A DNA stretch of 64,000 nt, taken from assembly GCF_030052815.1 (NCBI RefSeq), contig NC_079505.1, positions 64,961,399-65,025,398 of the forward strand. The letters run 5' to 3'. The DNA comes from Hevea brasiliensis. Lineage: Eukaryota > Streptophyta > Magnoliopsida > Malpighiales > Euphorbiaceae. The notes under the pieces are model-generated. The model worked only from the letters and a program-made list of their open reading frames with translations. It made no database searches and had not been told where the DNA came from. Position 1 is the first letter of the stretch. Every line of letters begins with the position of its first letter. Below are positions 1-64,000 of the stretch, one piece after another. The position numbers were made by a program, and so were the translations under genes.

Positions 1-1294
1 AATGATATGGGTAGCATAATTGAGGCAGCTGCATAGCTAAATGGTACTGGGATCTCACCAACCATGAAACAACCCTATCTTTACATCTGTTGATCTAGTT
101 GAGCATCAGATGGATCGTCATCATCACCCTATCCTGTAGGGTGGATTGATTCAATTGGTATATCAGCTGAGGGTGGTTTGGAGTATTTGATGTAGAAGTC
201 AAACTTGCCTGATGATTAACCAAGCAAATCCCACTCCTAAGTTGATTGTGATTGAGGCTCTTCTTTATCTTGATTCTGATTTTTAGTGTTGTTCTTAGTA
301 CCAAAGTCCCTCTTGTGGCATTGTTTGGCTCTCAGTCACTATAACCTTCTTTTCTGTGTCCTGGTTAGTAGCTTAGGAAACTTCTAATGCGAAACCAAAT
401 TCCAATTATCGATAGTTGAGTCTCTAGATGGTACTACAAAGCAAACCTTTCCTTCTGTTGCATTTAGCTTCTGATGCCCAGGTTCTATGGTCTATCTCAC
501 AGGTGCAACCTTCTTTGTTGGTCTCATTTGTTATCTACCAAGAACTTTGTAGATCTATTGTTTAGGAACCTAGGCCAGCTTCAGCTTTGGTCCATCATTC
601 TTCTGTGTCTAATTTTTGGCTTTCCCAATCCCTAAAAGTGCCTTCAGATCAATATTGTTGATATTAAACCTTGCCACTAGTGGAAATAGGTCCTCATCTA
701 TCAACATTAAGTTTTTGCTCTTCCTTGGGAATTTGAGAACACCCTTGTTGATCTTATCCTGGACCAAAATTTTGAATGAGTCCAAACATCATGGTATTTG
801 CAGTAGTCTATACACTTCAAATCTTCTTTAGATGGCATCTTGTGTCCTTGTGGAAGAGTTAAAAACTTTTCCTGTAAAAGAAAGTTAAAAATCTTCTCCA
901 CCTTTATTATGTCAAAAGAATACTATTACTAGGGTAGTAGAGGGTTAGAAAAGGCTTTTCTCTATGGTTCTGGAGGTTTTACCGATTTAGCTAAAATAAG
1001 ATAGACATAACTTCCCATATAAATGAAATCAGTAATACTCACATTACAAAAGGTTTCCTAAAAATATGTGCCCATGGAGATCTTCCTTTTGTGGCTTTAT
1101 TCCCTAAGCCATTCCTCATAGCCTGTTAATTTCACAGTAAGCTTAAAGAAGTCCCCAAATTCCATGCTTTAAAACTTCTTCCTAACTTTAATATCCAAAC
1201 CACCTTGGGCAACTTGAAAAACTCATATTCAGGTAAAAATATTTTGCACCTATTATGCATATTCTTGAATTTAGTAATGTATAAGTCTACAGAT
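1..1294 (-). pseudogene. gag remnant, C-terminal part (element G, Ty3/gypsy-like)
   Basis: Continuation of the minus-strand gag at 4575-5225 after the SOLO-1 insertion is removed. Seen: a stretch at about 1230-1290 reading YITKFKNMHNRCK followed by LPEYEFFKL, which is the end of a retrotransposon capsid domain. A second stretch at 901-707 reads MEKIFNFLLQEKFLTLPQGH and then CKYHDVW, a block typical of the C-terminal gag region of plant Ty3/gypsy elements. Stops and frameshifts separate the pieces. About 95-600 is degenerate and probably gag-protease linker. The family role would be to form the particle shell and package RNA. Protease and pol would lie to the left, outside the window. Clade not determined; a Tat- or Athila-like element is possible. 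Confidence 0.7.
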
Positions 1295-1463
1295 TGTAAC
1301 ATCCTCACTGTAGCAATTTCGTACATTTTACTGTTTCGGTGATTGGTGTAGGTCCGGACAGCTAGAACGTCTGGAAAAATATTTTGACTAAAGTGAAGAG
1401 TCATAAATAACTCAAATAATAATAAGAAAAATTTAAAAAAAAATTTAGAAATAAAATACAACC

Positions 1464-1510
1464 AAGTTAAATTAGCCGGTGCCCTAGCGATGGGTAACCC
1501 AGTGGGAAGT
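1464..1510 (+). promoter_or_regulatory. 5S rRNA-like block in SOLO-1
   Basis: Contains GTTAA, then AGCGATGGGTAACC, then TGGGAAGTT, in the order and spacing of the 3' half of plant 5S rRNA. It begins about 170 bp from the LTR start, in LTR sense orientation. Promoter activity is inferred only. Confidence 0.6.
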
Positions 1511-3390
1511 TGCGGTTTTCGCAGCTAGAGGCCCTAAACCCAGGGGAAAATTCATGAAATAATTTTTGAGACTCCAGAGAAGAGTCATTGAGGTTTCTAT
1601 GGCATTAGAATGCCAAGAAAAGGCTTAGAAAAATTTTTCGATTGGTACAGACGATTTTGGCTCAATAAGCCAAACGGAGGGCATTTTGGTCATTTCATCT
1701 TCAGAGATGATTTTTGACCGACTTGTCCAATTAAGTAAATAATTATTATCATCTAAAATATGAATAAATATTGCTGAAAACTGAATTGAAAATGGGTAGT
1801 AAAGAAAAGAAAAGAAAATAAAAGAAAATAGGAAATATGACATCACATGATGTCATTAGTTAGGTCTCCACCAATCACAACTCAACAAGCCAATTAAAAG
1901 GAGATAAATTAGACAAAAATTGACAAACAATCTGTATCTTCTCACCATGGGCAGCCGAACCAAAGAGAAAAAGAGAGGAAGACCACCATTAAAGCTCCAA
2001 ATGAGCTTGATTCCCTAGCCAACTACACCATAAAACCTCACCCTCTCTTCACAAAAAATTTCCCTTACCACTAGAGCAAGACTTGGGTAGCAATTAGAAG
2101 AAGAGAAAGTGGAAGAAAGTGAGGTGTGAACAAGCTTAGAAAATCACCAAAGAGGTTAGTGCCATATTCTTTGCTTTTACATCTTTCTAAACATGAATTT
2201 GAGCTAAGTTAAGTTGAAAATTTGATAAAAATTGAATTAATGAGGCATGATTATGTTCCATGAAATTTTGGCAGCCTTGACATGAGTTAGGGTTAGGAGA
2301 ATTCTTTGATTTAAAGTGACATATTAGCTGCCCCTAGTATAAATTATATGATTAGTATAGCAAATTAGGAGTAAGATGCATGAATTTGAGGCTTGGTCAA
2401 TTAGGGTTAGGGTTTTGAAATTTAATTTTGGTGGTGGATGAAAATGGACATAAACTAAAGTTGTAATGGTCAATTAGTGACCATTTGGCTATGTTTGATT
2501 AGGAAGTGAAGTGATTTGTGCCATGGGAATTGAGGTTAAGTATGCTGTCCAGTGTGCACTGCAGGTGTGGACATGAGTCCAGCATGTTTGGGCAGCTGTA
2601 ATTTGAGTTGTGTAGGTTCAATTGGTGCAAGGCAAATTGAACATGAAATTAGACACATAATGGCACAACTTTGATGGAGGAAACCTATCCAGAAAACAAA
2701 CTTAGGATGCCCTAAAAATTGACCAAATCTGGGTGACTTACATTCTGCCTGGGCAATATGACCAAATGAATAGTATTCTTTCATTTGATCATAACTCAGT
2801 GTAGAAAGGTCCAATTGACCTGAATTTTTGCCAATAGAAATTTGAGACATAGACCTACAACTTTCATGAAGAAAACAAAATCAAATTTTGACTATAACAT
2901 GTCTAAAAACTGACCTGCAATCAGTGTATAAAAACTGCAGAATTGATTCTACCCAGAAATTCTGGAAAAATTACAATCTGGCCAATTATGGTTTTTAGGC
3001 CATAACTTGAGTTACAAAACTCCAAATGGAGTGATTTAAAAAAAGAAATATAACTAGACACAATAAGAAACAACTTTGATGAAGAACATTTGGCCAAATT
3101 CTCACTGTAAAATGGCCTAATAGAACAGTGAACTCTAGCACCAAAAACTGAAATTTCTGATTTATTTTCCATTGGTTAGAAGTATGGATTGGTAACTAAT
3201 GCCAACACTTTTGGGAACCAAAATGTGGTAAATCTACGTGATTAAAACTCATGTAACTATTATATATGAGAAAGTCAATATTTTGACTTAAATGACCAAA
3301 TGAATAGTAACCTTACATGTTAAGTATAAATATTCAAGAAATAACTTTGTAATATGCCCTAGTAGGCCTAATGTGATTGGTTTGGATAGG

Positions 3391-3402
3391 TTGGCATGCC
3401 AA
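3391..3402. repeat. 12-bp palindrome TTGGCATGCCAA (SOLO-1)
   Basis: Perfect palindrome beside a cluster of short GGC...GCC inverted repeats (about 3440-3540). The same palindrome occurs in all six group II LTRs in the window. Confidence 0.7.
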
Positions 3403-4574
3403 TAGGTTTCTGATAGCAGTACTGCGTATGATGTATGGCTCCATGCCATTCTGTGATATGATAGCCTATGGCTATACTGATTATGATATTATACTTGGCT
3501 TTATGCCTTATTGCTTTTATAACTTATTAGCCATTCTGTCTGCACACCGAGAGACACATTGTGACTGTTGGTGTGACGGCGTGAGGTACCTGGTTCCCAG
3601 TGCTAGTTTACCCATTTATCTAGTCCGATCAATTTGTATAGGTTACTTGGGCATGGAAAAGTATAAATGTAATTGAATTGATTATTAAAGAAAGTAAGAA
3701 AATTAAATATCAATATAAAGAATAAGAATGATTACAACAATAAAAAGAGGCTCAAAATCATCAAGAAAACGATTAATAAAATGCTAGAAAGAGTTAATAT
3801 CATAAAATGTAATTAGCCTTCGACTAAACAGTAAGTTAGTAATTATTTATTTCTTATAGGCATGGTAACTAGGAAATTTTTACTTTTATTTGTATATTAT
3901 ATTTTCTTTTATTATTGGCACTACTAAGCTTTATGCTTAGCGCATCGCTTTTGCAACGCGTAGGTATTGAAGATTTGGCCAGAGAGCCCTACAGACCACA
4001 ATCTGGGTGAGACTTGTATATAGATCTACATAGTGTCCATGTCACCTCACAGGCTATAGTGCATTGGTAGGACACTAGGTCCCATTTTGGTATTTTATAA
4101 TATTTATATTGTTTGTAATTAAACTTTTATTTTCTCATGTATAAATTGAAACTTATGTAATATAATTTGGAATGAATATCAGTATTTGTAAATTTGGGTT
4201 TATAAATGAAATGTACATGATTATGATGTTAAAATGAATGAATGGAAATTGGAAGAATTTTTGAGAATTGATGTGAAGATTTGGATTTGTGGAATTGAAT
4301 AACTATAAGAAGTGTTTTTCACAAGTTCCGAAGAACTGTTTTATCCATTTGTAGTCGGTATTCCACCAGATTTTCTATAAAATTTTTGGAATCCCAAATG
4401 AATTTATAATTTCAATAAATGACTTAAATGAGTTAAATTTCACAAATTGCACTTCATATCCATGAATAAATAAATTAAGGAAGGATAAAAATGATTGAGA
4501 TAAAATATGGTGTTCCGGTACACTGTGTGGCATATCTTGCTCGGCCACACTGTAGACGAGTAAGGGGTGTCACA

Positions 4575-5225
4575 CAGATTCTCTTGGCCTTTGGTAAATC
4601 TTAGACAACTCAGCAATAGGCACCTCATGTTAACTTTTGTAAAACTATGTGTGAAATAAGTGCCCCATGTCTTGCTAAGTGTGCACAAATTCTCTAGGTA
4701 AATAAACATACCAAGCAAAAGAAACTATAGTTAGGGAATTAGGAAACAATCTGAACTTAAACATGTCGAAATTTTCATAATTGGCAAGCTCACCATATTG
4801 AATAGTAAACCTACCAATATGTTCTAAGGTAGACTAAATCCCATCTCCTGAGAATAAAGCAAACTTAGGTATCTTGTAAACCTTAGGGTACGGATTATTC
4901 CTATCCACCCAGGTGGGATAGGGTTTGTAAAATTTTGGATGGCCAACTTGTCAAAGCTAGGTCCATACAACTCTTGGACTATAGTCTTAAGGGCTTTACG
5001 GTCAACATGAGGTTTTGGGTGATGAATTATAGGTGCATGCATAGGTGGTAGTGGTGCTACATGATTAATCCTAGCATTCTCTACATTATTGGCTGCATTA
5101 TTCAGGATTGTATTTACATGTGTAGCATTATATATATGTGGGTGAGTGTTAGGATTAGTACCAGCAGATAGATTACCTCCTTGATGACTAATGAATGACC
5201 TCACTGCTTGAGTAGGTGTAAACAT
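4575..5225 (-). pseudogene. gag remnant, N-terminal and core part (element G)
   Basis: Minus-strand gag start of a Ty3/gypsy-like element. From 5225 downward: MFTPTQAVRSFISHQGGN, a low-complexity Asn/His/Pro stretch, then YGPSFDKLAIQNF, which precedes the capsid domain. The capsid follows in another frame down to 4575 and includes the ENLCTLSKTW and FTKGQENLCD segments. The reading continues at 1294 once SOLO-1 and one copy of CAGAT are removed. At least one frameshift lies near 4820-4850, so the gene is dead. The ATG at 5223-5225 is taken as the start because the primer site lies about 500 bp upstream, a normal leader length. Clade uncertain. Confidence 0.7.
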
Positions 5226-5731
5226 TAGAATTGCTTCTCTCCTATGAGATGGTTAGCAGCACGATTCCTCCTGAGTTGGAGTTGTTTGCACCCCATTGGA
5301 CTCAAATTGGTTAGCCAATAGATGGCTAGCCACATTTAATGTCTGCCCTCTAAGTGATCTAGCTTCAGGTGAATTTCTTCTAGACCCTTTACTAACCTAT
5401 TCCAATTAAACAGATAAAGATTTGAAACTAGCTTCAAAAGTAACCTTGATATTGGCTCCAATTTTGGTGAGTGACTTATTGAGCAATTTGAGCACTAATG
5501 CTAGCTATGTCGAATGTGATTGAAGTCACCTCTTGTGCTGGGGGTGACTCGTTGTTAGGATCTTATTATTCGATCTTATTGAGATTGAGATTAGCTTCAT
5601 CAGCTACTCTTTCAAGGCCAGACTCTTTAGCTTCTCTTTTCATAAAAACTTCTTGTTTTAGGCATGATGAACAAAACACTTGTGTGCAAATTATGATATT
5701 TGAATGAGAATAATAAGATGGTAGAAATGTA
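5226..5731 (-). other. Leader between primer site and gag of element G
   Basis: About 500 bp with no coding signal that I trust. It lies between the primer binding site (5732-5749) and the gag start at 5225, as expected for a retrotransposon untranslated leader. Confidence 0.5.
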
Positions 5732-5749
5732 GTCCCACTGGGTGTGCCA
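5732..5749 (-). other. Primer binding site of element G
   Basis: The plus strand reads GTCCCACTGGGTGTGCCA. Its CCA end is what the 3' end of a tRNA looks like, so on the sense (minus) strand this is a TGGCACACCC-type primer site. It differs from the initiator-Met sites used by elements A, D, E and F, so G is another lineage. The tRNA species was not determined. Confidence 0.6.
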
Positions 5750-5755
5750 AATCAC

Positions 5756-6779
5756 TGTTTCCCTATGAAATTAATTTTACTCAATTTACACATGTCAAAA
5801 ACACATATGGCCTTTCATCACGTGTAAACTAGATTACAAGCATGCTAGAGACGCGTGTGATCCCAATATGAAATAAATGTGTACCAGTCTGACTTTTTAA
5901 AAGGACGATTGATGAGAAAGAAAGGACCTAATTTTCCCTTGGGTTCCCTAACTAAACTAGGATGTACTTTGTTAGGATCTCTACTTGTTTAACTTTTATG
6001 AAATTAAAAAAGGACTTGATCACTTGAGAAAAATAGAATGAGATCTTGTGCATTGAAAAGTAAAATTATGCATGAAAAGTAAATTGATCATTGCAAAAAA
6101 TATAAAAATTACATTGGCAAGATAAATTGAGCACTAAATTGATTGCTTTATAGCAAAAGTAAATTTGTGAGTTAAAAATGAAAATTGATTGCTTTCAAGA
6201 AAAGTAAATTTGAGCATAGAAAGTAAATGATCACTTGACAGGAAATTTAAATCATTCATAAAAAAGTAAATTGGACATTAAAAATTAAATGGGCTTATTG
6301 CTTAAAAGAAAATATGAACAGGAAAGTAGTAATTTGCATTAAAGATTGAAAAGTTCGCTTACTGGAATTAAAATATGTCCAGGGAAAATGTAAAATGATC
6401 TCTTTGAATTGAAAATAAAAGACTGATTGCTTGAATAGAAAAATAAAAACTGCTTGAAAAATGTAAAAATTGTTGAACTAGAAAAAATTTGAGCTAAGAC
6501 ATTGTATCTGTTAGGTGTTGATTGATTGGCTGTGTGGTTTTTTGCTTCTACCCTGCATGTCAATTTATAAAGAGGCTTTGCTTGGTGGCAGAGCGAGGCG
6601 GCCACCACTTCTCCACTGCTAGTCACCTTTTTCTCTCACTAGCCCACTACTTTCATAACCACGAAGTAACTCCCATAACCATCCACTTCTCCCATAACCA
6701 CCTACTACACCACTTATTTACTTGCCCACTTGGCCATTACTCTACTCCCATGCTTATCTTCAATAGATATTTTTAAACA
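5756..6779 (-). repeat. Tentative 5' LTR of element G
   Basis: The segment next to the primer site begins TGTTT on the plus strand. The best matching end is AAACA at 6775-6779, giving about 1.0 kb with short inverted ends. The other LTR is outside the window, so the boundary cannot be tested. The stretch 6040-6480 is an AT-rich series of degenerate copies of AAAAGTAAATTGA-like units. The right boundary is a guess. Confidence 0.35.
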
Positions 6780-6979
6780 ATAAATAAATAACACTTACTT
6801 GTATGAGTAATTAGTTTTTTTGGACATTATAATTTTGTTACTAAATCCAGGAAAAACTTAACATATTAGGTTCATACTAAACCTAAGCCAGCAGGCTATC
6901 CCAATACACCCAACCTAGAACCTAAAATGTTAAGTGAAAAAACCTGAAATAACATCCAACAAAAGAATATTACATAAAG

Positions 6980-7354
6980 AGCTCGGAGGCTTAGACAAAA
7001 ATGTGAGACTGGTATGAAATATAGCTACCCTAGTTAAAGCATAAGCTGCTACATTAGCTTATCACTTAATCCAAGCTAAGGTCCAATTAGACCCTTGAGA
7101 TAAAAGGTGCTTACTATCATAAATAATATGTTCAAACTTAGACTAATCATCCTGGTTAGAATCAATAGCATCCACCACTACTTTGGCATCCATCTCAATA
7201 TTAATATTATTAATATTACTATTTTTCAACCAAAGAAGGGCCTCTCTAAGAGCAAGAGCTTTAGCTAGACTTGGGGCAAAAATAGTACCTTGGAATCCTA
7301 TGAAGCTCGATATGAAGGAACCATGTGAATCACGCAAGATGGCAGCAAAGGAAG
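6980..7354 (-). pseudogene. LINE ORF2 remnant: RNase H domain
   Basis: The minus strand encodes an RNase H domain of the type at the C terminus of plant L1-like ORF2 proteins. Visible in order: DSHGSFISSFIGF, the helix AKALALREALLWL, then IEMDAKVVVDAI with the catalytic-type Asp. After a stop near 7140 come weaker matches to the final helix (LAWIK, NVAAYALTR) down to about 7000. It is the downstream continuation of the LINE at 21425-22368, split from it by SOLO-2. Between 6780 and 6960 I see only AT-rich sequence with a short T-run near 6816-6823, which could be the LINE 3' end. Degenerate and inactive. Confidence 0.75.
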
Positions 7355-8579
7355 TGTAACACCCCTCACCCGACTACAGTGTAGCCGAGTAAGGCGTGCT
7401 ACATTCGGTGCCAGAGCACCCTAACTTATCTTGCTTTATTCCTTTAATAATTTGATCTCGTTATATTTTAATATCAATTATTTTTCTATGGAAAAACCAG
7501 CGAAGTTTCCTCTATTTTATTAAATCTTGACGTGATTCACTATTCACCTGTTTGAAATTTTCAATAATATTTTCAAATAAAGATCTCATCCATGCTCATC
7601 ATTTCTGATAGTGTCCATACATTTTGATTCTTATTCATTATCATGCATATTCATTCATGGTCATTTCATATATCAAAATTTTCAAATTTCCATTAATTAC
7701 ATAATTTACAATTTACATAATATACAAATTAATTACAATTCCATAATTTATATTTCAACATAATAACTAATTATAAATACATAAAATAACTTTTGTGAGC
7801 CCTATCTACATGCATTGCTGAGGAGGTGACAACCTTGAATACTTCAGACATTACTGCAGATCAGAACTCTAAAATCTCTGTTTAGTATTCGCTGGGTTTT
7901 ACCTTCAGTACCTGCACAAGGAAAACAAATCCATCGCGCTAAGCGTTTCTGCTTAATGGTGCAATAATATAACAAAGAAATAATATACAAAATACAGATG
8001 GAAATAAAATATAGTTCAGATAATTTAGATCTAATTATGCTTCAATAAGGTTTCTAAAATTTAATATCCCTTTTTTTTTCTTAATTTAGTCCTCTTTATA
8101 GGTGCTTAGTTCATAAGATTACAGTAAGAATATACAATATACTAATATTCTAATAGCATTATTCTTAACTTAATATCATTATGCAAGGTACATTTGTAAC
8201 TTTTATTTAAATTATATTTCTATTATTAATCTTTTGCATCATTTAATTCAATACCTTCTAGGTTATCTTAAATTATTTCATAATAATTAAAGTTCCCAGT
8301 GCATTCAATAATAGATAAGTTTTTTTTTTATCATCAATCCAATTCATTTCAATTCTTTCTAGCATTTTATTAATCGTTTTCTTGATGATTTTGAGCCTCA
8401 TTTTATTGTAATCATTCTTTATCTTGATATTTAATCTCCTTACTTCCTTTAATAATCAATTTACTTACATTTATACTTTTTCATGCCCAAGTAATCTATA
8501 CAAATTGACCGGACTGGATAAACGGGTAAACTAGCACTGGGTACCAGGTACCTCGGGCCGTCACACCATCGGTCACAAT

Positions 8580-8739
8580 GTGTCTCCCGGTGTGCAGACA
8601 GAATGGCTAATAAGCCATAAAAGCAATAAGGCATAAAGCCAAGTATAACATCATAATCAGTATAGCCATAGGCTATCATATCGCAGAATGGCATGAAGCC
8701 ATACGCAGTACTGCTATCAGAACCCTATTGGCATGCCAA
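8580..8739 (-). repeat. Short hairpin cluster with TTGGCATGCCAA (SOLO-2)
   Basis: A series of small inverted repeats (ATGGCTAATAAGCCAT, GGCATAAAGCC, ATAGCCATAGGCTAT, ATGGCATGAAGCCAT) ends in the perfect palindrome TTGGCATGCCAA at 8728-8739. It corresponds to the block at 3391-3540 of SOLO-1 in opposite orientation. Confidence 0.65.
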
Positions 8740-10043
8740 CCTATCCAAACCAATCACACTAGGCCTACTAGGGCATATTACAAAGTTATTTCTTGAATAT
8801 TTGTACTTAACATATAAGGTTACTATTCATTTGGTTATTTAAGTCAAAATATTGACTTTCTCATATATAATAGTTACATGAGTTTTAATTACATAGATTT
8901 ACCACATTTTGGTTCCCAAAAGTGTTGGCATTAGTTGCCAATTATTGCTTCTAACCAATGGAGAATAAATCAGATTTTTAGTTTTTTGGGTGCTAGAGTT
9001 CACTATTCCATTAGGCCATTCTACAGTGAGAATTTGGCCAAGTGTTCTTAATCAAAGTTGTTCTTTATTGTTTCTAATTACATTTCACTTTTTGAATCAC
9101 CCTATGTGGAGTTTTCTAGCCCAAGTTATGGCTATTGCACCATAACTGGTCGGATTGCCTTTACCCAGAATTTATGGGCAATTTTTGGTTCTGCCAGATT
9201 TGGTAGTCCAACTTTGGCTAGCAATTTCATTTAGTTAAGTCCAGAATTTGAGTTTGTGTTCTACATAAAAGTTGTTTTCCATTGCTATAAATTTTAGGTC
9301 AATTGGACCTTTCTACACTGAGTTATGACCAAATGAATGAACACTGTTCATTTGGTCATTTTGCCCAGGCAGAATTGGTGCTACCCGGATTTGGTCAATT
9401 TTTTAGGGCATCCTAAGCTTGTTTTCTGGACATGTCTCCTTCATCAAAGTTGTGCCATTATGTGTCTAATTTCATGTCCAATTGGCCTTGCACCAATTGA
9501 ACCTACACAACTCAAGTTATAGCTGCCCAAACATGCTGGACGCACATCCAGACCTGCAGGGTACACAAGGCAGCACACCCAACCTCAAATCCCAAGCCAC
9601 CATTCACTTCAATTCCTCATTATACTCAGCTAAATGGACACTAATTGACCATTAGAACTTCCATTTACCATCAATATGGCCAAACCCTAATATAGCTTAA
9701 AACCCAAATTTTCAAATATCCATTCATGCACATACATCAATTCAACATACTTAATGATATTTAAGCCTCATACCCATGTTCAAGACCACCCATATGCAAT
9801 TTAAATTCATTCAAAACTCATCAACACTTCCATCACTAAGGCTGCCAAAAATTTTAATTGGTCCATACATGGATATGTTCTTTTAATTTTATGAATTTCT
9901 AACTAAATCCATATAACTAACTTCAAATTTAAAGAGAAAAATGTAGAGATATAGCACTAACCTCACTTGTGTCCAACTTGCCCTTGCCTAAACTTCAATT
10001 TCCTTTCACTTCTTGGCTGCCACCATCTTCCTCAAGGTGTGGG

Positions 10044-13000
10044 TGTCACACCCTACTGCTAGTAAGATGTAACATGCTCCCGTAGTACACCTAATGAATT
10101 ACCGTACTTTGCCTACCGGTAATCTATTAAATATACTACAAGGGATTTTAAAACAATTTTCGTTCATTTTTAAATTGGTGGGTAATTTTTTTTTTTTTCA
10201 GATTTTAAAAACCTTTATTTAAAGTCCAAACATAAATTAAATTTTTAGATATTTAAAATCTCCGCAATTTTTATAAAAATTTCGGTAGAGTGCCGTCTGT
10301 ATTTTGAGAAAATAGTTCTTCAAAACCTGAAAATAAAGACACTCCCAATATTTTTCTCAATCACAAGTCCATTATTCAATCTCATTTCACAAATCAACAC
10401 AAGCAACTCAATACACAGTTTAAATTAAATCAAACATTGAAACCTCTCATTAAGGTAACAAAATTAATATTTACATTCATGGGATCATAAAAAATTTAGT
10501 AGTGCAAAACTTTATAAATACATAAAATCTCAAGATAACCTTATAATAATTTGTATTTCATTACAATCCAAAAATATATTACAAAAGAGTTGGTATAACT
10601 GCTCAAAGTAAATTTCATACATACAATTACAGAATTACATCAAAATCTAAAGTACAAGGGTATACCTATGATATACCCGAAGATAGTCTCATTATGCCTT
10701 TTAGTAATCTTGCTCAGCTGCTTTATATTTTCTTTCACCTGCGACAGCATACAAAGCTATCGCTGAGTGGTGAACTCAGTGGTGCACAAACTAATAATTT
10801 AAAACTTAATACAAGTTATGCTTGATAGTTCATAACAAATAAAAATTTAAAATTTCTAAATTCTTCAAAATTCATAACATTCAGAAATCAATATTTTCAT
10901 TCATGCAAATTATTCATTTGAATAACATTTTGATCAAATAGTAACTATTTATCTACGTTTCTTTTAAATCCCGAAACAATACAAAAATATTTTGAATCAC
11001 TGACAATTTATTTATTTCAACCACAATTTATCAAACTATGCATAATTTAAAGGGCGTTGCCAACAATTCACACAGTTGAACCCATGACCCAAAATTCAAA
11101 TAGATGCCGCGTTGTACACCACGATATTTCACACTCTCCCAATAACCGAGGCTAAAGGGAGGAACAAAGACTAGCTAGTATATATGAGTACTCATTCAAA
11201 CTCTTCCCCAATTGGCAAGCCAGAGAGGAAGGAACTCGCCCCATCTAGTGGAGGAGATATCTCACTGGACAAGCTAATGCGAATTCACAACATATTTTGC
11301 CATGTCAACTGTGATTTCAAATCATATTCAAAAAAATTTCTATTTACAAAGTGTTTACAAATCATCAACATATTTAATCATCATAAATTCATGCTCAAGG
11401 TTGGCAACACATCAAACTTAAAATTTACAATCCTCAAAACCATGCAATAAATCCTTAAATGCATAAGAAAATTTACATTTAATTTATACAATTTCATTCA
11501 ACAAATTAAAACCCTCAACACAACAAAATTATAAATCATAAAATAAACTTGTTCAAATCAATTTAGAAGTAAAAAGTAACAAAATAGTTAGTTGTGCACA
11601 AACCTTAAGCGAGTCGCCTCTTGGCCTTGACTCGATTTCTCGGGTTCTTTCTCGGTGTTCTTTTCAACTAAAACACACAGTTTCACAGTGTTTCAGTATC
11701 ATAACTCATCGTAAATCCAAAAATAAATTCAAATTCATTTATACCTAGCTTTAATATGCTAAACTTGGCGTTCTTTAAATTTTGTATTTCGATATTACTA
11801 TTCACGATACTATTCAAGTCAATTTGTTGACTTTCTAAGGCTTAATAGGTATGGGAATTCCAACTTCACCCACATACCACATTTTGGTTACTAAATTTGT
11901 TGGTTTTAGTTGTTTACTAAAATTCTAAGTCTTTTAGGCAAATTTGCAAATTTTCAGTTTTGGGTGTCTTATTTTGCACTATTCCATTGGTCATTTTACT
12001 GTTAGAATTTGGCTAAGCTTTCTTCATAGAAAATGTTCCCTATTGTCTTAACTTTATTCTCCTTCCTGAATCGCTCCAATTGGAGTTTTGTAGCTCAAGT
12101 TATAGCCATTTGAATCATGGCTGGCGGATTGGACTTAACCCAGATTTCTGGGCACCAAACTGGTTCTGGTAGTTTTAAGTCACCAATTTTGGGGTGGCCA
12201 AATGACTTGGTTAAGGGCATAATTTGGGTTTATGTTCATCATAAAAGTTTTAGGTCTATATCTCAGCTTTCCACAGGTAAAATTTCAGGTTATTTAGACT
12301 TGCCTAGCCCAAGTTATGGCCAAATGAACAAATATTACTCATTTGGTCATTTTTGTACAGGTCAGATTGCCTAATTTCAAGTTTGGCCAATTTGTTCACT
12401 ATGCTATGGTCACTTTCTGGGCATGATTCTTGAATGAAAAATGTTTCATTTTGTATCTATTTTCATTCCCAATTGGCCTCATACCAATTGGACTTGTAAA
12501 TTTTTAGTTTTGGTCCCTGAAAGGGACCTTGGTCCTGCTGCCTGCAGCATGACCCTAAGCAATCTGAATTTGCATTTGGTTCCAACACTTCTAACATACT
12601 CCAATTGGTCACAAATGACCATTTCTTAGCTCAAACTAGGTCAAACACACCATTTAACACATTCTCACATTTTTGTCTTCCAAAACCCTAGGTGCCAAAC
12701 CCTAATTTTCATGCTTAGCTCAATTCATGCAATTTAAACATACAAATCACCTATACAACATTAATTCACCAAGATTTCATGTTTAACCTAACTAAACACC
12801 ATCAAACTCTAGGGTACCATGGCTGTTGAAATTTTCTACTGATCATGCATGCAAGATTATTTTCATTTTCTTCACAATTTCCATGCATCTCAACTAAATT
12901 TCAAGTAGTATTTAAAGATTTAAAACCAATTTATACATACCTTGATTTATGGATTCTCTAACTCTCCAAGTCTCCTTCTTTTCTTCTTCTTTTTGTTACT

Positions 13001-13836
13001 AATCACTTCACCAAGGTCTAAAATCAAACTTTAATGTTGGTGGTTAGGGTTTTTGTGGTGAGGAAGGAAGGAGAAATCAAGCTTTTAAGGGTTAAAAATG
13101 GTGGAATTGTGAGAGAATTAAAGAAAAAGAGAGAGTGGCGGAAATCCATGAGAAAGAAGACAAAAATATAAATTTCTTTATTTTGTTATTTTATGTGTAG
13201 TTATCCCAAATTGACTTAGTCAAATTAAGTAAATAATTGATAATTATTTATTGAGTCATACATGATGTCATCCTTGATGATGTCATTTTTCTTTATTTTC
13301 TTTTCTTTTCTTTTTCCTTTCTTTTTCCTCACTTCTTTAATTTAATTCTATATTCCGAAATTTTCATTTCTCTGATTTTATTGGACAGTTAAGTCAGGAG
13401 TCAGCTCTAGGGGTGAATTGACCAAATTGCCCCTCGCCGATTCGACCCGGTTTGCAAATAATTCAATATTTCTTCCGGATCCCTGACCTAATTATTTGAC
13501 TTGCTTAACAATTCTTTTCTGTGATTTTCTCTTTTCCACTGTGTTCGTAATAGTCCTAAGGACTGTAGCATCACATTTTTCAGTTCGAAATTTGAGTTTA
13601 GACTGACCTCGCAGTCACTTCCTGGGAAGGTCACCTATCGCTGTGACTCTTGGCTCATTTAACATTTTATATTATGTTTTTCCTATTTTTACTTTTCTAT
13701 CTGATAATCACTATTTATTTTCGATCAGGGCTTTTCTAGGTGTCTTAAACATAGTTCTAATCCTCTTAATTGTCCGGACTGATACCGGTCACCGGAACAG
13801 TAACATATACGATGCTATGCATATAGGGGTGTTACA
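10044..13836 (-). repeat. 3' LTR of element A (group I)
   Basis: About 3.79 kb. On the plus strand it starts TGTCACACCCTACT and ends GGGGTGTTACA. Pairs with 16866-20644 over its whole length with scattered substitutions and small indels. Confidence 0.93.
13617..13663 (-). promoter_or_regulatory. 5S rRNA-like block in 3' LTR of A
   Basis: The sense (minus) strand contains GTTAA, GCGATAGGTGACCT and AGGAAGT in 5S order, starting 173 bp from the LTR start. One substitution falls in the GATGGGTGACCT core. Confidence 0.55.
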
Positions 13837-13860
13837 ATTCTCTCCCCCCCCCCCCCCTTC
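13837..13860 (-). other. Polypurine tract of element A
   Basis: The plus strand carries 14 consecutive C at 13844-13857 next to the LTR end, so the sense strand is a G-rich purine tract abutting the 3' LTR. This is the expected start point of second-strand synthesis. Confidence 0.75.
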
Positions 13861-15848
13861 CCTTAAAATAATTTCGTCCTCGAAATTTTACCTGGTATCA
13901 GTCTCTGAACAGTTGTGGGTGCTGTCTCCTCATGTCCTATTCACGCTCCTAAGTAGCTTCCTGGCCTGAATGATGGTTCCTTAGCACTTTAACCAATACT
14001 ATTTACTCATCGATTGCTCACCTCGTGTGCCAAGTTTTTTATGAGCTTCTGTCATAAGTTAGATTCAAATTCATTTCAATTTTAGAGGTAAGCAAATCTG
14101 TGTGCTAGTGGATCCACTCTTTCTAGGACCCCGTATGATCCTATGGGTGAGAACTTAGTTTTACTCTTTTCTTATCAAATCTCTTGATCATTTGATGCAA
14201 CGTTCAGTTTAGTTTAGAATATTTTAGTCTTTTCTTGCTGTTGCTTTAGCAATTATTTTCCTTTGTAGTCTTTTTTTTTTTTTTAAATGACCTTGTTGGT
14301 CATATATGAACTACTTATCTCTTTCTTGGCCATAGGTCTATAACCATTATCTTACCATCTCCATTTATGACCAAGGCCTATGTGCCAATCTTGTTTGCTT
14401 TTGTTTAACTTATTTCCTTCTTAATAAAATAGTTCGGGATATCGTTACGCGTCTTAAGTAGGTTGTTTGCCCTGGTGGCAATTCCTCATCTAGTGCTTTT
14501 CTCATTTCTTACTGTTCTATTTGTTTTTTTTTTCCACAGCTTAACTTTAATTATTTTATTCCTCAATCTTATCTTCTTCCTTAACTTGACTGTCGAGTCA
14601 TAATTTAGCACCTCTTATCATCCCTAATAAATCCACTATACTTCAATATTACTTTGATTTGGTCCTCTGACCATTTTAGTCAACACTTTAACTAATATTC
14701 ATAACGTTTCTTTATTACATTTGTACCAACTATTCTAATTTTTACTTCCACAACTCTTTTATCTATCAATATTCTATAGCTTATTTTTCGCTGGTTTACG
14801 ATCATTACCCTTTTTTTTTCAACCATAAACAATTCTTTAATCTTAAGAAGGGAGTCTACCAGACTCTCCTGTTTCCCATGCTATTCAAAAGTTTCGCTTT
14901 CATTCTAATCTAATCCTTATGATCCACACAATAAAATTATGCTCTTCCTAAAGAATACCTGGCCAACTAGTTCCTATCGAATTACTGTTATCAGTAGAAT
15001 ATCATTTCTTAACTGTTTTATAAGTTATAATTGTCATCCATAGCATCCTGTCTCTTCTAGGGGAACAAAATTATATTTTGTGTCTTACTGCTACACAAAT
15101 AGAATACTGTTCCTTACTAAACTTTGAGCAAAAGATCCATTGCAATACCAAAACAACTATAAACCCCATATCGGAGACTGGATGACTTAGCCCTATAGGT
15201 GTTATTTTTAAATTTTTACCATGCTAAAATCTCTAGTCCCATAACAATTCTTGATGTATTGTAATTCATGCTAGGGTAACGGAGTCTTTAACTCTCACTA
15301 CCTTGCAACCATGATCTTTTGATATTCTAATTATAGAGTTTTAAATCCCGAATGAGGATTTTCAAACTCAGTTCTAGTAATAAAACTCTATTATGGTATA
15401 TTTGTACCAGAGCTAAAGTCATTTATAACTATTCTTATCCTTATGTACTATTGGGTAGTACGTAGCTATACACAATAAATCTCAAGTCAGTACTGTAATC
15501 TGCAGCTTACAGCACAAATATCAAGAATATTGCATAGTTACTACGATACATTCCAATAGATCAAACTTCCCTATGTCTTATTTCTTTCAAATCCACTAAT
15601 ATCTTAAACTTATTTTGATTATGGTACTTACTGACATCTATCAACAGTAGTACCTTTACTTCCATCTTGGGCAAATATATTGCTATAAATTACTTTTTGG
15701 TCCTCTTGCCTTACCTAATTAGGCTTACTAATTAACTTTATAATTTATCATAGTCTAGGAGATGTCTCTCACTAGAAACTTTTCCAAAATTAATTCCAAT
15801 CACGCTTATTATCGCAATTCTTATCCTAAAAGACTAATTACTAACACA
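13861..15848 (-). other. Non-coding internal region of element A
   Basis: No ORF worth reporting. 13861-14170 is a decayed copy of the pol 3' end and downstream sequence: it aligns by eye with the same place in element B (26750-27110), including a TTACCTGGTATCA segment. The rest, 14170-15848, has no protein similarity that I recognise. Its reverse complement at about 14900-15560 aligns with element D at about 32455-33060, sharing for example GTGCTGTAAGCTGCAGA and GTTACCCTAGCATGA. Confidence 0.7.
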
Positions 15849-16674
15849 TTAAAATTTATCTCCATGCAAGGGAATAGCAGTAGAACATATAATTTTAGCA
15901 TTAGCATATAAACAAGTAGAGCCGGAATCAAATAGTACATAATTATTCCTTTCATAAGTTAAGAACATATCGGCAACTACATCTGAAGTCTCTACTTCTT
16001 CCCCTCGATGCATGGCGTTCCCTCTTTCTAATGTATTCCTCTGCTCGGGTTGGTCCATTGTGCGAGGATTACCCGAAGTGTTGTCTCTACTTCTGCCTCT
16101 ACCCCTACTGACTATTAATGAGCCTCTAAAATCAGAACCTTGGACTAATTCCTCTGGTGTATTATGTGGCATAAATCGACGTGCGCTAGTACAATCTCGG
16201 GCGAAATGTCCAATTCCACCACAATTGAAGCAGGCTCCAGTGACCCTATGGCAAATACCCCCATGAAATTTTCCACAAACGTCACAGATACGGATAGGGT
16301 AGGAACTTCTGGTTCTTTGAGGAATGGTTCTTGATTGCTTCCGCCCTGAAGATCCGCCTCTGTCATACTTAGGAGCTCGGGGTCCCTCAAAATCTTTTCT
16401 CTTTCCCAAATTACTACTCCAACTTTGACCGATGGGTTTCCCACTTTTCTCTTTTTTCATGCTGCTCTTGAGGGGGTTGGGTTTGTACTTAGGCCTGGGC
16501 TGATAGATTATCAGCCATTTGCTGAAAGAACATGGCCATCTGCTGGGCCATTTGTGCAGTAATTTGTATAGGAGGGACTGGTGCAGTTGGACCTCCAACG
16601 CTCAGCGAAACTGGGGCCTCTCCTTGTACGTTAGCTGTATCAAACTGCTCTACCGTTTTATCCCCCTTGTCCAT
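15849..16674 (-). pseudogene. gag fragment with zinc knuckle and start of protease (element A)
   Basis: Starts at the ATG at 16672-16674. The first 60 residues (MDKGDKTVEQFD ... MFFQQMADNLSAQ) match the gag N terminus of element F. The capsid domain is missing: the frame ends at 16489, and a second frame (16598-15849) continues directly into the basic C-terminal region. That frame carries two knuckle-like segments, CDVCGKFHGGIC and the canonical CFNCGGIGHFARDC (C-x2-C-x4-H-x4-C, near 16240-16200). The frame ends about 30 residues after a retropepsin-type VLFDSGS motif, well short of a full protease. A product could keep RNA binding but not form a shell. The frameshift near 16500 and the capsid loss make it non-autonomous. 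Confidence 0.8.
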
Positions 16675-16845
16675 ATCTATTCGCAGGATTTTTTTTATTT
16701 ATTTCCTGTACAACCAACACAAGGAGATTTCTCTCCGTTAGTTCATATTTATGATGTAAATGTACTATATGTATCAAACATTAGAGCAGTTGTACTTATC
16801 GAAAAATATTTCTAATTCACAGTTCAAAATTTACTTTAAAAACTA

Positions 16846-16857
16846 GCTCTGATACCA
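16846..16857 (-). other. Primer binding site of element A (initiator tRNA-Met)
   Basis: The plus strand reads GCTCTGATACCA, so the sense strand is TGGTATCAGAGC, complementary to the 3' end of initiator tRNA-Met. It lies 8 bp from the 5' LTR and fixes the element's orientation as minus. Confidence 0.9.
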
Positions 16858-16865
16858 CTAAAACA

Positions 16866-19800
16866 TGTCACACCCTACTCCTCGTAATATGTAACATGCT
16901 CCCGTAGTACACCTAATGAATTACCGTACTTCGCCTACCGGTAATCCATTAAATATACTACAAGGGATTTTAAAATAATTTTCGTTCATTTTTAAATTGG
17001 TAGGTAAATTTTTTTTTTCAGATTTTAAAAACCTTTATTTAAAGTCCAAACATAAATTAAATTTTTAGATATTTAAAATCTACTCAATTTTTATAAAAGT
17101 TTCGAAAGAGTGCCGTCTGTATTTTGAGAAAACAGTTCTTCAAAACTTGAAAATAAAGACACTCCCAATATTTTTCTCAATCACAAGTCCATTATTCAAT
17201 CTCATTTCACAAATCAACACAAGCAACTCAATACACAGTTTAAATTAAATCAAACATTGAAACCTCTCATTAAGATAACAAAATTAATATTTACATTCAT
17301 GGGATCATAAAAAATTTAGTAGTGCAAAACTTTATAAATACATAAAATCTCAAGATAACCTTATAATAATTTGTAGTTCATTACAATCCAAAAATATATT
17401 ACAAAAGAGTTGGTACAACTGCTCAAAGTAAATTTCATACATACAATTACAGAATTACATCAAAATCTAAAGGACAAGGGTATACCTATGATATACCCGA
17501 AGATAGTCTCACTATGCCTTTTAGTAATCTTGCTTAGCTGCTTTATATTTTCTTTCACCTGCGACAGCATACAAAGCTATCGCTGAGTGGTGAACTCAGT
17601 GGTGCACAAACTAATAATTTAAAACTTAATACAAGTTATGCTTAATAATTCATAACAAATAAAAATTTAAAATTTCTAAATTCTTCAAAATTCATAACAT
17701 TTAGAAATCAATATTTTCATTCATGTAAATTATTCATTTGAATAACATTTTGATCAAATAGTAATTATTTATCTACGTTTCTTTTAAATCCAGAAAAAAT
17801 CAAAAATATTTTGAATCACTAACAATTTATTTATTTCAATCACAATTTATCAAACTATGCATAATTTAAAGGGCGTTGCCAACAATTCATACAGTTGAAC
17901 CCATGACCCAAAATTCAAATAGATGTCGCGTTGTACACCATGACATTTCATACTCTCCTAATAATCGAGGCTAAAAGGGAGGAACAAAGACTAGCTAGTA
18001 TATATGAGTACTCATTCAAACTCTTCTCCAACTGGCAAGCCAGAGAGGAAGAAACTCGCCCCATCTAGTGGAGGAGATATCTCACTAGACAAGATAATGA
18101 GAATTCACAACATATTTTGCCATGTCAACTGTGGTTTCAAATCATATTCAAAACAATTTCTATTTACAAAGTGTTTACAAATCATCAACATATTTAATCA
18201 TCATAAATTCATGCTCAAGGTTGGCAACACATCAAACTTAAAATTTACAATCCTCAAAACCATGCAATAAATCTTTAAATGCATAAGAAAATTTACATTT
18301 AATTTATACAATTTCATTTAAAAAATTAAAACTCTTAACACAACAAAATTATAAATCATAAAATAAACGTGTTCAAATCAATTTAGAAGTGAAAAGTAAC
18401 AAAATAGTTAGTTGTGCACAAACCTTAAGCGAGTCGCTTCTTGGCTTTGACTCGATTCCTCGGGTTCTTTCCCGGTGTTCTTTTCAACTGAAACACACAG
18501 TTTTACAGTGTTTCAGTATCATAACTCATCGTAAATCCAAAAATAAATTCAAATTCACTTATACCTAGCTTTAATATGCTAAACTTGGCGTTCTTTAAAT
18601 TTTGTATTTCGAGATTACTATTCACGATACTATTCAAGTTAATTTATTAACTTTCTAAGGCTTAATAGGTATGGGAATTTCAACTTCACCCACATACCAC
18701 ATTTTGGTTACTAAATTTGTTGGTTTTGGTTGTTTACTCAAATTCTAAGTCTTTTAGGTAAATTTACAAATTTTCAGTTTTGGGTGTCTTATTTTGCACC
18801 GTTCTATTGGCCATTTTACTGTTAGAATTTGGCTAAGCTTTCTTCATAGAAAATATTCTCTATTGTCTTAAATTTATTCTCTTTTTTGAATCACTCCAAT
18901 TGGAGTTTTGTAGCTCAAGTTATAGCCATTTGAATTATGGCTGCCGGATTGGACTTAACCCAGATTTCTGGGCACCAAACTGGTTCTGGCAGTTTTAAGT
19001 CACCAAATTTGGGTGGCCAAATGACTTGGTTAAGGGTATAATTTGGGTTTGTGTTCTTCATAAAAGTTTTAGGTCTATATCTCAGCTTTTCACAGGTAAA
19101 ATTGCAGGTCATTTAGGCCTGCCTAGCCCAAGTTATGGTCAAATGAACAAACACTGTTCATTTGGTCATTTTTGTACAGGTTAGATTGCCTAATTTCGGG
19201 TTTGGCTAATTTTTTCACTATGCTATGGTCACTTTCTGGGCATGATTCCTAAATGAGAAATGTTCCATTTTGTGTCTATTTTCATTCTCAATTGGCCTCA
19301 TACCAATTGGACTTGTAAATTTTTAGTTTTGGTCCCTGAAGGGGACCTTGGTCCTGCTGCCTGCAGTATGACCCTAAGCAATCCGAATTTGCATTTGGTT
19401 CCAACACTTATAACATACTCCAATTGGTCACAAATGACCATTTCTCAGCTCAAACTAGGTTAAACATACCATTTAACATATTCTCATATTTTTGTCTTCC
19501 AAAACCCTAGGTGCCAAACCCTAATTTTCATGCTTAGCTCAATTCATGCAATTTAAACATACAAATCACCTATACAACATTAATTCACCAAGATTTTATG
19601 TTTAATCTAACTAAACACCATCAAACTCTAGGGTACCATGGCTGCTGAAATTTTCTACTCATCATGCATGCAAGATTATTTTCATTTTCTTCACAATTTC
19701 CATGCATCTCAACTAAATTTCAAGTAGTATTTAAAGATTTAAAACCAATTTATACATACCTTGATTTATGGATTCTCTAACTCTCCAAGTTTCCTTTTTT

Positions 19801-20644
19801 TCTTCTTCTTTTTGTTACTAATCACTCTACCAAGATCTAAAATCAAACTTTAATGTTGGTGGTTAGGGTTTTTATGGTGAGAAAGGGAGGAGAAATCAAG
19901 CTTTTAAGGGTTAAAAATGGTGGAATTGTGAGAGAATTAGAGAGAAAGAGAGAGTGGCAGAAATCCATGAGAAAGAAGACAAAAAAATAAATTTCTTTAT
20001 TTTGTTATTTTATGTGTATTTATCCCAAATTGACTTAGTCAAATTAAGTAAATAATTGATAATTATTTATTGAGTCATACATGATGTCATCCATGATGAT
20101 GTCATTTTTCTTTATTTTATTTTCTTTTCTTTTTCCTCACTTCTTTAATTTAATTCTATATTCCAAAATTTTCATTTCTCCGATTTTATTGGACAGTTAG
20201 GTCAGGAGTCAGCTCTAGGGGTGAAATGACCAAATTGCCCCTCGCCGGTCCGACCTGGTTTGTAAATAATTCAATATTTCTTCCGGATCCCTGACCTAAT
20301 TATTTGACTTGCTTAACAATTCTTTTCTGTGATTTTCTCTTTTCCACTGTGTTCGCAATAGTCCTAAGGACCTCAGCGTCACATTTTCCGGTTCGAAATT
20401 TGAGTTTAGACTGACCTCGCAGTCACTTCCCGGGAAGGTCACCCAACGCTGTGACTCTCGGCTCATTTAACCTTTTATATTCTGTTTTTCCTATTTTTAC
20501 TTTTCTATTTGGTAATCACTATTTATTTTCGATCAGAGCTTTTCTAGGTGTCTTAAACATAGTTCTAATCCTCTTAATTGTCCGGACTGATACCGGTCAC
20601 CGAAACAGTAACATATACCAGGCTATGCAAATATGGGTGTTACA
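16866..20644 (-). repeat. 5' LTR of element A (group I)
   Basis: About 3.78 kb, the partner of 10044-13836. It contains a 5S-like block, a TATAAAAGG motif just upstream of that block on the sense strand (about 20470-20480), paired TGACATCA motifs near 20085-20106, and the perfect 10-bp-stem hairpin CAAATGAACA/TGTTCATTTG at 19140-19164. No protein-coding function is supported for its ORFs. Confidence 0.93.
20425..20471 (-). promoter_or_regulatory. 5S rRNA-like block in 5' LTR of A
   Basis: The sense strand reads, in order, GTTAA, CCGAGAGT, TGGGTGACCT and GGGAAGT, collinear with plant 5S rRNA, 173 bp from the LTR start and directly after a TATAAAAGG motif. Confidence 0.65.
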
Positions 20645-21208
20645 GTGGGATCAATTTTTATTGAAGTGATCTAGGGTTTTTATGGTGAGAAAGGGTGGGA
20701 ATTTAAGCTTGGAAGTTTGAAAATTGGAAGAAGAACTCTTCCATGGTGGTGCGGCTGGTTGAGGAAGACAATCAGAATTTGTTTTCTCATTTTACTCATT
20801 TTTATCTCTTTTAATAAGGTTTTTAAGTATGTGTCACAATGTGATTGGGTGGAGAGTTTTTAATGACATCATAGTGATGTCATAAGTCCATTTTAACTCA
20901 TTTTCTTTTCTTTTCTTTTCTACTTATTTTCAATTTAATTTATAGTAATATTTATTCATATTTTATGTCATAATAATTATTTACTTAACTGGACAAGTCG
21001 GTCAAAAATCATCTACGAAGACGAAATGACCAAAATACCCTCCGTTTGGCTTATTGAACCAGAATTGTCTGTACCGATCGAAAAAAATTTTTAAGCCTTT
21101 TCTTGGCATTCTAATGCCATAGAAACCTCAATGACTCTTCTCTGGAGTCCCAAAAATTATTTTATGAATTTTCTCCCAGGTTTAGAGCTCCTAGCTGCGA
21201 AGACCGCA

Positions 21209-21253
21209 ACTTCCCACTGGGTTACCCATCGCTAGAGCACCGGCTCATTTAAC
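21209..21253 (-). promoter_or_regulatory. 5S rRNA-like block in SOLO-2
   Basis: The sense strand has GTTAA, AGCGATGGGTAACC and GTGGGAAGT in 5S order, 171 bp from the LTR start. Confidence 0.6.
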
Positions 21254-21424
21254 CTGGTTGTATTTTATTTCTAAAATTTTTCCTTAATTTTTCTTACACT
21301 TATTTGAGTTATTTATGACTCCTCACTCTAGTCTAAAAATTTTTCTAGACGTTCTAGCTGTTTGGACTAACACCGGTCACTGGAACAGTAGAATGTACGG
21401 AATTGCTACAGTGAGGGTGTTACA

Positions 21425-22368
21425 GGAAGTATGAGATTCCTCCCTATGAATTCCCGCATCAACGTTCACACTGCATGCTATGCTGAAATAGGACTAGTAG
21501 AGACATTTATAGTGGCATGAGCTAGCTGCCATTCATTAAGCAATCGTAAACCACCTTACACCATATCATTTGTAGCTAAAGACTTACCTTGATAGATTTG
21601 CATATTTTTATGGTTCCACATGCAGAAAATAGAACAAATCCTCTCCATGGTACTACCATCAACAGTCCTCCAAAGATAACCCACAAAATCAGGAAAAAGG
21701 AGAAGGAATTGGTACCCAAATCCAACCCAAAACAACCCTAACAATCATTAGCAAGAGGACAAGATGAAAAAACATGGAGGTCATTTTCAATACAACCACA
21801 AATGGAACAATTCATATCAATATCAACATCTTTATTATTCAAGTATACTTTTGTAGGGAGAATACCTCTTAGAGCCCTCTAAAGAAAATTATTAACTTTA
21901 GGAGGGACATGGAGCTTCCAAACCTTTTACCAATCACCAAGAACAACATAATTAGATAGTTCTTCCCGAGAATTAGCAATAATATGGTATCTTGATTTCA
22001 CATTATTTACCTGACTTGGTGAAATGCCATATTCTCATATGCACACGCTTGGACAAACTTAGAGGAACATAAATAATATTATGGACATCATGGGGAAGAA
22101 ACAGTTCAGATAATAAATCCACATTCTAACTTAACCCATCTTGATTGATTAAACCTGAAACTTTAAAATCATCCAAACTATCAATAAGTGGGTTAGTAAC
22201 GTAAAAATTAGTATTATTATTAACCCGTGGATCACCCCAAATATTGATATTAGACCCATCCCCAACTATCCACCTAACACCATTTGACAATAAATCCTTA
22301 GCCTGCAATATACTTTTCCACACATAACTTGGGTTATAACCCTCTTATGCACTAAAGAAGTTCCCCCT
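21425..22368 (-). pseudogene. LINE ORF2 remnant: zf-RVT region
   Basis: Minus-strand remnant of a plant L1-like LINE, upstream of the RNase H piece at 6980-7354. In order from the right: a YNPSYVWKSI block (22340-22310) continuing as LQAKDLLSNG and GSNINIWGDP; then a zinc-finger-like zf-RVT segment with LPTKVYLNNKDV and CSICGCIENDLHVF (about 21880-21780); then GSTMERICSIFCMWNHKN (21660-21600). Several stops and frameshifts. The right edge is cut at 22368 where element D begins, so the reverse transcriptase part must lie beyond D, outside the window. In functional relatives ORF2 drives target-primed reverse transcription; this copy is dead. Confidence 0.8.
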
Positions 22369-22484
22369 TGTAACAATCTTTTTTTTTTCATATACATAGT
22401 TAATTTATTACTATTTTATTCATGGTATTAAATTAGTATTTTCATAATAATGATATTTTCACTTTATGAATGTTATTTTTACAC

Positions 22485-22486
<2 letters not shown>

Positions 22487-22531
<45 letters not shown>
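22487..22531. repeat. TTA trinucleotide microsatellite
   Basis: About 15 uninterrupted TTA/ATT units inside the LTR of element D. Confidence 0.95.
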
Positions 22532-23186
22532 TTGTCATTATCAAAAATCAATTAAAGTTATTTAAGATTAAATTATATTAAATTTCTTTAGAGTATTATT
22601 ATTATCATTATTACTAAACTTTTATTTAATTTAAATATAATAAAAGAATTTTGGACCTAATTGTGTATATCTAAAAAGATTAGGAACCAATAGGGTTGAA
22701 ACTTTCTAGGAATGAATATGGACAAATGCATGTCCAGATTTATTCTCAGAATAAAAAAAAAGTAGCTGCACTTTTTCTCTCTCTCTGCCCCCTCCCCTAT
22801 CTTCTTCCCTCTCCCTCTCGTCACTCTCTTCCCCCCCCCCCCCAACCCTTTTTGCAGCTGCCAATAAGCAACACCCACCACCACTGCCGGCGAGGAGTCC
22901 CCCCACCCTGGGCGATACTAGCGAGCAGCATGCTAACCAGAGTAACACTAGAAGCGGTGACAAATGAGGGAGGAGAGAGAAAAACGCAAGCGTAGGGGTA
23001 GCAATTTCTACGCACGATTTAGGCTTCATCTAATGTCCGATCAAGGTGATTCTAGTAGCGTTGGAAAGCCTATTTTGAGAGCTTTCTTTTGATACCAATT
23101 TTTCAGCAAATGGTGGTTAGAGAAAAAAGTTATAGAGGAGAGAAATTTCAAGTTTTTTTAGTTTTTCAATTAGATCTAGGATGATT

Positions 23187-26100
23187 TGTCACACCTTACC
23201 CCTTTGTAAGGCATAACATGATCCCGTAAAATACCTAATGAACTACCGAACTTCACCTACCGATAACTCATTAAGTACCCTACAAGGGATTTTGAAACAA
23301 TTTTCTTATTTTTAATAAGTGGTGAGCATAATCTAATAGGTGTTTAAAACATTTAATTAAAATTAAAACTAGTTAATATTTTTGGCCCATTTTATTTTTC
23401 CGCAAATTTTATAAAAATTTTGACAGAGTTTCATTTTTATTTTGAGAAAACAGTTCTTCAAATACCTGAAAAAAATGCACTTTCAATAATTTTTCAACCA
23501 CTGCTTCAAATTCATACTCAATCTCAACCAATTTCTCAAGTCTCAAAATTCAACAGTCAACATTTCTCAATTTCCAAAATTCAATAATCATTAAAATAAT
23601 ATCTATTAATCTCATTCAAATTAAAATAAAACATTTCCATTCATTAAAGACAAACACTCTATATATACATTATACTAAAATCTACATTGGGAAAATCCAA
23701 ACTAAATTTTATTACAACTTTATACAAACTTTGTACAAACTGCTCAAGACCGAATTTACATGTTCATACATTTATGTGCAATACATACATCAAAAGAAAT
23801 ATTTACAGTCAGGGTATAAATTATACCCGATAACTTCAAGCTGATAGATCCTCAATCCTCAAGACTCGATCACTTGCTCCTCTAGTCTCTATATCTGCGA
23901 CAGCAATAAAAGCTATCGCTGAGTACTAGGACTCAGTGGTGCACAACATACTAAAATAATCTTTATGCAGAAATAAAATCACATTTATTCAAAATTTGAA
24001 CTGAGCATGCGAGTTAAACACAAAACATAATTTATGAGATTTTAATCCCAAACAATTTCATTTTGAAGTGTCAAATCACATTTCATAAAACCCACAGTTA
24101 GATCATGCCATTCGAAACAAATAGAATCTCAATAGCCAGAGGCTAAAGAGAAATCACATCACAAGGCTAGCTAGCTCAAATATATGGATATCCATTCACA
24201 TCCTCTTCTACTGGCACACCTCAACACTTCTCCAGAGAAGGAATCAAAATTCCAAACTAATTACCCCCACTAGTTGTGCTAGTGAGGTGTTCAAATATAT
24301 GGTCATGACACTGTGGTTTCAAAACTTATCTTAACAATTTGCTAAACATTGTCATTTCAAATATACACAATAACTTTCATAATTTAAATCAAAACATCAT
24401 AAATAAGGTCACAATAAACTTTCACAATTCAAAGCAAAAGTAAAATGTATATTTCATTCACTTTATCAATGAATTTTAAAGCATAGTGATGTTGTGCACA
24501 AACCTCAAGCGAGTCGCCTCTTGGCCTTGACTCTATTCCTCGGATTCTTTCCCAGTATTCTTTTCAACTAAAACACACAATTTTACAGTGTTTCAGTACC
24601 ATAACTTAACATAAATCCAAAAATAAATTTAACTTCACTTTTACCTAGCTCTAACGTGCTAAATTCGACGTTCTTGAAATTTTGTGTTTCGGGTTACTAT
24701 TCACTACACTATCCAAGTCAAATTATTGACTTTCTAAGGCTTAATAGGTATGGGAATTCCAACTTCACCCACATACCACATTTTGGTCACTAAACTTGTT
24801 GATTTTGGTCATTTTCGCAACACTTAAGTCTTTTAGGCAAAATTTTCAATTTTCAGTTTTTGGTGTCTAGGTTGCACTGTTCCATTGGTCACTTTTCTGT
24901 TGGAATTTGGCAAAACTTCCTTCATGGAAAATGTTTCCTATTGTTTTAAGTTTATTCTCCTTTTTGAATCACTCCAATTGGAGTTTTGTAGCCCATGTTA
25001 TAGCCATTTGAACCATGGCTGCCGGATTGGATTCAACCCAGATTTTCTGAGCAATTTTTGGTGCCGGTAGTTTTAGGTCACCAACTTGGGGTGGCCAAAT
25101 GACTTGGTTAATGGCATAATTTGGGTTTGTGTTCTTCATGAAAGTTTTTTTGTCTATATCTCATTTAACCACCGGTAAAATTTTAGGTCATTTAGACCTG
25201 CCTAGCTCAAGTTATGGCCAAATGAACAAACACTCATTTGGTCAATTTGTACAGGGCAGACTGTGATTTTCCAAGTTTGGTCAATTTGTTCACTAGGTTT
25301 TGGTCACTTTTTGGGCATGCTTCCTAAATGAAAATTGTGTCATTTAATGTCTATTTTCATTCCCAATTGGTCTCATACCAATTGGACTTGTAAAATTTCA
25401 TTTTTGGTCCCTCAAAGGTAACTTAGTCATGCTGCCAGCAGCATGACCACACTCAATCTGAATTTGGTTTTGATTCAAACACTTCTAACACTCTTCATTA
25501 GGTCACAAATGACCATTTCTCACTTCACATTAGGTCAAAGACATCATTTACCACTTCCTCACATTTTTGTCTCTAAACCCTAAGTCCAAAACCCTAGTTC
25601 ACAAACTCTTGCATTTAGCTACTTTCAAAGCCTTAAACCATAATAACTCAACTACTTAAGGTTCATATACTCATTTAAATCAATCAAACCATGCAACAAT
25701 ACCCTCATACACATGCTGGCCGAAATCTTTATGATCCCTTATCTTAACATTTTGTTTCAACTTTCATCAAATTCCAACTTAATACAAATATTTAATCATT
25801 AATATAAAGAAAAATTTAAGGGATAAACACTAACCTTGCTTGGAGGGTTTCTAGGCTTTACTTCCTTCAAGTCTTTCTTCTTCTTTTTACTCTCTAATGC
25901 TTCCTCAACATGTAAAGAGAATTTTTAATGTTGGGACTTTGTGAATTTATGGAAGTAAGTAAGGAAATTCAAGCTTTCTAATCCTTAAAAATGGTGGAAC
26001 AAGTAAGTGATAATGAAGAGAGAGATGGGGCGACACAAGGATGAGGAAGATGACTTTGTTTCTTCTTTTTTTTTATGTCTTTTGTCTTTTGTCTTATGGA

Positions 26101-26732
26101 AGACCAAAAAATCAATTTAATCAAATTATTAATTATGGGATTTATGGCATCATGCATGATGTCATGCATGATGTCATCTTCCTTCACTTTTTCATTTTCT
26201 CTTTTTTTTTTCATTTATTTTTCTATTAGTTCTTTAATTTAATTCTCGATTCTGAAATTTTCTTTTCTCCGATTTTATTTGACAGTTAGGTCAAGAGTCA
26301 GCTCTCGGGGTCAATTGACCAAATTGCCCATTGCCGGTTCAACCCGGTTTGCAAATAATCCAATATTTCTTCCGGCTCCCTGACTTAATTATTTGACTGG
26401 CTTAACAGTTCTTTTTCGTGATTTTCTCTTTTCCACTGTGTTTATAATGGTCCTAAGGACCGCGGCGCCACATTTTACGATTCGAAATTTGAGTTTAAAT
26501 TGACTTCGCAGTCGTTCCCGAGAAGGTCACCCATCGCTGTGACTCTCGGCTCGTTTAACTTCTTATGTTCTGTTTTTCTTATTAATACTTAACTAATTGG
26601 ACATTACTAATTATTTGTGTTTATGGCTTCTCTAGTTGTCTTAAGTGTGGTTCTAATCCCCTTAATTGTCCAGACCAACACCGGTCACCGGAATAGTGAA
26701 ATATACCAGGTTATACAAATAGAGGTGTTACA
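23187..26732 (-). repeat. 3' LTR of element B (group I)
   Basis: 3,546 bp. On the plus strand it starts TGTCACACCTTACCCC and ends GAGGTGTTACA. It is the same family as the LTRs of F. It contains a repeated CATGCATGATGTCAT motif near 26145-26175 beside a T/C-rich tract. Confidence 0.92.
26515..26562 (-). promoter_or_regulatory. 5S rRNA-like block in 3' LTR of B (best match)
   Basis: The sense strand has GAAGTTAA, CGAGAGT, GATGGGTGACCT and GGGAA in this order. Plant 5S rRNA has the same words in the same order, with gaps differing by only 1-5 nt. It begins about 170 bp from the LTR start. GATGGGTGACCT covers the intermediate element and the start of box C of the 5S internal promoter. Confidence 0.7.
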
Positions 26733-26750
26733 ATTCTCCCCCCCTTAAAA
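26733..26750 (-). other. Polypurine tract of element B
   Basis: C-rich on the plus strand directly after the LTR end, so the sense strand is a purine run ending at the 3' LTR. Confidence 0.7.
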
Positions 26751-26779
26751 TAAATTTCGTCTCGAAATTTTACCTGGTA

Positions 26780-29607
26780 TCAATCTCTGAACAACTGTGG
26801 GTGCTGTCTCCTCATGTCCTCCTCTCGTTCCCAAGTAGACTCCTGGCCCGAATGATGGCTCCACAGCACTTTTACCAACAGTATCTGCTTGTTCCGTAGC
26901 TGCTTCACCTTATAAGCTAGAATCACTATGGGTTCTTCCTCATATGTGAGGTCTGGATTCACTTCAATTTCTTCCACTGGTAGTACATGAGATGGGTCTG
27001 ATCGATACCTCCTCAACATAGACACATGGAAGACATTATGTATCTTCTCCAACTCTAGAGGTAGTGCCAACCGATATGCCAAAGGACCCACTCTTTCCAG
27101 AACCTCATATGCCCAGTGAAACGAGGACTCAGTTTCCCCTTTCTGCCGAATCTCATAATTCTCTTCCAAGGAGAAACTTTGAGGAAAACTTTCTCACCCA
27201 CTGCATACTCAATATCCCTTCTTTTCAAATCAATGTAAGACTTTTGACGGTCTGATGCAGTCTTAAGTCGATCTCTGATCACCCTGATTTTCTCCTCAGT
27301 TTGCTGAACAATTTCGGGTCCAATCATCTTTCTTTCACCCACGTCATCCCAACACAATGGGGTTCTACATTTTCTGCCATACAAAGCTTCATATGGAGGC
27401 ATCCCAATGCTTGATTGATAGCTGTTGTTGTAAGCAAACTCAATCAAAGGCAAGTATGTATCCTAATTGCCCTCAAATTCAATCACATAAGCCCGTAGCA
27501 TGTCCTCCAAGATCTGAATTACCCTCTCAGACTAGCCATCTGTCTGTGGGTGGAATCCAGTACTGAAGTTCAATCTAGTTCCTAGGGCTCTCTGAAGACT
27601 ACCCCAGAATCTAGAAGTGAACCTAGGATCTGCATGCGTCACGATGGATACTGGCACTCCATGCAATCTCACAATCTCATCAATGTACAACTTGGCCAAT
27701 CTTTCTAAACTGTAGTCCATCCGGACTGGCAGAAAATGAGCAGACTTGGTCAGTCTGTCAACAATTACCCATGCTGCATCATGACTCTTCTGTGTCCTCG
27801 GAAGTCCCATCACAAAATCCATCATTATTCTCTCCTATTTCCATTCTGGTATTGGTAGTGGATGTAACAACCCAGCGGGTACTTGATGCTCTGCCTTCAC
27901 TTGCTGACAAGTTAGGCATTTAGAAACAAACTCTGCCACATTTCTTTTCATACCCATCCACCAGTAATGCTCCTTTAGCCCTCTATACATTTTTGTGCCA
28001 CCAGGGTGCATGGCAAAAGGAGACTCATGTGCTTCCTTCAAAATGATCTTCCTCAATTCAACATCATTAGGAACACACATTCTGCCCTGGTGTAACAGTA
28101 GACCATAATCTCTTATTGAAAATTCTGGTCTCTTGCCCTGTCGGACTTCTTCCAATAGCTTCTGATACCTTTCATCATTCTGAGTAGCTATTCTAATCTG
28201 ATTAATCAACACTGGCTGTACATGCCATGCAACTGTTGTCTGCCCATCATCATTAATCTCTAAGCTGGCATGAAATGATCTTAACTCATGTACCAAAGAC
28301 AAAGGAGTAACCCGTAGACTTGCCATAGTCTTGCGACTTAAGGCATCAGCCACAACATTAGCTTTCCCTGGCTGATAGTCTATCAGACAATCATAGTCTT
28401 TTATCAACTCTAACCATCTCCTCTGTCTCAAATTCAGCTCTTTCTGGGTGCTCAAATACTTCAAACTCTTATGATCTATGTAGATGTAACACTTTTCCCC
28501 ATATAAATAGTGTCTCCAGATCTTAAGAGCGAACACAATGGCTGCAAGCTCCAAATCATGTGTTGGATAGTTCCTCTCATGCGGTTTTAGCTGGCGTGAT
28601 GCATAGGCAATGACATTTCGATCTTGTATCAGTACATAGCCTAACCCATTGTGAGAAGCATCACTATATGCTGTGTATTCTTTACCCGGGGTAGGTAAAG
28701 TCAGGACTGGAGCTTCAGTCAAACATCTCTTCAATTCATCAAAACTCTGTTGGCATTTATCCGTCCACTGAAATTTCACATCTTTCCTAAGCAGCTTGGT
28801 CAATGGAGATGCCAACATGGAGAATCCCTTCACAAATCTACGGTAGTATCCAGCTAAACCCAGAAAACTGCGAATCTCTATGATATTTCTGGGTGGCCTC
28901 CAATTAAGGACAGCTTCAATCTTACTTGGATCTACCTTAATGCCCTCTTTTGATACTACATGCCCCAAGAAAGATATTTCTTTTAGCCAAAATTCACACT
29001 TCGACAATTTGGCTTATAGCTGTTTCTCCCTCAAAGTCTGTAGTACAATCTGCAGATGTCTATCATGCTCTTTTGCATTCCTCGAATAGACCAATATATC
29101 ATCAATAAATACCACAACAAACTGGTCGAGGTATGGTCTGAAGATAGTGTTCATCAGATCCATAAAAGCAGCCGGAGTATTAGTTAACCCGAATGGCATA
29201 ACCAAAAACTCATAATGGCCATAACGGGTTCTGAAGGCAGTCTTAGCAATACTCTGCTCTTGTACTTTCAATTGATAATAACCTGATCTCAGGTCAATTT
29301 TGGAGAACACAGCTGCACCCCTTAACTGATCAAACAAGTCATCAATGCGGGGCAATGGATATCTATTCTTTATTGTCACCTTATTCAACTGTCGATAGTC
29401 AATGCATAACCGGAGAGTGCCATCCTCTTTCTTTACAAACAACACCGGCGCTCCCCAAGGTGACACACTAAGGTGGATAAAGCCCTTATCAAGTAATTCT
29501 TGCAACTGCACTTTCAATTCTTTCAATTTTGCAGGTGCCATTCTATATGGCGTTATGGAGATTGGGTCCATACCAGGCATAACATCAATATCAAACTGCA
29601 CCGAAAA
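26780..29607 (-). pseudogene. pol remnant of element B: RT, RNase H, integrase, chromodomain
   Basis: Reads leftwards from 29601. Reverse transcriptase: [25 protein letters not shown] with the first catalytic Asp, and the FIDD active-site box at 29109-29098. After a stop near 29014 comes a 390-residue ORF (29007-27835) with RNase H residues in YSDAS, DLEL, YIDHK and ADAL (positions 116, 153, 178, 221), then the integrase H-x5-H-x29-C-x2-C zinc site (His328, His334, Cys364, Cys367). The integrase core follows in 27825-27532 (MDFVMGLP, ADPRFTS) and continues to LED. The final frame carries a chromodomain-type block (EEEPIVIL ... LRNKQILLVKVLW). Stops replace Trp at 27835 and Gln at 27532, and there are frameshifts near 27100. 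Inactive; gag and protease missing. Confidence 0.92.
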
Positions 29608-29622
29608 ATACCACTAAAACAT
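29608..29622 (-). other. Primer-site shred between two deletion breakpoints (element B)
   Basis: ATACCACTAAAACAT equals the primer-site/LTR junction of element F (about 56049-56063). It is stranded between a deletion that removed gag and protease and another that removed most of the LTR. Confidence 0.75.
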
Positions 29623-29629
29623 ACTTCTT

Positions 29630-30019
29630 CCCGGTTTGTAAATAATCCAATATTTCTTCCGGCTCCCTGACCTAATTATTTGACTGACTTAACAGTTCTT
29701 TTTCGTGATTTTCTCTTTTCCACTGTGTTTATAATGGTCCTAAGGACCGCAGCGCCACATTTTACGATTCGAAATTTGAGTTTAAATCGACTTCACAGTC
29801 GTTCCCTAGAAGGTCACCCATCGCTGTGACTCTCGGTTCGTTTAACTTCTTATGTTCTGTTTTTCTTATTAATACTTAACTAATTGGACATTACTAATTA
29901 TTTGTATTTATGGCTTCTCTAGTTATCTTAAGTGTGGTTCTAATCCCCTTAATTATCCAGACCGACACCGGTCACCGGAACAGTGAAATATACCAGGCTA
30001 TACAAATAGGGGTGTTACA
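29630..30019 (-). repeat. 5' LTR remnant of element B
   Basis: 390 bp matching 26343-26732 of the left LTR end to end. This is the promoter-side end of the 5' LTR; the remaining ~3.15 kb is deleted. Confidence 0.9.
29802..29849 (-). promoter_or_regulatory. 5S rRNA-like block in 5' LTR remnant of B
   Basis: The sense strand has GAAGTTAA, CGAGAGT, GATGGGTGACCT and GGGAA, about 170 bp from the LTR start. It survives although nearly all of the LTR is gone. Confidence 0.68.
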
Positions 30020-31322
30020 TGATTCGACCGTTGGATCGATGATCTGAGACTGCCATTGAACTTAAGGCAATGAAAGCTTCGAGACGGGTTGACCTTGCTT
30101 CAATCGGACCTCGTTTGAAAGAGGCGATCATCAAAAGGTCTAGATCGCTTAGTGAGAATTTTGACTTTTTGATGCCCGAAAATTAAATATAATTATATGA
30201 TAATTATTAATAATTTTTTAGTTTTGTTTAGATGTAATCGGATTGATGTTAGCTCACCGGTGCCCAGGACCGAGTTTTAGGCCTGATCTGGCTGTCTGGC
30301 GGCCCATCCTAGAGCATAGTCAATATTATAGTCGATCCTAGCATTTTTAGACGTTTGGACACATTCTAGGTAGCAGAATTTACAAAGGTTGTCTTAAATT
30401 TAAGTTGTGTAATTTTTACCTTGATTAAGCTAGTTGATAAATCTATAAAATATTCCTGGCTTAGTAAAATTAAGTAAAATAATTTTCATTAATATAAGGA
30501 TGATGTAGAGGACCTCCAAGAATATTTTTATAATTTTTAAAGTACTGAAAATAAATATTTGGAATGTAGAGGAGTTAGGAATCCGAGCTGGAGTTTGGAG
30601 AATTGGACTTAGATTAGGATTTTTGTTGGCCCCGGATGGGCATTTTAATTGTTGTTATGAGCCTGAGGCCCTATGTGTTATTGTTGGTTCATTTTTGCTT
30701 ACAGGGGGTTAGGTCCAATCATAGGGGAGACTTTGCTAAAATTTCGGTAAGACCTTAGGATTTCTTTTAATCTATAGTTTCAATTAATTATTTAATTTTG
30801 TCAGTCTTTTGATAGAGGTCAGTGTGTATATTTAGGTGATTGGAATTGACCATCTTCTCCTTCCAACCAGACCAACTATAGTCTAGTCGAGCAGTCTGTG
30901 AGTTGAATATTGATTATTTTTACAATTTCAATATTAATTATATATCTGGGATGCTCATGCATTTTATAAATATTTAATTATAGACATGTATAGTTAATAT
31001 ATTAGGGGTGTTTTGGTTGCTGCATATTTAATTATTATTATTATTATTATTTATGATTGACGCCCTAAGGATAATTTGAAGCTCTGTGTGTGTGTTAACG
31101 TGAGTATGGTATGGATATGGATATGGGTAGGATGGGTAATCGCAGTTGGAGCTTGACTCGCTGGGACTTGATCCTTATAGATGGATAAGTTGGGGTGAGT
31201 ATTGCTTTGAGTTTATCTTGCTAAACCCCGCACTTGGATTATTAAGCGAAAGTCCAATTTGAGTTCATCTCGCTGGCAGGTATTAGATTAAGAGAGTTGT
31301 ATAGGGTATCAGCTTCTATATA

Positions 31323-31330
<8 letters not shown>

Positions 31331-31401
<71 letters not shown>
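31331..31401. repeat. TA dinucleotide microsatellite
   Basis: About 35 uninterrupted TA units in the LTR of element D. Confidence 0.97.
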
Positions 31402-31405
<4 letters not shown>

Positions 31406-32027
31406 GTGATACACTGTGTGTGTGAGTAGCTCCAAATTAACTTCTCATGCGAATATTGGGTAAATTATTTGTTTTATTTGTTGGATGTGCATTTCATGAT
31501 AGGATTGCACTAGCCTTAGATAGTTATAGAAATTGCATCTATAATTAATATCTAAACTTTATGAGTCGAACGGTCATTCCTATTTAATATTTTTTTCTAA
31601 GTTATAGGAGGAGCAAGTTTAATTTCTTCGAGTCCAACCTACATTTTCCTCCACAGGTTGTGCTCCTTAGTTAATAGTTTCTTGTGTCTATTTATTTATT
31701 TGCTTAATAATTAAAACTCCACTATGACATTGAAATATGTACTCATGATATTAATTAATGAAAATTTATTATGATATTAAATAGTTTGTACATGATGGGT
31801 ATTAGGATTGAGCTGGGCTCCCCTAGTTTTAGTTTCTGAAGGTTGTTAGATTGGTTTGGCCCAAAAAAAAATATAATATTTTATTTTATTTTATTTGCAT
31901 GTTAGGCCTTAATTTTTGCCTCGATTATGGGTTTGGGAATACTAAGGCTTACTATGAGCCTCGAAGGCTTTATGCTGGCCCAAGACCTAGTGCTGATCCA
32001 GCCCGTAGGATCGGGTCATGGCAAAAT

Positions 32028-32038
32028 TGGTATCAGAG
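32028..32038 (+). other. Primer binding site of element D (initiator tRNA-Met)
   Basis: TGGTATCAGAG followed by TTTAGGC, 5 bp after the presumed LTR end. It sets element D's orientation as plus. Confidence 0.75.
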
Positions 32039-33900
32039 TTTAGGCTCTAGATTCATGAGAAAGTGTGTGCCTAGAGTTGTCACAGATAGAGTATAAAATC
32101 CTGTTTCATCTTCTTCTGTAATTCCTTATTTCTAGACTCTGCGTTACTCCTTGGGTGATATAAGAGTGCTTCAGTTTAGTGTCTTTATTTTTTAGGAATA
32201 CATGATGATGTGAGCTAGAGCTAGCAGACGTGTTGAGCTAGCTGAAGTTCTATGTTTTTGTCAATATGGGGCTAAGTGGCATGCTTATCTAGCATAAGGC
32301 ATGAGTATATAGAAGTGAGTTATGGAGTATAGTTGCCCTAGATAAGGGTGAGGATACCACTGCTAGTAGTCATCAGTGGATCGTCCAGTCAGAGTAAGTT
32401 TATGATATTAGTGAGTTCAAGAGAGATAAAAGATTAGGAAACTTGGTTGGGACATGTCGTAATAACTATACTATATTCTCGATGTTTGTGCTGTAAGCTG
32501 CAGAGTATAATATCAACATGAGATTATTATGTAGAGCTGTGTGTATCCCCGTGGTGTTCTATGATGAAGGTGTTTGCAGATAATCTCTGGTTTGGTATAT
32601 ATATGCCAGAACAGAGTTCTATATCTACACAAGAGTTGGGAACTCCTAGTTAGGGGGTTTAAAACTCTTGAGCTAGAATATCGAAGGTCCCAGTTAGGCA
32701 GTAACTAAAGTCAATGACTCGGTTACCCTAGCATGAGCTATAGTTACATTAAGAGTTGCCATAAGATTAGAGGTTTCAGTATAGTCGCAAGTAAAGGTAG
32801 CACTTGCAGAATGAAGCCATATGGTCTTTGATATAAGGTCTTGGATAATTTTGGCATTACAATGGATATTTTACCTAAAGTTTAATAAAAATAGTATCTT
32901 TCTTATGTGGCAGCAATGCACAGAGTATGACTTTGCTTCCTTAAAAGGAGACCAAATGCTAGAAATAATGTTCATAGCATGTGAAATAACACTTTAAGAG
33001 GTTTGCAGTATGATAAGAGAGCAAATAGCCTAACATGGTTATGGTAAGGTGGCAGATGTCGTACCTTTGTTACAGTCAGTTTTAATGTAAGGTATGATTT
33101 TATCCTTTCAGGACAGACAGAAGGTTACTACCATTGAGGGTAACCTACAGAATAGTGTCCCAAATGAGATTATGGAGTATGATAGAGAGTTGTTGGCTCA
33201 GGTACCCTAGAGAGGGTACAACTTCTACTGTAGAAATCATAAGTAATTAGATCATGATGGACATAAAGCCTTTGAATTTAATGACAGGTTTGGATACCTA
33301 GTATCTTAAGTTTTGGCTTTTTAAGTGAATATGGGAAAATTGAATTGCTGCAGATCCCCTTCTCAAGGTATTAGAGGGTAGTATGTAGTATAAAGGATAG
33401 GAACAGAGATCATACAATGAATGCATGGCTGCAATTCCCTAAGTTCCTTTTCAACTTCTTATTGCTTAAGACAAAAGTATACGCTAAATAGAGTAATGTT
33501 AAGGGCAATAAGTTAGCGAAGATAAATCACAGAATGCCAATGAATAGAAGAAGTATAGAAATGAAAATTTGGACAGTTGGTTACTAGTGCAGTATAACTA
33601 GAATGCTAGTAGAAGTACTAGCTAGAATGGTCAAAGGACTAATTCCAAATAATATTGGGGTGTAAATGACTTATTAGAGATAGTAAAAAGATACAAGTTT
33701 CTGACATAACAGTCAGGTCAAGAAAGAAAATGGAGCTAAAAGATAAAATAGTCAAAGTTCGATTTTGGATAAGATAAAAAGAGTTAGCTAAAGAATAAAT
33801 TGAAAAGCCCAGGTTAGGATAAAGATTAGGAAGAATAGAGCCATGATACCGAGGAGGCAAATGTGGTTCTAAGGAAGGTAAACGAGATAAATAGAAAAGT
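32039..33900 (+). mobile_element. Element D internal region, part 1 (non-coding)
   Basis: No open frame longer than about 60 codons that I trust. From about 32455 to 33060 it aligns by eye with the reverse complement of element A's non-coding body (about 15560-14900), sharing words such as GTGCTGTAAGCTGCAGA and GTTACCCTAGCATGA. The similarity without protein coding suggests a LARD-like non-autonomous retrotransposon, or an old shared spacer. The region continues at 42430 after SOLO-4. Confidence 0.6.
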
Positions 33901-35269
33901 TGTAACTGTAACACCCTCACCCATCTACAGTGTAGCCGAGCAAGGCATGCTACACGGCGTGCCGGAGCACCTGATCTTATCTGATTTCATTACAGTTCTT
34001 GATTTATTTATTCAAAAACTTTATTTAAGATTTAGGCTATTTTTACTTTTATCAAAATCTAACTAATTTGGAAATTTCAAAAATTTTAACGATAATCCAA
34101 CAAAGTGTCGGCTGTAATTTGGACTAACAGTTCTTCCGAACCTGCCAAAGACAATTCATAACATATTCAAATTCATAGCTCAATTTATCTCAATAATATC
34201 TCATCAGTTTCTCAAATTTAGATTTAGTCTCAAAAAAATTTTCAAACATAATGTATCTCAATACAGTATCCAGATTTCTCAGAAATCTCATCAGATTTTC
34301 AACATCTCAATATTCACAAGTACAATCTCATTAAAACTCAAATTCAATTCACATAAAAAAAAAAACTTACTTTGAGTAGCTTCCATAATTCACAGGTTAA
34401 TTACTTGAGTTTATTTTGTACAAGATATAAAAATAATTTACAATGTGCTAGGAATGAACAATATACATAACATGTATAAAATGAGCCCTATCTATATGCA
34501 TTGCTGAGGAGGTGACAACTTTGAACTCTTCTGACACTTCTGCAGATCTGGACTTCAAAAATCTCAGTCGACAGTCTACTGGTTTTACCTTCAGTACCTG
34601 CGCGAGGAAGCAATTCCATCGCGCTAAGCATTTCTGCTTAGTGGTGCAATAGTATAACAAGAAATAATATACACAAATAAAGAAAGAAATAAATCATAAT
34701 TCAGATACTCAAGAATCAATTTAATTTGGTATGGTATTTCTAGTATCAACGATCTTATATACTAGTTTGTTCCTCTTTGGAAGTGCTTAGTTTATAACTT
34801 TTCAGTAATACTACCCAGTATACAAATTATTCTAACTATATTGTATTTCAAGTCTCTACGGTTCTGCAATTTATATTTTTGTTATGTTTCTTTTGCTAAT
34901 TTCTTTTACTCATTCATTCTATACTTAATTTAATTGTACTGAAATTTCATTATACTTAACTTAACTTAGCTTCCTGAATTGAATAATGTTTTAAATGACT
35001 GCCCATATAGCCCATACACTGACCAGACTGGATAAACGGATATACTAGCACTGGGTACCTAGTACCTCGGGCCGTCACACCATCGATCACAAAGTATCTC
35101 CCGGTGTGCAAACAGTGTGGCTAAAAAGCCATATAATCAATCAGGCATTAAGCCGAGTAGAATAATACAAACTGCATAGCCATAGGCTATTAAAATCATA
35201 GTATGGCATAATAAGCCATAAAACACAGTATGACGTAAAGTCATTTACAGAACAGCTGTCAGAATCCTA

Positions 35270-35281
35270 TTGGCATGCCAA
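35270..35281. repeat. 12-bp palindrome TTGGCATGCCAA (SOLO-3)
   Basis: Perfect palindrome beside short GGC/GCC inverted repeats (35120-35240), at the same relative place as in SOLO-2. Confidence 0.7.
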
Positions 35282-35631
35282 CCTATCCAAACTAGTCAAC
35301 CAGGCAAACTAGGGCATATTACAAGATTAAATATTTATTTCTTTATTTTCAGGGTTTACTGGTCATTACACAATTTACTGGTCAATGAAAATATTGACCT
35401 TTTTATACATCATGGATAAGTTGATTCTAGTATCAACATGTCACAATTTGCATTTTAATATGCTGCCAATATAGTGCAATTTACCATTTTTACAAGTTGG
35501 CATTCATTGCCAAATTGCTTCAAGCATCATTGTATGTAAATGTCAAATTCTCAATTTTTGTATGCTAGATTGGTCTAGCTTAAACTCCTATTTCTCTTGG
35601 TTTTTAGTTTCGGGTCAAAGAAGCAAAATTG

Positions 35632-35966
35632 TAGCTCTATGTCTTATTGCACTCTGTGCAAAATTTCAGGTCATTCTGAGTTGTATAGACCAAGATATGG
35701 TCAATTTACTAAAGCTGGATAGATTGCACCTTTAGTGCAAAATTTGGTCAATTTTAGTTCTGGCAGTTTTGGTACCTGAACTTGTGCAAGCTATTTGACT
35801 TGGTTCTGGCCATTTCTGGGTTTTGGTGTCTTCATAAGAATTGTAGCTCTATGTCTTATTGCACTCGGGGCAAAATTTTAGGTCATTCTAAGTTGTATAG
35901 ACCAGGATATGGTCAATTTACTAAAGCTGGACAGATTGCACCTTTAGTGCAAAATTTGGTCAATTT
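35632..35966 (-). repeat. Imperfect tandem duplication within SOLO-3
   Basis: The module starting GTAGCTCTATGTCTTATTGC at 35632 recurs at 35846 (period about 214 bp), including the shared run AGATTGCACCTTTAGTGC. A third, weaker copy starts near 36265. Confidence 0.75.
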
Positions 35967-38238
35967 CTCAATTTTTGTGTGCTAGATTTGTCTAGCTCAA
36001 AGTCCTATTTCTCTTGGTACTATTCCCTTCAGTTCATTTTATTAGTCAACCTATAATGTTGACCCTTGATGCACTCTAGGTGAGTCAATTCTAATGTTAC
36101 CAATATGTTACATTTTATAGCCCTTTAGTGTTGGTATATGTTACCAATTTCATTTCCAAGTGTATTTCATTTTATTGCAATTTACCAGATTTCGGTGTAC
36201 GATTTTGACCTAGCCGAACGACCTAGTTCCCTCGGTTTTCGGGTTTCGGTCCAAACTACAAACTTGTAGGTCTATGTCTTATGGAACACGGGGCAAAATT
36301 TCAGGTCATTCTGAGTTATGTAGACCAAGTTATGGTCATTTTACTATTGCTGGTCAAAATGTATCAAAATTGGTCACTTTAGGTCATTTTAGGTCATTTT
36401 AGGTTCGGCCAGTTTTTGGACCCGAACTTGTGCAAGCTTTTTGACTTACTTATGGTCATTTCTGGGCTTGGGTGTCTTCATAAGACTTGTAGATATAGGT
36501 CTTAACTATTCATGGTCAAAATTTCAGGTCAATTGGACCTGTTTTGAGTGAGTTATGGCCTAAAACTAACTGCTGCCCAAATGGTCAGTTTTCAGGCCTT
36601 AAATGCACTAATCCGGATTTGGTCACTTTTTAAGGTCAGTTTCTAGGCAGAATTTTGGCAATATTTCTACATGAAAGTTGGCCTATTTGGTGTCTAGTTT
36701 CATCCCATATTGGCCTCATACCAATTGGGTTCATAGTTTGGCACTTATGGCCTAATTTAGGTGCTGCCTTCAATACACAACCTGCACAAAGCACATACAC
36801 TCCCAATTTGATGTTCCTTCTCCTCCTCATTACTACAATATTCAATCAACAACACTTCCATACATATATTGTACACCATTCCAGCAACAATTCTGGGCAG
36901 AATATTCAAGTGCTCAATGCACACAATTCATCATTAAGTTCAACATTCACTTCAACCAAAATTCAACATATCTCAATGTCAATATTACACATACACTTCA
37001 ACATAATCATACTTCAATATCACTTACATTTGCTGCCCACAATTTATCATTAGCTTATATCATTAATAACTACATGTTCACACACAATTTCATGCTATTA
37101 GGGGCTGCCAAACTTGGCAGTTTGCTCAAGGCATCAAAGTTCCATTTCACACCCTTAATTCAAACACTACATGCATATACTTAGATACAAACTTACTACA
37201 ACTTTCATTTGAATTAATCAACCTTCATTTCCATTCATTAGAAGTAAAAATAACTCAAGCTCAACAAAGGTTCATGGCTGCCCAAAAATGAAGCAACAAT
37301 ACAAGTCTCCAATAATTGTTTCAAACCATAATTTAAATTTCTTAATTTCAATCAATTCAAGTCCTATCACTTCCCATACATATACCCATATCAAACATCA
37401 TCTTCAAACTCATCTACATCATTTAAACACATCAAAATCCCATGAATTTCTTGGCTGCCGAAATGAAGTGCTCACAAAATGTACATTAATTTATTCAATT
37501 TCTTCACAAATCAACTCACCCAAAGCTCAAAACAAGATCTAATGAAAGAAAATGGGGAGATTAAGCACTAACCTTAATTCAAGAACTTTCCAAGCTTGTG
37601 AAACTTCAAAAGTTTCCTTTCTTTTTGCTACCTATAGCTTTTCCATGATGTGAGGATCATTTTTCATGGAGGAAGCTTGAAGAAATAATGGCTTAAAGGT
37701 AGGGGAATGGAGCTTGAACATGGGGCGGCCATGGAGGAAGTTTAAAGCTCCAATTCGGCCATGGGAAGGGTGAGTAGAGAAGATGATGAAAAATGGACTG
37801 ATTAGTGTCCTTATGTGCCTCAAATAGTGCCACCTAACCCCACTAACTTAGATTAACATTTTAATAATCCAAAGTTTCATAATTCAATTTAATCCCCCCA
37901 TATTTTCCCTAATTTTCATTATACATTTAATTTCCTTTTTTATGGGTTTTTCAAAATTTAATACTACTTATTTTTAATGGACATTTATGTTAAAAGTCAA
38001 CTCTAGGTGTCAATTGACCAAAATGCCCCTCTTCGGGTCAAGTTCGGACTTTTTCGGTAACACCGATTTACTCCTTGTACCGCCGATTTCTTTAATTTTT
38101 ATTTTTCATTTATACTAACTTTCTAATTTTTCTTTGACATTTTCAATGTCAATTACATCTCAGTAAACCTTTAATTATGTCTCGAAAATATTTCTCGGGG
38201 TTTCCAGCATCCAGGGTTAGTCAACGATCCTCGCCGTA

Positions 38239-38286
38239 ACTTCCTGGTGCAGTCACCCATCGCTACGGGTTTGGCTCGTTTAACTT
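38239..38286 (-). promoter_or_regulatory. 5S rRNA-like block in SOLO-3
   Basis: The sense strand has AAGTTAAACG, AGCGATGGGTGAC and AGGAAGTT in 5S order, about 183 bp from the LTR start. Confidence 0.6.
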
Positions 38287-39833
38287 AGTCACATTTTCTC
38301 TCTTTCATTTTTGTTTGATTTTTCTTGTATTTTCTTTTTTTTTATTTCATCATTATATGTCTATTCACTATCACCGAAGTGTAGTTCCAGACATCCTGAC
38401 TTGCCTAGACTGTTATTTGACTACTGGAGCAATAGAACGTACAGAACACGTATAAGGAGGATGTTACAGTAACATCCCTCACCCGTCTACAGTGAAGCTG
38501 AGCAAGGCATGTCACACAGTGTGCCAGAGCACCTTATCTTAGCTTATCAAAATTTTTCGTTACTTATTTTATTGATTAAAATGACCTTTATGTGAAATTT
38601 ATATCATATAAGTGATTTAATGAAATTTTTATTAATTCGGAGTTTCCGCAAATTTTATAGAAAATCCAACAGAGTGCCGGCTATAATTTGGAAAAACAGT
38701 TCTTGTACACGTGAAAAGAAAAACATTCCTAATATATTTTAAATATCCACATCTCCAGTAAGAATCAACTTGTCTCAATATTTCAAGTTCAAACTCATAT
38801 ATTTCATTCATAACTTCATTTTATCCATCTCATCATTTCATATGTCAATGTATTTCAATTCCATATTCATTTATACAAATTCATTCATACTTATTATGTA
38901 GATCACAATTCTCAATCTCATTAGTTTACATAATTTGTAAACTAATTACATAAATTCATAATTTACATGATATACAAATTAATTACAATTTTCTAATTTA
39001 CATTACAACATAAGAAATAATTATAATGCACAAAATACATAATATGACTAATGTGAGCCCTATCTACATGCATCTTTCGTACCTGCGCGAGGAAACAAAT
39101 CTATCATGCTAAGCATTGCTGCTTAGTGGTGCAATAATATAACAAAGAAATAATATATAAATAAAGATAGAAATAAAATATAATTCGATAATTAAGATTT
39201 ATAATTAATTTAATTTTATTTGAAATTTCTAATATTAACCATCCTTTATCCTGCTTTGTTTTTCTTTGGAGGTGCTTAGTTCATAAATTTATAGTAATAA
39301 TGTACAATATAAAAATAATCTAAATATTAAATTTATGCTTATATCATTATGTAAGTCACATTTGTAATGTTTATTTAAATTATAATTCTTTTGCTAATCT
39401 TTTTATCACTTCCTCAATACTTTCTAGGTTGTCTTAAATTATTTCATAAAACTTAAAATTTTTAGAACTAATCTAGTTCATTTCAGGTCCTTTTAATAAA
39501 CAAATTTTTAGAGCTAATCTAATTTATTTCAGGTCTTCTTACTTATTTATTTAATTTCTAATATTTTTAATTGCTAATATTCTTAACTTATTTCAATAAA
39601 TTTTACTGCCCAACTAACCTATGGTATGCTGACTAAACTGGATAAACAGATCCTAGGCACTGGACACCGTGGTGTCTTGGGCCGTCATACCATGGGACGT
39701 GAAATACAGAATGTCAACCACGTATGCAATCAATATGGCTAAAAGCCATAATAACAGATAATCAGATAATCAGGCATATAAGCCAGAAATACAGGCATAA
39801 AGCCTTACGTAGTACTGCTAAAACGATATCTTA

Positions 39834-39845
39834 TTGGCATGCCAA
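39834..39845. repeat. 12-bp palindrome TTGGCATGCCAA (SOLO-4)
   Basis: Perfect palindrome. The neighbouring 39735-39815 has GGCTAAAAGCC and GGCATAAAGCC hairpins. Confidence 0.7.
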
Positions 39846-42207
39846 TCTATCTAATATGATACACGTGTCTAGGCAATACAAGGGCACATAGTACCATTAG
39901 GTGTTCATAAATTTCATTATTTCCTTATATGTTCTAATTATAATTTCTAACATTTTAATCTTTTTCATAATAGAAACATAAATCTCCAAGTCTAATATTT
40001 ACCTAATTTATGCATTCATCATAATTTATATATCCATTATATTATCCATATGGATCACAATTCAAAACAATGGTTCTCATGTACCATTATACTCAAAATA
40101 TTTTTCTTTTTCTCATTTATACATTTGAAAATCTACTTATGTAATTATAAATTTTATATTTCAAGTTGAATTACGAATATTTTATGAATTTTATTTGTGA
40201 TGGGCATATAAGCCCTAACTACCTATTCACATTAATTAGGTGACTTACTTTTCATGTTTCAAGCAATCCATGAACATTTCATGGATTTCAAATTTATGGC
40301 CTTAATTTCCCTCTAACAATTTTGACTAAGATGCATAGTCCACACTTGTGATACAATTCTAAGCATTTAAGCTTAGAATTGATTCTAGGTCTTCATCTTA
40401 ATTTGCTAATCATTTTGATTACTATTCATCTTACTAGTCAACCAAAATGTTGACTTTTTCATACTTAATGGACATGTTAATTCTAATTACACCAAGATCC
40501 CATATTTTGAGTTTTACATTTATTAGTATTAATTGCCAATTACAATTTAAAGTCTCCTAGATGCATTTCCAACTTTTCAGTTTTTATTACCTAAGTTTAC
40601 TATTCCATTGGACAATTCTACAATGGAAACTGGGCTACTTTTCTCCATCAAAGTTGTTCCTTAGTGTGTCGAGTTTAATTTCCTTTTTGAATTACTCTAC
40701 TCGGAGTTTTTTAGCTCAAGTTATGATCAAATTACCATAACTGGCCGGATTGGTTCTAATTCAGATTTTCTGAGCAAATTTGGTTCTGCCAGATTTAGTG
40801 TCCTAACTTGGACTAGCAATTTAAATTGGTTAGGGTTGGAATTTGAGTTTCTGTTCTTCATGAAAGTTATTATACATTGTCTAAACTTTTCATTGATATA
40901 AAATTCAGGTCAATTGAACATTTCTACACTGAGTTATGACTATTTGAACAAATACTGTTCATTTGGTTATTTTCCAGGGACAGCTTATGTGTTACCCGGA
41001 TTGAGGCAATTTTTAGGCTAACTTATGTTGGTTTTATGGGCAGGCTCCCTTCACCAAAAATGTTGCATTATGTGTCTAATTTTATCTCCAATTGGCCTTA
41101 CACCAATTGAAGCTACATAACTCAACTTATTACTACCCAAATCCACTAGACTCAAGGTCCAGAATTTCTAGCAAAATGGCAGCCTACCCAATCTATAATT
41201 CAATCTCACAACTAATGCCAATTTAAGGTAAAAAAACTTCAAATAGTCACTAATTGACCTTAATAATGTTAATTCATCAATAATTTAACAAAACCCCCAA
41301 ATTTTCACCAAAATCCTAACTTCAAATTTCCAATTTAAGGCATACACACACCAAACTCATACCAATCACTTTATCCATCATTCATACTCATCAATAACAT
41401 AAATAAACCACTTAATTTCAGCAAAAACCAATAATTCTCAAACTTTCTCATGGCTGCCAAAATTTAGAGGTTCCATTCACTCATAGTTTTCTTTTGATTT
41501 CATGCAATTTTTACTTGATTTAGCATGCTTACAAAGATTAAAGAAGGAAAAGAACTTGTTTAGTGCACTAACCTTGAATTGGCTACTCTTTGGGCTTGTT
41601 ACAACTTCAATTTTTCTTCAAATTTCTACTGCCTAAAGCTTCCTTAAAGTGCAAGGTTAATTTTTTGTGAAGAAAGCTAGGGTTTTTATGGTAGAATTGC
41701 AAGGGATATAAAGCTTTGAGAAGGCTCTAATAATGGAAGGGTTTAGGGAGTTTCAGCCAACCTTAGTTGAAGAAGAAGATAACTGATTTTATTTGTTTAT
41801 TTATCCTCTTTTTATTTGTTTTAAGTGTGCTTGTTGTATTTTGATTGGTTGGGAATTTTAATTGCATCATCATGGCATCATGCATATGTCATTTTTTATT
41901 TTTCTTTCTTCTTTCTTTAACTCATTTCTAATTAAATTTTTACCAATATTTATTCATATTTTAAAATATTAACCTCACTCACTTAAATGGACAAGTTGGT
42001 CAAAAATCGTCTCTGAAGGCAAAATGACCAAAATGCCCTCCGTTTAGCTTAACGAGCTAAAATTATCTGTACCAATTGATTTAATTTTCCTTGTATTTTC
42101 TTAACAATCTATTGTCATCAAACCCTCAATAACTCTTCCCTTGAGTCCCAAAAATTATTTTACAGGGTTTTCCCACAGGTATAGGGTCGACAACTATCTT
42201 CACAGTC

Positions 42208-42253
42208 ACTTCCTGTTAGGGTCACCCATCGCTGTAGCTCCGACTCATTTAAC
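42208..42253 (-). promoter_or_regulatory. 5S rRNA-like block in SOLO-4
   Basis: The sense strand has GGTTAAATGAG, ACAGCGATGGGTGACCC and AGGAAGT, 171 bp from the LTR start. Confidence 0.62.
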
Positions 42254-42424
42254 CTTTCTCCATTTCATTTCATAAATTTTTCTTTAATTTTTCTTATCAT
42301 TATTTAAGTTATTTATGACTCATCACTCTAGTTTAAATATAGTTCCAGACATTCTGGCTGTCCGAACCTACATTAGTCACCGGAACAGTAGAATGTATGG
42401 ATTATCTAAAGTGAGGATATCACA

Positions 42425-43853
42425 AAAGTAAAAATAGAGAGATTAGAAAAAGACAGCATTAGGGAGAATGTTGTCATGGTGTAGGACTTAGTAGGGCAGA
42501 ACTCAGAGCAGGTCGTAATTGATGTAATGTTAGGAGGCTAAACCTGGAGTAGGATCTGGATTAAACTTTGTCTGTTTTCTATCCCTAAGGTAAAATAAGG
42601 GGACAATGGGATAAGAATCGTTGACAGTATGAGGAAAGTTAGGTGAGATATGCAACCAAAGCAGGTAGTAGCTATAGGGTGTTCTGTAATAACTTAAACT
42701 ATCTTATGAGATAAAGAAGTGAAGTCAGTAGGCAGTAAGTTGAATAAAACTCAACCTAATGGATTTGAATATGCCTAATGGGATAAAGGAATGAGGGATA
42801 ATGGCATAGAGGTTTAATATTAGAATTCAGAATGGTGAGACCTAGAGTCTATAATTGGAGTTGGGCAGATATTTTTAGTGTAACCAATAGAATAATTACG
42901 TAAGAAAATATGAATAATAGTACAATAATATGTAGCAGAATGGCAGTAAAGGTCAGGATAGGACAAGATAGGTATAGATGTAATTACAAGTTATCAGGAA
43001 GTATATGGATTAGAGGAGTGATTGCTAGTAAGATGGGAATAGATCTGAAAGAATCTGTTAGAGCTTTAACTTCCAGAATATAACCAAGTATAAGGGGCAT
43101 TAGACAAATAATTATAAGTATGGAGGACAAATGGAGAATAAAAAAAAATTGTAAATTCTAAGATGATATGTCACATGGGACAACAGTATAACAAAGGGTA
43201 GGTGTAGCTGTTATCTTATAGAAGAGCATAATAACTGCTAAGAGATGATAAGATTTGTAAAAGAGGATTAAGAGATACAGGTAGATATGAGAATGAAGTT
43301 TGGAAAGCTATAAACAATAGATGTGGCTATATCAAGAAGAATGAATGCATAAAGTATCTTGTCTGGGATTGTGGTACAACACATATTTCTTACTACTATG
43401 ATAGCTTAGGCAAAATTTATAGGTTCAAGGATACCTATCTAACCATGAAGAGCTTTTCCTTACAAAGGATAGTAGGGAATGATAATATTTTGATAGTCAT
43501 ATTATGAATGAGGTACAAGAAGAATCATCTAAGGTGAATGGTCTATGTTCCATAATATTAGTGGTAGGTTAGTATTATAGTATGATATTATGTAGTGGAT
43601 GTGCTAGAGTTAAAATTTTGGAAGTAATGGAGTTAGCGATAAAGTTAGGATTAAGAAGTAAAAAGGTTACAATTAACGCTTATGGGTTGGATATCGTTAA
43701 AAAAAAGGCACAAAGTGATAAAAGAAAAAAAGAAATGGTATGAAAGGAACACTAAGGGATGTTTAGGACAAGTTATAACAAAATGGTAGGTTCAAGGGGG
43801 CGATGGAGCCTCGATCGAAGTACCAATGTTTAAGGAAGTACATCAGATAGTAA
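42425..43853 (+). mobile_element. Element D internal region, part 2 (non-coding)
   Basis: Continuation of 32039-33900 after SOLO-4. AT-rich, purine-biased on the plus strand, no usable ORF and no protein similarity recognised. It ends abruptly at the Cassandra-like LTR (43854). No 3' LTR of D is seen. Confidence 0.5.
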
Positions 43854-44176
43854 TGTAACGGTCAGGCTCCAACCACTAGAGGAATTGTCCGCTTTGGCCA
43901 TAAGCCTCACGGTTTTATCCCATCGGTAGAATGGAAAACTTTCTAGGAGGTCACCCATCCTAGGATTTCTCTTAAGCAAGCACGCTTAACCCTGGAGTTC
44001 TTCCAACTCTCCAGGCCATTACACCAAAAGGTGCCTCTAGTGATTAGTTCCCCCATTTTATATATCATTACTTTCCACTCCTAATATGATGTGGGACGTG
44101 TTTCCCATCTTTCAGATAGCTTTTCGCCTTGTCCAACGGAATCACTGGGGCACTGCCTTAGGGGCTTTATGGCCCA
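43854..44176 (-). repeat. Cassandra-like LTR, left unit (minus)
   Basis: The plus strand starts TGTAACGGTCAGGCTCC, and the unit's 5' end is near 44176. It acts as the 3' LTR of a minus-strand element whose short internal part is 44177-44230. The 5S segment lies about 176 bp from its 5' end. Confidence 0.75.
43934..44000 (-). promoter_or_regulatory. 5S rRNA-derived segment, left Cassandra LTR
   Basis: The sense (minus) strand has GTTAAGCGTGCTTG, TAGGATGGGTGACCTCCT and AGAAAGTT, matching the 3' half of plant 5S rRNA with few changes. Box A, intermediate element and box C are all recognisable. Confidence 0.88.
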
Positions 44177-44230
44177 CCAGCTTTTGCCACAAGTGTCCTC
44201 ACTTGTCACACCGTACTGAGGGAGCTTTCG

Positions 44231-44242
44231 GCTCTGATACCA
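44231..44242 (-). other. Primer binding site of the minus-strand Cassandra unit
   Basis: The plus strand GCTCTGATACCA is TGGTATCAGAGC on the sense strand. The LTR 3' end expected to its right is replaced by the 5' start of the inverted right LTR (TATAACCC). Confidence 0.85.
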
Positions 44243-44244
44243 AT

Positions 44245-44568
44245 TATAACCCATAAGGCCCTAAGGCAATGCCCCAGTGATTCCATTGGATGCGGTGAAA
44301 AGCTCCCTAAAAGATGGGAAACACGTCCCACATCAGAATGGGAGTGGAAATTAATGATATATAAAATGGAAGAACTAATCACTAGAGAAGCCTTTTGGTG
44401 GAATTGCCTGGAGAGTTGGAAGTACTCCAAGGTTAAGCGTGCTCAGTTGAGAAAAATACTAGGATGGGTGACCTCTTGGGAAGTTCTCCATTCCACCTAT
44501 GGGACAAAACCGTGAGGCTTCAGGCCAAAGTGGAAAATGCCTCTAGTGATTGGAGCCTAACCGTTACA
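44245..44568 (+). repeat. Cassandra-like LTR, right unit (plus)
   Basis: 324 bp, from TATAACCCATAAGG (probably an original TGTAACCC) to AACCGTTACA, inverted relative to the left unit. It has TATATAAAATGG near 44352 and a 5S segment about 178 bp from its start. It is followed at 2 bp by a primer site and gag leader, so it sits exactly where element E's 5' LTR should be. Confidence 0.75.
44421..44489 (+). promoter_or_regulatory. 5S rRNA-derived segment, right Cassandra LTR
   Basis: Contains ACTCCAAGGTTAAGCGTGCT, then ATACTAGGATGGGTGACCTC, then TTGGGAAGTTC, i.e. plant 5S rRNA from about the middle to box C. The 5' half of 5S is not recognisable, so it is not a 5S gene. Confidence 0.9.
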
Positions 44569-44570
44569 AT

Positions 44571-44581
44571 TGGTATAGAGC
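44571..44581 (+). other. Primer binding site of element E
   Basis: TGGTATAGAGC, the initiator-Met site with one base lost, preceded by the usual AT spacer after an LTR ending GTTACA. The gag ATG is 112 bp downstream. Confidence 0.75.
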
Positions 44582-44692
44582 ACAGTTTAGGCATTTCTGG
44601 GTTTAGATAAAGTCTATACCATGCATTGCATTTGTAAGTGTTGAGGTGACACTAATGCAGATTTGTTTGTTTTTTATTATTTTGGTTAGGAT

Positions 44693-44918
44693 ATGGATCT
44701 GGCATTACAGAAAGCCATAAAGGAAGAGGTGGAGATGCATGCTCCACCCATGGCTGAAGCTGGAGGCAGGGGAGAACCTGCACCACTCGCACAAGAGGCA
44801 CCTGTACAGCCTCAGCAGGCCCTATTTCAGCAAATGGCTGAGTTTTTCAAATAAATAACTGGGGCCCTTCCACCACCTCAGCAGTCATCCCAAAAGTCCC
44901 ATCTGAAGAAGTTAAGAA
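44693..44918 (+). pseudogene. gag N terminus of element E
   Basis: ATG at 44693, reading MDLALQKAIKEEVEMHAPP, then a Pro/Gln/Ala-rich stretch and QQALFQQMAEFFK, the same arrangement as the gag N termini of A and F. A TAA follows FFK (near 44851), so the frame is broken. The reading is cut at 44918 by element F and resumes at 59505. Family role: structural shell protein of a Ty3/gypsy element. Confidence 0.8.
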
Positions 44919-47900
44919 TGTCACACCTTACCCCTCTGTAAGGCATAACTTGATCCCATAGAATACCTAATGAACTACCGAACTTCACCTACCGATAACT
45001 CATTAAGTACCCTACAAGGGATTTTTAAACAATTTTCTTACTTTTTGGAAGTGGTGAGCAGTTTCTAATAGGTATTAAAAACATTTAATTAGACTTTGAA
45101 AACTAGTTAGAATTTTTGTCCATTTTCATTTGTCCGCAAATTTTGAAAAAATTTCGGCAGAGTGCCGCCTGTATTTTAATAAAATAGTTCTTCAAAAACC
45201 TGTAAAAACACTTCCAATGATTCTTTTTCATCAAACTCACTACTACCTCAACACAATTCAATATCATTTCTCAATTCAATTGTCATAAAAAATAGTACTC
45301 AATAATTCCATTCATATTTCATTATAGTAAATTCACTTTACATTAATCAACCAAACTTTACATTTACAAATCCAAAATACTATTATTGCAAACTCTATAC
45401 AACTACTCATGACCAGTTATTACATGTACATACATTTTCATACATCAAAATAAATATTACAAACAGGGTATAAAATATACCCGACAGAACTTCAGGAAAG
45501 GTGGCTTCAAGATCTTCAGCAGCTCACTCTGCTGCTCCTCTAGTCTTTATATCTGCGACAGCAATAATAGCCATCGTTGAGTATTATGACTCAGTGGTGT
45601 ACAACATACTAAAATAACATTTATGCATAATTCAAATCACATTTATTCAAATATTGAACTGAATATGAAAAATAGATACAAAACATGATTTATAAAATTT
45701 TAGTCCAAACAATTTCATTTAGAAAGTCTCAAAACAATTTCATAAAAACACATAGTTATATCATGCCATTCGAAACATATTCATCTCAATAGCCAGAGGC
45801 TTATGAGAAATCACAATGCTAGCTAGCTCAAACTATGGGTACCCATTCAATTTCTTCCTCTACTAGCACACACCTCAACACTTCAGCCAGAGAGGGAATC
45901 AAAATTTGAAACTATTTCTTCCCACTACTCATGCTAGTGAGGTATTCAAATATATGGTCATGACACTGTGGTTTCAAAACTGTCTTAGCAATTTACTAAA
46001 TATTTATTGCCATTTCAAACACATACAAGTAAACTTTCAATAATTTAAGTCAAAAGCATAATAACCATTTCAATACAATTGAGTCACAATTTAATATCTC
46101 AATTCATTCAAAACAATTTACAGAAGAAAACTTATAGAAATTCTATGTTGTGCACAAACCTTATACGAGTCACCTCTTGGCCTTGACTCGATGCTTCGGG
46201 TTCTTTTTCGGTATTCTTTTTGACTGAAACACACACAATTTCACAGTGTTTCAGTATCATATTTTATCATAAATCCAAAAATAATTTCAAATCTATTTAT
46301 ATCTAACTTTAATATGCTTAACTTGACGTTCTTTAAAATTTGTATTTCGGGGTTACTATTCACAATACTATTCAAGTCAGTTTGTTAACTTTCTAATGTT
46401 TAATAGGTATGAGAATTCTAATTTCACCCACATACTACATTTTGGTTACATAATTTGTTGGTTTTGGTTATTTTCTCAAACTTCAAGTCTCTTAGGGACA
46501 AATTTCAAATTTTCAGTTTTGGTGTTTAGTTTTGCACTATTCCATTGGTCATATTGCTGTGGAAATTTGACTAAGTTTTCCTCATAGAAGTTGTTCTTTG
46601 TTATCTTAAATTTATTTCTCTTTTTGAATCACTCCATTTAGAGTTTTGTAGCCCTAGTTATGGCCATTTAAACATGGCTGGCCGGATTTGGTGTTACCCA
46701 GAATTCTAGGCAAATTCTGGATTTTGGCAATTTTTTTATAGTTAACTGCAGGTGGATTTTCAAATAGGTTATGGTCAAAATTTGGATTTGTTTTCTTTAT
46801 AAAAGTTGTAGGGCTATGTCTCAGCTTTCTACTGGTAAAAATTCAGGTCATTTAGACCTTCCTAGACCAAGTTATGGTCATTTACGTAACTACTATTCAT
46901 TTGGTCATTTTTGTACAGGTCAGTTTGCCAATTATGGATTTGGCCTAATTGTTCACTAAGTTATGGTCATTTTCTAGGCATGATTCCTAAATGAAAAATG
47001 TGTCATTTTGTGTCTAGTTTCATTCACAATTGGCCTCACACCAATTGGGTTGGTAAATTTTTAGTTTGAGTCCCTAAAAAGGACCTATGTCAAGCTGCCT
47101 GCAGATTGACCCTCACCAATCCGAATTTAAACTTATTTCCAACAATTCATTCACACCAAAAATGGTCACAATTGACCATTTCTTAAATTAAATAAGGTCA
47201 ATAACATCATTTGGCCAATTCTCAAATTTTTCTTCAATTTTTCACATGTTCAAATCCCTAGCTACACATAAACTTTAACCTAATGCAATTTAAAGTGTGT
47301 ATTCATGTTCTATACACCTAATTCACCTCAAATAACCATTCAAAACCATCAAACTCATTCATATCAAACCCTAACCCTAGCTGGACGAATTTCTATTTGG
47401 TCCCTCAACAATTATTTTTTGTTTGGATTTAAGTTAAAATCTAAGTTAACTAAACTAAAACATAATCATTTAACTACAAATTTTCAAGTTTAGATTACTA
47501 ACCTTCTGTGAAGCTTTTCTATCCTTTTAATTCTTCAAAATTTCTTCTCTTTCTTGTGCCCAATCTCTTGTCCAAGCTTGATTATCAAAGTTTTGTTGAG
47601 AGAGCTATGAATTTTAAGGTGAGAATTTAAGGTTTGTAAGAGCTTTTAGGTTCATCAATGGTGGAAAGAAAATAAATAAAAGGGAGAGAGGAAAGTGACG
47701 CGAAACAATAGAGAAGATAACTTTTAAATTTTGTTTTTATCCTTTGTTTGACTTATTAAAATAAATAAATTAAATGGTAATTTATTTATATGGTTATGCT
47801 CATGTCATGTGGTGATGTCATTAATCTTATTTTCTTTTCTTTTCTTTTTCCTTTCTTTTTCCTCACTTCTTTAATTTAATTCTATATTTCAAAATTTTCT

Positions 47901-48779
47901 TTTCTCCGATTTTATTAGACAGTTAGGTCAGGAGTCAGCTCTAGGGGTGAATTGACCAAATTGCCCCTCGCTGGTTCAATCCGGTTTGCCAGCAATTCAA
48001 TATTTCTTCAGGATCCCTGACTTAATTATTTGACCTACTTAACAATTTTTTTCTGTGATTTTTTCTTTTCCACTGTGTTCACAATGGTCCTAAGGACCGC
48101 AGCTGTGACACCCCTTACCCGTGTAACATATCTTACAGATAATTTCAAAATACATTACATAAGTCTCAATTACACAAGAGAAAATAAAAGTTGGTTACAA
48201 AATACCAAAATGAAACCTAGTGTCCTACCAATGCACTGAAGATGGTGAGGTGACACGGACACTATGTAGAGCTGCAGGAGGTCTCACCTAGTTTGTGGTC
48301 TACTGGGCTCTCGGTCAGTATCTCCAGAACCTACGCGTGACAAAAGCAACGCGCTAAGCAATAATGCTTAGTGGTGCCAATAATAAAATAAAAAGAAATA
48401 ATAGGAAGTAAATATGCAGTGCATGTTTTGATGTCTTATGCAGACAAATTTTTTTTTTATCATTATTGGTAATCTTATTTATTATGTACTAGTTCTATTC
48501 ATTATTTCATTAAATTTGTTCACTTTCATTTTTTGGTGCCCAAGTAACCTATACTGGATGACTGGACTGGATAAATGGGTAAACTGGCACTAGGTATCTA
48601 GTACCTCGGGCCGTCACACCATCGGTCACATATGCATCTCCCGGCAGGCAATGTAATGCCTAATAAGCTGTAATAACAATAGGCAAAAGGCCAAATATCA
48701 ACACAATGTCAGAATGGCTAAAAGCCATGAAATCACAGAATGGCATAATGCCATGTGCAGTACTGCTAACTGAACCCTA

Positions 48780-48791
48780 TTGGCATGCCAA
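48780..48791. repeat. 12-bp palindrome TTGGCATGCCAA (SOLO-5)
   Basis: Perfect palindrome, preceded by ATGGCTAAAAGCCAT and ATGGCATAATGCCAT hairpins at 48714-48755. Confidence 0.7.
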
Positions 48792-50667
48792 GCTATCCAA
48801 ACCAATCTTGTTAGATATACTAGGGCATTTCACACTTTTAAGTTTCACAATTTTTGGAATTTAAGTTTTAGTGTTACTATTCCATTCATTGGTCAACAAA
48901 AATGTTGACTTTTGCATAGGCAATAGGTACATTGGTTTTAATATCATCAACATACCACATTTTGCATTCAAAATTTGTTGGTATTGGTTGCCAATACCAT
49001 TTCTAAGCTTAATGTTAGTTGGGCAGAATTTTCAGTTTTCATATCTTATTTTTACTATTCCATTAGACATTTTTGCAGTGGGAATTTGGTAAAATGATCA
49101 ACATGAAAGTTGTTTCTTATTTTGTCAAGTTGAATTTCCTTTTTTGAATTACTCCATTTGGAGTTTTGTAGCTCAAGTTATGGTCCAAAAACCACAATTG
49201 GTTGGATTGGAATTTTTCTGGACTGACCATATCTACAGTGCAGTGAACAGTGACTGCAACTCACTTTTTGGATAGGTTCTGGTCATAATTTGGGTTAGGT
49301 TTCTTCATGAAAGTTGTTGGTCTATATCTCAGCTTATTATTGGTAAAATTTCAGGTCAATTGGACCATTCTACAATGAGTTATGGCCAAATGACCAAACA
49401 CTGTTCATTTAGTCATTCTGCAGAAATAGACTGCAGGTCACCCAGATTGGGGCAAGCTTTTGGTCCACTTGGTTTGGTCTTATGGGCATGGTTTCTTCAC
49501 CAAAGTTGTGCCATTATGTGTCTAGTTTCATGTCCAATTGGCCTTACACCAATTGAACCTCTACAATTCAAGTTATGGCTGCCCAAACCTGCTGGACTCA
49601 TGTCCAATTCTGCATGTCACCTAGGGCAGCCACACTAAACCTAAATCCCATCACTAAACACACTTCATTTCTTGTTTACCAATAACTAAATGGTCACTAA
49701 TTGACTATTAAAATGTTCCTACACCATTATAGGATTAAAACCTTAATTTGGTCAAAACCCTAAATTCTCAATTCCTCTATTCTTCCATTAACTTATAATA
49801 TAAGGTGCTAAATGTTAATTTCATATCAAAGGACAGCTTTTATACTCTTTTAATCTAAAAAAAATCATCAAAACTCTCATAAGTTCATGGCTGCCAAAAA
49901 TGGTAAAAATTCATCATGTAACTTTTGTTTAATTTCACTTAATTTTTACACTTAATTCCTACTCCACATATGATATACATAAAATTCCTAGAAGGAATTG
50001 GTACTAACCTCACTTGTGACCTAACTTGGACTTGCCCAACTTCAAAATTTCCTCAAATTTCTGCTGCCTTATGCTTCCTCAAGGTTTAGGGATAATTTTT
50101 TGTGAAGGAAGTTTAGGGTTTTAGGGTGGAGAGCTTAGGGAAAATCAAGCTTGAACAAGAGCTTTCATGGAGTTTTTTTTCTCCTCTCTCTCTCTCTTAA
50201 CGTTTCTGCAGCCCAAAGATTGAAGATGGCTGTCCACTTTTTCAATTTTTATCTCCTTTTATTCATGTTTAAGTAGTTTATAATGATGTGTCAAAATTTA
50301 GTTGGGTGAAAATATTTTAATTGCATCATGCTCATGTCATAAATATGACTTTTATTTCATTTTCTTTTCTTTTCTTTTCCACTCATTTTCAATTAAATTT
50401 TTAGCAATATTTATTCATATTTTAGATCATAATAATTATTTACTTAACTGGACAAGTCGGCCAAAAATCATCTCTGAAGACGAAATGATCAAAATGCCCT
50501 CCGTTTGGCTTAACGGGTCAAAATTGTCTGTACCGATTGAAAATTTTTTCTAAGCATTTTCTTGGCATTCTAATGCCATAGAAACCTCAATGACTCTTCT
50601 CTGGAGTCCCAAAAATTATTTTATGAATTTCCCCCTAGGTCTAGGTCTCCTAGTTGCGAGAATCGCA

Positions 50668-50714
50668 ACTTCCCACTGGGTTACCCATCGCTAGGGCACC
50701 AGCTCGTTCAACTT
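50668..50714 (-). promoter_or_regulatory. 5S rRNA-like block in SOLO-5
   Basis: The sense strand has AAGTTGAACGAGC, AGCGATGGGTAACCC and GTGGGAAGT in 5S order, about 170 bp from the LTR start. Confidence 0.58.
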
Positions 50715-50936
50715 AGTTGTATTTTATTTCTAAAATTTTTCCTAAATTTTTCTTATTAATATTTGAGTTAATTATGGTTCCTCACTTTAGTTTAAATATT
50801 TTTCCGGATGTTCTAGCTGTCCGGACCGACACTGGTCACCGAAACAGTAGAATGTACGGAGTTGCTACAGGGAGGGTGTTATAGCAGCGTCACATTTTAC
50901 AGTTCAAAATTTGAGTTTAGAATGACCTCGCAGTCA

Positions 50937-50983
50937 TGCCCGAGAAGTACACCCATGCTGTGACTCCCGGCTCATTTAACTTC
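50937..50983 (-). promoter_or_regulatory. 5S rRNA-like block in 3' LTR of F
   Basis: The sense strand has GAAGTTAAATGAGC, GGGAGT, ATGGGTGTACTTCTCGGG in 5S order, more decayed than the copy at 59282, about 170 bp from the LTR start. Confidence 0.5.
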
Positions 50984-51153
50984 TTGTGTTCTGTTTTTCT
51001 TATTTATACTTAACTATTTGGCAATTACTAATTATTTGTGTTCAGGGCTTATCTAGGTGTCTTAGATGTGGTTCTAATCCTCTTACTTATTCGGACCAAC
51101 ACCGGTCACCGGAATAGTGAAATGTACTAGGCTTTGCAAATAGGGGTGTTACA

Positions 51154-51174
51154 ATTCTCCCTCCCCCCCCCCCC
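51154..51174 (-). other. Polypurine tract of element F
   Basis: The plus strand has 12 consecutive C (51163-51174) followed by 14 A (51175-51188), abutting the LTR. The sense strand is a G-rich purine tract. Confidence 0.75.
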
Positions 51175-51240
51175 AAAAAAAAAAAAAATAAATTTCGTTT
51201 TGAAATTTTACCTGGTATCAATCTTTGAACAGCTACGGGT

Positions 51241-54200
51241 GCTGTCTCCTCATGTCCTCCTCTCGTTCTCAAGTAGCCTCCAGGCCTGAATGATGGTTCC
51301 ACATCACTTTCACTAACGGTATTTGCTTGTTCCGTAGCTACTTCACCTCATAAGCCAGAATCTCTATGGGTTCTTCCTCATATGTGAGGTCTGGATTCAT
51401 TTCAATTTCCTCCACTGGTAGTATATGAGATGGGTCAGATCTATATCTCCTCAACATCGATACATGGAAGACATTATGTATCTTTTTCAACTCTGAAGGT
51501 AGTGCCAAACGATATGCCAAAGGAACCACTCTCTCCAGAACCTCATATGGCCCAATGAAATGAGGACTCAGTTTCCCCTTTCTGCCGAGTCTCATAATTT
51601 TCTTCAAAGGGGAAACCTTGAGGAATACTTTCTCACCCACTGCATACTCAATATCTCTTCTTTCATATCAATATAGGACTTCTGACTGTCTAATGCAACT
51701 TTGAGTTGATTTCTAACCCATCTGAATTTCTCTTCAGTTTGCTGAACAATTTCTGGCCCAATCAACTTTTTTTCACCTACTTCATCCCAACACAAAGGAG
51801 TTCTACACTTCTTGCTATACAAAGCTTTATATGGAGGCATCCCAATGCTTAATTGGTAGCTATTGTTGTAAGCAAACTCAATCAAAGGAAAGTGTGTGTC
51901 CCAACTGCCTTCAAACTCAATCACACAAGCCCGTAGCATGTCCTCCAATATCTGTATTACTCTCTCAAATTAGCCATCTGTCTGTGGGTGGAATGTCGTG
52001 CTAAAGTTCAATCTAGTTCCTAAGGCTCTGTGAAGACTACCCCAGAATCTAGAAGTGAACCTAGGATCTCTGTCTGATACGATGGATACTGACACTCCAT
52101 GCAGTCTCTCAATCTCATCTATATATAACTTGGCCAATCTTTCTAAACTGTAGTCCACCCGGACTGGCAGAAAATGTGCAGACTTGGTTAGTCTGTCAAT
52201 AATAACCCATACTGCATCATGACTCTTCTATGTCCGCGGAAGTCCCATCACAAAATCCATAGTTATTCTCTCCCATTTCCATTCCGGTACTGGTAGTGGA
52301 TGTAACAAACCAGCTGGTACTTGATGCTCTGCCTTTACTTGTTGATAAGTTAGGCATTTAGAAACAAATTCTACCACATCTCTTTTCATACCCATCCACC
52401 AGTAGTGCTCTTTCAGCCCTCTATACATTTTTATACCACCAGGGTGCATAGCAAAAGGAGATTCATGTGCTTCCTTCAAAATGATCTGTCTCAAGTCAAC
52501 ATCATTAGGAACACACATTCTGCCCTGGTGTAGTAATAGACCGTCATCTCTCACTAAGAATTCTGGTTTCTTTCCCTGTCTGACTTTTTCTAAAAGCTCT
52601 GATATTTCTAATCATTCTGAGCAGTCATTCTGATCTGATCAATCAACACTGGCTGTACATGCCATGCAACTGTTGTCTGCCCCTCATCATTAATCTCTAA
52701 GCTGGCATGCAATACTCTCAATTCATGCAACATAGACAAAGGAGAAACCCGTAGACTTGCCATAGTCTTGTGACTTAAGGCATCAGCCACCACATTAGCT
52801 TTCCCTGGCTGATAGTCTATCATATAATTATAGTCTTTTATCAACTCTAACCATCTCCTTTGTCTCAAATTCAACTCCTTCTGAGTGCCCAGATACTTTA
52901 AACTCTTATGATCTGTATAGATGTAGCACTTCTCCCCATACAAATAATGTCTCCAGATCTTAAAAGCAAACACAATAACTGCAAGCTCCAAGTCATGTGT
53001 CGGATAGTTCCTCTCATGCAGTTTCAGCTGGCGTGATGCATATGCAATGACATTCCAATCTTGCATCAGTACACAACCTAACCCATTATGAGAAGCATCA
53101 CTATATACTGTGTATTCTTTACTCGGGGTAGGTAAAGTCAAGACTGGAGCCTCAGTCAAACACCTCTTCAATTCATCAAAACTCTGTTGGCATTTATCTG
53201 TTCACTGAAATTTCACATCTTTCCTAAGCAGCTTGGTCAGTGGAGATGCCAACATGGAGAACCCTTTCACAAAACGGCAGTAGTATACAGCTAACCTCAG
53301 GAAACTGCGAATCTCTGTTATATTTCTAGGTGGCTTCCAATTAAAGACAGCTTCTCTTTTGCTGGGATCTACCTTAATACCTTCTGCTGATACTATATGC
53401 CCCAAAAAGGATATCTCCTTCAGCCGAAATTCACATTTTGATAGTTTTTCATATAGTTGTTTCTCTCTCAAAGTCTGCAGTACAATGCGCAGGTGTCTAT
53501 CATGCTCCTTTGCACTCCTCAAATAAACCAATATATCATCTATGAATACCACAACAAACTGGTAGAGGTATGGTCTAAAGATAGTGTTCATCAGATCCAT
53601 AAAAGCAGCCGGAGCATTAGTTAACTCGAATGGTATGACCAAGAACTCATAATGGTCATAGCAGGTTCTAAAGGCGATTTTAGGAATACTCTACTCTTGT
53701 ACTTTCAACTGATAATACCCTGATCTCAGGTCAATTTTGGAGAACACAACTGCACCCCTCAACTGATCGAACAAGTCATCAATGTGGGGCAATGGGTATC
53801 TATTCTTTATTGTCACCTTATTCAACTGCCGGTAGTCAATACATAAACAGAGAGTGCCATCCTTCTTCTTAACAAACAACACTGGAGCTCCCCAAGGTGA
53901 GACACTAGAGCGGATAAAGCCCTTGTCAAGTAGCTCTTGCAATTGCACTTTCAATTCTTTCAATTCTACTGGTGCCATTCTATATGGCGTTATGGAGATT
54001 GGGTCCACACCAGGCATAACATCAATCTTAAACTGCACTTCTCTTTCTGGATGTAATCCTGGCAATTCATCAGGAAACACATTCGGAAAATCACAAATAG
54101 TAAGGATGTCCCTCAGTGCTGGACTCCCCACTTGGGTGTCTATCACATGTGCCAAGTATGCTTCACACCCCTTTCTAATCATCCTTCTGGCTAGTGCAAC

Positions 54201-54632
54201 CGAAATGATGTTTGATGGCAGTAACTACCTCTCCCTATGTATTACCACATCACTGTACAGAGGGAGATCAAAAGTGATTGTCTTCAGTCTACAGTCAATC
54301 ATGGCGTGATGTCTGGCTAACCAATCCATGCCCAAGATGATATCATAATCTCTGAAGGGCATTTCAATCAAATCTGATAGAAAAGTGTGTCCTTGGATCA
54401 CCAAAGGACAATCTCTATAGATTCTATTAACCTGGACCTCTTGTCCTAACGGACTAGTTACTAGCACTTCAAAATCCATTTTGGCACACGAAACCGCAAG
54501 TGAACTGACTATGCTAGCACTAACATATGAGTGGGTTGAACCCGGATCAAAGAGTACAAATACATCTTGATCAGAGATAGAGAATGTACTGGCTATCACA
54601 TCGGAAGTCTTAGCCTCTTTTCGCTGTCTCAT
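51241..54632 (-). pseudogene. pol of element F: protease, RT, RNase H, integrase, chromodomain
   Basis: Reads leftwards. Protease (54632-54225): FVLFDPGSTHSYV active-site region, ending in YDIILGMDWL. Reverse transcriptase (54182-53202): [25 protein letters not shown] and the FIDD box at 53546-53535. RNase H (53171-52608): YSDAS, DLEL, YTDHKSL, ADAL. Integrase zinc site (52554-52228) has [12 protein letters not shown], but the fourth ligand is changed (KCLTYQQ where B has KCLTCQQ). The integrase core (52158-51604) has RDPRFTSRFWG and LEDML. The chromodomain-type end (51640-51241) has TYEEEPIEILAYEV. Stops at 53691-53693 (Gln in B), 53202-53204 (Trp in B) and 51970-51972, plus frameshifts, make it inactive. 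Confidence 0.93.
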
Positions 54633-54819
54633 AGTGTAGACTCTGGCTGAAGCACTCCCTTGTGCTGACTGGCTAACATTACCCTGACTGCCAGAAGCAT
54701 TGCCTCTACCTCTGCCTCTTCCTCTGCTAACCGGTTGTGAACCTCTGGTAGCAGGACTCTGAATGGATCCTTCTGCAGTAGTAGGAGCTGGACCAAATCT
54801 AGGGGCACTGGTGCAGTCC

Positions 54820-55873
54820 TTAGCAAGATGGCCCTTGCCTCCACAATTAAAGCAAGCTCCTACTGCCTAATACATTCTCCCCCATGAATCTTGCCGCATG
54901 TCGCACAGGGGTGGGGAGGATGTGAACCCCTGGTCGACTGCTGACCAGATCTAGGGGGTCTCTGTCCAGAGAATCTGCCCATTCCAAACCTTCCACCTCT
55001 ACCTCTGCTTAGTCCCCCAAATTTCTTCTTCTTTCTAGATGTACCACTGGGACCTTGCTCTACTAACTTTTCCCCTTTTATCTTTATCTGATTTTTCAGT
55101 CTTCTTAGCTTTCTCTTTCACTGGTGTCGCTTCTAATTCAATTCTTTCTAACTCAAGTGCCTGAGAGATGAGCTCAAAGAAGTTACTGTGTCTGAATCCC
55201 ACTACTTGCATCCTCAAACTGGGCTTCAAATAGGTCTCAAATCTCTCGCACCTTTCTTTACTGGTAGATAGGAGACTCCCAGCATAGTGGCTTAAGCGGG
55301 AGAACTCCCTCTCATACTCTGCCACTGATCTATTGCCTTGCTTCAGACTCAGAAATTCTTATAGTTTCTGATCCACATATGCATCTGGGACATATTTCTG
55401 TCTGAACTCTTTGATGAAGTCGTCCCAGGTCAATACTGGCGGTTCAGCCAAGCTATCGGGGATGGTCTTCCACCAGTCATATGCATCCCCTTGTAACAAA
55501 GATACCGAATACTCAAACTTTAGTTTATCCAGGCAGTGCAGTTTCTTGAATACTCTTTCCATTCTCTCTAACCACTGCTCTGCCTCTAAAGGGTCTACTG
55601 TACCCTTAAATTCTATCGCCCATACTTCAATAGCTTGTCATACTGTCTAGCTGGAGGCTGTAGTTGTACCACAGGTGTCTGAAGTAGAGCTTGAGTAGGC
55701 ATGCTTCCAGCCATTTATTGAAACATTGCCGCCATCTGTTGTTCGAATTGTGCAGGAAACTGCGGCATTTGTGGGGCTGGTGCCATCGACCCACTGATAT
55801 TTTGGAGAGCTGAGGCTTCCCCTTGGGCCTCAACCTTTACAGACTGCTCAACAGAGCGATCCCCTTCTTCCAT
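54820..55873 (-). pseudogene. gag of element F
   Basis: ATG at 55871-55873, 169 bp inside the primer site, reading MEEGDRSVEQSVKVEAQGEA and then FEQQMAAMFQ. The capsid region is split: 55562-55359 has KLKFEYSVSLLQGDAYDWW and FIKEFRQKYVP; 55325-55035 has MAEYEREFSRLSHYA and LELERIELEA, followed by a Lys-rich segment. Near 54860-54820 lies the zinc knuckle CFNCGGKGHLAKDC (C-x2-C-x4-H-x4-C), preceded by the CATCG-x3-HGGEC-like motif also seen in element A. Several frameshifts and stops. Function in intact relatives: shell formation and RNA packaging. Confidence 0.88.
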
Positions 55874-56041
55874 TTCAAAATGGAGTTGAGATATCTCCTG
55901 AACAAATAACACAAGGAGATTCCCTCTGTTAGTTCATTTTTATGATGTAATGCACTGTATATAACAAATAAGGACATTTAGCAGTTGTACTTATCAAAGA
56001 AAAGACACAAATTCACAAGTTAAAACATACTTTAAAAATTC

Positions 56042-56053
56042 GCTCTGATACCA
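56042..56053 (-). other. Primer binding site of element F (initiator tRNA-Met)
   Basis: The plus strand GCTCTGATACCA lies 8 bp from the LTR start, the same spacing (CTAAAACA) as in element A. Confidence 0.92.
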
Positions 56054-56061
56054 CTAAAACA

Positions 56062-59000
56062 TGTCACACCTTACCCCTCTATAAGGCATAACATGATCCC
56101 GTCGAATACCTAATGAACTACCAAACTTCACCTACCGATAACTCATTAAGTACCCTACAAGGGATTTTAAAACAATTTTCTTACTTTTTGGAAGTGGTGA
56201 GCATTTTCTAATAGGTATTAAAAACATTTAATTGGAGTTTGAAAACTAGTTAGAATTTTTGTTCATTTTTATTTGTCCGCAAATTTTGAAAAAATTTCGG
56301 CAGAGTGCCGTCTGTATTTTAAGAAAACAGTTCTTAAAAAACCTGTAAAAACACTTTCAATGATTCTTTTTCGTCAAACTCACTACTACCTCAACACAAT
56401 TCAACATCATTTCTCAATTCAATTGTCATAAAAAATAGTACTCAATAATTCCATTCATATTTCATTATAGTAAATTCACTTTACATTAATCAACCGAACT
56501 TTACATTTACAAATCCAAAATACTATTATTACAAACTCTATACAACTGCTTATGACTAGTTATTATATGTACATACATTTACATACATCAAAATAAATAT
56601 TACAAACAGGGTATAAAATATACCCAATAGAACTTCAGGAAAGGTGGCTTCAAGATCCTCAACAGCTCACTCTGCTGCTCCTCTAGTCTCTATATCTGCG
56701 ACAGCAATAACAGCCGTCGCTGAGTATTATGACTCAGTGGTGCACAACATACTAAAATAACATTTATGCATAATTCAAATCACATTTATTCAAATATTGA
56801 ACTGAATATGAAAAACAGATACAAAACATGATTTATAAAATTTTAGTCCAAACAATTTCATTTAGGAAGTCTCAAAACAATTTCATAAAACACGCAGTTA
56901 TATCATGCCATTCGAAACATATTCATCTCAATAGCCAGAGGCTTATGAGAAATCACAAGGCTAGCTAGCTCAAACTATGGGTACCCATTCAATTTCTTCC
57001 TCTACTAGCACACACCTCAACACTTCAGCCAGAGAGGGAATCAAAATTTGAAACTATTTCTTCCCACTAGTCATGCTAGTGAGGTATTCAAATATATGGT
57101 CATGACACTGTGGTTTCAAAACTGTCTTAGCAATTTACTAAATATTTATTGCCATTTCAAACACATACAAGTAAACTTTCAATAATTTAAGTCAAAAGCA
57201 TAATAACCATTTCAATACAATTGAGTCACAATTTAATATCTCAATTCATTCAAAACAATTTACAGAAGAAAACTTATAGAAATTCTATGTTGTGCACAAA
57301 CCTTATATGAGTCACCTCTTAGCCTTGACTCGATGCTTCGGGTTCTTTTTCGGTATTCTTTTGGACTGAAACACACACAATTTCACAGTGTTTCAGTATC
57401 ATATTTTATCATAAATCCAAAAATAATTTCAAATCTATTTATATCTAACTTTAATATGCTTAACTTGACGTTCTTTAAAATTTGTATTTTGGGGTTACTA
57501 TTCACAATACTATTCAAGTCAGTTTGTTAACTTTCTAATGTTTAATAGGTATGAGAATTCTAATTTCACCCACATACTACATTTTGGTTACATAATTTGT
57601 TGGTTTTGGTTATTTTCTCAAACTTCAAGTCTCTTAGGGACAAATTTCAAATTTTCAGTTTTGGTGTTCAGTTTTGCACTATTCCATTGGTCATATTGCT
57701 GTGGAAATTTAACTAAGTTTTCCTCATAGAAGTTATTCTTTGTTGTCTTAAATTTATTTCCCTTTTTGAATCACTCCATTTGGAGTTTTGTAGCCCTAGT
57801 TATGGCCATTGAACATGGCTGGCCGGATTTGGTGTTACCCAGAATTCTGGGCAAATTCTGGATTTTGGTAATTTTTTTGTGGTTGATTACAGGTGGATTT
57901 TCAAACAGGTTATGGTCAAAATTTAGGTTTTTTTTCTTCATGAAAGTTGTAGGACTATGTCTCAAATTTCTACTGGTAAAAATTCAGGTCATTTGGACCT
58001 TCCTAGACCAAGTTATGGTCATTTACGTAACTACTGTTCATTTGGTCATTTTTGTACAGGTCAGTTTGCCAATTCCGGATTTGGCCTAATTGTTCACTAA
58101 GTTATGGTCACTTTCTGGGTATGATTCCTAAATGAAAAATATGACATTTTGTGTCTAGTTTCATTCCCAATTGGCCTCACACCAATTGGATTGGTAAATT
58201 TTCAGTTTTGGTCCCTAAAAAGGACCTAGGTCAAGCTGCCTGTAGATTGACCCTCACCAATCCGAATTTAAACTTATTTCCAACAATTCATTCACACCAA
58301 AAATGGTCACAATTGACCATTTCTCAACTCAAATAAGGTTAATAACGTCATTTGGCCAATTCTCAAACTTTTCTTCAATTTTTCACATGTTCAAAACCCT
58401 AGCTACACATAAAGTTTAACCTAATGCAATTTAAAGTATGTATTCATGTTCTATACACCTAATTCACCTCAAATAACCATTCAAAACCATCAAACTCATT
58501 CATATCAAACCCTAACCCTAGCTGGATGAATTTCTGTTTGGTCCCTCAACAATTATTTTTTGTTTGGATTTAAGTTAAAATCTAAGTTAACTAAACTAAA
58601 ACATAATCATTTAACTACAAATTTTCAAGTTTAGATTACTAACCTTCTGTGAAGCTTTTCTATCCTTTTAATTCTTCAAATTTTCTTCTCTTTCTTGTGC
58701 CCAATCTCTTGTCCAAGCTTGATTATCAAAGTTTTGTTGAGAGAGCTATGAATTTTAGGGTGAGAATTTAAGGTTTGTAAGAGCTTTTAGGTTCATCAAT
58801 GGTGGAAAGAAAATAAATAAAAGGGAGAGAGGAAAGTGATAGGAAACAATAGAGAAGATAACTTTTAAATTTTGTTTTTATCCTTTGTTTGACTTAGTAA
58901 AATAAATAAATTAAATGGTAATTTATTTATGAGGTCATGCTCATGTCATTGGGTGATGTCATTAATCTAATTTTCTTTTCTTTTCTTTTTCCTCACTTTT

Positions 59001-59499
59001 TGAATTTAATTCTACATTTAAAAATTTTCTTTTCTGTGATTTTATTAGACAGTTAGGTCAGGAGTCAGCTCTAGGGGTGAATTAACTAAATTGCCCCTCG
59101 CTGGTTCAATCCGGTTTGTAAGTAATTTAATATTTCTTTCGGATCCCTGACTTAATTATTTGACCTGCTTAACAATTCTTTTCTGTGATTTTTTCTTTTC
59201 CACTGTGTTCACAATGGTCCTAAGGACCGCAACGTTATATTTTACGGTTCGAAATATGAGTTTAGACTGACTTCGCAGTCATTCCCGAGATGGTCACCCA
59301 TCGCTGTGACTCCTGGCTCATTTAATTTCTTATGTTCTGTTTTTCTTATTTATACTTAACTATTTGGCAATTACTAATTATTTGTGTTCAGGGCTTATCT
59401 AGGTGTCTTAGATGTGGTTCTAATCCTCTTACTTGTCCGGACCGACACCGGTCACCGGAACAATGAAATGTACCAGGCTATGCAAATAGGGGTGTTACA
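56062..59499 (-). repeat. 5' LTR of element F (group I)
   Basis: 3,438 bp, uninterrupted. It contains a 5S-like block (59282), an ACCGGTCACCGG box near 59447, a TGATGTCAT motif beside a TTTTC-repeat tract near 58950-58990, and a CATTTACG-to-TTCATTTGG version of the hairpin near 58018. Confidence 0.95.
59282..59329 (-). promoter_or_regulatory. 5S rRNA-like block in 5' LTR of F
   Basis: The sense strand has ATTAAATGAGC, GGAGT, AGCGATGGGTGACCAT and CGGGAAT, collinear with 5S rRNA, about 172 bp from the LTR start. Confidence 0.6.
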
Positions 59500-59504
59500 A
59501 AGAA

Positions 59505-62173
59505 AGTATGGGACTGTGGACTTTCTGAGAAAGAAGAAAGATGATCCTATAACAGCCGAAAATTGGCTAGACAGAACAGAAAGGGTGCTGAGACAACTCC
59601 ACTGCACCCCAGAGCAAAACCTAGAGGGTACTGTGTCCCTACTTCAGGATGATCCTATCAGTGGTAGGACATAGTATCTAGGGAGGTGCAACCACATCAA
59701 ATCACATGGGAATTCTTCCCTGCAGAGTTTAGAAAAAAGTATGTCAGCAATGTGTATCTGGAAGAAAGAAGAAGGGAATTCATTAGTCTGAGGTAGAGAC
59801 AGCTGTCAGTATTAGAATATGAAAGAGAATTTGTCAGACTGAGCCGATATGGAAGAGAGATAGTTCCCACAGAAGCTGAGAGGTGTAGAAGGTTCGAAGA
59901 GGGGTTGAATGATAATATCAAGCTACTCATCACTGCCTTAAGGATCACGGACTTTGCTCAGTTGGTTGAAGCTACATTGAAAATTGAAAGGGTCATAATT
60001 AATGAGCAGAGCAGAAGGGATAGATAGCAAAAGAGAGGTCTGGGTCAGACCAGTTCATCCTCTGCACCCAGTAAGAAGTTAAGAGGTCCTCCTGCTCAGG
60101 GTTCTAGTCAGACACCAAGTCAGGGCTAGTCCTAGAGGCCCAGATCTCAGTTCACACCGAGGAGAGGCTAGTCCACACTATCAGTGTGCAGCTCTCCAGG
60201 GACGGTGTATAGCAGACCAGCCCTAGCAGTCTCTTCTGCCTGTCCACACTGCCATAAGTGGCATAAGGGTGAGTGTTGGAGAGTGACTGGGGGATGCTTC
60301 CAGTGTGGGTCTACTGAGCACCAGATTAGAGATTGCCCAAGGAGGACTACTACAGCTGCTCCAGTACAAACAGACAGACCTGCCCCTGCAACTCAAAGGG
60401 GTAGAAGGCTGGGTAAATCTGAGGCAGCTGGTACTTCACAGAGGTTGGCATCAGAATCCACTGAGAGGCTAGAAGTAAGGGCATCGGCTAGGGTATATGC
60501 CATGAGGGCTCAGAAGGAGCAGGATGCTGCAGATGTCATTTGGGGTATATTCTCTCTCTATGACATACTTGTGCATCTATTAGTAGACCCAGGATCCACA
60601 CATTCATATATTTGTATTAAGTTACTTGTAGAGAAGGGAATTTAAGTAGAGGAAAGTGACTAAGATATTCTAGTCACTAACTCATTAGGCCACAGTGTGT
60701 GGTAAATAGAGCGTGTAAAAGTTACCCATTGAGGATTCAGGGGTATGAGTTCTCTACAGACCTAATTGAATTACCCTTCCATGAGTTTGACGTGATCTTA
60801 GGAATGGATTGGTTGTCATGTCATCAGGCAATAGTGGATTGTAGATTGAAGAGGATTACACAGAAAACTCCTGAAGATGATGAGATAACAGTTGTGGGGG
60901 AAAGGACAAATTTTCTGTCTAATGTCATCTCAGCCACTGCTGCAAGGAAGTTGATGAGAAAAGGCTGTGAAGCCTATTTGGCACACGTGGTTGATACTAG
61001 GCAGGCTAAGCTTGACCTGTGTGATATACCCATTGTAAGTGATTTCTCCGATGTCTTCCCTGAGGAATTATCTAGTTTACCACCAGAAAGGGAAGTAGAA
61101 TTCGCTATTAAGGTAATGTCGGGTACAACACCAATCTCCATTGCTCCTTATAGGATGGCACCCACTGAATTGAAGGAGCTGAAAATCCAATTGTAGGAGT
61201 TACTGGATAAGGGGTTCATATGCCCCAGTGTGTCACCGTGGGGAGCTCCGGTGCTGTTTGTGAAGAAGAAGGATGAGACTTTGAGGCTATGCATAGATTA
61301 CCGGCAGTTAAATAAAGTAACTGTGAAGAACAAGTACCCATTGCCTAGAATTGATGATCTATTTGATCAATTGAAGGAAGCAGGCATATTTTCTAAAATT
61401 GATCTCAGATCAGGGTATCATTAGCTGAGGGTAAAGGATGCAGATGTGACTAAGACTGCATTCAAGACCTAGTATGGGCACTACGAATTTCTAGTGATGC
61501 CGTTTAGGTTGACTAATGCACCAGTAGCTTTTATGGACCTTATGAACCTTATCTTCAATCCATACTTAGATTGGTTTGTAGTGGTCTTTATTGATGATAT
61601 TCTGGTGTATTCCAAAAATAAAGAGGAGCATGATGAGTAATTGAGAATTGTTCTACAGACATTGAGAGAGAAGAAACTGTATGCTAAGCTATCCAACCGT
61701 GACTTTTGGCAGAATGAGATTGCCTTTCTTGGATACATAGTATCAGCTGATAGGATTAGAGTGGATCCTAAGAAGATTGAAGCAGTGATGGAATGGAAGC
61801 CTCCCAGAAATGCAACTGAAGTCAAAAGCTTCTTGGGGCTAGCTAGGTATTATAAAAGGTTTGTGAAGGGGTTTTCTCTGATAGCTGCTCCACTGACTAA
61901 GTTGCTGTATAAGAATGTAAAATTTAACTAGAATGACAAGTGTCAAGCCAGTTTTGAGAGGTTAAAAGTTATGTTGATAGAGACACTAGTGTTAACACAG
62001 CCAGTGTCGGGAAAAGACTTTGTGGTCTACAGTGATGCTTCCCATAATGGGCTAAGGTGTGTTCTGATGCAAGAGGAGAAAGTGGTAGCCTATGCTTCCA
62101 GGCAGCTAAAGCCACATAAAAAGAATTACCCCATCCATGATCTGGAGTTAGCAGCAATCATTTTCACACTGAA
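59505..62173 (+). pseudogene. gag-pol of element E (Ty3/gypsy), decayed
   Basis: Continues E's gag after element F. Capsid: YGTVDFLRKKKDDPITAENW and WLDRTERVLRQLHC (59507-59660). Nucleocapsid: CPHCHKWHKGEC, then the zinc knuckle CFQCGSTEHQIRDC at 60295-60336. Protease: VDPGSTHSYI near 60585, and FDVILGMDWLSCHQ. Reverse transcriptase: [18 protein letters not shown] at 61230, [13 protein letters not shown] box at 61587-61598. RNase H begins ([23 protein letters not shown]) and is cut at 62173 by LTR-6, so integrase is absent here. Stops at 61194-61196, 61422-61424 and near 61639 and 61929, among others. Codons and gag differ from F, so this is another lineage, probably the one that produced the group II LTRs (inference from the LTR end GTTACA plus AT spacer). 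Confidence 0.9.
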
Positions 62174-64000
62174 TGTGACACCCCTTGCCTGTCTACAGTG
62201 TAGCCGAGCAAGGCATGTCACACTTGGTGCCGGAGCACCTTATCTTATCTTACTTTATTCTTTTAATAATTTGTTCTCGTTATATTTTAATATCAATTAT
62301 TTTTCTGAGGAGAAACCAGCGGAGTTTCCCCTATTTCTATTACCATTTGGCATATTTCACTATTTACCTGCTTGAAATTTTCAATAATATTTTCCATATA
62401 ATAATTCATCCATATTCATATCATCAATTCAAAAATCATTATGTAAATCAAATCCATACTCATTTGTACAAATTCATTCATGCTTATTACATATATCGAA
62501 ATTCTTAATTTCATTAGTTTACATAATTTGTAAACTATTTGCATAAATTTATAATTTACATCAGGTGCATATTACATACAATTTCCTAATTTTCATTACA
62601 ACATAATAAATAATTATAATGCACAAATTACATAATATGACTAATGTAAGCCCTATCTACATGCATTGCTGAGGAGGTGACAACCTTGAGCACTTCTGAC
62701 ATTTCTGCAGATTAGAACTCCAAAATCTCAGTCTAATATCCACTGGGCTTTATCTTCAGTACCTGCGCGAGTAAACAAATCCATCACGCTAAACATTTCT
62801 GCTTAGTGGTGCAATAATATAACAAAGAAAATAATATACAAAATACATATATAAATAAAACATAGTTCATTGTAACATTTATTTAAATTATAATTCTATT
62901 ACTAATCTTTTGTATTTTTTAATTCAATATTTTCTAGGTTATCTTTGATTATTTCATAATAACTAAAGCTCTCACAGTCATTTCATAATAGATAAATTTT
63001 TAATATCAGTCCAGTTCATTTCAATTCTTTCTGCTAAATAACTAATCTAATTTGTTTTAGGTCTTCTTACTCTTTTATTTAATTTCTAATATTTTTAACT
63101 TATTTCAATAAATTTTACTGCCCAAGTAACCTATGACAAGCTGACTAAACTGGATAACGGGTCGTTGGCACTGAACACCACGGTGCCTCGGGCTGTCATA
63201 CCATGGGACGTGTAAGCTCAGTACGTCAACCATGTATGCGGTCAGTATGGCTAAAAAGCCATGATAACATATCGGTATGGCTAAAATCCATGATAATAAG
63301 TAATCGGGCATAAAAGCCATGAGTGCGGGCATAAAGCCATAAATACAGGCATAAAGCCTTACGCAGTACTACTAAAACAATACTCTATTGGCATGCCAAT
63401 CTATCCAATCTGACACACATGTCTAGGCAATACAAGGGCACATAATATCATTAAATGTTAATATATTGTATTTTATGACTTCATTATTTCATGACAAATT
63501 CCAATTATAATTTATAACATTTCAATTATATTCCTAACAGAAGTATAAATTTTTTAAAATATATTTCTACATGAATTTTGCCTTCATCATAATTCTTATA
63601 TTTATTCATTATATTATTTGTGTTGATCACAATTCACAACAATGGTTCTCATATACCATTATACTCAAAGTACTTTTCCTTTATACAATAATGAGAACTA
63701 ATGTCTCATTCATACATTAATATGATCTATTTATTCATTTCACAATTTATATAATTTATCATTCATATTTCAAGTAATCCATGAACATTTCATGGATTTC
63801 AAATTTAACTAAATTTTTCTTAAATCCTAGAGTCACTCAATTTCAAGAATTTAAATTTATTAATCACATTATCTATATTAACTATCTTAATAGTTTTTCT
63901 AATTTAGTATACCATTTCCTATATCATTGGGGTTACTATTCACTTGACCATTTCCCTTTAAAGGTTGACTTTTTAATTCATAATAGATTTGTTAAGCCTA
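62174..64000 (-). repeat. LTR-6: group II LTR, cut by window end
   Basis: Starts TGTGACACCCCTTGCC inside E's RNase H (preceding bases CTGAA) and follows SOLO-2 through the terminal palindrome CTACAGTGTAG (62193-62203), the CATGCATTGCTGAGGAGG block and the hairpin array. The promoter-side end, 5S block and right duplication are beyond the window, so solo versus full element is undecided. Confidence 0.85.
63243..63399 (-). repeat. Hairpin array with 21-bp period (LTR-6)
   Basis: Two TATGGCTAAAA...CCATGATAA units, then three GGGCATAAAGCC-type units spaced about 21 bp (63306, 63327, 63347), each self-complementary, ending at the palindrome TTGGCATGCCAA (63388-63399). Confidence 0.75.

Follow-up and report, generated by a model that had tools for sequence, protein, structure and literature searches.

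A 5S-like control-region block in the long terminal repeats of pol-bearing chromoviruses of Hevea brasiliensis

Long-LTR Ty3/gypsy chromoviruses of Hevea brasiliensis carry, within their LTRs, a short block that resembles the internal control region of 5S rRNA genes. The window, that is, the whole stretch of 64,000 nt analysed here from a host genome of 1.88 Gb, is crowded with such elements. The original prediction had placed eleven sense-oriented 5S-like blocks in it, and all eleven were recovered where predicted, sense to the LTR and 166-179 nt into it at each of the 11 LTR starts of the window. These starts were located with an LTR-start profile (R2), which was built from the same 11 starts that it recovers. 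The blocks are given below with their scores against R1, a sequence-only profile made from the 11 window blocks alone; the LTR subfamilies, A to E, were assigned by eye from alignments.

1461..1526, plus strand: 5S-like block, LTR subfamily A; R1 57.6 bits
13601..13668, minus strand: 5S-like block, LTR subfamily B; R1 64.6 bits; the LTR starts 64 nt after a chromodomain-region remnant
20409..20476, minus strand: 5S-like block, LTR subfamily B; R1 68.4 bits
21193..21258, minus strand: 5S-like block, LTR subfamily A; R1 57.4 bits
26498..26564, minus strand: 5S-like block, LTR subfamily B, the site at which the original prediction was made; R1 70.8 bits; best 5S alignment among the 11
29785..29851, minus strand: 5S-like block, LTR subfamily B, in a truncated LTR piece; R1 64.6 bits
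38223..38289, minus strand: 5S-like block, LTR subfamily C; R1 52.2 bits
42192..42257, minus strand: 5S-like block, LTR subfamily A (divergent); R1 61.3 bits
50653..50717, minus strand: 5S-like block, LTR subfamily A; R1 51.4 bits
50921..50985, minus strand: 5S-like block, LTR subfamily B, in an LTR piece behind a pol-bearing copy; R1 58.6 bits; the LTR starts 67 nt after a chromodomain-region match
59265..59331, minus strand: 5S-like block, LTR subfamily B; R1 68.6 bits

Box A is followed by box C in all 11 window blocks, with one or two mismatches (box A) and one to three mismatches (box C) to the published Cassandra boxes. Together with 15 blocks from 200 kb outside the window, one of them marginal (E 0.0089), a set of 26 was available for comparison. 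An LTR start with at most three mismatches to TGTAACACCC lies 165-181 nt upstream of the block in 24 of the 26, and the best candidates for the remaining two have four and five mismatches. Box A and box C are separated by 10-11 nt in 25 blocks and by 8 nt in one, compared with 18 nt in 5S, and box C has one additional base, in most cases C. In subfamily B the order is box A, intermediate element, box C and then GGGAA or a near variant; the intermediate element is found in all six window copies of this subfamily, three of which have an exact CGAGAG. In subfamilies A, C, D and E, both boxes are retained but joined by other linkers, and D has a partial intermediate element. The predicted coverage of the intermediate element and box C was thus seen throughout for box C, whereas a clear intermediate element is confined to subfamily B. 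The words of the subfamily B element do occur in 5S order, but between box A and box C the shortening relative to 5S amounts to 7-8 nt, against predicted spacing changes of 1-5 nt. The best copy (26498..26564) aligns to host 5S positions 39-101, so that the block spans the internal control region and more than the 3' half of 5S. The proposed collinearity with 5S was therefore upheld, while its restriction to the 3' half was not: box A is part of the match, which starts at about 5S position 39.

The LTRs that carry the block are about 3.8 kb long, and their 5' ends read TGTAACACCC or a near variant. In the element at 10044-20644, the LTR pair (10044-13836 and 16866-20644; about 3.79 kb) shows 95.3% identity over 3794 aligned positions. 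The interior of this element is only about 3 kb and holds a CCHC piece and a chromodomain remnant; it is a deleted, probably non-autonomous copy. Two primer-binding sites (PBS) of a type also common in other plant elements were matched exactly.

16846..16857, minus strand: primer-binding site TGGTATCAGAGC, exact match, after the 5' LTR of the 10044-20644 element
56042..56053, minus strand: primer-binding site TGGTATCAGAGC, exact match, after the LTR 59499-56061

Starts at 7356 and 33908 on the plus strand also open with TGTAACACCC, belong to a different repeat family and have no block; they are a natural negative control for it. An AT/TA simple repeat at 31316-31386 gave rise to a spurious mir-297 match.

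The presence of the block in LTRs of pol-bearing chromoviruses, as the original prediction had it, is supported by the Pfam domains of two pol remnants and by the position of the LTRs behind the chromodomain region.

26780..29613, minus strand: pol remnant (RT, RNase H, integrase zinc finger, SH3_Tf2-1, weak chromodomain; Pfam), directly upstream of the LTR starting at 26732
51338..54866, minus strand: pol remnant (CCHC, protease, RT, RNase H, SH3_Tf2-1; Pfam), upstream of the LTR piece starting at 51153

In the remnants beside block-bearing LTRs, RT (PF00078), RNase H (PF17917/PF17919), integrase (PF17921) and SH3_Tf2-1 scored above the Pfam cut-offs, and the chromodomain (PF00385) reached 22.1 bits against a cut-off of 25.1. 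Six block-bearing LTRs begin 47-67 nt after a same-strand match to the chromodomain region of the window: those of blocks 26498, 13601 and 50921 in the window and those of L018:5187, L026:4218 and L027:818 (the marginal block) outside it. The LTR of L028:1073 follows the chromodomain region at 279 nt. L013:3291 and window block 50653 lie behind another LTR start and were left out of the chromodomain-linked count. For the other 17 of the 26, the interval 100-1200 nt upstream of the block contained no chromodomain-region match. One of them, L028:7510, has an RNase H/integrase piece that ends 54 nt before its LTR start; another, L014:1777, is preceded only by a short piece of RT at a distance of 1189 nt from the block. 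Reverse transcriptase, RNase H, integrase, the PBS and long LTRs are all shared with known long-LTR plant Ty3/gypsy chromoviruses, as a chromodomain-like C-terminus may be, and from their sequence character these elements are putatively of the Tekay/Del type. Among the best 120 of 8000 scored protein homologues, those that name an organism are from plants; most name none.

To look beyond the window, 20 stretches of 10 kb (200 kb) from the same genome were sampled. They contained 14 blocks at E < 1e-7 and one at 0.0089 (L027). Among 14 LTR starts recognized by R2 in this sample, 13 have a block where one is expected, that of L027 being marginal. The exception is an LTR start at L013:3665-3733 that is without a block; another LTR begins about 210 nt into it. 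Twelve strong blocks in 18 arbitrary stretches amount to about one per 15 kb, which by extrapolation gives roughly 10^5 copies in the genome, an order of magnitude only, as the coordinates were arbitrary. When the 200 kb were ranked by 5S score, the top five places were all blocks, and the sixth was a block tied with two non-blocks. Scans of IMG/VR and GTDB genomes with block patterns or RT yielded nothing usable; these are viral and prokaryote collections and thus have no bearing on other plants.

The occurrence of a 5S-like block in these chromovirus LTRs is confirmed. The order of the motifs, a profile match to host 5S genes and a clean control all support a relationship between the block and the 5S internal control region. 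As an in-window yardstick for clearly 5S-bearing LTRs, we used a Cassandra-like inverted pair of LTR arms, which lies outside the chromovirus LTRs and is a better case than any in the original prediction, which had overlooked it.

43854-44568: Cassandra-like inverted pair of 5S-bearing LTR arms
43854-44167, minus strand: first arm of the pair
44255-44568, plus strand: second arm of the pair
44231-44242, minus strand: PBS between the arms

The two arms are 86% complementary over 314 nt, and in both of them box A and box C are free of mismatches and 18 nt apart. A search for the Cassandra box A and box C pair, 0-30 nt apart with at most three mismatches in total, returned 13 places in the window, namely the two arms, ten of the 11 blocks and one other; 200 dinucleotide shuffles of the window gave a mean of 0.38 and a maximum of 3. 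At two mismatches or fewer, there were six (two arms and four blocks) against a shuffle mean of 0.02. In a scan of the window against a plant 5S gene, the top ten places were the two arms and eight blocks, with blocks 38239, 42208 and 50937 within the noise. Against the host's own 5S, the alignment proposed in the original prediction, the top seven places were the two arms and five blocks and a sixth block tied with one non-block, but the other five of the 11 were within the noise.

In the control with shuffled LTRs, aligned one LTR at a time to 5S, three of 11 exceeded all 1000 shuffles under one scoring scheme, whereas the others were reached by 2-30 of 1000; under a second scheme, four of 11 did so, and the others were reached by 1-26. 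In this test the row for 50937 scored a neighbouring block and not its own. Single LTRs are therefore weak evidence, and because the blocks share descent, they are not independent of one another. The Rfam 5S covariance model (RF00001), which the original prediction had suggested as a check, matched no LTR block in the window, even up to an E value of 10. Even the Cassandra-like plus arm reached 30.2 bits with this model, below its gathering score of 38. Conserved columns did not match 5S significantly more often (17 of 17 versus 13 of 15; Fisher test, P value 0.21). The idea that the blocks track the host 5S variant, an A at box A position 7, was dropped, as scores against host and generic 5S showed no consistent difference.

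A link to 5S also came from the profile of the blocks taken together. R1 matched host 5S genes at E values of 1.6e-4 to 7.5e-3 (70 kb searched) and, with default filters and an E limit of 10, matched nothing outside LTRs except host 5S loci; a single host 5S gene scored 15.5 bits. Altogether 39 R1 matches fell in eight 5S-gene loci: eight coincide with Rfam 5S matches, a further 30 share their strand within the array stretches, though these were not inspected individually, and the last is an LTR-type block. The control profile R2, of near-equal length and taken from the LTR start, matched no host 5S gene; with filters off, its best score was 1.9 bits, on the other strand. The Cassandra-like arms of the window matched R1 only when filters were off, and then just around box C, at 11.0 and 8.8 bits. 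The host 5S gene at L002:1501-1619 has AGTTAAACGTGC as box A and AAGATGGGTGACC as box C; most plants have a G where this box A has an A. The LTR-type block just mentioned (L003:2639-2701, plus strand, 37.7 bits) lies inside the host 5S gene array on the strand opposite to the 5S genes, with no clear LTR start upstream.

Position, orientation, module order, the 10-11 nt spacing, retention in the genome sample and linkage to pol were observed directly. To account for them, we tentatively favour, at somewhat less than even confidence, a cis-element of the LTR that derives from the 5S internal control region, has kept its address through the split into subfamilies and still binds a 5S-type factor that aids LTR transcription. 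The block would descend from box A, intermediate element and box C of 5S and would not be a product of convergence. It would have been held about 170 nt into the LTR while the LTRs split into at least four subfamilies. Judged from the sequence, it may still be bound by TFIIIA and/or TFIIIC, and such binding could open or boost the LTR for transcription. The genomic RNA itself would most likely be made by Pol II, since the element is too long for what is expected of Pol III. Preservation of the order of modules, of their spacing and of their address is consistent with a DNA site. Weighing against this reading are the shortened box gap, the additional base of box C, the restriction of a clear intermediate element to subfamily B and a between-subfamily identity about equal to that of the preceding stretch. 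The interpretation given in the original prediction is partly supported.

Conservation along the LTR bears on both this reading and its nearest alternative. Between subfamilies, identity (in 20-column steps) is 0.57-0.69 in the block, 0.62-0.67 just before it, 0.35-0.59 after it and 0.81 at the first LTR island (CCGGTGACC). The island is more conserved than the block, which therefore ranks as one of two conserved segments and not as a uniquely conserved one. This more strongly conserved island, with its CCGGTGACC, lies at 26663-26731 on the minus strand and at equivalent places in other copies. The block might instead serve Pol II as an ordinary promoter-proximal LTR element, with its likeness to 5S due to convergence and its GGTGACC core possibly a site for a host DNA-binding protein, a reading that we regard as unlikely but worth weighing. 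The recurrence of GGTGACC, at about LTR +45 in the first island and again in the block, fits such an element, as do the lower conservation of the block relative to the island, a box spacing unlike that of 5S and the silence of Rfam. TATAWA is found within 70 nt upstream of the block in eight of 12 subfamily B copies and in none of 14 others, which speaks for Pol II in subfamily B; as a shared feature of the block, TATA was rejected, the eight cases among 26 all being in that subfamily. Convergence, however, would have to yield box A, box C and, in subfamily B, the intermediate element in the correct order, and R1 matches host 5S, whereas the profile of the GGTGACC-bearing island does not.

An improbable alternative is that the block is a decaying, functionless relic of an ancient 5S or Cassandra-like insertion in an ancestral LTR, carried along by element replication. 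The copies are divergent, those of subfamilies A, C and E are without a clear intermediate element, and the contrast in conservation with the preceding stretch is small, all of which would be expected of a relic. Against this, the box gap and the address are nearly fixed across subfamilies, and the letters of box A and box C are kept while the linker varies.

We consider it rather more doubtful still that the block is a working type-1 (5S-type) Pol III promoter, which would start about 49 nt upstream of box A and either produce a short sense LTR RNA or prime the element RNA as in Cassandra. All three control modules are present in subfamily B, and Cassandra and Ajax provide precedents (PMC10853983, PMC10886601). 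Each of the 14 non-B copies has a run of four or more T that begins 98-103 nt from the block start, for a predicted RNA of about 145 nt, yet in all 12 copies of subfamily B, the one that matches 5S best, no such run starts 85-115 nt from the block start. The T4-T5 run (for example, that of block 21193-21258, minus strand, and its equivalents) may be a Pol III terminator; as a Pol III signature, the asymmetry in T-runs was rejected as unspecific, the sense strand being richer in A than in T in six of six LTRs tested. The shortened box spacing, 10-11 nt in place of 18, counts against an unchanged 5S-type promoter, no 5S-like upstream box of the TATATA type was seen by eye in the block alignments, and the processivity of Pol III is held to be too weak for long elements (PMC10886601). 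Finally, an RNA-level mimic of 5S in the LTR transcript, binding 5S-binding proteins for export or packaging, is very improbable: beyond the 5S similarity itself and a hairpin that can be sketched manually for copies of subfamily B (26515, for example), the consensus fold has five pairs, no two-sided change and -2.3 kcal/mol, and the block alignment contained no covariation that would support a structure.

Promoters derived from 5S have been described in the LTRs of Cassandra and Ajax, both tiny and non-coding (PMC10853983, PMC10886601). In searches of the open-licence PMC literature, no description of a 5S-like block in gag-pol LTRs was found. The present blocks share with Cassandra a sense-oriented 5S box A and box C within the LTR, an identical 12-nt PBS (TGGTATCAGAGC) and, as read by eye in the window arms, a TGTAAC-type LTR start. 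Cassandra has no coding capacity, short LTRs and its 5S region at 25-75% of the LTR (PMC7215508, PMC10853983), with a box A-box C gap of 18 nt and a search range of 15-25 (PMC7215508). The chromovirus LTRs, in contrast, are about 3.8 kb long and pol-bearing, with the block about 5% into the LTR, a gap of 10-11 nt and no 70-bp 5S core. The Ajax TRIMs of nemerteans likewise hold only the promoter part of 5S (box A, intermediate element and box C) in the LTR, but they are non-coding animal elements of 421-434 bp (PMC10886601), unlike the pol-bearing plant elements described here. With the 5S rRNA gene itself, the block has in common the module order and many letters; it differs in lacking flanking 5S sequence, in its altered spacing and in the absence of an Rfam call.

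These comparisons bear on the mobility of Cassandra. Kojima 2024 (PMC10886601) states that nothing indicates which autonomous family moves it, and a 5S-control-region block in abundant pol-bearing chromoviruses offers a concrete candidate for that family. Such a block would also mean that potential 5S-factor sites are carried by a large share of a plant genome. The shared PBS and LTR start make the chromovirus lineage a candidate mover, weakly; the spacer before the PBS differs, and a partnership was left as speculation. It is a long shot that a dominant autonomous chromovirus lineage has a re-spaced 5S-type control region in its LTR promoter and was the source of the 5S promoter of Cassandra and/or its autonomous partner. 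If this were true, tens of thousands of sites or more would draw on host 5S transcription factors. In the window itself, a PBS-like stretch follows the plus arm of the Cassandra-like pair, and the pair looks rearranged.
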